A stretch of 38,457 nt of DNA, taken from NCBI GenBank assembly GCA_001899085.1, contig MKVB01000003.1, forward strand, positions 1,863 through 40,319, in the 5' to 3' direction. This document shows positions 1-38,457 of this stretch, piece after piece (position 1 is the stretch's first letter; each line of letters begins with the position of its first letter). A model generated the notes under the pieces. That model was not told the DNA's origin and did no database searches. It saw only the letters and a list, made by a program, of their open reading frames with translations. The position numbers were made by a program, and so were the translations under genes. Source of the stretch: Devosia sp. 66-14. Its GTDB lineage: Bacteria > Pseudomonadota > Alphaproteobacteria > Rhizobiales > Devosiaceae.

Positions 1-190
1 GCGCTGCCGGCGAGAGTATGACGAAGCTCTCGGGCAGGCCGGCAAGGCCGGCGGCGATCGCCGCGGCATCCTCCGGGACGGCCCGGAAATGCCGCTCGAG
101 ATAGGCCGGAGCCCCGAACTCCAGCGCGCCTCCGTCGCGATCGGCAGGGATGATAAGAGCCACTACGGCAAGCAGCAGCGCCGTATTCAT
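1..190 (-). CDS. Gluconate 2-dehydrogenase subunit 3-like protein, N-terminal part (cut by window edge)
   Basis: This frame is open from an ATG at 188-190 to the window edge and gives 63 residues. Near the start it reads LIIPADRDGG, then ALEFGAPAYLERH, which resembles the opening of the gluconate_2-dh3 family (small subunit of membrane gluconate or glucoside dehydrogenases), where IIPAD is followed by a 'GA-x-E-x-G-V/A' stretch. A weak ribosome-binding site (TTTGGAG) lies about 9 bases upstream. The gene begins 20 bp after the second permease of the sugar importer, so it is probably co-transcribed. Characterised small subunits often carry a Tat signal that also exports the flavoprotein partner; I see none here, so the protein may stay in the cytoplasm. 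A GMC-type flavoprotein would be expected next, outside the window. The family call rests on a short segment only. Confidence 0.55.
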   Translation of the reverse strand, partial: MNTALLLAVVALIIPADRDGGALEFGAPAYLERHFRAVPEDAAAIAAGLAGLPESFVILSPAA

Positions 191-210
191 GTCAGTCAAC
201 TCCAAAGGGA

Positions 211-1047
211 TCAGCGTCCGGCGAGCGAGCCGCCGATACCGCCAATGCTGAAATAGCGATTGAGAACCGCGAACACGATCACCGGCGGGGCGAGCATGAT
301 CACCGCACAGGCCATTACCGGCCCCCAGTCGGCGAGGTTCTGCTGGAAGAAGGTCTGCAGCCCGATCGGCATGGTGAAGGCGCTCTCGGAGCGCAGGAAC
401 ACGGAGGCGACGAGGTAGTCGTTCCACGAGTGGAGGAACGCAAACAGCGCCGTCGAGAGGATGCCGGGCAGCGAATTGGGCAGGATGATGCGCACGAAGC
501 CGCCGAACAGCGAGGCCCCGTCGATCCAGGCCGCCTCCTCGAGTGTCACCGGCAGTGTGTCGAAATAGGCGGTCATCATCCAGCAGCCCACGGCGATGGA
601 CGAGGCGACATAGACGATGGAGACGCCGGTCAGCGTGTCTGCCAACCCCAGGTTGGCGAACATGATGAAGAGCGGAATGACGAAGGCGACCGCCGGCAGG
701 CTCTGCAGCACGAAGATGAACAGCGAGAAGGCCGATGTCGCGCCGCCCCGGCCGCGCGACAGCACATAGCCCGCCGGAGCGGCGACGAGGACGGAGCATA
801 CCGTCGAGATGAGGCTGACCAGCAGGCTGTTGCCCAGCCAGTGCAGTACCTTGGTTTCAGTCAGCACGTACCAGAAGGTGCCCAGGGTCGGGCCGGCCTG
901 CTGCCAGGCGACCGGTGCGCGGAGCGCCAGCCAGAACACCACGAGGATGGGCGACAGCAGGACCAGGGTGATGATCGCGGCGATTGTCGTGCGCGCCCAG
1001 GGGTGCGGGGTGGCGCTCGGCCGATGGAGGCTGCCGGACTCGCTCAT
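211..1047 (-). CDS. Carbohydrate ABC transporter permease, MalG type (CUT1)
   Basis: This 278-residue inner-membrane protein has about six hydrophobic segments. It carries the cytoplasmic EAA loop (EEAAWIDGASLFGGF, about residues 171-185) through which such permeases dock on the ATPase. The charged N-terminus leads into the first membrane helix at about residue 21, as in MalG/UgpE proteins. The start ATG overlaps the stop of the preceding permease by 4 bp (ATGA), so the two subunits are translationally coupled. It forms the importer with the permease at 1044-1943 and the binding protein at 1973-3271. No ATPase gene is present on this side of the window edge. The sugar substrate cannot be read from the sequence. 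Confidence 0.9.
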   Translation of the reverse strand: MSESGSLHRPSATPHPWARTTIAAIITLVLLSPILVVFWLALRAPVAWQQAGPTLGTFWYVLTETKVLHWLGNSLLVSLISTVCSVLVAAPAGYVLSRGRGGATSAFSLFIFVLQSLPAVAFVIPLFIMFANLGLADTLTGVSIVYVASSIAVGCWMMTAYFDTLPVTLEEAAWIDGASLFGGFVRIILPNSLPGILSTALFAFLHSWNDYLVASVFLRSESAFTMPIGLQTFFQQNLADWGPVMACAVIMLAPPVIVFAVLNRYFSIGGIGGSLAGR

Positions 1048-1943
1048 TGCAGGCTCGCCTTTCGGATCTGGCGCAGCAGCACAACGGAAAGCGCGATCAT
1101 CACCGCAGTCATGAAGAAGGCGATGGCGATGCCGTTGCCCGGCAGGAAATCGAGGAAGGTGGTCTTGTAGGCGAGGACGATCAGCGAGCTCGTCGCTTCG
1201 AGCGGGCCGCCGCGGGTCAGCAGGTAGATGGTGGGGAAGTCATTGATGCTGAACACCGCCATCAGGATCCAGCTGATGTAGGTGGAGCGGGCGGTGACCG
1301 GCAGCACGATGTGGAAGAACTGCTGCCACTTGCTGGCGCCATCGATGGCGGAGGCCTCGTAGATGCTGGCTTCGACGCTTTCCAGCGCCGCCGCGCACAT
1401 CATCATCATGAAGGGGTAGCTGATCCAGACCTTGAACACGCACACCGTGATCATGGCGAGGGTCGGGTTGCCGAGGAACATGACGTTGCCCATGCCCAGC
1501 GCGCGCGCCAGGCTCGGCAACAGGCTCTCACGCCCGGCGAGCAGCCAGTTCCAGCTCATCGCCGTCACCACGATCGGGACGATCCACGGCAAGAGCAGCA
1601 GCACCTTGAAGGCGCCCCGGCCGGGGAACTGCGGCTTGAGCAGGATGGCCAGCGCGAAGCCGAGGGCCCAACTGCCGAACACTGCGCTGGCGGTGAAGAT
1701 CAGCGTGAAGCCCGCAGCCTTCCAGAAGCCCGGATCACCGAGGACATCGGCGAAGTTGCGCAGGCCGACAAACGGGCCGGGCGTGATGAGGCTGCCGCTA
1801 TGCACCGACTGGATGGCCGCGAACACCAGTGGATAGGCGTTCACGACCACCATCAGGAGCAGCGCCGGCAGCGCCAGTCCGGTCAGGGTCAGCCGGCGGC
1901 CGAGACGAGGGGTGCGTCGATGCACCGCGAGTTGATAAGTCAT
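1044..1943 (-). CDS. Carbohydrate ABC transporter permease, MalF type (CUT1)
   Basis: This is the 299-residue first permease of the region 1 sugar importer. It has an N-terminal membrane helix (LTGLALPALLLMVVVNAYP), five further helices, and an EAA loop reading YEASAIDGASKWQQF in the second half. I start it at the ATG at 1941-1943, 29 bp after the binding-protein stop. The same frame stays open upstream to 2153, but that extension lies inside the binding-protein gene, is arginine- and glutamine-rich and is not membrane-like, so I treat it as shadow. The ribosome-binding site is weak, which suggests coupling to the upstream gene. Its stop overlaps the next permease start. Confidence 0.9.
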   Translation of the reverse strand: MTYQLAVHRRTPRLGRRLTLTGLALPALLLMVVVNAYPLVFAAIQSVHSGSLITPGPFVGLRNFADVLGDPGFWKAAGFTLIFTASAVFGSWALGFALAILLKPQFPGRGAFKVLLLLPWIVPIVVTAMSWNWLLAGRESLLPSLARALGMGNVMFLGNPTLAMITVCVFKVWISYPFMMMMCAAALESVEASIYEASAIDGASKWQQFFHIVLPVTARSTYISWILMAVFSINDFPTIYLLTRGGPLEATSSLIVLAYKTTFLDFLPGNGIAIAFFMTAVMIALSVVLLRQIRKASLQ

Positions 1944-1972
1944 TGGTTTCGGTCGCCGGCTGGATGGTGGGA

Positions 1973-3271
1973 TCAGGGATTGAGGACCTTGACGAGGCCC
2001 ACCTGCAATTCCTCGAGCAGCGCCCGCGAATTGCTTTCGCCCTGCAGGACCTTCTGCAGCATGTTGATCATGGCGGAACCGCCATCGACCGCGTTGAGGG
2101 CGCCGAACGGGTACTTGGCGCGGGCGGCGATGGTCTTGCCGACTGGCTGCCACTCGTTGATCGAGCGGGCGAGGTTCGGGTCGTTCTGGAACAGCGGCAG
2201 GTCGGTGATGCTCTTGTTCACCGGCAGGTCGGAGTTCAGCCCCTGCTCCCAGAACAGATGCAGGTTGTCGAGATAATGGGCGAGGAAGGCTTCGGACGAC
2301 TGCTGCGAGGCAGTGGTCTTGAACATCATCAGCGGATTGATCCAGTAGGCCGCGCCCTTGTTGCCGCTGACGCTGGTGAGCGGGGAGGCGACGACCAGGT
2401 CCGCCGCGGTTTCAGCCGGCATCTTGCCGGGTAGTCCCACCTGCTCGAAGCCCATGGCGATATGGCCGCTGGCCCAGTCGGGCACCACGTTGGCGGAATA
2501 GTCGTAGCCGATGGCATAGGGATCGATGATCTGCTTGGCGACCAGCTCATGCAGGAAATCGAGACCCTCGATATTGCGGTCGGTGACGCAGTCGGGCTCG
2601 CCGGCTTCATTGAACAGGCCGCCGGCATTGTTGAGCAGCACCGAGGCGATGCCGTGGAAGCCATAGCCCGAGGTGGCGAAGCCGACATGGCCGGCCTTGG
2701 CGAGCGCCTCACCGGTCTTGATGAAGCTCTGCCAGTCGGTCGGCACGTCAGCGCCCGCCTGCTCGAGGATCGACTTGCGGTACCACAGCACGCGCAGATC
2801 GATCGACCACGGCACCGCGGCGAGGCCATCCTTGGTGCGCAGCGCGTCGATCAGGCCAGGCAGAAAGTCGTTCTTGCCCGCCTTGTCGAGGCTCGCCAGC
2901 AGGTCGTCGGCCGGCGCCATCTTGCCTTCTTCCATGAAGTAGAACGGCAGGTAGGCGGCGCCGGAGCTGACCGCCGGCGTGGTGTTGGCAGCGCCGGCGG
3001 CGGTGAAGGTCTGGTACCAGCTCGCCCAAGGGATCGACTGGTACTCGACATTGAGCAGCCCATCGGCCGCGACATAGGAATCGGCGATGCCCTTGGCGGC
3101 ATCGGTGTAGCTCTGCCCCGTGCCCCACACCATGTCCCAGAACTTGATCCGCTCGCCGGACTGGGCCCAGGACTTGTTGATCCCCAGGCTCAGCGCGGCG
3201 GCCGCCGCCGCCGTGCCGCCGAGGAAAGTTCGCCGCCTCATCGGCTGCGCGAAGACCGCTTTGTCGTTCAT
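1973..3271 (-). CDS. Sugar-binding protein of the region 1 ABC importer, Tat-exported
   Basis: This 432-residue periplasmic solute-binding protein belongs to the family-1 (MalE/UgpB-like) group. The N-terminus has a twin-arginine signal (RRRTFLGG) followed by an Ala-rich hydrophobic stretch and a likely cleavage after SWA-Q. Export in folded form through Tat is therefore expected. The mature part opens with IKFWDMVWG, typical of the first strand of this fold. A good ribosome-binding site (GGGAGG) precedes the ATG at 3271. It is the first gene of the leftward operon and diverges from the LacI gene, with operator-like palindromes in between. The ligand is unknown; the regulator type points to a carbohydrate. 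Confidence 0.92.
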   Translation of the reverse strand: MNDKAVFAQPMRRRTFLGGTAAAAAALSLGINKSWAQSGERIKFWDMVWGTGQSYTDAAKGIADSYVAADGLLNVEYQSIPWASWYQTFTAAGAANTTPAVSSGAAYLPFYFMEEGKMAPADDLLASLDKAGKNDFLPGLIDALRTKDGLAAVPWSIDLRVLWYRKSILEQAGADVPTDWQSFIKTGEALAKAGHVGFATSGYGFHGIASVLLNNAGGLFNEAGEPDCVTDRNIEGLDFLHELVAKQIIDPYAIGYDYSANVVPDWASGHIAMGFEQVGLPGKMPAETAADLVVASPLTSVSGNKGAAYWINPLMMFKTTASQQSSEAFLAHYLDNLHLFWEQGLNSDLPVNKSITDLPLFQNDPNLARSINEWQPVGKTIAARAKYPFGALNAVDGGSAMINMLQKVLQGESNSRALLEELQVGLVKVLNP

Positions 3272-3390
3272 GCTCAGGTTCCTCCCTGTGAGCAGTTGCG
3301 TATCTGAAACCCGGCGGCAGCCGGCCGATAACGGCCAAGGCTTCGCCGTTCCCCGAAAACCGGGGCCCGTTCGGCTCTCTCTGAATCGCA

Positions 3391-3400
3391 GAACCGGTTC
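3391..3400. promoter_or_regulatory. Operator core, perfect 10-bp palindrome GAACCGGTTC
   Basis: This perfect 10-bp palindrome has the same core as the 16-bp operator at 3445-3460 and is centred 57 bp from it, downstream of the promoter on the binding-protein side. It is a plausible auxiliary LacI-family site allowing looping. Confidence 0.55.
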
Positions 3401-3444
3401 GTGGCCCGGTTCGTCCTCTCAATCGATGATCGTCAATGACGATT

Positions 3445-3460
3445 ACCGAACCGGTTCGGT
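3445..3460. promoter_or_regulatory. Main LacI-family operator ACCGAACCGGTTCGGT
   Basis: This perfect 16-bp palindrome has the central CG step typical of LacI/GalR operators. It abuts the predicted -10 box of the leftward sugar-import promoter, where a bound repressor would block initiation. A near-identical sequence occupies the same position in front of the TIM-barrel gene (5444-5459). It is most likely bound by the adjacent LacI protein. Confidence 0.75.
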
Positions 3461-3487
3461 TATTCTGCAAGATCGCTTCGGAGTCAA
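3459..3487 (-). promoter_or_regulatory. Predicted promoter of the region 1 sugar-import operon
   Basis: Read leftward, a -35 box TTGACT (3487-3482) is followed by a 17-base spacer and a -10 box AATAAC (3464-3459). The -10 box runs directly into the 16-bp operator. The assignment is by hexamer match and spacing only. Confidence 0.5.
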
Positions 3488-3600
3488 GCACCTGTCGAAG
3501 ACGGAGCGAGGGACCTCGACACCGTATGACGCTGAATATCGGACGCTATCTGTTGCGACTGGCGGGGGCGGCAGCTATCCTGCATCTCGACAGGCCTACA

Positions 3601-3610
3601 GAAACGGTTC
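3601..3610. promoter_or_regulatory. Operator-like site GAAACGGTTC at the lacI start
   Basis: The 10-mer ends 6 bases before the ATG of the LacI gene. It is identical to the reverse complement of the operator core at 5447-5456. Binding here would cover the ribosome-binding region and transcript start, which suggests autoregulation. Confidence 0.5.
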
Positions 3611-3616
3611 GGCAGC

Positions 3617-4633
3617 ATGGCAACTATCCGCGATGTCGCGAAAATGGCGAAGGTCTCCATCTCCACCGTGTCGGTGGCGCTGAAGGACGGCACGCAGGTG
3701 ACGCCGGAGACGCTCAAGCGCATTACCGACGCCGCCGAAGCCGTCGGCTACACCCCCAACCCTGTGGCCCAGAGCCTGAAAGCGGGCCGATCGAAACTGA
3801 TCGGGGTGGTCATCGGCTCGATGCAGAACCCATGGTTCGGCGACCTGATGGCCGGCATCGAGGAGACGGCGCAGCAGCACCACCACCTGGTGACGCTGTC
3901 GGAAACCCGCATGGATCTGGAGCGTGAACGGGCGACCATCGACGTATTGTGCAGCCAGCGAGTGGGCGGGATCATCCTGTCACCCTATGTGACGACCGCT
4001 GAACACGTGAAATTCCTGGCCGAACTGAAAACGCCGCTGGTGGTGATCGACCAGAAGCTCGAGGGATTGCAGACCGATTTCGTCGGTATCGACAACGAAC
4101 TCGCCATGGCCATGCTGACCTCGCAACTGCTCCGCCTCGGCCACCGCCGCATCGGCCACATCGCCGGGACCACCGGACTATGGACCTCGGAACGTCGCAA
4201 GCAGGGGTTCAGGGAAACCCTGGCGGCCGGCGGAGTGGAGCCGGACGAAACGCTGATCGTCGACGGCCAGTATGACGGACAGGTCGCCTATGACCAGGCG
4301 ATGCGGCTGCTGACCCGCCCGGACCGCCCCACCGCGATCATTGCCGCCAATGTGCTGATGGCGCTCGGCGCCCTGCAGGCGATCAACGACCTCAATTTCA
4401 AGTGCCCGGACGACATCTCACTGGCGTCGATCGACACCGTGCCGTGGGCCAGCGTCATTCATCCGCAACTGACGGTGGTGGTGCAGCCCATCGCCGAGAT
4501 CGCCCACGCCGCCACGGCGTTCCTGATGGACCGCGTAAACGCGCCGCACGAGGCGATAGCGCCGCGGGAGCGGATCTTCACCCCGAAATTCGTCGCGGGC
4601 AGCAGCAGCGCGCCGCCGCCCGCGCGAGCTTAG
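3617..4633 (+). CDS. LacI-family transcriptional regulator of region 1
   Basis: This 338-residue DNA-binding repressor starts directly with the helix-turn-helix (MATIRDVAKMAKVSISTVSV) and the hinge helix region (NPVAQSLKAGRS, about residues 54-65). A periplasmic-binding-protein-like effector domain follows (IGVVIGSMQNPWFG onward). It lies divergent to the sugar importer and convergent with the TIM-barrel gene; the two stop codons overlap by 4 bp. Matching palindromes lie at its own start, in the importer promoter and in front of the TIM-barrel gene, so it probably controls all three. The effector is unknown but should be a sugar or a product of the pathway. Confidence 0.93.
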   Translation: MATIRDVAKMAKVSISTVSVALKDGTQVTPETLKRITDAAEAVGYTPNPVAQSLKAGRSKLIGVVIGSMQNPWFGDLMAGIEETAQQHHHLVTLSETRMDLERERATIDVLCSQRVGGIILSPYVTTAEHVKFLAELKTPLVVIDQKLEGLQTDFVGIDNELAMAMLTSQLLRLGHRRIGHIAGTTGLWTSERRKQGFRETLAAGGVEPDETLIVDGQYDGQVAYDQAMRLLTRPDRPTAIIAANVLMALGALQAINDLNFKCPDDISLASIDTVPWASVIHPQLTVVVQPIAEIAHAATAFLMDRVNAPHEAIAPRERIFTPKFVAGSSSAPPPARA

Positions 4634-5391
4634 CGCGCCGCGCCGAACAGCCGGGACAGCGTTTCAAAGGAGCGCTTCGCGACATATTGCCAGTCAGCCG
4701 GCTCATCGTGCTCGACGATCGCGAGCCCGGCGCCGGTGGCATTGATCGCCGGCAGCAGGCCGACCCAGTCGATCACGCCATCACCGAGAGCGGTCCAGCC
4801 GTCTTCGGCGGTGGTACCGAGCGGCGCCGCGTCCTTGGCGTGGATCGCCACGATCCGGTCGGCGAAGCGCCTGAGCTCGGTCTCGATATCCCCGCCGGCC
4901 TGGAACACCCAGCCGCAATCGAGCTCGAGCCGGACCAGCGGATCGGAATGCGCCATCAGCAGGTCTATGGGCCGGGCGCCGTCGGCCAGCGCGACGAACT
5001 CGAAGTCGTGGTTGTGCCAGGCGAACCCGAGCCCCGCCCGTTCGGCCTTGAGGGCATCGTCGGACAGACGGGTCGCAAGGCGCTTCCAGCCATCCTGGTC
5101 GGCGGGACGGCGCTCCGGGGTGAGACCGGGCCGGACAATCATCCTCGCTCCCAGCAGGTGCGCCAGCTCGATGAAGCCGTCGATATCGTCCTTTTCGGTC
5201 GGGTCCGGGATCATAACGCTGGGCGCATCCAGCCCCGCATCATCCATGGCGCGCCGGAAGCTGTGCGGATCGTCGAGATAGGCCCCCGGCCACAGCTCGA
5301 TATGGTCGTAACCCACGCCTTTCAGAAATGCGAACTGGCCGGTGAGCGGCAACGCCTTGCGCGAGGTGTAGAGTTGGTAGGCGGTATCCAT
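4630..5391 (-). CDS. Sugar phosphate isomerase/epimerase family TIM-barrel protein
   Basis: This 253-residue protein belongs to the AP-endonuclease-2-like (xylose-isomerase-like) TIM-barrel superfamily. Putative metal-site segments appear in the usual order: IELWPG near the start, AWHNHDFEF in the middle, LELDCGW, IHAKD, and IVEHDE near the end. I start it at the ATG at 5389-5391, which has a very good Shine-Dalgarno sequence (GGAGGAACG); a longer frame to 5433 lacks one. It is preceded by its own promoter and an operator matching that of the importer, so it is probably a catabolic enzyme for the imported sugar. Members isomerise or epimerise sugars and keto-sugars or cleave 3-keto-glycosides; which reaction applies cannot be told. 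Confidence 0.85.
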   Translation of the reverse strand: MDTAYQLYTSRKALPLTGQFAFLKGVGYDHIELWPGAYLDDPHSFRRAMDDAGLDAPSVMIPDPTEKDDIDGFIELAHLLGARMIVRPGLTPERRPADQDGWKRLATRLSDDALKAERAGLGFAWHNHDFEFVALADGARPIDLLMAHSDPLVRLELDCGWVFQAGGDIETELRRFADRIVAIHAKDAAPLGTTAEDGWTALGDGVIDWVGLLPAINATGAGLAIVEHDEPADWQYVAKRSFETLSRLFGAAR

Positions 5392-5443
5392 CGTTCCTCC
5401 GGATGCTGGACCATCGGCCGCGCAATCTGACATCGCGCGATTG

Positions 5444-5459
5444 ACCGAACCGTTTCGGT
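5444..5459. promoter_or_regulatory. LacI-family operator ACCGAACCGTTTCGGT
   Basis: This 16-bp palindrome has one mismatched pair and differs from the perfect operator at 3445-3460 at a single base. It lies immediately downstream of the predicted -10 box of the TIM-barrel gene, the same geometry as in the importer promoter. Confidence 0.72.
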
Positions 5460-5488
5460 ATATCTTCCGCCCGGACTGTTACTGTCAA
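5459..5488 (-). promoter_or_regulatory. Predicted promoter of the TIM-barrel isomerase gene
   Basis: Leftward, a consensus -35 box TTGACA (5488-5483) is followed by an 18-base spacer and GATATA (5464-5459), which touches the operator. The match to -35 is perfect and the match to -10 is modest. Confidence 0.5.
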
Positions 5489-5534
5489 GCATACTGATAA
5501 GCTGCGGCTGGGCTCTCCGCGATGCAAAACAAGC

Positions 5535-5546
5535 CGAATCGGTTCG
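5535..5546. promoter_or_regulatory. Secondary operator-like site CGAATCGGTTCG
   Basis: This is a 12-bp near-palindrome (one mismatched pair) with the region 1 operator core. It is centred 89 bp from the operator at 5444-5459. It may be an auxiliary site for looping or a chance match. Confidence 0.4.
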
Positions 5547-5658
5547 TGCTGTTCTGTCTATGTGTGCCCGATAGTGCCAGGACGCGGGCTCCGGGAGCCG
5601 CTGGAGCCGATAGCAGCAGCAAGGCGCCCGCTTGACGTCGGGCCGGATTCCAGTGTGT

Positions 5659-5672
5659 GATAGTTCACTATC
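5659..5672. promoter_or_regulatory. Palindrome GATAGTTCACTATC upstream of iclR
   Basis: Two 6-bp arms (GATAGT/ACTATC) surround a 2-base centre, 19 bp before the IclR start codon. A possible -35 box TTGACG lies at 5632-5637. The position suggests an autoregulatory IclR site. No second copy was found in the locus. Confidence 0.4.
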
Positions 5673-5691
5673 CAAACTGTGAGTTCATCTA

Positions 5692-6483
5692 GTGAATTCT
5701 TCGGAAGATCGCTACGCCATTCGATCGGTGGATCGGGCAGTCGACATTCTGGCGGCGGTGGCGGCCAGCAACGGCGCGCTGACGGTGGACGGCATCGTCG
5801 CCGATACCGGCCTCCCCAAGAGCACGGTGTTCCGCATTCTCGCGACGCTGACGGCGCGGCGCGTGCTGGATCGGGACGAGCAGAGCCAGACCTATCGGCT
5901 GGGCATGCTGGCGCTGGTGATCGGGGCACGGGCGATGGGCGAGCTGGACCTCCGCCGTTCGGCGCGTCCACATCTCGAGAGCCTCGTCGCCAGCACCGGG
6001 GAAACGGTGCACCTGTCGATCCTCAGCGACGACAACGCGCTGTGCGTCGACAAGCTCGACGCCTCGCGCTCGATGCGCATGGCGAGCTTCATCGGCTTTC
6101 TCGATCCGCTGCATTGCAGCGGCGTCGGCAAGGCGCTGCTGGCCTTCCAGGACGAGCCGGTGCGCCAGCTGCTAATGGCGCGCATGCGGTTCGAGCCGCA
6201 CACCCCGCACACCATCACCGACCCCGGTCGCCTCGCCGAACAGATCGTCGAGATCCGGGCGCGCGGCTATGCCATCGACGACGAGGAAATCGAGCAGGGG
6301 CTGCGCTGCGTCGCGGCGCCGATCCGCGACCATTCCGGCGCCGTCGTCGCCGCCGTCAGCATTTCCGGCCCCACCACCCGCGTCACCCAGGATGGCCTCG
6401 GCGACCTCGCCAAGGCCGTCGAAGCCTGCGCCCGGGCCATCTCGCAAGAACTCGGCGCTCCCCAAAAGGTCACCACTCCATGA
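5692..6483 (+). CDS. IclR-family transcriptional regulator (first of two in region 2)
   Basis: This 263-residue protein has an N-terminal winged helix-turn-helix (IRSVDRAVDILAAVAAS, then LPKSTVFRILATL, about residues 10-55). A C-terminal GAF-like effector domain contains the family segments ETVHLSIL, SGVGKALLA and GYAIDDEE. The start is a GTG without an obvious ribosome-binding site, chosen because it gives the usual N-terminal length; translation from a leaderless or weakly bound message is possible. The stop overlaps the amidohydrolase start by 4 bp (ATGA), so regulator and enzyme are in one operon. It probably senses the substrate or an intermediate of the region 2 pathway. Confidence 0.9.
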   Translation: MNSSEDRYAIRSVDRAVDILAAVAASNGALTVDGIVADTGLPKSTVFRILATLTARRVLDRDEQSQTYRLGMLALVIGARAMGELDLRRSARPHLESLVASTGETVHLSILSDDNALCVDKLDASRSMRMASFIGFLDPLHCSGVGKALLAFQDEPVRQLLMARMRFEPHTPHTITDPGRLAEQIVEIRARGYAIDDEEIEQGLRCVAAPIRDHSGAVVAAVSISGPTTRVTQDGLGDLAKAVEACARAISQELGAPQKVTTP

Positions 6484-7367
6484 TCATCGACGTCCACTCG
6501 CATACGCCGCAGTTCCGCCATGCCGTGCCGCCGGAGAACCGGCGCCTGCACCACACCTGGCGGCCCGACCGCTCGGTGGATTCGGTCTATAGCTGGAACG
6601 ATTTCCTCGAGGCGCAGCAGCCGGCCGACAAGTCGATCGTCTTCGGCGTCGCCTGGGCGCCGGGCGAAATCACCGGTGGGGTCAACGGCTTCAACGAGCC
6701 GGGCGACGTGGCAGTGGGCGTCAACGATGCCACCTCGGCCTTCGCGCTGGCGCATCCCGACCGGCTGATCGGCTTCATGTCGGTGCATCCGCATGACCCG
6801 AAAGCGCTCGAGGAGATCGAGCGTTCGCGCACCGACCTTGGCCTCAAGGGCATCAAGATGGGCGCCAATTACCAGGTGTTCGAGCCGCTGGAGAGCCGGG
6901 CGCTGGCGATCTATCGTGAGGCCGAGCGGCACGGGCTGCCGATCCTGTTCCACATCGGCACCTCGCCGGTACGCACGGCGCCGATCAAGTACGCCCATCC
7001 GCTGGTGGTCGACGAGATCGCCATGCGCTACCCCAACCTCAAGATCATCATGGCCCATATGGGCCACCCCTGGACTGTCGATACCGCGGTGGTGATCCGC
7101 AAGCACCCCAATGTCTATGCCGATGTCTCGGGCCTGCTCTACCGGCCCTACACCTTCTACGAGGGGATGATCAAAGCTACCGAGTGGAACGTGCTCGACA
7201 AGCTGCTGTTCGCCTCGGACTACCCGATCACCACCCCGGCCGAGACGCTGCATGCGCTGCGCACCGTCAACGCCATCGTCGAGGGCACGGCGTTGCCGCG
7301 CGTCCCCGCCGACAAGATCGAACAGATCATCCACCGCGACAGCCTGACGCTGCTCGGCCTTTCCTAA
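6480..7367 (+). CDS. Amidohydrolase family 2 protein (metal-dependent TIM-barrel hydrolase/decarboxylase)
   Basis: This is a 295-residue amidohydrolase_2 (PF04909-type) protein. It begins MIIDVHSHTP, giving the HxH metal motif at residues 6-8. Further expected residues follow: LFHIGTSP in the middle, IIMAHMGHPW (the conserved histidine and glycine strand) and FASDYPITTP near the end with the catalytic Asp. Members hydrolyse lactones or amides, or decarboxylate aromatic and keto acids, usually with Zn or Mn. The ATG overlaps the IclR stop. The aminotransferase follows 14 bp later. In context it probably acts late in breakdown of the imported compound; the exact reaction is unknown. Confidence 0.88.
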   Translation: MIIDVHSHTPQFRHAVPPENRRLHHTWRPDRSVDSVYSWNDFLEAQQPADKSIVFGVAWAPGEITGGVNGFNEPGDVAVGVNDATSAFALAHPDRLIGFMSVHPHDPKALEEIERSRTDLGLKGIKMGANYQVFEPLESRALAIYREAERHGLPILFHIGTSPVRTAPIKYAHPLVVDEIAMRYPNLKIIMAHMGHPWTVDTAVVIRKHPNVYADVSGLLYRPYTFYEGMIKATEWNVLDKLLFASDYPITTPAETLHALRTVNAIVEGTALPRVPADKIEQIIHRDSLTLLGLS

Positions 7368-7381
7368 GAGTCTTAGTTCCT

Positions 7382-8671
7382 ATGCATATCGAGAAGTCCA
7401 AAAGCCTCACCGAACGCGCCACCAAGGTCATCCCCGGCGGCGTCAACTCCGCGACGCGGCGGCTGAGCCAGCCCTATGCCTGGGAATGGGCCGAGGGCGC
7501 CTATATCCGCGACGTCGACGGCAACACCTATCTCGACTACCACGCCGCCTTCGGCCCGATCGTCCTAGGCCATAACGACCCCGCGGTGAATGCCGCCGTC
7601 GCCAATGCGCTGAGCGGCCCGGACATGGTCGGCGTCGGCATCACCGAGCAGGAGATCATGCTCGCCGAAAAGGTGGTGCAGCACGTGCCTTCGGCCGAGC
7701 TGGCGCTCGCCTTCTCCTCGGGCTCGGAAGCCACCTACATGGCGGTGCGGCTGGCGCGCGGCGTCACCGGGCGCGAGAAGCTGATCAAGTTCCAGGGCAC
7801 GTTCCACGGCTGGCACGACTACCTCTTGATGAATATCGCGAGCCCTGCCGACAAGATCGGCAAGAAAGATCCGGGCAGCGCCGGCCAGCTCGCCGACGCC
7901 ATCGACAACACCATCATCGTGCCGTTCAACGACCTCGCGGCCACCGAGCAGGCGATCCTCGATCACCCGGGCCAGATCGCCGCCATCTTCATGGAAGCGA
8001 TCCCGCACAATATCGGCTGCGTGCTGCCGCGGCAGGATTTCGTCGAGGGGCTGCGACGGCTCTGCGACCAGCACGGCATCGTGCTGGTGTTCGACGAGGT
8101 GATCACCGGCTTCCGCCATGGGCTGGGCGGCTACCAGTCGGTGCTCGGGGTGAAGCCCGATATCAGCACCTTCGCCAAGGCCATCGCCAACGGCTACCCC
8201 TGCGCCATCATCGCGGGGAAGCGCGAACTGATGCTGCAGTTCTCCACCGCGCCGGGCGGCAAGGTGTTCGTCGGTGGTACCTATAACGGCCATCCGGTCG
8301 GCTCGGCCGCGGCGCTCGCCACCATCGCGGCGCTCGAGGACGGCAGCATCTACGAGCGCACCTTCCGGCTGGGCGACCGGATGCGCACGGGCCTCGCGGA
8401 AATCGCCGGCCGGCTCGGCATCGAGATGGTGTCGGCCGGCTTCGGCTCGGTGTTCACCCCGTATTTCATGAGCGGCAAGGTCGAGCGCTACGAGGACCTG
8501 CTCGCCAACGACACGGCGCGTGATCTCGCTTTCCGCCAGGGCATGTGCGAGCGCGGCATCTTCATGCTGCCCATGCCGATCAAGCGCAACCACATCAGCG
8601 CCGCGCATACCGATGCCGATATCGATCGGACGCTCGAAACCGCTGAAATCGTTATGAAAACGCTGCGTTGA
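7382..8671 (+). CDS. Class-III PLP-dependent aminotransferase, glutamate-1-semialdehyde-aminomutase-like
   Basis: This 429-residue fold-type I PLP enzyme has the architecture of glutamate-1-semialdehyde 2,1-aminomutase. It shows VIPGGVNS near residues 17-23, SSGSEAT at 112-118 (phosphate-binding), FDEVITGFR at 237-245, and the Schiff-base lysine in TFAKAIANG (about Lys266). It is probably not the haem enzyme HemL: the FHGWHD segment differs from HemL's 'YHGHAD'-like segment, and it sits among catabolic genes. It may transaminate, or shift an amino group on, an amino-aldehyde or amino-sugar acid intermediate. The ATG at 7382 lies 14 bp after the amidohydrolase stop. A large dyad follows its stop. 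Confidence 0.87.
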   Translation: MHIEKSKSLTERATKVIPGGVNSATRRLSQPYAWEWAEGAYIRDVDGNTYLDYHAAFGPIVLGHNDPAVNAAVANALSGPDMVGVGITEQEIMLAEKVVQHVPSAELALAFSSGSEATYMAVRLARGVTGREKLIKFQGTFHGWHDYLLMNIASPADKIGKKDPGSAGQLADAIDNTIIVPFNDLAATEQAILDHPGQIAAIFMEAIPHNIGCVLPRQDFVEGLRRLCDQHGIVLVFDEVITGFRHGLGGYQSVLGVKPDISTFAKAIANGYPCAIIAGKRELMLQFSTAPGGKVFVGGTYNGHPVGSAAALATIAALEDGSIYERTFRLGDRMRTGLAEIAGRLGIEMVSAGFGSVFTPYFMSGKVERYEDLLANDTARDLAFRQGMCERGIFMLPMPIKRNHISAAHTDADIDRTLETAEIVMKTLR

Positions 8672-8921
8672 GGTCAGACTTTTCATATGCGAAAAGTCGT
8701 ATTGATATATGATTGCAGCCGTCATAACGTTGCGATCTGACGACAGGCGGCGAGACACGGGGAAGCGCCTCGCCACCGATCGACCGGGCTGAACGGCTCG
8801 GCTGAGAATGTCGAAAATGCCGGGTCCGTTGGGCCGGACCGGGAAGGCCTGCAGCTCCGGTTGCAGGAAACGGCGTCGTTCGCGACGTCTCGTCGATGCA
8901 GTTCGTCAAGGAGGGAAAGCT
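8672..8921. promoter_or_regulatory. Control region before the region 2 binding-protein gene
   Basis: These 250 bp carry no gene. They begin with the inverted repeat at 8677-8698 and a possible -10 box TATGAT (8708-8713), leaving an untranslated leader of about 200 bases ending in a strong ribosome-binding site (AAGGAGGG). I see no recognisable riboswitch in the leader. Confidence 0.5.
8677..8698. promoter_or_regulatory. Inverted repeat GACTTTTC-N6-GAAAAGTC, candidate operator
   Basis: Two perfect 8-bp arms (8677-8684 and 8691-8698) flank ATATGC, 5 bp after the aminotransferase stop. The arms are AT-rich relative to this genome and no T-run follows, so an operator fits better than a terminator. 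A possible -10 box TATGAT lies 10 bp downstream (8708-8713), placing the dyad where a -35 element would be. One of the two IclR proteins is the natural candidate binder. Confidence 0.55.
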
Positions 8922-10247
8922 ATGACGATCACTAACGCCACCCGGGGCCTCGGTTCGCTGAACCGCCGCTCCTTCCTCAAGGCCGGCGGCGCCTCGGCGC
9001 TGGCCGCCAGCCTCCTGCCGGGTCTGATGACCGGCACTGCCAAGGCCGCTTACTCGGGTACGCTCGATATGCTGGCCTGGGACTTCCAGCCCGACACCAT
9101 CAAGTCGCTGGTCGGCGAATGGACCGCGGCGGGCAACCCGGCGGTCAATGTCGCGGTGATCCCGAACCTCGGTTACACCCCGGCGCTGCAGACCCGCCTG
9201 CGCGGCGGCGACAAGATCGACCTCTATTACAACTTCGCCTACAACTCGCAGAAGTTCGTCAACGAGGGCTGGGCCAAGACGCTGAACGGCCTGCCCGGCG
9301 TCGACGAGATGATCGCCGACATGTTCGAGAGCGCCCGCGGCCGCCACGTCAATGCCGCCGGCGACATCATCAGCGCCCCGTATTTCTCGGCCGTGCACAT
9401 GCTGCACTATAACGAGAAGTTCCTCGCCGATGCCGGCCTCGCGGTGCCGACGACGCTGAAGGAAATCTACGACGCCTCGAAGTCGCTGCAGTCGACCGTC
9501 GCCTCGCCCTATGTCGCCTACTGGGTGAAGGAATTCTGCGAGGAATACCTCCACACCTACCTGCTCAACGAGCAGATCACCGCCTTCGACGATGCCGGCC
9601 AGCCGGTGTTCGCCGACGACCCCAAGACCGTCGGGGTGTTCGAGTGGTGGCAGACGATGTACCAGGAAGGGCTCGCGCCCAAGTCGCTCTTGACCGACGA
9701 TCCGGGCAAGCTCAGCAACGAGATGGCGCAGGGCAACGCCGCCTTCTACGTGCTGCACCACTACTTCCTGACCTCGATCCGCTCGCTCGAAGGCCCGCAA
9801 TCGGCCAACGTCAAGTCGGCCGCCGCCGGCCCGTCGACGCTGCAGATCGGCGAAGTGCTGCAGATGGGCCAGTCCGACAGCGACGACGAGCGCCTCGCGA
9901 CCTGGGAGCTGATGAAGTACTACGGCTGGAAGGACACGGACGGGAAGTTCAAGGTGTTCAACCAGTGGGCCAAGGCCGCCGGCCTCGCCGCTCCCTATGC
10001 CGGGTTCTTCACCGACCCCGAGGTGATCGCCTCGTTCCCCGACTATTACGATCTGGCGATGCTGTCCGACACGTTCGCCAGCAAGTCGAACGTCGTGCCG
10101 GCCCGCACCCTGCCCTGGTACCCGGATTTCCAGGCCAAGGTCGGCGACATCGTCCATGCGCTACTGCTCGGCCAGGCCACCCCGGCAAAGACCGTCGAAG
10201 ATCTGACCGCTGCCGCCAAGGGCGCACAGGGCGGCCGGACGCTCTAG
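8922..10247 (+). CDS. Family-1 solute-binding protein of the region 2 ABC importer, Tat-exported
   Basis: This 441-residue periplasmic binding protein has a twin-arginine signal (NRRSFLKAGG, about residues 14-23) followed by an Ala/Leu stretch and a likely cleavage near AKA-AYSG. The mature part opens with LDMLAWDFQPD, as in carbohydrate-type family-1 binding proteins. A strong Shine-Dalgarno sequence (AAGGAGGG) fixes the ATG at 8922; the open frame upstream to 8808 has no such support. The permease genes follow after a 188-bp gap filled by a palindromic repeat, which may keep binding-protein mRNA more abundant than permease mRNA. The surrounding enzymes suggest an amino-acid derivative or aminosugar-like ligand rather than a plain sugar. 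Confidence 0.9.
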   Translation: MTITNATRGLGSLNRRSFLKAGGASALAASLLPGLMTGTAKAAYSGTLDMLAWDFQPDTIKSLVGEWTAAGNPAVNVAVIPNLGYTPALQTRLRGGDKIDLYYNFAYNSQKFVNEGWAKTLNGLPGVDEMIADMFESARGRHVNAAGDIISAPYFSAVHMLHYNEKFLADAGLAVPTTLKEIYDASKSLQSTVASPYVAYWVKEFCEEYLHTYLLNEQITAFDDAGQPVFADDPKTVGVFEWWQTMYQEGLAPKSLLTDDPGKLSNEMAQGNAAFYVLHHYFLTSIRSLEGPQSANVKSAAAGPSTLQIGEVLQMGQSDSDDERLATWELMKYYGWKDTDGKFKVFNQWAKAAGLAAPYAGFFTDPEVIASFPDYYDLAMLSDTFASKSNVVPARTLPWYPDFQAKVGDIVHALLLGQATPAKTVEDLTAAAKGAQGGRTL

Positions 10248-10251
10248 TCTC

Positions 10252-10368
10252 ACCTCTCCCTTTGGGGGAGAGGTCGGCCCGAAGGGCCGGGTGAGGGGGC
10301 CTTTCCCAAGCTCAGTGTTTGCAGCAAGGCCCCCTCACCCTGACCCTCTCCCCCAAAAGGGAGAGGGG
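10252..10368. repeat. Palindromic intergenic repeat between binding-protein and permease genes
   Basis: The element is built of nested dyads. ACCTCTCCC pairs with GGGAGAGGT (10252-10260/10266-10274), and CGGCCC with GGGCCG (10275-10280/10284-10289). A 15-bp arm GGGTGAGGGGGCCTT pairs with AAGGCCCCCTCACCC (10289-10303/10326-10340). CCCTCTCCC pairs with GGGAGAGGG (10344-10352/10359-10367). It has the organisation of the element at 32409-32520. As RNA it would fold into a very stable structure just after the binding-protein stop. Confidence 0.85.
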
Positions 10369-10435
10369 ACGCTTGAGCCGAAGCTGCGGCTAGCCCGAAC
10401 TCAACTGAATACCAAGCAACAGGACACGGGAGCCC

Positions 10436-11338
10436 ATGGCGGGAGCAACTGACCTACTCGGACCGAAAGCCGATCGCGCATTCGGGCTGAAGCTCGTGGC
10501 CCCAGCCATGATCATCCTGATCGTGCTGCTGGCCCTGCCAACCCTGCTCACCGTGGTCTACAGCCTGCACGACGTGCCGGCGAGCGGCTCGAGCTTCGGG
10601 CCGTTCGTCGGCATCGAGAACTTCACCATCATCTTCTCCAGCCCGGTGTTCTGGCGCTCGGCGCAGGTGACGCTGACCTTCGCCATCGGCTTCGTGGTCC
10701 TGTCGACAGTGATCGGGCTGGCGATGGCGATGCTGCTCAATCAGCGCTTCATCGGCCGCGGCCTGGCGCGCGCCCTCCTGATCATTCCATGGGCAACGCC
10801 GTGGCTGGTCATCGGCATCCTGTGGAAATGGTTTGCCGATGGCAGCGTCGGCGGGCTCAACGCCGTGCTGATGATGCTGGGGTTGACCAGCGACTATCAT
10901 CCGTTCCTCTCCGACCCGAACACCGCGCTGCCGATCACCGTGCTCGCCGCGGTATGGCGGCAGGCGAGCTTTGCCGGCATCCTGCTGCTCGCCGGGTTGC
11001 AGACGCTGCCCGAGGAACTCAACGAGGCGGCGCAACTCGACGGCGCCAACTGGTGGCAGCGCTTTTCCAACATCACGCTGCCCTGGCTCAGGCCGGTGCT
11101 GATCACCGTCACGGTGTTCAACGTGATCTACGCCTTCCTGCAGTTCGACGTGGTGTTCGCCATGACGCAGGGCGGGCCGGGCGACACCACGCAGGTGCTG
11201 AGCGTCTTGATCTACCGGCAGCTGTTCGTGAACACCAATATCGGGCTCGGTTCGGCGCTCGCCGTCATCCTCGGCGTCGTGGCGCTGATCGGCGGGCTGA
11301 CCATCGTCCGGCTGTTCTATCGCAGGGAGATGCACTGA
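10436..11338 (+). CDS. Carbohydrate ABC transporter permease, MalF type (region 2)
   Basis: This 300-residue inner-membrane subunit has a first helix at about residues 20-40 (LVAPAMIILIVLLALP) and five more hydrophobic segments. The EAA loop reads NEAAQLDGANWWQRF, and the FAMTQGGPGDTT segment near the C-terminus is typical of MalF/UgpA-like permeases. The ATG at 10436 follows a GGGAG ribosome-binding site. Its stop overlaps the next start by one base (TGATG). It forms a heterodimeric channel with the protein at 11338-12222; the ATPase is not encoded in this locus. Confidence 0.93.
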   Translation: MAGATDLLGPKADRAFGLKLVAPAMIILIVLLALPTLLTVVYSLHDVPASGSSFGPFVGIENFTIIFSSPVFWRSAQVTLTFAIGFVVLSTVIGLAMAMLLNQRFIGRGLARALLIIPWATPWLVIGILWKWFADGSVGGLNAVLMMLGLTSDYHPFLSDPNTALPITVLAAVWRQASFAGILLLAGLQTLPEELNEAAQLDGANWWQRFSNITLPWLRPVLITVTVFNVIYAFLQFDVVFAMTQGGPGDTTQVLSVLIYRQLFVNTNIGLGSALAVILGVVALIGGLTIVRLFYRREMH

Positions 11339-12222
11339 TGGCCTCCTCCGCCTTCGAGCGCGGCCGGCGCCGCAGCCCCGCCACCAGCATCGCCATCTAT
11401 CTTGGCGTGCTGGTCTTCGCAGTCTGGATCCTGCTGCCGGTCTGGTACCTGGTGGTCTCGAGCCTGATCACCCCATCGCAACTGGGCATCAAACCCTTCC
11501 CGCTGGTGCCGTCCAGCATCACCTTCGACAACTATTTCGCAGTGCTGTTCGGCAATACCGGCGGCAAGGGCATCGGCAGCACCGACATGGGCACCCGGCT
11601 CGTGCCGGCGATCGGTCAGAGCCTGCTCGTCAGTTCAGTGCTGGTGGTGCTGAACCTCTTCATTGCCGGTGCCGCCGCCTACGGGCTGTCGCGCTATCCG
11701 TTCCGCGGCGCGCGCGCCTTCGAGCTGTCGGTGATCGCCACCCGCATCGTGCCGGCGATCGCCATCATCGGGCCGTTCTTCGTGGCTTTCCGGGTCATCG
11801 GGGTGCTCAACACCCCGTGGGCGCTGGTGATCAGCTACAACGTGTTCACGCTGCCGCTGGCCATCATGATCCTCAAGAACTACTTCGATCAGCTGCCGCG
11901 CGAGATCGAGGAGGCGGCCAAGATCGACGGCGCTACCCGCTTGCAGACGCTGTGGATCATCATCGTGCCGATCGCCCGGCCGGGCCTCGTCGCGGCGGGC
12001 GTGTTGATCTTCCTCGAAGCGTGGAGCGAGTTCTTCTACGCCCTGGTGCTCACCAACCAGCTGACCGTGCCGCCGCTGCTCGCCGGCTTCCAGTCGGTGC
12101 AGCAGTTCAACTGGAACGCGCTTGCAGCCGCCACTGTCATGTCGATGCTGCCGCCGACCGTGCTGGTCCTGATCTTCCAGCGTCACGTGGTTGGCGCCCT
12201 TACTGCCGGAGTGGGCAAATGA
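11338..12222 (+). CDS. Carbohydrate ABC transporter permease, MalG type (region 2)
   Basis: This 294-residue inner-membrane subunit has about six membrane segments and an EAA loop EEAAKIDGATRLQTL. The periplasmic loop after the first helix (about residues 45-85, including a Gly-rich NTGGKGIGSTDMG stretch) is slightly long for the family. The ATG overlaps the preceding stop (TGATG), and the gene's own stop overlaps the Gfo/Idh start (ATGA), so transport and metabolism genes are tightly coupled. This is the clearest sign that the downstream enzymes act on what this importer brings in. Confidence 0.93.
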   Translation: MASSAFERGRRRSPATSIAIYLGVLVFAVWILLPVWYLVVSSLITPSQLGIKPFPLVPSSITFDNYFAVLFGNTGGKGIGSTDMGTRLVPAIGQSLLVSSVLVVLNLFIAGAAAYGLSRYPFRGARAFELSVIATRIVPAIAIIGPFFVAFRVIGVLNTPWALVISYNVFTLPLAIMILKNYFDQLPREIEEAAKIDGATRLQTLWIIIVPIARPGLVAAGVLIFLEAWSEFFYALVLTNQLTVPPLLAGFQSVQQFNWNALAAATVMSMLPPTVLVLIFQRHVVGALTAGVGK

Positions 12223-13268
12223 GTGCGACCATCAAAGCGGTAGTGCTGAGCGCCGGCGCCTGGTCGCAATCGAGCCACCTGCCGGCGCTCAAGGCCGACA
12301 ACCGCGTCGACCTCGTGGCGATATCGAGCCCGAACGCCGAGATGGCGGCCATGCTTGGCCGGCAGTTCGAGACCCGGCACTTTGCCGACTGGCGTGATGC
12401 CCTGGCGCTCCGCCCCGACATCGTCGTGGTCTCGAGCCCGCCGGTCGCACACGAGGAACAGGTGATCGCGGCGCTGGAAGCCGGTGCGCATGTCCTCGTC
12501 GAAAAGCCCTTTGCGCTCAGCGCCGGTGCTGCCCGCCGGATGCGCGATACTGCAGAGCGCTTGGGCAAGGCGCTGCTGGTCGGCTTCGGCTGGCCGGCGG
12601 CGCCGATCTTTGCACTGAGCCGCAAGCTGATCGAAGCGGGCGAGATCGGCAGGATCGAGCACCTGACGATGCACCTCGCGGTCAACACCCGGGCGCTGCT
12701 TTCGGGCAGCACCGATGGCGGCTGGGGCGGCAAGGCGGAGTCGAATACCGCGACCTATACCGACAAGGCGATCTCGGGCGGCGGCTCGGCGGCGGTGACC
12801 ATGTCGCACGAGCTGGGGATGGTCGAATGGCTGGTGGGCGAGCCGATCGTTGCGCTCAACGCCAGCACCTTCCCGCCCGCGAGCGACATCGACCTCCACA
12901 CGTCAGTCAATGCCGAGTTCACCGGTGGCGGCTCGGCGGCGATCAGCGCCGCCTCGACCCACCCCTACCTCGCCCGCCCCCAGTGGCACATGGCGCTCTA
13001 CGGCGACAAGGGCCAGCTCTGGGCCGACTCGGTGGCCGACACGCTGCGCCTCGTTCGCGCCAGTGGCGAGGTGGTCGAGTATGGAGCCCCGGAGGCCTCC
13101 GGCGTTTACGACCCCGGCGCCCCGACCAAGGCCCTGATCGCCTGCGCCTTCGGCGCCCCGGCGCCGGCCGGCCTGACGGCGCGGCTCGCGGCGCATGTCG
13201 TCGCCGTTACCGACGCCATCTATCTCAGCGCCAAGACCAACCAGAAACTGCAAGTCGAGACCCTATGA
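12219..13268 (+). CDS. Gfo/Idh/MocA-family oxidoreductase
   Basis: This 349-residue NAD(P)-dependent dehydrogenase has an N-terminal Rossmann fold and the family signature VEKPFAL (Lys at about residue 96) after the second half of the nucleotide domain. A C-terminal alpha/beta domain includes MSHELGMVEWL, where the histidine is a candidate catalytic residue. The dinucleotide-binding loop reads SAGAWSQSSH, so the usual third glycine is replaced by Ser. This occurs in some subfamilies but leaves cofactor preference open. It is coupled by 4-bp overlaps to the permease upstream and the deacylase downstream. It probably oxidises a hydroxyl group of the imported molecule. Confidence 0.9.
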   Translation: MSATIKAVVLSAGAWSQSSHLPALKADNRVDLVAISSPNAEMAAMLGRQFETRHFADWRDALALRPDIVVVSSPPVAHEEQVIAALEAGAHVLVEKPFALSAGAARRMRDTAERLGKALLVGFGWPAAPIFALSRKLIEAGEIGRIEHLTMHLAVNTRALLSGSTDGGWGGKAESNTATYTDKAISGGGSAAVTMSHELGMVEWLVGEPIVALNASTFPPASDIDLHTSVNAEFTGGGSAAISAASTHPYLARPQWHMALYGDKGQLWADSVADTLRLVRASGEVVEYGAPEASGVYDPGAPTKALIACAFGAPAPAGLTARLAAHVVAVTDAIYLSAKTNQKLQVETL

Positions 13269-14863
13269 GCACCTCCACCCTGTTTACCGGCGGCCTTGTC
13301 GTCGACGGCCTCGGCAATGCGCTCGTGCGTGGTGACGTGCTGGTGATCGGCGACCGCATCGCCGGCATTTTCAAGGGCGCCAGACGCCCCGAGGCCGACC
13401 GCAGCGTCGCCATCGATGGCCTCTGCATCGCGCCGGGCTTCATCGACATGCACACCCATTCCGACCTGCAGGTGCTGGTGAACCCCGACCACACCTCAAA
13501 ACTCAGCCAGGGCGTCACCACCGAAGTGCTCGGCCAGGATGGCCTCAGCTATGCCCCGATCGACGATGCGACGCTCATCGAGCTGCGCAGCCAGATCAAG
13601 GGCTGGAACGACGACCCGCCGGGCTTCGACTGGAACTGGCGCAGCGTCGCCGAATACCTGAAGCGGCTCGACGGCAACGTCGCGGTCAACTGCGCCTACC
13701 TGGTGCCGCACGGGAACCTGCGCATGCTGGTGATGGGCAATGCGGCGCGGCTCGCCACACCAGATGAGCTCGACCAGATGAAGGCGCTGCTGCGCACCGC
13801 GCTCGAAGAAGGCGGCGTCGGCCTCTCCACCGGGCTAACCTATGTGCCGGCGATGTATTCCGACACCGACGAGCTGGTGGCGCTGTGCGAAGTGGTGGCC
13901 GAGTATGGCGGCTTCTACTGCCCGCATCACCGCAATTACGGCACCGATGCGCTGGGCGGCTACGCCGAGTGCTTCGAGATCGCCCGCCGCTCCGGCGTGG
14001 CGCTGCACCTCGCGCACACGCATCTGAGCTTCGAGGCCAACAAGGGAAAGCTGCCGCAGCTGCTCAAGATGTTCGACGAGGCCATCGCCGATGGCGTCGA
14101 TTTGAGCTTCGACGCCTATCCCTACCTTGCCGGCATGACGACGCTGCTGTCGCAGCTGCCGAGCTGGGCGCTGTCGGGCAGCGGCGACGAGCAGATGGCG
14201 CGGCTCAAGGACCCGGAGACGCGCAAGCGCATCATCGAGGCGCTCGACGTCATCGGCTCGGATGGCCATCAGGGCCTCACCGTCAACTGGTCGAGCGTCT
14301 ACCTCGCGGGCCTCCCCGGGGCGCCCGAGATGGAATGGATGATGGAGGGCAACCTCGCCGACGCGGCGCGCAAGCTCAACACCTCGCCGGCCGAGCTGGC
14401 GCTCGACGTGCTGATCGCCACCGAGCGCGCCGCCCCTTGCGTGTTCTTCATCGGCATCGAGGAGCATGTCCGCACCCTGATGCAGCGCGAGGAACACACC
14501 GTCGGCAGTGACGGCATCCTGGTCGGCGATCGGCCGCATCCGCGCTCCTGGGGCACTTTCCCGCGCATGCTCGAGACCTATGTGCGCGAGGAGAAAGTGC
14601 TGACGCTGGAAGAATGCGTGCGCCACATGACCAGCTCGGCCGCCAACCGGCTGCGGCTGATGGATCGCGGCCGCATCGCCGCCGGCGCCAAGGCCGACCT
14701 GGTGGTGTTCGACGCGGCCAATGTGAAGGCCAACGCCACCTATGAGCACCCGCGCCAGGCTGCGACCGGCATCGTGCATGTGCTGGTCAATGGCCAGTTC
14801 GCCGTCGAAAACAACCGCGTCACCGGCCATCGCGCCGGCCGGACGCTGACGCTGGGAGCCTGA
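13265..14863 (+). CDS. N-acyl-D-amino-acid deacylase (D-aminoacylase)-like amidohydrolase
   Basis: This 532-residue amidohydrolase-superfamily enzyme resembles D-aminoacylases, which release D-amino acids from N-acyl derivatives. It has an N-terminal beta-sandwich strand (LFTGGLVVDGLGN), the HTHSD metal motif at residues 63-67, GLSTGLTYVP, and the histidine segments CPHHRNYG and LAHTHLS. At the end lies the metal-site Asp strand GSDGILVGDRPHPRSWGT. The Cys that often follows GN in this family (GNCG) is Asp here (GQDG, Asp92), which marks a separate subgroup. It overlaps the upstream gene by 4 bp and is followed 2 bp later by a D-amino-acid lyase-type gene. The natural acyl group and amino acid are unknown. 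Confidence 0.85.
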   Translation: MSTSTLFTGGLVVDGLGNALVRGDVLVIGDRIAGIFKGARRPEADRSVAIDGLCIAPGFIDMHTHSDLQVLVNPDHTSKLSQGVTTEVLGQDGLSYAPIDDATLIELRSQIKGWNDDPPGFDWNWRSVAEYLKRLDGNVAVNCAYLVPHGNLRMLVMGNAARLATPDELDQMKALLRTALEEGGVGLSTGLTYVPAMYSDTDELVALCEVVAEYGGFYCPHHRNYGTDALGGYAECFEIARRSGVALHLAHTHLSFEANKGKLPQLLKMFDEAIADGVDLSFDAYPYLAGMTTLLSQLPSWALSGSGDEQMARLKDPETRKRIIEALDVIGSDGHQGLTVNWSSVYLAGLPGAPEMEWMMEGNLADAARKLNTSPAELALDVLIATERAAPCVFFIGIEEHVRTLMQREEHTVGSDGILVGDRPHPRSWGTFPRMLETYVREEKVLTLEECVRHMTSSAANRLRLMDRGRIAAGAKADLVVFDAANVKANATYEHPRQAATGIVHVLVNGQFAVENNRVTGHRAGRTLTLGA

Positions 14864-14865
14864 GC

Positions 14866-16029
14866 ATGGCTGCAACCGCAATCTCCATCGCCAACGACGC
14901 CCGTGGCCCGAGCTGGGCCGAGCTGCCGGTCTCCACCCCCGGGCTGGTGCTCGATCTCGGCGTGCTGGACGGCAATCTCGACGAGATGGCGGCGATCGCC
15001 CGCTCGGCCGAGGTCGAACTGTTCCCGCACGCCAAGACCCACCGCATGGCCGAGATCGGGCTGCGCCAGGTGGCGCATGGCGCCGATGGCCTGTGTGTCG
15101 CCAAGCTCGGCGAGGCCGAAGCCTTCGCGGCGGCCGGGGTGAAGCGGCTGTTCGTCGCCAACCCGATCGTCGGCAAGGACAAGGCCGAACGGGCCCTCGC
15201 CCTGTCGCGGCGGGTCGACCTGACGCTTGCCACCGACAGCGAGGCGGCCGCCGCCAGCATCGGCGCGGTGTTCGCCGCCGCCGGCGCCACGGCGCGGATG
15301 ATGCTGGCGATCGATTCCGGGCTCGGCCGCGAAGGCGTCGCCGCCGACAAGGCGCCGGATGTGGCGGCGGCCATTCATGCCGTTGTCGGCGTCGAACTCG
15401 TCGGCATCTATACCCATGAAGGCACCACCTACGGCGCGAAGGATCATCCGGACCTCGCGAGCCGCGCCAAGGCGGCCGGGGAATTCATGGTGGGCGTCGC
15501 CACCGCCATCCGCGCCCGCGGCGTGCCGCTGCCGATCGTCTCGCTCGGGGCTTCCGCTTCGGCCCGCGAAGTGGCGCATGTGCCGGGCGTGACGCAGATC
15601 CGTCCCGGCATCTATGCCTTCAACGATGTCGGCCAGATCGCGCTGGGCAATGCCGGCCTGGACACCACCGCCATCCGCGTCATCGCCACGGTGGTCAGCC
15701 ACCCGGACCCCGAGCGCGCCTGTATCGACGCCGGTTCGAAATCGCTGAGCACCGATCTGGTGCCGGCCTCGGCGCATCGCGACGAGTTCCCCGGCATGGG
15801 GCTGATCGTCAACGCCCCGGGCTGGGTGATCGAGAAGATGTCGGAAGAACATGGCTGGCTGCGCTGGCATGGCCAGGGCGCGCCGATGCCGCTACCAGTA
15901 GGGACGCGGCTCGAGATCGTGCCGAACCATGTCTGCATGGCCTTCGCCATGCTGCGGCGGGCCAGTGTGGTCGAACGCGGTGAAATCGTCGCGCATTGGG
16001 ACGGTTTCGGTCCCGGCGCATCAGAGTAG
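14866..16029 (+). CDS. DSD1-like PLP enzyme: D-serine/D-threo-3-hydroxyaspartate dehydratase or D-threonine aldolase
   Basis: This 387-residue fold-type III (alanine-racemase-like) PLP enzyme has its Schiff-base lysine in FPHAKTHR (Lys57) near the N-terminus. The barrel includes DSGLGREG and YTHEGTTYG, and a C-terminal beta domain carries a metal site. That site reads PNHVC (His355, Cys357). His-x-Cys is the zinc pair of eukaryotic-type D-serine dehydratases and D-threo-3-hydroxyaspartate dehydratase, whereas D-threonine aldolases use His-x-Asp. I therefore favour dehydratase (keto acid plus ammonia) over aldolase. It starts 2 bp after the deacylase stop, so it probably consumes the D-amino acid released there. 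Confidence 0.85.
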   Translation: MAATAISIANDARGPSWAELPVSTPGLVLDLGVLDGNLDEMAAIARSAEVELFPHAKTHRMAEIGLRQVAHGADGLCVAKLGEAEAFAAAGVKRLFVANPIVGKDKAERALALSRRVDLTLATDSEAAAASIGAVFAAAGATARMMLAIDSGLGREGVAADKAPDVAAAIHAVVGVELVGIYTHEGTTYGAKDHPDLASRAKAAGEFMVGVATAIRARGVPLPIVSLGASASAREVAHVPGVTQIRPGIYAFNDVGQIALGNAGLDTTAIRVIATVVSHPDPERACIDAGSKSLSTDLVPASAHRDEFPGMGLIVNAPGWVIEKMSEEHGWLRWHGQGAPMPLPVGTRLEIVPNHVCMAFAMLRRASVVERGEIVAHWDGFGPGASE

Positions 16030-16047
16030 GTTTTCTGTCTGGGGGGA

Positions 16048-17094
16048 ATGATGTCGGAGTTCAGACTTGCTGAGGGGCAGTCGCTGCTGGTCGCATCACG
16101 CGGCGTGTTCGAACTGCACGGGCTGACCCGCTGGGTGCAGCAGGACGGCACGTGGCGGGGCAAGACGCTCGCCCGGGTCAACCAGCTCTCGAGCCTGGCG
16201 CGTCACCCCAGCCTGCCGGTGGTCTACGGCACCTCGCGCGTCGGCCTCGAGGGCGAAATCCATGCCTGGCGGATCGCGGGCGATAGCGCCGTGACACTCG
16301 GTGAGAAATCGAGCGACGGGGCCGAGCCCTGTCATCTCACCGTCGATCCGAGCGGTCGCCTGCTGATCGTCACCAATTACACCACCAGCACGCTGGGGCT
16401 GCAGCGGCTGGCCGCCGACGGCAGCTTCGATGGCCCGATCGTGCAGCTGAAGCTCAGCGGCGGCGGTCCGGAACTCGAACGGCAGGACGACGCCCATCCG
16501 CACCAGGTGTTCTTCATCGGCGAGACGCTCGTCGTCATCGATCTCGGCGCCGACCTCGTCCGCGAGTTCAGCCTCGATCTCACGAAGCCCGGCACCGACG
16601 CGCTGACCCAGGTCCGGGCAACGTCAGTGCCCGCCAATACCGGCCCGCGCCACGCCGTGGTGCTGGCCGACGGGCGCCTCGCGGTCAGCGGTGAGCTCGG
16701 CTCGAACCTGGTGGTCGGCCGCCTCGGCGAGCCCGCATCGAGCTGGGCCAACCTGCGCAGCACCCGGCAATCCGGCCCCGGCAAGACCCGCTGGAGTCGC
16801 AACTATCCCGGCGACATCCAGCGTGCGCCGGATGGTCGGCACGTCTATTTCGCCAATCGCAGCCTCGACACCATCTCGACCTTCGAGGTCTCCGGCGCCA
16901 CGCCGGTGCTGGTGTCGGAACTGGACAGCGAGGCGCAGTGGCCGCAGCACCTGCTCGCCACCGAAAGTCACGTGCTGGTTGCCGGCTGGGACTCCTCGAC
17001 GGTCAAGGCGCTGCCCTTGGCCAATGGGGTTCCCACCGGCGTCGATCACCTGTTCGATTGTCCGGGAGCCGGCTGGCTGCTGCTTTGGGAGTAG
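16048..17094 (+). CDS. Beta-propeller lactonase family protein (6-phosphogluconolactonase-like fold)
   Basis: This 348-residue protein has the repeated seven-bladed propeller pattern of the lactonase family (PF10282-type). Examples are CHLTVDPSGRLLIVTNY, DDAHPHQVFF, NTGPRHAVVL and DIQRAPDGRHVYFANR. The last segments resemble the active-site blades of YbhE-type lactonases. It has no signal peptide, so it is cytoplasmic. A GGGGGGA Shine-Dalgarno run precedes two adjacent ATGs (16048 and 16051); either may be used. It follows the DSD1-like gene by 18 bp and ends the main operon. With the Gfo/Idh enzyme it suggests that a sugar-like ring is oxidised to a lactone and opened. Confidence 0.82.
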   Translation: MMSEFRLAEGQSLLVASRGVFELHGLTRWVQQDGTWRGKTLARVNQLSSLARHPSLPVVYGTSRVGLEGEIHAWRIAGDSAVTLGEKSSDGAEPCHLTVDPSGRLLIVTNYTTSTLGLQRLAADGSFDGPIVQLKLSGGGPELERQDDAHPHQVFFIGETLVVIDLGADLVREFSLDLTKPGTDALTQVRATSVPANTGPRHAVVLADGRLAVSGELGSNLVVGRLGEPASSWANLRSTRQSGPGKTRWSRNYPGDIQRAPDGRHVYFANRSLDTISTFEVSGATPVLVSELDSEAQWPQHLLATESHVLVAGWDSSTVKALPLANGVPTGVDHLFDCPGAGWLLLWE

Positions 17095-17104
17095 GGCGTT
17101 TCGT

Positions 17105-17217
17105 GCTCCCCTCCCCCCGCGGCGCTACGCGTCCGCTAGGAGGGGTGGGGGGTGGGGGTCCATCGGTGATCACCGGACCACCCCTCCCTCAATCCCTCCC
17201 CTCAGGGGGGAGGGAAG
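17105..17217. repeat. Palindromic intergenic repeat after the lactonase gene
   Basis: The element is GC-rich with C-runs on the left and G-runs on the right. Its centre holds the perfect 12-bp palindrome CGGTGATCACCG (17164-17175), preceded by GGGGGTGGGGGTCCAT... . The segment GGGGTCCATCGGTGATCAC recurs at 26262-26280 inside another repeat, so both belong to one dispersed family. It lies just after the stop of the lactonase gene and may act as a transcript 3' end. Confidence 0.8.
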
Positions 17218-17350
17218 CGACGACTGAGAGGGTCGGTACAGATCCCTGGATCAGTCCAGATTTCCTGTGCCTCGGCTCGCGCCCATGGTGGCGAGCCGGC
17301 GGGAGCGATGTTAGTGGACATCGGCGCCGCAGGCATCGAGCGAGGGGAGC

Positions 17351-18217
17351 ATGGCAGTAGCTGATAAAAGTGCCCCGGCCGCAGCCGAAAAGGGCACCCG
17401 CAAGCGCCGCAAGCCGGTTCCCAAGGCGGAGTACACCGCCCCGGCGCTGGAAAAGGGCCTCGACGTGCTCGAACTGCTGGCGACCCTGACGGTGCCGGTG
17501 ACGCCGAGCCAGATCGCCCAGCGCCTCGGCCGCTCGCTGTCGGAAGTCTATCGCATGGTCATGGCGCTGGAGCGGCGTGGCTATCTGATCCGGCCGCCCG
17601 GCGAAGAAGCGCTGGTGCTGTCGACACAGCTTTACGGTCTCGCCACGCTGTTCCCGCCGTTCCGGCGCGTCGTCGACGCGGCGCAGCCGATCATGAACGC
17701 TCTGGCGCTCGAAACGTCGCAGGCCATCCACATGGCGGTGCTCGATGGGCTGAACCAGCGCATCATCGCCCAGGTCGACAGCCCGGCGCCGATCGCCATC
17801 CGGCTGCGCGTCGGCGCCGCCAGCCCGGCCATCCGCGGCACTTCAGGGCGCACCATCATCGCTTTCCAGCCCGCCCCGGTACAGGCCTGGATCATCGGCC
17901 AGTCGGAGGCGCTACTGCCGCCCGAGCAGGCGAGGCGCTACCGCGGCCGGATCACGACGATTGCCGGACGCGGCTACGAGCGGATCGAAGGCGAGATGGT
18001 GCAGGGGGTGACCGACCTCAGCTTCCCGATCATCAACACCGCCGGCATCTCGATTGCGGCACTGACCATGCCGTTCCTCACCAGCCAGCAGATCATCGTT
18101 CCCTTCGATGATGCCGCCATCATGCTTTACCGCGCCGCACGCCGCATCTCGGAGTCGATGGGCGGGACCCTGCCCGAACCGCACTTCCCCCTGCCGCTGG
18201 ACATTCAGCCGCAATGA
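17351..18217 (+). CDS. IclR-family transcriptional regulator (second of two in region 2)
   Basis: This 288-residue regulator has a Lys/Arg-rich tail of about 25 residues, a winged helix-turn-helix (APALEKGLDVLELLA, then RSLSEVYRMVMALERRG, about residues 30-80) and an IclR effector domain (AIHMAVLDG, GTSGRTIIAF, GYERIEGEMVQG). It starts at an ATG with a strong GAGGGGAG ribosome-binding site, 256 bp after the lactonase gene, beyond a palindromic repeat. It overlaps the next gene by 4 bp. With the IclR at 5692 it brackets the operon, so the two may sense different metabolites of one pathway. The binding site is unknown. Confidence 0.9.
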   Translation: MAVADKSAPAAAEKGTRKRRKPVPKAEYTAPALEKGLDVLELLATLTVPVTPSQIAQRLGRSLSEVYRMVMALERRGYLIRPPGEEALVLSTQLYGLATLFPPFRRVVDAAQPIMNALALETSQAIHMAVLDGLNQRIIAQVDSPAPIAIRLRVGAASPAIRGTSGRTIIAFQPAPVQAWIIGQSEALLPPEQARRYRGRITTIAGRGYERIEGEMVQGVTDLSFPIINTAGISIAALTMPFLTSQQIIVPFDDAAIMLYRAARRISESMGGTLPEPHFPLPLDIQPQ

Positions 18218-18678
18218 CCGAGACCAATCCCTTCACCGCAGACGATGCCGACCGCTTCGCCATCTGGGAGATGCTGGTCAGGCGCGACAGCGATTTCTTC
18301 CTCAGCAGCGACTGGTCGCTGGTCGCTGCCGACTATGTCGAGACCGGCTTTCTCGGCATCGATGCCGGGCTGTCGCTCGACCCGGCCAGCTGGCGCCCGG
18401 CCTACCCGAATGTCGCTCTGTATCGCGACGCCGCCATCGCCGCGCGCTGGAACCCCGCCGACTTCGCCGAACCGCTGCGCCCCGCCTGGTTCCGATGCCA
18501 GTCGATCGCGCGGCTCGATATCGAGGGCGACGCAGCGTTGGCGCATAAGCACATCGAAGGCCGCATTCGGCGCCTGACGGGCGAGGACATGCTGCTGGGC
18601 TGGCGTTCGGTGTTCCATCTCAAGCGGGAGAACGCCGTATGGAAGATCGCCGGCTTCACCGGCTACCTGCCGCTATAG
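18214..18678 (+). CDS. Small NTF2-like (SnoaL-type) protein of unknown function
   Basis: I do not recognise a characterised family with certainty. The 154 residues begin with a helical segment (ADRFAIWEMLVRRDSDFFLSSD). They end with a strand pattern (GWRSVFHLKR, VWKIAGFTGYLPL), the arrangement of NTF2-like folds, where the last strands carry 'W-R-x-x-F-x-x-x-R'-like motifs. There is no signal peptide or membrane segment. The start ATG overlaps the IclR stop (ATGA), so it is co-expressed with the regulator. Such proteins can be small isomerases, dehydratases or ligand-binding partners. A role in the region 2 pathway is inferred from position only. Confidence 0.7.
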   Translation: MTETNPFTADDADRFAIWEMLVRRDSDFFLSSDWSLVAADYVETGFLGIDAGLSLDPASWRPAYPNVALYRDAAIAARWNPADFAEPLRPAWFRCQSIARLDIEGDAALAHKHIEGRIRRLTGEDMLLGWRSVFHLKRENAVWKIAGFTGYLPL

Positions 18679-18730
18679 GCAGTTTTCATCGTCATGCCGA
18701 AATCACGGTGCTAGCCTCGCCGGCACCAGC

Positions 18731-18748
18731 GCGTCGGCCGCCCGACGC
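18731..18748. other. Short stem-loop upstream of mepA
   Basis: The 7-bp stem GCGTCGG/CCGACGC with a 4-base loop lies 53 bp after the NTF2-like gene and 28 bp before mepA. It lacks a following T-run, so it is not a clear terminator; it could be leader structure. Confidence 0.35.
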
Positions 18749-18775
18749 GGACTCCTGATTCGCGAAGGCGTAAAG

Positions 18776-19627
18776 ATGGCATTGTTCCGCATGCTCAGCC
18801 TGGCGATCATCGCCCTGGCGACGCTGGCTTCGACGGCCGAGGCGCAGCCGGCGCGCGACCTGTTCGGCGCCGTGCACCAACCCAGCAGCGGCGCGGAGAT
18901 GCCGGTCGGCAGCTACGCCAAGGGCTGCATTGCCGGCGCGGTGCAGTTGCCGACCGACGGTCCCGGCTGGCAGGCAATGCGGCTGTCGCGCGATCGGCGC
19001 TGGGGCAGCGCCGAACTCGTCGGCTATATCGCGGCGCTGGCGCAATCGGCGACGCAGGATGGCTGGCGCGGCATCATGGTGGGCGACATGGGGCAAGCGC
19101 GCGGCGGGCCGATGGCCAGTGGCCACGCATCGCACCAGATCGGGCTCGACGTCGACGTCTGGCTGCAGCCGATGCCGAACCACCAGCTCAGCGCCGACGA
19201 GCGCGAAAGCCTTTCGGCGCAGTCGGTGCTCAAGAAGGGTACGCGCGAGATCGATCCCAAGCGGTTCGGCGAGGCCGAGCGCCTGCTGATCTACCGCGCG
19301 GCATCGCTGCCCGGCGTCGCCCGTATCTTCGTGGCGCCGGGGATCAAGAAGGCGCTGTGTGCGGTCACCTGGCGGGATCGGAGCTTCCTCAACAAGGTGC
19401 GTCCCTGGTATGGGCATGACGACCACTTTCATGTTCGCTTGAGCTGCCCGGCGGGGGCGACCTCGTGTGTCGACCAGGACGCGATTCCGGCCGGAGATGG
19501 CTGCGGCGCCGAACTCGACTACTGGTTCACCGACGAACCGTACAAGCCGAGCACCAAACCGCCGGCCCCGCCGCTGACCCTGGCGGACCTGCCGAAGGCC
19601 TGTGCCGCAGTGCTGCGGGCGAAATGA
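18776..19627 (+). CDS. mepA: Penicillin-insensitive murein endopeptidase MepA
   Basis: This 283-residue LAS-family metallopeptidase cleaves D-Ala-meso-DAP cross-links in peptidoglycan, in the periplasm. An N-terminal Sec signal (MLSLAIIALATLASTAEA) ends near residue 23. The zinc motif SGHASHQIGLDVDVW (His117, His120, Asp125/127) and the C-terminal WYGHDDHFHVRL (His214, 217, 219) match the E. coli enzyme's metal and catalytic segments. Paired cysteines in the C-terminal part (CPAGATSC, GDGC) suggest disulfides. Length matches the family. It appears to be a single gene with no functional link to its neighbours. Confidence 0.93.
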   Translation: MALFRMLSLAIIALATLASTAEAQPARDLFGAVHQPSSGAEMPVGSYAKGCIAGAVQLPTDGPGWQAMRLSRDRRWGSAELVGYIAALAQSATQDGWRGIMVGDMGQARGGPMASGHASHQIGLDVDVWLQPMPNHQLSADERESLSAQSVLKKGTREIDPKRFGEAERLLIYRAASLPGVARIFVAPGIKKALCAVTWRDRSFLNKVRPWYGHDDHFHVRLSCPAGATSCVDQDAIPAGDGCGAELDYWFTDEPYKPSTKPPAPPLTLADLPKACAAVLRAK

Positions 19628-19671
19628 TGCTCTGGTTTGTCGCGCTCAAAAGTGGCGGCGCAACTCACCGA

Positions 19672-19765
19672 CGTCATTCCCGCGCAGGCGGGAACCTAGT
19701 GGGATGCTGCGTCACCCGCTGAGGCCGAGAGATCCCACTGGTTCCCCGCCTTCGCGGGGATGACG
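19672..19765. repeat. Palindromic intergenic repeat between mepA and araC-type gene
   Basis: Outer arms CGTCATTCCCGCG (19672-19684) and CGCGGGGATGACG (19753-19765) pair with one G:T step. Inner arms AGTGGGAT and ATCCCACT also pair. The 'CGTCATTCCCGCG...CGCGGGGATGACG' form is a common bacterial dispersed palindrome type and differs from the CCTCTCCC and GGTCCATCGG families in this window. It sits between two converging genes, where it could end both transcripts. Confidence 0.8.
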
Positions 19766-19826
19766 CCGTGCGGAAGGTTCAACATCGAGCCCAGTGACTG
19801 AAACGGTGCAGTTCGACCAGGCGCGC

Positions 19827-20657
19827 TCATCCGGGCTGGCTCGCGAGACGGTAGGCGAGCGGGCTCTGGCCGGTCCAGCGCTTGAACCGCCGGCTGAAAT
19901 AGAACGGGCTTTCGAAGCCGGTGACCGCGGCGACCTGCTGGACCGGAAAGCCGGTGCGCTGCAGCAACTCGCCGGCGCGTTGCATGCGGCGCGCCTCCAG
20001 GTAGTGCTGCACGGTCTGCCCCATCTCGGCGCGGAAAATATGGGCGAGACGCGACTCCGACAGCCCGACGGCGGCGGCGACGTCGGCCAGCGCCACCTTG
20101 TCGGCAAGGTGGCGCTCGAGATAGCTCACGGCGCGGCGGACGCGCGGATCGGAGCGGGCGCTGGCCGCCTCGGGGTTCAGCCGATCGCACTCGAGAAACA
20201 GCGCTTCGAGCGCGTTCATGGCGAAGGCTTCGTGGCGGCGCAGATCGCTGTGAAACAGCCGGTGCACGGTATGGAAGCGGCCGGCCACGGCCGGATCGGA
20301 GAGCTGCAACAGCAGCAATCCGGGCGCTACCTCGGGCCAGTCGAGCCAGGCCAGCCAATCGGGCCGCGGCTGGAAATGCGCCCACAGCAATTCCCAGCGC
20401 GTATCCGACGCGGCGACGGCGTAGTCGTGCAGCGTGCCGGGGCGGAGCAGCACCCAATCGCCGGGCCGCGCCAGCAATTCGCCGTCCGGGTGGCCGAAGC
20501 GGCCGGTGCCGCCGATGGTGTGGATCAGCAGCCAGTCGTCGCTGCCACGCGGCCGATAGGCCCGATAGCCCGATGTCTCATGGAAGTGGCCGGTCAGCAG
20601 CTGCAGGACCGGCCGGTGCGGGAACTCGTCGCTCTCAGCCATAGCAGGATAGTACAT
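19827..20657 (-). CDS. AraC-family transcriptional regulator
   Basis: This 276-residue protein has an N-terminal cupin-like effector domain (DDWLLIHTIGGTGRFGH, LARPGDWVLLRPGTLHDY, about residues 40-80). Its C-terminal pair of helix-turn-helix motifs comprises VALADVAAAVGLSESRLAHIFR, and VQQVAAVTGFESPFYFSRRFK followed by WTGQSPLAYR. This is the RhaS/AraC layout for carbohydrate-responsive activators. Two in-frame ATGs are possible (20657 and 20642); neither has a strong ribosome-binding site, and the first is given here. It diverges from the PhyH dioxygenase gene with 72 bp between them and probably activates it. Confidence 0.9.
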   Translation of the reverse strand: MYYPAMAESDEFPHRPVLQLLTGHFHETSGYRAYRPRGSDDWLLIHTIGGTGRFGHPDGELLARPGDWVLLRPGTLHDYAVAASDTRWELLWAHFQPRPDWLAWLDWPEVAPGLLLLQLSDPAVAGRFHTVHRLFHSDLRRHEAFAMNALEALFLECDRLNPEAASARSDPRVRRAVSYLERHLADKVALADVAAAVGLSESRLAHIFRAEMGQTVQHYLEARRMQRAGELLQRTGFPVQQVAAVTGFESPFYFSRRFKRWTGQSPLAYRLASQPG

Positions 20658-20729
20658 GCGATCGGCAGGATGTGCGATGGGCGAAGCGGCGGGTGCGGAG
20701 TAGCGTCATGAGCATCGAGGAGGAAATCG

Positions 20730-21557
20730 ATGAGCTTGACCACCGAGCAGAAGCAGCAGTTCTACCGCGATGGGTTCCTCGCGATCCGCGGACTGTTCAG
20801 CGCCGCAGAGATCGAGGAGATCCGTGGCACGTTCATGGAGATGGCCAAGGACGGCCCGGTGCCCGGCCTGTCGGATGTGCCCAAAGCGCGGGAGGGGGCG
20901 CCGGCGAGATCGAACGACCCGCTGCTGCGCTATCCGCGCATGATGCACCCGCACAAGCACCAGGATAAACCGGTCGGGCCGCTGGCCATGCGCTACATGC
21001 GCGACCCGCGGCTGAAGCCGATCCTCGCCGAGCTGTTCGGCGAAGATCCGTACGCCTGCCAGTCGATGTTCTACTTCAAGCCGCCGGGAGCCCGCGGACA
21101 GGACCTGCACCAGGACAATTTCTACCTGCGGGTGAAGCCGGGCACCTGCATGGCCGCCTGGATAGCCGTCGATGATGCGGATGCCGGCAATGGCGGCATG
21201 ATGTGCGTGCCGCAAACCGCGACGCTCGAAGTGGCGTGCCCCGAAAAGGCCGACCCGGCGCTGTTCTTCACGACCGAACATGTGGAGCCGCCGCCGGGCC
21301 TCGCCCCTGAAATGATGGAACTCAAGGCCGGCGACGTGCTGTTCTTCAATGGCAGCGTCATCCACGGCTCGACCCCGAACACCAGCGCCGACCGCTTCCG
21401 CCGTTCGCTGATCTTCCACTATGTGCCGGCCAGCACCGTGGAGATGAGCCACTATTACGAGGCGCTGAGTTTCGACGGCGCGAAGCAGGATATCGCCACC
21501 AACATGGATGGCGGCCCGTGCGGCACGACGCAGGAGCTGCCGACCGGGCCGCATTGA
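20730..21557 (+). CDS. Phytanoyl-CoA dioxygenase (PhyH) family Fe(II)/2-oxoglutarate oxygenase
   Basis: This 275-residue oxygenase has a double-stranded beta-helix. The iron-binding triad is visible: LHQDNF (His127, Asp129) and VIHGSTPN (His212). The 2-oxoglutarate-binding arginine lies in RFRRSLIFHY (about residues 222-231). A GAGGAGG ribosome-binding site sets the ATG at 20730. PhyH enzymes hydroxylate lipids, ectoine, phosphonates and other small molecules; the regulator next door gives no specific substrate. It converges with the GH1 gene, 50 bp away, and is not part of that operon. Confidence 0.88.
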   Translation: MSLTTEQKQQFYRDGFLAIRGLFSAAEIEEIRGTFMEMAKDGPVPGLSDVPKAREGAPARSNDPLLRYPRMMHPHKHQDKPVGPLAMRYMRDPRLKPILAELFGEDPYACQSMFYFKPPGARGQDLHQDNFYLRVKPGTCMAAWIAVDDADAGNGGMMCVPQTATLEVACPEKADPALFFTTEHVEPPPGLAPEMMELKAGDVLFFNGSVIHGSTPNTSADRFRRSLIFHYVPASTVEMSHYYEALSFDGAKQDIATNMDGGPCGTTQELPTGPH

Positions 21558-21607
21558 GACTTGGGCTCGGCTTCGCGATTTTCTTCCGTCAGTGCGGCGG
21601 ATGAACC

Positions 21608-22945
21608 CTAAAGCCCCCTCCGCCTGATCACCTCGGCATACCACTTCGCCGAGGCTTTCGGCGTTCGCGCCATCGTCCCGGTGTCCAGGTGGACGATGCC
21701 GAATTTCTGGCTGTAGCCGGCGGCCCATTCGTAATTGTCCATCAGCGACCACAGGTAGTAGCCGCGCACGTCGGCACCGTCTTCGATGGCCTTGTGGATC
21801 CACTCGAGGAAGCCGGCGACGTAGTTGATCCGCTCCTGGTCATCGAGCGGGTCGGTTACGTTGGGGCCGTCGGCGGCGCCGTTCTCGGTGATGAAGATCG
21901 GGCCCTGCCAGCCATATTGCTCTTTGGCCATGAACACCGCGTCGTAGACGGCCTTGGGGTAATACTCCATGCCGTTGTCGAGGAAGTTGCCGCCGGGGTG
22001 CTTGTCGTCGGCCACCCACCAGCGCGGGTTGTAGTGCTCGGCGCTGACCACGACGCGCGAATAGACGTTGAGGCCCAGATAGTCGATCGGCGTGCTGATG
22101 AGCTTGAGATCGCCGTCGCGGATCTCAGGCATGGTGCCGCGCTCGGTGAGGCGGCGACGAATGCGCTCGGAATAGTCTCCCTTGAGCACCGGATCGAGAA
22201 AGAAACGGAAGCCATCGTCCTCGTCGCGGTCGGCGACGGCGCGGTCCTCCGACTTGTCGGTGGCCGGGTGCCGTTGCCAGATGTCGAAGACCGCGCCGAT
22301 ATCGCCCGGCCGGCCAGAAGCACGAAACGCCTCGACGCCCATGCCGTGTGAAACCAGCGCATGATGCAGGGCCTGCCGGGCGGTCTTCTCGTCGGTGCGG
22401 CCGGGGGCGAACACCCCCATCGCATAGCCGACCCAGATCGAGATCGGCTCGTTCAGGGTGGCCCAGCGGCGGACGCGGTCGCCATAGCTGGCGAAGGCCA
22501 GCTCGGCATAGTCGGCAAAGGCGCCGATGACGTCGCGGTTGATCCAGCCGCCTTCGTCCTCGAGCGCCTGCGGCAGGTCCCAGTGATAGAGCGTGACATT
22601 GGGCTGGATGCCGGCCGTCAGCAGTTCATCGATGAGGCGCGAGTAGAAGTCGACGCCGGCCTGGTTCACCGGTCCGCGTCCCTGTGGCAGCAACCGCGAC
22701 CAGCTGAGCGAGAAACGGTAGCTGGTGACCCCGATGTCGCGCATCAACGCCACGTCCTGTTTCACCCGATGGTAGTGGTCGGCCCCGCGGTCGCCGGGGA
22801 TATCGAGGTGCACCTTGCCAGGGGTGTGGCCGAAGGTGTCCCAGATCGAGGGTCCCTTGCCGTCCTCGTTCCACGCTCCCTCGATCTGGAACGCACTGGT
22901 CGCAACGCCGAAATCGAATCCGGCCGGGAACTGAAGTTTCGCCAC
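21608..22945 (-). CDS. GH1 beta-glucosidase/beta-galactosidase
   Basis: This 445-residue cytoplasmic glycoside hydrolase family 1 enzyme hydrolyses beta-glucosides and often beta-galactosides. The family entry motif FDFGVATSAFQIEGAWNEDG lies at residues 11-29. The acid/base is in TLNEP (Glu166) and the nucleophile in ITENG (Glu354). YRFSLSWSRLLP and YYLWSLMDNYEWAAGY are also typical. I choose the GTG at 22945: it gives the standard N-terminus with an AGGA ribosome-binding site, while the open frame up to 23263 lies inside the binding-protein gene. It is the last gene of the leftward beta-galactoside operon, after an intercistronic hairpin. Confidence 0.93.
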   Translation of the reverse strand: MAKLQFPAGFDFGVATSAFQIEGAWNEDGKGPSIWDTFGHTPGKVHLDIPGDRGADHYHRVKQDVALMRDIGVTSYRFSLSWSRLLPQGRGPVNQAGVDFYSRLIDELLTAGIQPNVTLYHWDLPQALEDEGGWINRDVIGAFADYAELAFASYGDRVRRWATLNEPISIWVGYAMGVFAPGRTDEKTARQALHHALVSHGMGVEAFRASGRPGDIGAVFDIWQRHPATDKSEDRAVADRDEDDGFRFFLDPVLKGDYSERIRRRLTERGTMPEIRDGDLKLISTPIDYLGLNVYSRVVVSAEHYNPRWWVADDKHPGGNFLDNGMEYYPKAVYDAVFMAKEQYGWQGPIFITENGAADGPNVTDPLDDQERINYVAGFLEWIHKAIEDGADVRGYYLWSLMDNYEWAAGYSQKFGIVHLDTGTMARTPKASAKWYAEVIRRRGL

Positions 22946-22983
22946 GGCAAAAGTCCTGGGAATGTCGGGAACAGGGTTGGGAG

Positions 22984-23011
22984 GGCGCCGCGCCCGGGAG
23001 AGCGCGGCGCC
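22984..23011 (-). other. Intercistronic hairpin after the region 4 binding-protein gene
   Basis: Perfect 10-bp arms GGCGCCGCGC (22984-22993) and GCGCGGCGCC (23002-23011) surround an 8-base loop, 13 bp after the binding-protein stop and before the GH1 start. No T-run follows, so it more likely slows 3' decay or attenuates readthrough than fully terminates, keeping the binding protein in excess. Confidence 0.7.
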
Positions 23012-23024
23012 AGGGCGGTTGGCC

Positions 23025-24311
23025 CTATTTGGTGGTGACGGTGAAGCCCTGCTCGCCGGCATACTGGGCGATGCGGTCCTGCCAGGCCTTGAAGCCCTCG
23101 AACACGCTGGTCTTGCCGGAGATCGCCTGGCCCACGGTGTCGCGATAGACGCTCGACACGTAGGGTTGGAACGGCAGCCAGGTCCAGCCGACCACCGAGT
23201 TCCTGGCCGATTCGGCGAAGATCTGGCGGGCCTTCTGGCCGCCCAGATATTCGATCTCCTCATCGATGAAACCCGGATCCTCCCAGGCCGCGTTGGTGGT
23301 CGGCAGCAGGCCCTGATCGTCCTTCAGCGTGGCGACGCCTTCCGGGCTGCCGTTCAGCCACAGGGCGAACTCGACAGCCGCTTCCTTCTTCTGCGACTGC
23401 GCCAGCACCACGGTGCCCGAGCCGCCGAACTGGCTGGTGCCGACATCGCCTTCGTTCCACACCGGCTGCGGCGCGACCCGCCACAGGTCCTTGTTGTCGG
23501 GCAGTACGCCGGTCAGCGCCTGCAGGCCCCAGGCGCCCACCACCCAGGTGGCGATCTGGCCGGCACCCAGTTGCTTGAACCACTCGTCCGAGCCCTGCAC
23601 CGACTCGATGGTCAGGCCCTTGGCATTGAGGTCCGTCCAGTAGTCGGCCCACTGCCTGGCCTTTTCCGACTGCAGGTCGAGCGTCACGTTGGTGCCGTCG
23701 GCAATGCTCCACGGCCCGGCCGCAAGCTGCCACAGCCCCATATAGGCGGCATCGACGAGGCTCGGGTCGAGATAGGTGATGTAGTGGTCGGGGTTCTTGG
23801 CCTTGATCGCCTCGGCCGCCGCCGCATACTCCGCCCAGGTCCTGGGCACTTCGACGCCCGCCGCGTCGAACACGTCCTTGCGGTAGTACATCACGCCCGG
23901 GCCGAAATCCTGCGGCACGCCGTAGACGCCGCCATTGATCTCGACCAGACCGAGCACACCGGGGAGGAACAGGTCCTTGACGGCCGCACCGCCGAACTGG
24001 GTGACGTCGGCGAGAGCGCCGGTCAGCGCGAAATTCGGGATCGCGTCATAGGTCATGTGCGCGACGTCGGGGCCGCCCGAACCGGCATCCACGGCGTTCT
24101 GGATCTTGGTGTACTGGTCGGTGCCGACGCCGACATTTTCCACTTTCACCTTGATGTTGGGATGGCTGGCCTCGAACTTGTCGATCGAGGTCTGGATGTT
24201 GGGCAGCCAGGTCCAGAAGGTGATCTCGACCGGCTCCTGAGCGATGGCGCCGGTGACGAAAAATGCAGCCGCCGCGACACTGGCGGCCAGCCCCTTCAGA
24301 ATACGAGTCAT
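23025..24311 (-). CDS. Sugar-binding protein of the region 4 (beta-galactoside) ABC importer
   Basis: This 428-residue family-1 periplasmic binding protein has a Sec signal peptide (LKGLAASVAAAAFFVTGAIAQ, cleavage near residue 25), unlike the Tat signals of the region 1 and 2 proteins. The mature start VEITFWTWLPNIQ and MYYRKDVFDAAGVEVPRTWAE are characteristic of oligosaccharide-binding CUT1 components. A GGGAGAAG ribosome-binding site precedes the ATG at 24311. It lies between the permeases and the GH1 gene, flanked by stem-loops. Given the GH42 and GH1 enzymes, a beta-galactoside or beta-glucoside ligand is likely. Confidence 0.92.
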   Translation of the reverse strand: MTRILKGLAASVAAAAFFVTGAIAQEPVEITFWTWLPNIQTSIDKFEASHPNIKVKVENVGVGTDQYTKIQNAVDAGSGGPDVAHMTYDAIPNFALTGALADVTQFGGAAVKDLFLPGVLGLVEINGGVYGVPQDFGPGVMYYRKDVFDAAGVEVPRTWAEYAAAAEAIKAKNPDHYITYLDPSLVDAAYMGLWQLAAGPWSIADGTNVTLDLQSEKARQWADYWTDLNAKGLTIESVQGSDEWFKQLGAGQIATWVVGAWGLQALTGVLPDNKDLWRVAPQPVWNEGDVGTSQFGGSGTVVLAQSQKKEAAVEFALWLNGSPEGVATLKDDQGLLPTTNAAWEDPGFIDEEIEYLGGQKARQIFAESARNSVVGWTWLPFQPYVSSVYRDTVGQAISGKTSVFEGFKAWQDRIAQYAGEQGFTVTTK

Positions 24312-24327
24312 GGTCTTCTCCCTTTGT

Positions 24328-24369
24328 GGCGCATCCTCCGCGCCCTGGTTGCGGTGTCGCGAGACACCG
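24328..24369 (-). other. Two small stem-loops between permease and binding-protein genes
   Basis: One stem pairs CGGTGTC (24352-24358) with GACACCG (24363-24369) across a 4-base loop. The second pairs GGCGC (24328-24332) with GCGCC (24340-24344). Both fall in the 73-bp gap before the binding-protein gene and may mark an RNA processing or stability boundary. Confidence 0.5.
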
Positions 24370-24384
24370 AATTGGTTTCGCCGC

Positions 24385-25287
24385 TCATTCCTTCACCCCG
24401 CCGGCGGCGATGCCCGACTGCCAGTATTTCTGCAGGAACACGAAGGCGACGAGCAGCGGCAGCACCGCGAGCAGCGAGCCGGTGATGACCAGCGGATAGA
24501 GTGGTTGGGCGAGGTTCACACCGCCGGCATTGGCCAGCTTGTTCCACAGCGACAGCCCGACGGTGAGCGGGAACTTGTCGGACTGGTTGAGCACGATCAG
24601 CGGCAGGAAATAGTTGTTCCAGGTGGCGACCAGCTGGAACAGCAGCACGGTGACGAAGCCCGGCGCCATCAGCGGCAGCGCGATGGTCCAGAAAATGCGG
24701 GCTTCGCCGGCGCCGTCGATACGCGCCGCCTCGATCATCGAGTCGGGTACGGCATCCTGCGCATAGACCAGCATCAGGAACAGCCCGAACGGGCTGACCA
24801 GCGCCGGGATGATCACTGCCAGCTCGGTATTGATCAGCCCCCACCGGGTGAACAGCATGTAGGTGGGGACAGCCAGCGCGGTGCCCGGCACGGCGGTGGC
24901 GCCGAGGACGATGGCGAGCACGGCCTTGCGGCCATGGAAGTCGAACTTTGCCAGCGCATAGCCGCCCATCGCCGCGATCAGCGCCGCGCCACCGGCGCCC
25001 ACCACGGCATAAAGAATGGTGTTGGCGAACCAGCGCAGATAGATGCCGCCCTGAAAGGCGAAGAGCTGGCCGATATTGTCGAACAGCGCAAAGCTCGGGG
25101 CAAAGGCCAGGCCGAAGGTGCCGAACAGATCGACATTGGACTTGGTGGCGTTCACCGCCAGCCAGCACAGCGGCAGCATGAAATAAGCGAGCAGCATCCA
25201 GAGGATGATGGTCAGCACCGGCGACTTGCGCGGGCGAAGCCCCGACGACCGATGAACCGGAGCGGGCGATGCGGCGAGGCTGTTCAC
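24385..25287 (-). CDS. Carbohydrate ABC transporter permease, MalG type (region 4)
   Basis: This 300-residue inner-membrane subunit has the first helix at about residues 24-42 (VLTIILWMLLAYFMLPLCWL) and five more. The EAA loop reads IEAARIDGAGEARIF. I assign the GTG at 25287 because it overlaps the upstream stop by 4 bp (GTGA) and leaves a normal N-terminus. The open frame continues upstream to 25578, but that part overlaps the other permease and lacks membrane character. It pairs with the protein at 25284-26174. Confidence 0.9.
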   Translation of the reverse strand: MNSLAASPAPVHRSSGLRPRKSPVLTIILWMLLAYFMLPLCWLAVNATKSNVDLFGTFGLAFAPSFALFDNIGQLFAFQGGIYLRWFANTILYAVVGAGGAALIAAMGGYALAKFDFHGRKAVLAIVLGATAVPGTALAVPTYMLFTRWGLINTELAVIIPALVSPFGLFLMLVYAQDAVPDSMIEAARIDGAGEARIFWTIALPLMAPGFVTVLLFQLVATWNNYFLPLIVLNQSDKFPLTVGLSLWNKLANAGGVNLAQPLYPLVITGSLLAVLPLLVAFVFLQKYWQSGIAAGGVKE

Positions 25288-26174
25288 AGCAGGCGCCCCC
25301 GCTTCATCGCACCGAGCTGCACCACATAGGCGACGACGACGGTGAAGCCGCCGAGCAGCATCGCCACGGCCGCGGCGTAGTTGGTCTGCCCGCCGGTGAA
25401 GCTCAGGTTGTAGGCGTAGAGGTTCGGCGTCCAGCTGGTGGTGACGACGCTGGGGCGGAGCTGGCCGAGGATCGAGGGCTCGTTGAACAGCTGCAGGCTG
25501 CCGATCACCGAGAAGATCACGGCCAGCACCAGCGCCGGCCGGAGCGCCGGCAGCTTGATGAACCAGGCCTTGTGCCATTCATTGGCGCCGTCGATCGCCG
25601 CGGCTTCGTAGATGTCGGTGGGGATCGAACGCAGCGCGGCGTAGAAGATCAGCATGTTGTAGCCGACGAACGACCAGGTCACGACGTTGCCGACGCTGGC
25701 GAGCATCAGGTTCGGCCCGAGGAAATCCGGGGTCGGCAGGCCGAGGCTGCCGAACAGCTGGCCGGCGAGCCCGAACTGGCTGCCGAAGATGTAGCCCCAC
25801 ATCAGCGCCGCGACGACCGCCGGCACGGCATAGGGCAGGAACAGCCCGATCCGGACGATGCGGCTGCCGGCAAGCCGCCCCGAGTCGATGGCGAGCGCCA
25901 CGAACATGGCGATGCCCAGCATGATCGGCACCTGCAGCAGCAGGAAGACGATCACCCGCAGCACCGCGTCATGCAGCAGCGCGTCACCCAAAGCCCTCAG
26001 GTAGTTGCCGAAGCCGACGAAGACGGTGCCGCCGATCATCTGCTTTCTGAAAAAGCTGATCCACAGGGCGTAGCCGAGCGGCACGACGATCGAGATGGCG
26101 AACACCACGATGAACGGGGTGAGGAACAGATAAGCGGTGGGCGTGGCGCGGGTCTTGGCGGAAAGGCGGGTCAT
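25284..26174 (-). CDS. Carbohydrate ABC transporter permease, MalF type (region 4)
   Basis: This 296-residue inner-membrane subunit has its first helix at about residues 12-35 (AYLFLTPFIVVFAISIVVPLGY). The EAA loop YEAAAIDGANEWHKA is followed by the C-terminal helices. It starts at the ATG at 26174; upstream in-frame codons to 26270 fall in the palindromic repeat and encode Pro/Arg-rich residues, so I exclude them. The ribosome-binding site is weak. It follows the GH42 gene after a 175-bp gap filled by that repeat and overlaps the next permease by 4 bp. Confidence 0.9.
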   Translation of the reverse strand: MTRLSAKTRATPTAYLFLTPFIVVFAISIVVPLGYALWISFFRKQMIGGTVFVGFGNYLRALGDALLHDAVLRVIVFLLLQVPIMLGIAMFVALAIDSGRLAGSRIVRIGLFLPYAVPAVVAALMWGYIFGSQFGLAGQLFGSLGLPTPDFLGPNLMLASVGNVVTWSFVGYNMLIFYAALRSIPTDIYEAAAIDGANEWHKAWFIKLPALRPALVLAVIFSVIGSLQLFNEPSILGQLRPSVVTTSWTPNLYAYNLSFTGGQTNYAAAVAMLLGGFTVVVAYVVQLGAMKRGRLL

Positions 26175-26223
26175 TGGGGTGCTCGCCCTTGGGAAGGCAA
26201 GTCGGTTCGCCAGAGACTTCTCT

Positions 26224-26329
26224 TCTGCTCCCCTCCGCCTTGAGGGGAGGGGTTGGGGGTGGGGGTCCATCGGTGATCACGGAACCACCCCCACCCCCCG
26301 CCCCTCCCCTCAAGGGGGAGGGGAGCAGA
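26224..26329. repeat. Palindromic intergenic repeat between GH42 and permease genes
   Basis: Outer 13-bp arms pair TCTGCTCCCCTCC (26224-26236) with GGAGGGGAGCAGA (26317-26329). The left half contains GGGGTCCATCGGTGATCAC (26262-26280), which also occurs in the element at 17105-17217. Total length is about 106 bp. The element is intact and lies inside an operon, so the transcript crosses it. Confidence 0.85.
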
Positions 26330-26349
26330 GACAGTGCAAACCGCTCCCA

Positions 26350-28440
26350 TCACGCCGCGACCTCGCGCAGCACGCGCACGTCCCAGGCCTTGAGCGCCAG
26401 TTCTCCAACCGCCTCGCCGGTGAGCACATCCGTCACCGGCATCGGTGGCGTCACCGTCCGTGGCTCCCAGCCGAAATTGTGGACGAACCACAGCCGCTCG
26501 CCGGCGCGGTTGGTGGCGCCGTGCACGGCCAGCGCGCCGGGCACCAGTTGTGCCTGCCAGGGGTGCTTCGGCTGCAGCCACTCGCCGAGCGACTGGGCCA
26601 GATCGAGATCGGGGAAGGCCCCGACATAGGTGATACGGCCGGCGCCGAAGGCCCGGCTGGTGGCCGCCGGCCAGCGGCCGAAATGCGGGTGTTCGTAGCT
26701 GGCGATGACCTCGGCGCCGTCGACGATGAGGCCCTCGACGAGGCTCCGCGCCGTGCCGCGCAACTGGCCGGTGACGGCAAGCGGGCTCACGAGGTTGGAG
26801 AACTCGTCGTACCAGACGCCGGCCGCGGCGGCGAGGCCGGCCGGCTGGCGGTCGAGCTTGGGGCGGCCGATCTCGTCGGCATAGCCGGTGCGGATGCCCA
26901 CCACCAGGTGCCCGCCGGCATCGGCGTAGGCGACGAGGTTGGCCACCAGCCGGTCGGAGGCGAGATAGAGCGCCGGCACGACGAGGGTCGGCAGCTCGCG
27001 CGCCAGCCGCACCGGGTCAGCGAGCTCGAAATCGGCGGCATGTAATACCCGCACCTGGTGGCCGGCGCGATCGAGACCGCCATAGAAGCGGTAGACGATC
27101 CGCTCATAGGCGGCACGATCGGCCGGACCCTGCTTTTCCGGCAGCGCCGCCGGGTCCTGCATGGGCGGATGGTATTCGAAGGCCCAGCGATTGGGCATCG
27201 AGAAGATCAGCCCGACATTGGCGTCGGGCACGATGCCCTCGACCGCCGCGCCGGCGTTCCTGATCTCACGTCCGAGCTCGGCCACCTGGCCATAGACCCG
27301 ACCGGGCACGAAACTATGCGGCAGCACCCCGCCCCAGAACGTCTCCCACGAGCCGTGCATGGTGTGCCAGTGCCAGTACTCCACGGCGCGGGCACCGCGG
27401 GCGATCATCGCCCAGCCGACCTGTCGCCACTGCCCGTCATACATGGGGTGGTTGAACCAGGGAAAACCGATGCTGGTGGCATTGGTCTCGGTGACCATGA
27501 AGCGGCGCTGGCCGATGGCCCAGGTGCGGTCGGAAATGAAGAACGGGGCCCAGCTGCCCGAGGGCGGGAAGGCATAGTCGCCCGGCGTCTCGGGACCCAG
27601 CTGGTCCTGGGTGGCGATGTACTGGTTGGAGGCGATGACGTCACAGGCGGCGCCGATGCCGCGGTCATCGACCGCGGCGCGCATCGGATCGATACAGGTG
27701 GTGATGAACTGGTCGGGGCTCGCATACTCACGCACGATCGCCACCTGCCAGGCGATATACTCGGTGGTCTGCAGCGCGTGGAAGCGACGCCAGTCGAGAT
27801 CATATTGCGGCACGTGGTTGCCGTCGGGGATCCAGAGCTCGTCGATGTCGTTGAGCCGATGCGCCCAGTGGGTCAGATTCCACGCCTGGTTGATCGCCTC
27901 GACGCCATTGTACTTGGCCATCAGCCACTGCTTGAAGCGCGCGAAGACATGGGCGTTGTGCGGCACCTGATGGCCAGGCTCGTTGTCGACCTGGAAGCCG
28001 ACCACAGCCGGATGATCGGCATAGCGCCCCACCACCTTGCGGATGATCCGCTCGGCGTAGTCGAGGAACACCGGGTGCGAGGTATCCGTCTCCTGCCGCG
28101 CCCCCCACGGCACGCGCACGCCGGTGCGCGACTCCGCCGCGATTTCCGGATGCTTGAGCATCAGCCAGGGCGGCACGGCATAGGTCGGGGTGCCCAGCAC
28201 GACGGAGATGCCGTGGGCGTGCGCCGCGTCGAGCACCGGCAACAGCCATTCGAGCTCGAATTCGCCGTCGCGCGGTTCCCAGGTCGACCAGACGGATTCG
28301 CCGACCCGGATCAGGTTGAAACCCGCCTCGCGCATCAGCCGGAAATCCTCGGCCATCCGCTCGACCGGCTGGTATTCGGGGTAGTAGGCCGCCCCGAACA
28401 GGATGCGATCGCCGATGCGATAGGCCGACTCGTCTTGCAC
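26350..28440 (-). CDS. GH42 beta-galactosidase
   Basis: This 696-residue glycoside hydrolase family 42 enzyme acts in the cytoplasm on beta-galactosides. The N-terminal TIM barrel begins FGAAYYPEYQP. The acid/base is in FQVDNEPG (Glu154) and the nucleophile in FMVTETNA (Glu318). WGGVLPHSFVPG leads to the trimerisation and C-terminal domains, and length matches the family (about 640-700). I start at the GTG at 28440, which has a GGGAG ribosome-binding site; the longer frame begins with a TTG inside the operator and promoter. It is the first gene of the leftward operon and divergent from lacI. Confidence 0.93.
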   Translation of the reverse strand: MQDESAYRIGDRILFGAAYYPEYQPVERMAEDFRLMREAGFNLIRVGESVWSTWEPRDGEFELEWLLPVLDAAHAHGISVVLGTPTYAVPPWLMLKHPEIAAESRTGVRVPWGARQETDTSHPVFLDYAERIIRKVVGRYADHPAVVGFQVDNEPGHQVPHNAHVFARFKQWLMAKYNGVEAINQAWNLTHWAHRLNDIDELWIPDGNHVPQYDLDWRRFHALQTTEYIAWQVAIVREYASPDQFITTCIDPMRAAVDDRGIGAACDVIASNQYIATQDQLGPETPGDYAFPPSGSWAPFFISDRTWAIGQRRFMVTETNATSIGFPWFNHPMYDGQWRQVGWAMIARGARAVEYWHWHTMHGSWETFWGGVLPHSFVPGRVYGQVAELGREIRNAGAAVEGIVPDANVGLIFSMPNRWAFEYHPPMQDPAALPEKQGPADRAAYERIVYRFYGGLDRAGHQVRVLHAADFELADPVRLARELPTLVVPALYLASDRLVANLVAYADAGGHLVVGIRTGYADEIGRPKLDRQPAGLAAAAGVWYDEFSNLVSPLAVTGQLRGTARSLVEGLIVDGAEVIASYEHPHFGRWPAATSRAFGAGRITYVGAFPDLDLAQSLGEWLQPKHPWQAQLVPGALAVHGATNRAGERLWFVHNFGWEPRTVTPPMPVTDVLTGEAVGELALKAWDVRVLREVAA

Positions 28441-28481
28441 TGCGCTGCTCTCCCTACGGACGGTTTCGTCTCGTTGGCCAA

Positions 28482-28499
28482 ATTGTTTGCGCAAACAAT
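28482..28499. promoter_or_regulatory. LacI-family operator ATTGTTTGCGCAAACAAT
   Basis: This perfect 18-bp palindrome with central GC-CG steps is the typical form for GalR/LacI repressors. It sits between the GH42 gene and the divergent LacI gene, overlapping the predicted GH42 promoter. Confidence 0.8.
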
Positions 28500-28510
28500 C
28501 CTGTTGTCAA
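28482..28510 (-). promoter_or_regulatory. Predicted promoter of the GH42 operon
   Basis: Leftward, a perfect -35 box TTGACA (28510-28505) is followed by a 17-base spacer and AACAAT (28487-28482) as -10. The 18-bp operator lies across the -10 box and most of the spacer, so repression by direct occlusion is expected. Confidence 0.6.
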
Positions 28511-28605
28511 GGATGGACACTCTCATCCATCAGGATGATGGAAAAGCGCCTGTTCCATTGGATCGCTATCACTCTCGGCGCTTGCGCCATCCGATCGTCA
28601 CCCCT

Positions 28606-28623
28606 ATTGTTTACGCTAACGAA
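28606..28623. promoter_or_regulatory. Second, imperfect operator near the lacI start
   Basis: ATTGTTTACGCTAACGAA shares the left half and central CG with the perfect operator, centred 124 bp away and ending 10 bp before the TTG start of the LacI gene. It may allow looping and autoregulation. Confidence 0.5.
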
Positions 28624-28633
28624 AGGTACGCCA

Positions 28634-29656
28634 TTGGTTCGACAGTCACGCAAGGGCACCTCGCCCACCATGGCCGATGTGGCACGCTTGGCGCAGGTTT
28701 CGCAGCAGACCGTATCGCGGGTGCTCAACGACTACGCCTTCATCAAACCGGACACGCGCGAGCGGGTGCTGAAGGCGATCGCCAGCCTCGATTACCGGCC
28801 GAACATGGCAGCGCGGACGCTCGCCACCAGCCGCTCGCGCACCATCGGCGTGGTAGCGTCGGACTATCTGAGCTTCGGCCCCGCATCGGCCCTGTTCGGC
28901 GTCGAACAGGCGGCGAGCGAGGAAGGCTATGGGGTCAGCATCGTCAGCCTGCGCGAGTCCAACCGGGAAACCATCGCGGAGGCGCTGGCGCGGCTGGTCG
29001 GGCAATCGGTCGAGGGCATCGTGATGATCTCGCCGCAGGACGTCTCGGCCAGCGCCGCCTTTCTCAGTTTCGACAACGTGCCGGTGGTGACGCTGAGTTC
29101 AGTGGATACCGGCGAGCATACCTCGATCATGTACGACTCGGTCGAAGGCTCGCGCGCCGCGACACAACACCTGATCGAACTGGGGCACAAATGGATCGCC
29201 CATCTGGCGGGGCCGGCGGGCTTCACCGTGTCGGAATCGCGCATCCACGGCTGGCGCAAGGCGCTGGGGGCGGCGCATCTGGTGGCAGCCGATCCGTTCG
29301 TCTGCGACTGGACGGCCGAGAGCGGTTACCTCGGCGGCAAACAGGTGCTGGCCGACCCGCGCTTCACCGCCGCCTATTGCGCCAATGACCGGATTGCGCA
29401 GGGCCTGCTGCTGGCGCTCCACGAAGCCGGCCGCGTCGTGCCGCGCGATTTCAGCGTCGTCGGCTTCGACGATGTGCCCGAGGCCGCCTACTGCATTCCG
29501 CCGCTCACCACCATGCGCCAGGATTTCACCAAGCTCGGGCGCCGCTGCATCGAGGCGCTGATGGTGCGGATCAATGGCGAGCCGCCACAGGAAGCAGACC
29601 CGCTGCTTCCCGTGCTGATCGAACGCAGCAGCACGTCGCGCGCGCCGCTGCCGTAA
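28634..29656 (+). CDS. LacI-family transcriptional regulator of the beta-galactoside operon
   Basis: This 340-residue repressor has the helix-turn-helix TMADVARLAQVSQQTVSRVL and the hinge YRPNMAARTLATSRS, followed by the sugar-binding effector domain (TIGVVASDYLSFG through VVGFDDVPEA). I choose a TTG at 28634 because AAAGG lies 7 bases before it and it supplies the short basic tail common before the helix-turn-helix. The ATG at 28670 is the alternative. It diverges from the GH42 operon across a region with one perfect and one imperfect operator. It converges with the PHP gene, 3 bp apart. Confidence 0.92.
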   Translation: MVRQSRKGTSPTMADVARLAQVSQQTVSRVLNDYAFIKPDTRERVLKAIASLDYRPNMAARTLATSRSRTIGVVASDYLSFGPASALFGVEQAASEEGYGVSIVSLRESNRETIAEALARLVGQSVEGIVMISPQDVSASAAFLSFDNVPVVTLSSVDTGEHTSIMYDSVEGSRAATQHLIELGHKWIAHLAGPAGFTVSESRIHGWRKALGAAHLVAADPFVCDWTAESGYLGGKQVLADPRFTAAYCANDRIAQGLLLALHEAGRVVPRDFSVVGFDDVPEAAYCIPPLTTMRQDFTKLGRRCIEALMVRINGEPPQEADPLLPVLIERSSTSRAPLP

Positions 29657-29659
29657 GGC

Positions 29660-30550
29660 CTACACCGCGAAAGGCTGCGCCCAGGCGCGCTTGCCGTTGC
29701 TGTCGGTGACGACGACGCGGCACCAGCCGCCGGCAAAGCGGGAAAGATCGAGTTCGGCCTCGGTGATGGCCTCGCCATGCACCACCGCCGATCTGGCGCC
29801 GGGGCCGGCGAGGACGATGCTGCGCACCGGCGAGGCAGCGACGCTGAGCCTGTCGCCGTCGCGCTCGATCGAGACGATCTCCGGCCCGGTACTGGCGTAG
29901 TAGTTGCCGGCCTTCAGTGCGGCGAGCAGCGCTTCGGGTTCCAGCGTTTCGGCCTTCACCTGCACCCAGCCGCCAAAACTATCGTTCGCATGGAAATGCG
30001 CGTCGTCGGAGGCAAAGCCGGTGAGCTGCCGGCCGCGAGTCATCAAGTCGTCGAACAGCGCCACGCCATCCGGCCGGGCCGACAGCATCTCGCAGGTGTG
30101 GTTGTAGATCTCGACCGCATGCGCCGCGTCGAGCGCCAGCCCGTCGGTGAAATCGAGCCCATACCATTGCGGGTGGGCAATGCCGACAAAGGCGCCGGCG
30201 GCAGCGGCGCGACGCGCCAGTGCCGGCCCGTCCTCGCCCTCCGGCGTCGCGGCGAAGTCATGCGGCAGGCCGACCGCGAGGATGTGCCAGAGATCGCCCA
30301 GATGCGTTGCCGGTGCATGCAGCTCGGCGCCGATTAGCGTGGTGAAACCCTCGGTGCGGTACTCGCGGGTGTCGGTCAGCGGGAAGCTGTACTGGGAGAG
30401 GAAGTGATCGGAGAGGCAGAGGAAATCATAGCCCGCCTCGCGGTAGCGGCGGCAGACCTCGGCCGGCTCGAGTGCACCGTCCGAGCGGTTCGAATGGGTA
30501 TGGAGATTTCCCTTCCAGAAGCGGCCGGGGGCGGAAAAAGCCGAAAGCAT
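29660..30550 (-). CDS. PHP-domain metal-dependent phosphoesterase
   Basis: This is a 296-residue PHP (polymerase and histidinol phosphatase) family protein. Metal ligands are visible in order: NLHTHSNRSDG (His17, His19, Asp24), LSDHF (Asp48, His49), GAELHAP (Glu76, His78), IAHPQW (His126) and FASDDAHF (Asp182/183, His185). A C-terminal beta domain of about 80 residues follows the barrel. Members act on phosphomonoesters, phosphodiesters or cyclic phosphates, or occasionally as other hydrolases. The ATG has GGAG 7 bases upstream. It starts 18 bp after the ABC ATPase stop and is probably the last gene of the region 5 operon. Confidence 0.88.
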   Translation of the reverse strand: MLSAFSAPGRFWKGNLHTHSNRSDGALEPAEVCRRYREAGYDFLCLSDHFLSQYSFPLTDTREYRTEGFTTLIGAELHAPATHLGDLWHILAVGLPHDFAATPEGEDGPALARRAAAAGAFVGIAHPQWYGLDFTDGLALDAAHAVEIYNHTCEMLSARPDGVALFDDLMTRGRQLTGFASDDAHFHANDSFGGWVQVKAETLEPEALLAALKAGNYYASTGPEIVSIERDGDRLSVAASPVRSIVLAGPGARSAVVHGEAITEAELDLSRFAGGWCRVVVTDSNGKRAWAQPFAV

Positions 30551-30568
30551 AGTGGTCTCCGAGAGATA

Positions 30569-32359
<1,791 letters not shown>

Positions 32360-32408
32360 CGTGGGCTCCGTAGATTGCAGATGAAGAGCCAGGGAGCTCT
32401 CCGTGATC

Positions 32409-32520
32409 CTCCCCCACGGGGCGGGGGAGGGGGACCAGCGAAGCTGGTGGAGGGGGCGACCACAAACACCGGCGCATCCAGCCGCCCCCTCCACCGCCTT
32501 CGGCGGTCCCCCTCCCCCGT
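32409..32520. repeat. Palindromic intergenic repeat between binding-protein and ATPase genes
   Basis: Nested dyads comprise CCTCCCCC/GGGGGAGG at the left, CCAGC/GCTGG with GAA loop, and a long arm GGTGGAGGGGGCG paired with CGCCCCCTCCACC. CCGCC/GGCGG with TTC loop follows on the right, then C-rich sequence. The plan (hairpin, small hairpin, long arm, small hairpin, C-tract) matches the element at 10252-10368. It again follows a binding-protein gene inside an operon. Confidence 0.82.
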
Positions 32521-32598
32521 TTCACGGTGGAGGAGCACCGAGAGTGCAGTGCGCTCTCGGGAGAAGCCGGCGGGGATCGCTCCCCGCCGGCGGGGGCA

Positions 32599-34152
32599 TC
32601 AGTCGTTGAAGGCGACGGCGCCGGCACGGAAATCCAGCACATAGGGGATGTGGCCCGGCAGCGGCTTCCACTCGAGGCTCTTGGTCATGCCGTAGGATTC
32701 ATACGGCTGGTACAGCACCAGGACCGGCGCCTCATCCTTCACATAGGCCATGATCTCGGCATAGGCGGCCTTGCGGGTCGCGATGTCGGTCGAGTAGCGG
32801 AAGCGCTCCCACATCTCGGTATAGGCCTCGTTCGGCTTCCACGAACCGCCGGTGATGCGGGCGCCGGTCGGGCTCCACATGGTGCCGAATGAGCCCGCCG
32901 GGTCGGCGAAGTACATCGGGTTCGACCAGTTGCGCGATTCCATGTCCTTGTCGTCGCCGGTCCACTTGGGATCGACCTTGAGGTCCATGGTGACGCCGAC
33001 GGCGGCCCACATCTCCTTGATCGCCTGCGCGGCGAGCAGCCCGTTGGTGTAGTAGACCGGGTCGGTGTCGTAGCGGACGGTCTGGCCCTCGAAGCCGGCT
33101 TCCTTCAGCAGCTCCTTGGCCTTTTCCGGATTGTACTCGAAGGTATTGAGCTCCGGCATGTAGAGCTCGCCATATTGCGGGTAGGTATGGGTCGAGGGCA
33201 CCACGGCCTTGCCCAGCCACAGCGCTTCGTTGAGGAGGTTCCGATCGATCGCCATGCTGAGCGCCTGGCGGACGCGTTTGTCGGCCATCTTCGGGTTTTC
33301 GGTGTTGAAGAACACCACGTGGAACAGCGGCGTCACCGCGCCCTCGACCTTGAGGTTCGGGTTGGCTTCGATGGTCGCCAGCTGATCGGGCGGCACATTG
33401 GTGATGAGGTCGACTTCGCCATTGGCGAGCGCGGTAATGCGGGTCGCCATCTCGGGGATGCGGCGGAGCTCGGCGCTGTCAAGCGGCGCCATGTCGCCCC
33501 AGTAGTCGGCGAACTTCACATAGGTCAGGCCTTCGCCCGGCTGGAAGTTCTGGATCGAATAGGGGCCGGTGCCGACCGGGGCGAGGCCGAAGGCGTCGAA
33601 GTCCGAGGGCTCGACCACTGCGGGGTCACCGGAGAGGCCGGCGATATAGGCCTTGGGGACGATCGAGCCTTCCGAGGTGTTGAGCAGGGTCTCGAACAGC
33701 GGTTCGGGCTTGAAGGTGGTGAAGCGCACGGTCGTGGCGTCGACCGCCTCCACTTTCTCGAAATTGTTGAAGAACTGCTTCTTGACCGAACCGAACTCGG
33801 GGGTCGCTTCGTTGATGATGCGCTCGAACGAGAACACCACGTCTTCGGCCGTCACGGTGGCGCCGTTGTGGAACTTGACCCCATCGCGCAGCTTCACCTC
33901 GAAGACGGTCGGCTCGACCTGCTTCCACTCGGTGGCGATACCCGGTTTGAAGGTGACCTTGTCGGCGGCGTAGTCCTTCTCGATCAGCGGATCGAAGGCG
34001 TTGTAGTAGATCTGCGAGCCGGTGTTGGAGTGATCCTTGCCGGGATCGAGCGTGGCCGGCAGGTTCTGCACCGCGACCTTGAGGTCGAGCGCGTGGCTTG
34101 GGGCCACCAGCATGGTGGTGGTGGCGAGGGCGATAAGCAGGGTCTTGTGCAT
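32599..34152 (-). CDS. Family-5 extracellular solute-binding protein (DppA/OppA type)
   Basis: This 517-residue periplasmic binding protein has a Sec signal (LLIALATTTMLVAPSHA, cleavage near residue 21) and the cluster-5 core. Core segments are PATLDPGKDHSN, FEVKLRDGVKFHNGATVTAEDVVFSFER split across the family motif, VGTGPYSIQNFQPG, and VRQALSMAIDRNLL. It starts at the ATG at 34152 with AGGA upstream. The same frame remains open to 35118 through the DppC gene, which is coincidental. Such proteins carry peptides, opines, oligosaccharides, glutathione or nickel; the neighbours suggest a phosphate-containing ligand here. Confidence 0.93.
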   Translation of the reverse strand: MHKTLLIALATTTMLVAPSHALDLKVAVQNLPATLDPGKDHSNTGSQIYYNAFDPLIEKDYAADKVTFKPGIATEWKQVEPTVFEVKLRDGVKFHNGATVTAEDVVFSFERIINEATPEFGSVKKQFFNNFEKVEAVDATTVRFTTFKPEPLFETLLNTSEGSIVPKAYIAGLSGDPAVVEPSDFDAFGLAPVGTGPYSIQNFQPGEGLTYVKFADYWGDMAPLDSAELRRIPEMATRITALANGEVDLITNVPPDQLATIEANPNLKVEGAVTPLFHVVFFNTENPKMADKRVRQALSMAIDRNLLNEALWLGKAVVPSTHTYPQYGELYMPELNTFEYNPEKAKELLKEAGFEGQTVRYDTDPVYYTNGLLAAQAIKEMWAAVGVTMDLKVDPKWTGDDKDMESRNWSNPMYFADPAGSFGTMWSPTGARITGGSWKPNEAYTEMWERFRYSTDIATRKAAYAEIMAYVKDEAPVLVLYQPYESYGMTKSLEWKPLPGHIPYVLDFRAGAVAFND

Positions 34153-34191
34153 GACAGCATCCTGTTCTTTGACATGCGCCCTCCCGGCCGG

Positions 34192-34206
34192 CCGATCGAT
34201 GATCGG
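34192..34206. other. Short stem-loop between DppC-type permease and binding-protein genes
   Basis: CCGATC (34192-34197) pairs with GATCGG (34201-34206) across a 3-base loop in the 137-bp gap, 39 bp before the binding-protein start. The rest of the gap is GC-rich with no recognised promoter. It could be part of an RNA boundary. Confidence 0.35.
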
Positions 34207-34289
34207 ACAGAGGACTGACGCGCGGGGGTGGTGACGGGCCGGCGCGGGAAGGGAGACCGCGACGGCCGGGTTGCCGGGGTTGTGCCCGG

Positions 34290-35219
34290 TTACTTGAGCT
34301 TGACGTCCAGCGCGTCGCGCAGCCAGTCGCCGATCAGGAGGACCAGCAGCGAGACGAACATGATGGCAAGCGATGGAACGACGGCGATCCACGGGCTCGA
34401 GGCGAGATAGTCGCGACCGAGGCCGACCATGGAGCCGAGCGTGGCGGTGGGCGGCTGCACCCCGAGCCCGAGGAACGACATCGAGCTTTCGAGCAGGATC
34501 AGTGCCGAGAAGGTCATCGTCCACATCACGATGATGGGCGAGACGATATTGGGCAGGATGTGCCTGAAAAGAATGCGCGAGTGGGTGGCGCCGGCGGCGA
34601 TGGTCGCCTCGACGAACGGCATGCGCGACACCGTCAGCACCTGGGCCCGCACCACCCGGGCATAAGCCTCCCAGCCGGCGACGCCGATGACCGTGATCAG
34701 TACCGGCAGCGAGTTGCCGAAAATCGCGATGACGAGGAGCGCGATCAGGGTGAACGGCACGGCGATCTGGATATCGACCAGCGCCATGATCAGCGCGCCG
34801 AGCGGCCCCCGAACATAACCGGCGATGACGCCGAGCGCCGTGCCGAGCAGCATGGAAATGAGGCTGCCGAGCAGCGCGATCAGCATGGTCAGCTGCAACC
34901 CGTAGAGGGTGCGCGAGAGCATGTCGCGGCCGAGCTGGTCGGTGCCGAGCGGATGCGCCGGCATGGCGCGATCGAAGCCGACCGGCGGGCGGAGGCGCGC
35001 CAGCAGCGTCTGGGCGTTCGGGTCGTATGGCGCCAGCAGCGGCGCGAACAGCGCCACGAGCAGGATCAGGACGAACAGCCCGATATAGAGGCGCATCAAC
35101 CAGCCGGCCTTGCGCCACAGCATGGCGAGCGTGCCCTGGCCGCGCCGGCCGGCGCGCGCCTTGTTGCGGGTGTTGGGAGCCGGCGCCAGGCCCGGCAGGG
35201 GAGCGGCAAGGTCGGTCAT
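34290..35219 (-). CDS. Peptide-type ABC transporter permease, DppC family
   Basis: This 309-residue inner-membrane subunit has the N-terminal OppC-type helix (LYIGLFVLILLVALFAPLLAPYDP). The following segment AHPLGTDQLGRDMLSR is a hallmark of DppC/OppC. The EAA-like loop reads EATIAAGATHSRILFRHILPN, and the C-terminus has the GDWLRDALDVKLK ending typical of the family. The ATG at 35219 overlaps the DppB stop by 4 bp. It heterodimerises with the protein at 35216-36136. Confidence 0.94.
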   Translation of the reverse strand: MTDLAAPLPGLAPAPNTRNKARAGRRGQGTLAMLWRKAGWLMRLYIGLFVLILLVALFAPLLAPYDPNAQTLLARLRPPVGFDRAMPAHPLGTDQLGRDMLSRTLYGLQLTMLIALLGSLISMLLGTALGVIAGYVRGPLGALIMALVDIQIAVPFTLIALLVIAIFGNSLPVLITVIGVAGWEAYARVVRAQVLTVSRMPFVEATIAAGATHSRILFRHILPNIVSPIIVMWTMTFSALILLESSMSFLGLGVQPPTATLGSMVGLGRDYLASSPWIAVVPSLAIMFVSLLVLLIGDWLRDALDVKLK

Positions 35220-36136
35220 GCTGTCACCTTCACGCGAGGATCGATGGCGGCGTAGAGCAGGTCGACGACCAGCGAGACGACCACCACCAGGGCGGCGATG
35301 AGGATCACCCCGAACTGCAGCACCGGGTAATCGCGCTGCATGGTGGCGAACACCACGAGGTCACCGATGCCCTTGGTGGCAAACACCGCCTCGACGAGGA
35401 CGCAGCGGGCCACCATGCCGGCCACCTGCAGCCCGATAATGGTGACCACCGGGATCGCTGCATTGCGCAGCGCATGCTTGACGATCACCAACCACTCCGG
35501 CAGCCCTTTGGCGCGGGCGGTGCGCAGGTAATCCTGGCTCAGCACGTCGAGCAGCGCGTTGCGGGTGAAGCGAACGATCTCGGCCAGCATCGGCGCCGCG
35601 AGGACGATCGACGGCATCAGGAAATGCAGCGGCGTCGCGTCGCCCGAGCTCGGCAACCAGTGGAGGTTGAACGAGAAGATCAGGATCATCACGATGGCGA
35701 GGACGAAGTTCGGCGTGGCATAGCCGACAAAGGCCACCGCCATGATCGCTCCACCAAGCGGGTTACGGCGGTTGAGCGCCGCGGCGATCCCCAAGGGCAC
35801 GCCGAGCACGACCGAAAGCACCAGCGCATAGCTGAACAGCATCACGGTATTGGGCAGGCGCTCGGCATAGATCGTCACCACCGAGCGGCGCTCGAACAGG
35901 CTGATGCCGACATCGCCGCTGAACAGGCCCGTGACATAGCGCCAGAACTGTTCGAGGAGCGGCTGGTCGAGCCCGAAATGCCGCACCATTGCCGCCTTGG
36001 TTTCGGCGTCGATCCCCGGCGGCAGCATGTAATCCATGGCGTTGCCGGAGAGGCGGGTGGCAAAGAACACCGCCACCACCACGACGATCAGCGTCGCGAG
36101 CGAGCCGAGCGTGCGCCGGGTGAGGAAATCAAGCAC
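35216..36136 (-). CDS. Peptide-type ABC transporter permease, DppB family
   Basis: This 306-residue inner-membrane subunit has an N-terminal helix (LGSLATLIVVVVAVFFATRL). The family segment DQPLLEQFWRYVTGLFSGDVGIS and the EAA-like loop RTARAKGLPEWLVIVKHALR follow. It starts at a GTG at 36136 with GGGAGG 6 bases upstream; this overlaps the end of the phosphoesterase gene by 8 bp, coupling the enzyme to the transporter. The longer frame to 36277 is arginine-rich and not membrane-like. Confidence 0.93.
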   Translation of the reverse strand: MLDFLTRRTLGSLATLIVVVVAVFFATRLSGNAMDYMLPPGIDAETKAAMVRHFGLDQPLLEQFWRYVTGLFSGDVGISLFERRSVVTIYAERLPNTVMLFSYALVLSVVLGVPLGIAAALNRRNPLGGAIMAVAFVGYATPNFVLAIVMILIFSFNLHWLPSSGDATPLHFLMPSIVLAAPMLAEIVRFTRNALLDVLSQDYLRTARAKGLPEWLVIVKHALRNAAIPVVTIIGLQVAGMVARCVLVEAVFATKGIGDLVVFATMQRDYPVLQFGVILIAALVVVVSLVVDLLYAAIDPRVKVTA

Positions 36137-36998
36137 GTTCCGCCTCCCGCTCGGCTGCCACCTCGCGCGCGGTGAACGGCGCCAGCGCCGGCATCCACGG
36201 CCGCTCGCCGGAGCGGCGGAACGGCATCGAAACGGCGAACGGGTCGCGGCCATGCACCTCGAGCGAGAAGCTGCCATCGGCGATCTCGAGCATGGCGAAG
36301 GCAGCCGCGCCGTAGGGGAAAGTGGTGAACCGCTCGCTCACCGACTGCACGGTGATGTGCGGCAGGCCGCGCACGTTGGTGACGGTGTTCCAGTGCACGT
36401 GACCCGAAAGCCAGAGCGCCGCATTGCCGGTCGCCTCGACCGCCTCGCGCACCGTCACGTGGTCCGGATAAGTGGCGAATTGCGGGTTGCGCTCGAAATA
36501 GTAGTTGCCGGTCTGCAGGTGCCCCCAGAGCGGCACGTGGGTGGCAATGATGGCGGGCTTCGTGTCAGCGCTCAGCGTCTCGACCAGCCAGTCGAGGTTC
36601 GCCGCGGCGTGCGGGAACCCCGTCGGCCACTCGATCTTGACGCCCGGCTGCCACAGGATCAGGCGGGCCTCGCCCAGATCCACCACCGCGCTCTGCATCG
36701 ACTGGCCGAGGATTTCCTCGTTGTCGGCGATGCTCATAGTGGCGACGTCGTGGTTGCCGAGCACGTGGTAGCGCGGACCGTTGAACGTCGCAAAGGTGGC
36801 GGCGACTTCCGCGGCCACCTGCCGGTCGGCTTCGCGAGTGGTGTCGGAGATGCGGTCGCCGAGGTCGAGCAGGAGGTCCGCACCCTGTTCCCCGGCATGC
36901 CAGATGCAGTCGCGCATCACCTGCAGCGCGTCCCAACCGGGCTCCTTGGTGTGCGACTGCGGGCCGTGATGGATGTCGGTGATGATCGCGATCTTCAT
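36129..36998 (-). CDS. Calcineurin-like metallophosphoesterase
   Basis: This 289-residue phosphoesterase of the class-III cyclic-nucleotide-phosphodiesterase-like group has all five metal-site blocks: DIHHG (Asp8, His10), GDRISD (Asp48), GNHD (81-84), THVPLWG (His154) and GHVHW (His200, His202). There is no signal peptide, so it is cytoplasmic. It is the first gene of the leftward operon and overlaps the DppB start by 8 bp. It may hydrolyse a phosphodiester or phosphomonoester brought in by the importer. An inverted repeat in the divergent upstream region probably controls it. Confidence 0.9.
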   Translation of the reverse strand: MKIAIITDIHHGPQSHTKEPGWDALQVMRDCIWHAGEQGADLLLDLGDRISDTTREADRQVAAEVAATFATFNGPRYHVLGNHDVATMSIADNEEILGQSMQSAVVDLGEARLILWQPGVKIEWPTGFPHAAANLDWLVETLSADTKPAIIATHVPLWGHLQTGNYYFERNPQFATYPDHVTVREAVEATGNAALWLSGHVHWNTVTNVRGLPHITVQSVSERFTTFPYGAAAFAMLEIADGSFSLEVHGRDPFAVSMPFRRSGERPWMPALAPFTAREVAAEREAERA

Positions 36999-37060
36999 GG
37001 CTCGGCCCTCTCGTTGCGGACCAACCGATAGCGCTGCTGTGTGACAGTCTCATGAAACTT

Positions 37061-37090
37061 TCTCAGTGTTTCTGAAGCTTGACACTGAGA
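37061..37090. promoter_or_regulatory. Inverted repeat TCTCAGTGT-N12-ACACTGAGA, candidate RpiR operator
   Basis: Two perfect 9-bp arms (37061-37069 and 37082-37090) are spaced by 12 bases, about two helical turns centre to centre, in the 135-bp gap between divergent operons. The right arm overlaps a predicted -35 box. A smaller GAAACTTTC dyad (37054-37062) adjoins the left arm. The RpiR regulator encoded next door is the likely binder. Confidence 0.65.
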
Positions 37091-37107
37091 CAAGCTCAGT
37101 CCAGATT
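37079..37107 (+). promoter_or_regulatory. Predicted promoter of HAD-rpiR operon
   Basis: A consensus -35 box TTGACA (37079-37084) is followed by a 17-base spacer and CAGATT (37102-37107) as a weak -10. The -35 lies within the right arm of the inverted repeat, consistent with autorepression. Confidence 0.45.
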
Positions 37108-37133
37108 CGGCATGCAAATCAGGAGTTCTCGCC

Positions 37134-37865
37134 TTGCTGCCCAATGTGCATTCCGCACGCGGCTACCTCATCGACCTCGACGGCACATTGATGAGCGGCC
37201 GGCACCTGCTGCCGGGAGCCCGCGAGCTGCTGAGCCGGCTCGAGGGCCGCTTCGCCATTGTCTCCAACGATTCCGAGCATACCCCGCTGCAGCTGGTGAG
37301 CCGCTTCGCCGACCTCGGCATCGCCATACCGGCCGACCGCATCATCCTCGCCGGCACCTGCGCCCTCGAAAGCATCGCCCGGCGCCAGCCGCGCGCCCGG
37401 GTGATGGTGCTCGGCTCGACCCCGCTCCGCGCCTATGCGCGGCGGCTGGGCCTCGATGTCGACCAGCCCGAGACCGACGTGGTGCTGGTGGCGCGCGACC
37501 GGCGCTTCAACTACGGCAAGCTCGCCGCCGCCGCCGAGGCGATGGCCAGCGGCGCCGAGCTGGTCGTTGCCTGCCCCGACACCACCCATCCCGGCCCCAG
37601 CGGCCAGCCGGTGCCAGAAGCCGGCGCCCTGGCAGCGGCCGTCCTTGCCTGTGCCGGTCCGGTGCCGCATACGGTGATCGGCAAGCCCGAGCCGGCGCTG
37701 TTCCGGTTGGGGTGCGAGCGGCTCGGCATCGAGCCGGAAGAGGGTGTGATGATCGGCGACAATCCCCTGACTGACGGCGCCGGCGCCCGGGCGCTCGGCA
37801 TGACGTTCTGGCAGGCAATGCCCGGTGGATTGAATGAGGCGCTGCGCGAGCTCATCCCCGCATGA
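37134..37865 (+). CDS. HAD-IIA (NagD-like) phosphatase
   Basis: This 243-residue haloacid-dehalogenase-type hydrolase has motif I DLDGT (Asp14, Asp16), motif II VSND (Ser44, Asn45) and a C2-type cap between them and motif III. Motif III/IV appear as GKPEP (Lys184) and GDNPLTD (208-214). Members dephosphorylate sugar phosphates, nucleotides, p-nitrophenyl phosphate-like esters, glycerol phosphate or phosphoglycolate. The start is a TTG with AGGAG 8 bases upstream; no in-frame ATG is available nearby. It overlaps the RpiR gene by 4 bp and diverges from the phosphoesterase-importer operon. Confidence 0.87.
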   Translation: MLPNVHSARGYLIDLDGTLMSGRHLLPGARELLSRLEGRFAIVSNDSEHTPLQLVSRFADLGIAIPADRIILAGTCALESIARRQPRARVMVLGSTPLRAYARRLGLDVDQPETDVVLVARDRRFNYGKLAAAAEAMASGAELVVACPDTTHPGPSGQPVPEAGALAAAVLACAGPVPHTVIGKPEPALFRLGCERLGIEPEEGVMIGDNPLTDGAGARALGMTFWQAMPGGLNEALRELIPA

Positions 37866-38457
37866 GCACCGACCGCAGCGAGCCGGGCCAGCTCTCCGGC
37901 ATCCTCGACCGCATCGCGGCGCTCAGGACCAACCTGCCGCCCACCGCCGGTCGCATCGCCGACTTCATCACCGCCAATGCCTCGGACGTCGTCCACATGT
38001 CGGTGACGGAAGTGGCGGAGCGCTCCGGCTCCAGCGAAGGCAGTGTCATCAGCCTCTGCCAGCAGCTCGGGGCCCGCGGCTTCCAGCAGGTCAAGATCGC
38101 CATCGCCCGCGACCTGGTGCAGCCGGTGCAGTTCATCCACGAGGATCTTGAGCCGGATGATGACCTCGCCACGGCGGTCGAGAAGATCTTCCGCTCGGAC
38201 CTGCAGGCCCTGCACGACACCCAGAAGGCGCTTGATCTCGGCCAACTGAGCCGGGCCGTCGCCGCCATCCGCAAGGCGAGCCGGGTCGAAGTGTTCGGCA
38301 TCGGCAGCGCCGCGACCATCGCCGAGGACGCCAATTACCGGCTCCTGCGCATCGGCATCAACTCGCGCGCCACCGTCGACAGCCACGTGCAGGCGATCAC
38401 CGCGGCGCTTTGCACCCCCGATGTGGCGGTGCTCACCATCTCGCATTCGGGCTCGAC
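37862..38457 (+). CDS. RpiR-family transcriptional regulator (3' end beyond window)
   Basis: The frame opens at the ATG at 37862, overlapping the HAD stop (ATGA), and runs off the window after 198 residues. The N-terminal RpiR helix-turn-helix is clear: LPPTAGRIADFITANASDVVHM, then SVTEVAERSGSSEGSVISLCQQLGARGF split over two helices. The start of a SIS phosphosugar-binding domain follows (RVEVFGIGSAATIAEDAN, then VLTISHSGS at the edge). RpiR proteins sense phosphosugars, which fits the phosphatase and phosphoesterase genes around it. It probably binds the inverted repeat at 37061-37090. Confidence 0.9.
   Translation, partial: MSTDRSEPGQLSGILDRIAALRTNLPPTAGRIADFITANASDVVHMSVTEVAERSGSSEGSVISLCQQLGARGFQQVKIAIARDLVQPVQFIHEDLEPDDDLATAVEKIFRSDLQALHDTQKALDLGQLSRAVAAIRKASRVEVFGIGSAATIAEDANYRLLRIGINSRATVDSHVQAITAALCTPDVAVLTISHSGS

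Follow-up and report, generated by a model that had tools for sequence, protein, structure and literature searches.

The window, i.e., the whole 38,457-nucleotide stretch of Devosia sp. 66-14 DNA analysed here, holds an importer-enzyme gene run, a smaller gene unit ahead of it and two IclR-family regulator genes (Table 1). All of the genes that an earlier note had named in this DNA are present, on the + strand and in the order given there. Pfam families back nine of the ten proteins of the main scan, and IclR2 as well in a separate scan. The tightly overlapping run of the note holds for P1-P2-Gfo/Idh-DAM-DSD-LAC, where neighbouring genes overlap by 1, 4 and 4 bases or are separated by gaps of 2 and 18, but not for the SBP gene, which is set apart by 250 bases before it and 188 bases before P1. 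A wider gap, of 256 bases, also precedes IclR2. The amidohydrolase and aminotransferase genes placed ahead of the run are indeed there, but with IclR1 they form a tight unit of their own (5692-8671), separate from the importer run. The locus as first delimited ends with a 154-aa ORF that overlaps IclR2 by 4 bases and for which a Pfam scan gave no family match.

Table 1. Features of the locus, in window coordinates.
Feature	Positions	Strand	Basis
IclR1, IclR-family regulator of module 2	5692..6483	+	Pfam IclR_C and HTH_IclR over cut-off
AH2, Amidohydro_2 metal-dependent hydrolase	6480..7367	+	Pfam 124.8 bits, cut-off 26.4
AT3, class-III PLP aminotransferase, GSA-aminomutase type	7382..8671	+	Pfam Aminotran_3; below hemL equivalog cut-off
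Putative operator/promoter, conserved, CATATGCGAAAAGTCGTATTGATATATGA	8684..8712	.	Loci scan
SBP, Tat-signal-like solute-binding protein of importer	8922..10247	+	Weak SmoF-like PDB matches; position
P1, CUT1-type permease	10436..11338	+	Pfam BPD_transp_1; best NCBIfam UgpA, below cut-off
P2, CUT1-type permease	11338..12222	+	Pfam BPD_transp_1; best NCBIfam MalG, below cut-off
Gfo/Idh/MocA dehydrogenase, proposed C1 dehydrogenase	12219..13268	+	Pfam; no NCBIfam equivalog reached
DAM, D-aminoacylase-like N-deacylase, GQDG clade	13265..14863	+	Pfam Amidohydro_3; relatives are solved D-aminoacylases and PpOngB
DSD, DSD1-like fold-III PLP enzyme, H355-x-C357	14866..16029	+	Pfam Ala_racemase_N and D-ser_dehydrat
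LAC, 7-bladed beta-propeller lactonase	16048..17094	+	Pfam Lactonase 163.3 bits
IclR2, IclR-family regulator	17351..18217	+	Pfam IclR_C and HTH_IclR over cut-off
154-aa ORF overlapping IclR2	18214..18678	+	Homologue in 5/16 alphaproteobacterial loci

SBP matched no binding-protein family in Pfam, where the only match was to a Tat signal, below cut-off; in a PDB search it resembled solved binding proteins weakly, e.g., SmoF at E 5.6e-7. Its identity to 16 relatives is 44-92%. Judged by its position, its Tat-like signal and this weak similarity, SBP completes with P1 and P2 the binding protein and two permeases of a CUT1 importer. The run has no ABC ATPase gene, and a MalK-type ATPase query taken from the related locus L039 matched the window only at 30713-32329. 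MalK-type ATPase and RidA genes sit upstream of SBP in L035 and L039, the only two among L029-L040 with RidA ahead of SBP. LAC belongs to the Pfam propeller lactonases and, at 61 bits, did not reach the 6-phosphogluconolactonase equivalog (cut-off 370).

DSD carries both domains, Ala_racemase_N (96.1 bits, cut-off 24.1) and D-ser_dehydrat (90.6 bits, cut-off 22), and its solved relatives are, in order, a D-threo-3-hydroxyaspartate dehydratase, a D-threonine aldolase and a D-serine dehydratase. Its PNHVC motif compares with PNHAC in 3wqc, PYHAC in 3anu and PSHVD in 4v15; the H-x-C or H-x-D residues of DSD1-type enzymes we take to be metal binders. The dehydratase-type assignment in the note is thus borne out, and aldolase action was set aside, since the motif is the H-x-C of solved dehydratases and not the H-x-D of D-threonine aldolase. 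DSD is homologous along the chain to the D-threo-3-hydroxyaspartate dehydratase (3wqc) and the D-serine dehydratase (3anu), but its gene neighbours would point to a sugar-acid substrate.

DAM is homologous to the solved D-aminoacylases (1m7j, 3gip) and to PpOngB. It shares with the D-aminoacylases the aligned HxH, two further His, the catalytic Asp and the carboxylate-binding Tyr and Arg, but has Asp for the Cys ligand and His for the carboxylate Lys. The available parts of two papers describe for OngB a Cys/His/His mononuclear metal site (Cys97), with Ser292 contacting the C3-hydroxyl and Gln298 the C5-hydroxyl (PMC9537276, PMC12017989). In the alignment, OngB Cys97, Lys254, Glu226, Ser290, Ser291 and Ser292 correspond to D92, H253, Y225, G290, M291 and T292 of DAM, the last being the residue state of D-aminoacylases. 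In the sequences from the window, Tsukamurella, L043 and L048 alike, Asp92 falls on Cys97, and in an alignment of 24 rows 21 have Asp there. Membership of DAM in the OngB carbohydrate de-N-acetylase family was rejected on the replacement of Cys97 and Ser292.

Sixteen alphaproteobacterial loci were chosen for holding DAM or DSD. DAM, DSD and LAC occur together in all 16, and SBP-P1-P2 with Gfo/Idh in 13, so that the co-occurrence across genomes proposed as a check in the note was found, with the enzyme genes linked to the importer here and in eight Chloroflexota loci. Relatives with a CUT2-type importer retain DAM-DSD-LAC, and Gfo is absent from them. In a sample of the genus, 8 of 19 genomes have a DAM orthologue, and a DSD orthologue is found in the same 8 plus the 82%-complete genome G013. 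In the Chloroflexota loci a PTE-family gene takes the place of the propeller lactonase, alongside DAM, a DSD-like gene, Gfo, AH2, AT3, SBP and permeases. A second Gfo is present in 8/8, and an L-rhamnonate dehydratase was over cut-off for L048; the seven remaining loci have relatives of it at 82-91%. The gene set recurs in other genera and another phylum, so chance does not account for the arrangement.

The putative operator stands ahead of the importer in the window, as it does ahead of CUT2-type importers in relatives. Its TTGATATNTGA was found in 15 of 17 alphaproteobacterial loci scanned versus 0 of 4 Chloroflexota loci, and the full element was matched once in the Devosia genome at ≤3 mismatches. 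A perfect inverted repeat (8677-8698) overlaps it and was rejected as the conserved unit, conservation being limited to the element CATATGC...TTGATATNTGA. The short form is not specific, since TTGATATNTGA alone also occurs in L054 (inside AT3), L067, L071 and L080. IclR2 is present in 11/16 alphaproteobacterial loci, accompanies DAM-DSD-LAC whether the importer is CUT1 or CUT2, and probably controls the importer-enzyme run via this putative site.

More distant DAM relatives keep other company. A Tsukamurella relative (47%) lies near genes for RidA, IclR, a sugar kinase, a fold-III PLP enzyme, KDPG aldolase and a gluconate symporter; the KDPG aldolase is over its model cut-off, the kinase has KDG/KDGal kinases as best models, below cut-off, and the PLP enzyme shares only 26-27% identity with DSD. 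L043 and L045 have the arrangement RidA-IclR-kinase-DAM-Eda, and neither showed a fold-III PLP enzyme among the neighbours. In the window, queries including the Tsukamurella and L039 RidA and the Tsukamurella kinase found no RidA, KDG-kinase or Eda relatives at E 1e-3. Among 80 kept DAM loci (14 of them shorter than 12 kb), 59 show no neighbouring gene that resembles the window DSD at E 1e-8; two of these, L058 and L068, carry a neighbour like the Tsukamurella PLP enzyme. A DAM relative on one plasmid adjoins diaminopropionate ammonia-lyase. Given the loci that show no window-like DSD neighbour and the ammonia-lyase neighbour, the substrate cannot be read from DAM alone.

As to the IclR1-AH2-AT3 unit, three Kaistia genomes (L147-L149) have AH2 and AT3 behind an IclR gene too, in a unit located apart from the importer run. 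AH2 is 67-94% identical to 12 relatives, Chloroflexota included, and orthologues of at least 65% identity are found in 12/13 alphaproteobacterial genomes with the CUT1-Gfo version of the module versus 0/3 with the CUT2 version. AH2 and AT3 track the CUT1 version, and a further moiety or step may therefore exist. A search for AH2 at E 1e-60 in 385 sampled genomes of the class found none besides the Devosia genome itself. Distant AH2 homologues (48-57%) occur at 12 loci (L171-L182) in 11 other Chloroflexota genomes, in mixed contexts that pointed to no substrate; an AT3-like gene adjoins AH2 in three (L177 54%, L171 31%, L172 30%) but not in the other nine. L177 also holds an IclR of 34%. AT3 is homologous over its whole length to glutamate-1-semialdehyde aminomutase (5i92, 6w80), but is encoded next to an amidohydrolase and an importer. 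HemL function was rejected, as AT3 scored 382.6 bits against the hemL equivalog cut-off of 527.3; it lies at the limit of the broader PRK00062 subfamily (398 against 398). The stretch aligned to PSAFEAGF of the aminomutase reads PMPIKRNH, with the Glu position aligned to Lys. In Alphaproteobacteria, aminolevulinate is formed via the Shemin pathway. IclR1-AH2-AT3 is a second, separable module, which may act on the same or a related substrate.

We read the locus, with a probability of roughly 55%, as an operon for the catabolism of a 2-amino sugar with an N-acetyl group, which would be degraded oxidatively and, in the first steps, without phosphorylation. Uptake of an N-acetylhexosamine, of its oligomer or of a derivative would rely on SBP-P1-P2 together with an ATPase whose gene lies elsewhere. 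Gfo/Idh would oxidise C1 to give a lactone, LAC would open it to the 2-acetamido aldonate, DAM would remove acetate, and DSD would eliminate ammonia to leave a 2-keto-3-deoxy aldonate, which would be phosphorylated and then consumed by general enzymes, e.g., KDPG aldolase. The amino-sugar reading is supported by the linkage, the H-x-C motif, the OngB/OngC precedent, the KDG/KDPG-type neighbours of relatives and a KDPG aldolase over cut-off in the Devosia genome. The enzyme types fit the sequence proposed earlier of oxidation, opening, deacylation and elimination; the order itself we infer. A substrate joining a sugar-like part to an N-acyl beta-hydroxy amino acid, as the note had it, is unnecessary, because a 2-acetamido aldonic acid is itself both. 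Two NagA genes are over cut-off in the Devosia genome, so plain GlcNAc would not need the present route. Against the reading count the residues at which DAM departs from OngB, the 59 DAM loci that show no window-like DSD neighbour, the ammonia-lyase neighbour, the missing fold-III PLP neighbour in L043 and L045, the low identity of the Tsukamurella PLP enzyme to DSD, the two NagA genes, the lack of an AA10 LPMO in the genome and of RidA, KDG-kinase or Eda relatives in the window at E 1e-3, the lack of a step for AT3 and AH2, and the fact that Gfo/Idh enzymes are not bound to act at C1.

It is unlikely that the system scavenges genuine N-acylated beta-hydroxy-D-amino acids or their conjugates (with D-Ser, D-Thr or D-3-hydroxyaspartate), with DAM deacylating, DSD dehydrating, and Gfo/Idh and the lactonase acting on the sugar part of a conjugate. 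T292 and the activities of the solved DSD relatives, on D-threo-3-hydroxyaspartate, D-threonine and D-serine, would suit such a role; the linkage to a CUT1-type importer and a lactonase, the KDG-kinase-like and KDPG-aldolase genes beside actinobacterial DAM relatives, and the retention of DAM-DSD-LAC without Gfo in CUT2-importer relatives argue against it. Plain D-amino-acid catabolism was given a lower rank than the amino-sugar reading on account of the importer, the lactonase and the KDG-type neighbours of relatives. We likewise doubt that Gfo/Idh makes a 3-keto glycoside from an imported conjugate of an amino sugar or aminocyclitol, the other part of which passes through AH2 and AT3: such a route would agree with the tracking of AH2 with CUT1-Gfo (12/13 versus 0/3) and with the second Gfo (8/8) and L-rhamnonate dehydratase of the Chloroflexota loci, but Pfam found no glycosidase family among the scanned window proteins, and the Kaistia unit stands apart from the importer run. 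Very unlikely is an ong-like system for chitin fragments that LPMOs of other organisms have oxidised at C1 and set free, with Gfo/Idh acting on another position or substrate: it would suit a Devosia genome with no AA10 LPMO (PF03067) and one GH20 gene, and the CUT2 variants, where Gfo is absent and acid or lactone could be the compound taken up, but Gfo is retained in 13/16 loci and the GH20 gene is on another contig than the operon. This GH20 gene adjoins a second DSD1-like gene, and no full-length deacylase of DAM type was found in the 20-kb stretch around it.

More tentatively than the amino-sugar reading as such, we suggest that Alphaproteobacteria and Chloroflexota might possess, independently of marine ong, a full pathway for the oxidative breakdown of amino sugars. 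Another D-aminoacylase lineage, with Asp for Cys at the metal site, would have become an aldonate deacetylase, a C1 dehydrogenase and a lactonase of either the propeller or the PTE family would permit a start from the unoxidised amino sugar, and the AH2-AT3 pair would add an undescribed step. If so, oxidative amino-sugar catabolism, described in the available parts of the literature mainly for chitin-using Gammaproteobacteria, would extend to these groups, part of a widespread protein class annotated as D-aminoacylase would gain a function, and the conserved amidohydrolase-aminotransferase pair would become a testable problem. An open-literature search of titles and abstract starts found no description of this gene set, ong papers aside; the available part of a haloarchaeal paper proposes a phosphorylated amino-sugar route (PMC13260240).

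The closest comparison is the ong pathway for GlcNAc1A in Pseudoalteromonas prydzensis, which, in the available parts of its reports, comprises OngB, OngC, OngD/RidA and KdgK (PMC9537276, PMC12017989). There, OngB and OngC deacetylate and deaminate N-acetylglucosaminic acid, so the note's view that no such pathway had been described does not stand: the pair of deacylase and PLP-eliminase matches this logic, and the core logic is therefore already described (PMC9537276, in its available part). Both systems use a D-aminoacylase-like deacetylase and then a fold-III PLP deaminase, and RidA, KDG-kinase-like and KDPG-aldolase genes lie near some DAM relatives. In contrast, ong has RidA and KDG kinase in the cluster and an AA10 LPMO in the genome, the former pair being absent from the Devosia window at E 1e-3 and the latter from the genome. 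The ong importer is SSS and its regulator MurR/RpiR, whereas the Devosia operon has a CUT1 ABC importer with BPD_transp_1 permeases (CUT2 in some relatives) and IclR. The Devosia operon is not of the ong family, since its deacylase is without the Cys metal ligand and Ser292 and its importer is CUT1 ABC, and to the steps of ong it adds both Gfo/Idh and the lactonase.

The window (C3:1863-40319) lies within a genome of 5.72 Mb, and its genes of interest form two tight units with the gene for the solute-binding protein (SBP) between them (see table). Pfam and NCBIfam were both searched with ten of the proteins, and Pfam alone with the second regulator, IclR2, and a 154-aa ORF, which follow in that order 3' of the lactonase (LAC) unit. 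The family assignments of the earlier note, made from the sequence by itself, were borne out. None of the ten proteins (0/10) reached an NCBIfam equivalog cut-off; the class-III aminotransferase (AT3) scored 398 bits against the PRK00062 subfamily limit of 398 and fell under the hemL cut-off. A similarity search of the window found no relatives of MalK-type ATPases, RidA, KDG-kinase-like proteins or Eda near the run. GC-rich, repeat-like inverted repeats, perhaps a dispersed intergenic element, lie at 10248-10435, before permease 1, and at 17100-17210, before IclR2. Another CUT1-type importer run (two permeases and a binding-protein-like gene) occupies the minus strand of 211-5433, together with a plus-strand LacI-type regulator and a TIM-barrel isomerase-like gene; its permeases resemble P1 and P2 in sequence, and the rest was named by eye. 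A second sugar locus, at 20730-30550, holds a PhyH-family dioxygenase and a PHP-domain gene and, by eye, AraC-type regulator, GH1-like, CUT1 importer, GH42-like and LacI-type genes.

Positions in the window of the two gene units, the binding-protein gene and a putative regulatory element
Feature	Position	Arrangement
IclR1-AH2-AT3	5692-8671	tight unit
CATATGCnAAA...TTGATATNTGA, putative regulatory element	8684-8712	~210 bases before SBP
SBP	8922-10247	between both tight units; AT3 250 bases before, permease 1 188 bases after
permease 1-permease 2-Gfo/Idh-DAM-DSD-LAC	10436-17094	tight unit

The module is real and conserved. The D-aminoacylase-like deacylase (DAM), the DSD1-like PLP enzyme (DSD) and LAC occur together in all 16 loci of an alphaproteobacterial set chosen through DAM (L029-L040) or DSD (L109-L112). 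SBP, both permeases and the Gfo/Idh dehydrogenase (Gfo) are found in 13 of these 16, IclR2 in 11, the Amidohydro_2 hydrolase (AH2) with AT3 in nine, and the 154-aa ORF in five. Gfo is missing from L034, L040 and L112, where the importer is of CUT2 type instead (Peripla_BP_4, BPD_transp_2 and ABC_tran by Pfam in L112, with relatives at 83-89% in L034 and L040). In the same genus, DAM orthologues were present in 8/19 genomes and DSD orthologues in those eight and in G013, a fragmented genome with DSD on a contig of just 3.7 kb. Among the best 80 of at least 346 confirmed DAM relatives in named genomes, a neighbour like the window's DSD was seen at 21 loci and one like SBP at 18. At the other 59 no such DSD was seen; two of these 59, L058 and L068, had a neighbour resembling the fold-III enzyme of Tsukamurella, and 14 of the 80 loci span less than 12 kb. 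Thus DAM relatives at 35-54% identity mostly stand in other settings.

Eight Chloroflexota/Anaerolineae MAG loci (L047-L050, L052-L055) also carry the cluster, with identities to the window of 44-46% for SBP, 42-48% for the permeases, 46-47% for DAM, 35-38% for the DSD-like protein and 27-32% for Gfo. Because the last two are near paralogue level, both may be analogues. The highest conservation across the two phyla is that of AT3 (65-68%) and AH2 (70-73%). All eight additionally hold a PTE-family gene, and within the cluster of L048 the protein of 11627-12808 exceeded the L-rhamnonate dehydratase cut-off (516 vs 393 bits), with relatives at 82-91% in the other seven.

Three Kaistia genomes (L147-L149) carry IclR1-AH2-AT3 as a unit apart from the importer run. 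Beside this unit in L148 and L149 stand CUT2-type genes (by Pfam and by similarity, respectively) and a gene of the enolase superfamily, which in L149 scored 280 bits, below the 393-bit L-rhamnonate dehydratase cut-off. Genome-wide, and with the window excluded, 13 alphaproteobacterial genomes carrying the CUT1-Gfo version were examined; AH2 at 65% identity or more was present in 12 of them (absent from G448/L032; split across two contigs in G017/L029), and in 0/3 with the CUT2 version (G450, G456, G006). Since the genomes are related, this is an association and not a test. G013 has AH2 at 99%, and DAM was not found in that genome. AH2 relatives extend to other Chloroflexota: at E 1e-60 they were detected in 33 genomes of a sample of 301, a count that includes the centre, G464, and the others listed are 42-57% identical. 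In AT3, PMPIKRNH aligned opposite the GSAM stretch PSAFEAGF of 5i92, and KRNH was invariant in 10/10 aligned sequences. In Devosia rhodophyticola (L039, 18584-21237), a GatZ/KbaZ-like aldolase subunit and a SIS-domain protein lie ~0.4 kb upstream of AH2-AT3 on the same strand.

The TTGATATNTGA part of the putative element occurred once each in 15 of 17 alphaproteobacterial loci (absent from L035 and L038) and in none of four Chloroflexota loci scanned (L047, L048, L049, L052); about 0.04 matches were expected by base composition across ten of these loci together, although the loci are related. In L112 the CUT2 binding-protein gene follows it by ~60 bases, and in L034 and L040 the homologous match follows it by ~75 bases; the full element has a single match in its own genome. 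Being common to both importer variants, IclR2 would be the likeliest reader. Against this assignment count its absence from four Kaistia loci that have the site (L032, L033, L036, L037) and an actinobacterial IclR neighbour 35% identical to IclR1 vs 19% to IclR2.

Aligned with the PNHVC motif of DSD (H355-x-C357), 3wqc has PNHAC and 3anu has PYHAC, whereas the D-threonine aldolase 4v15 has PSHVD; this favours elimination over aldol cleavage as the predicted reaction; by score, 4v15 falls between 3wqc and 3anu. The genome's sole GH20 match (L195, G000:C5:266000-285900) adjoins a second DSD1-like gene, 35% identical to DSD, and no full-length deacylase of DAM type was detected in that 20-kb stretch.

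Any 2-acetamido-2-deoxy aldonic acid belongs to the N-acyl beta-hydroxy amino acids, with C2 in the D form for the gluco and galacto acids, and the chemistry therefore fits a reading in which such an acid, formed from an N-acetylated 2-amino sugar, would be deacetylated and lose ammonia. Also counted for it were a KDPG aldolase over cut-off in the genome, the precedent of the ong cluster described below and the gene neighbourhoods of several relatives. Two NagA genes, the absence of an AA10 LPMO from the genome and the altered DAM pocket were counted against it, as was the identity of only 26-27% between DSD and the PLP enzyme of a Tsukamurella plasmid locus (L114). On the supporting side, a 47% DAM relative in L114 shares its locus with genes for RidA, IclR, a sugar kinase, an alanine-racemase-like protein, a KDPG aldolase that passed the eda cut-off and a gluconate symporter. 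L043 and L045 have the order RidA-IclR-kinase-DAM-Eda, although a neighbour of fold-III PLP type was detected in neither; for kinase neighbours of DAM relatives the top models were KDG/KDGal kinases, at scores under cut-off. Upstream of SBP, L035 and L039 carry genes for a MalK-type ATPase and for RidA. Our best reading, with a probability of roughly 0.55, is that the window encodes a new form of oxidative catabolism of amino sugars, alongside a second module, IclR1-AH2-AT3.

The Pseudoalteromonas ong cluster, as reported in PMC9537276, converts GlcNAc1A to KDG through the deacetylase OngB and the deaminase OngC, and also holds KdgK and a RidA protein. The ong-like set of L114, with its gluconate symporter, is a candidate example, in an actinobacterium, of the use of amino-sugar acids beyond the Gammaproteobacteria. 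Over the stretches aligned with P. prydzensis OngB (numbering of PMC12017989), His68, His222, His252, Tyr194 and Tyr285 are the same residues in DAM, and the GSDG Asp and HPR Arg are aligned. DAM differs in having Asp92 for Cys97, Tyr225 for Glu226, His253 for Lys254, Gly290 for Ser290, Met291 for Ser291 and Thr292 for Ser292; Asp fills the Cys97 position in 21 of 24 alignment rows, and Cys in L088, L098 and L103. Lys254 and Ser291 are, according to PMC12017989, kept in OngB-like and D-aminoacylase sequences alike, so that at these positions DAM departs from both groups.
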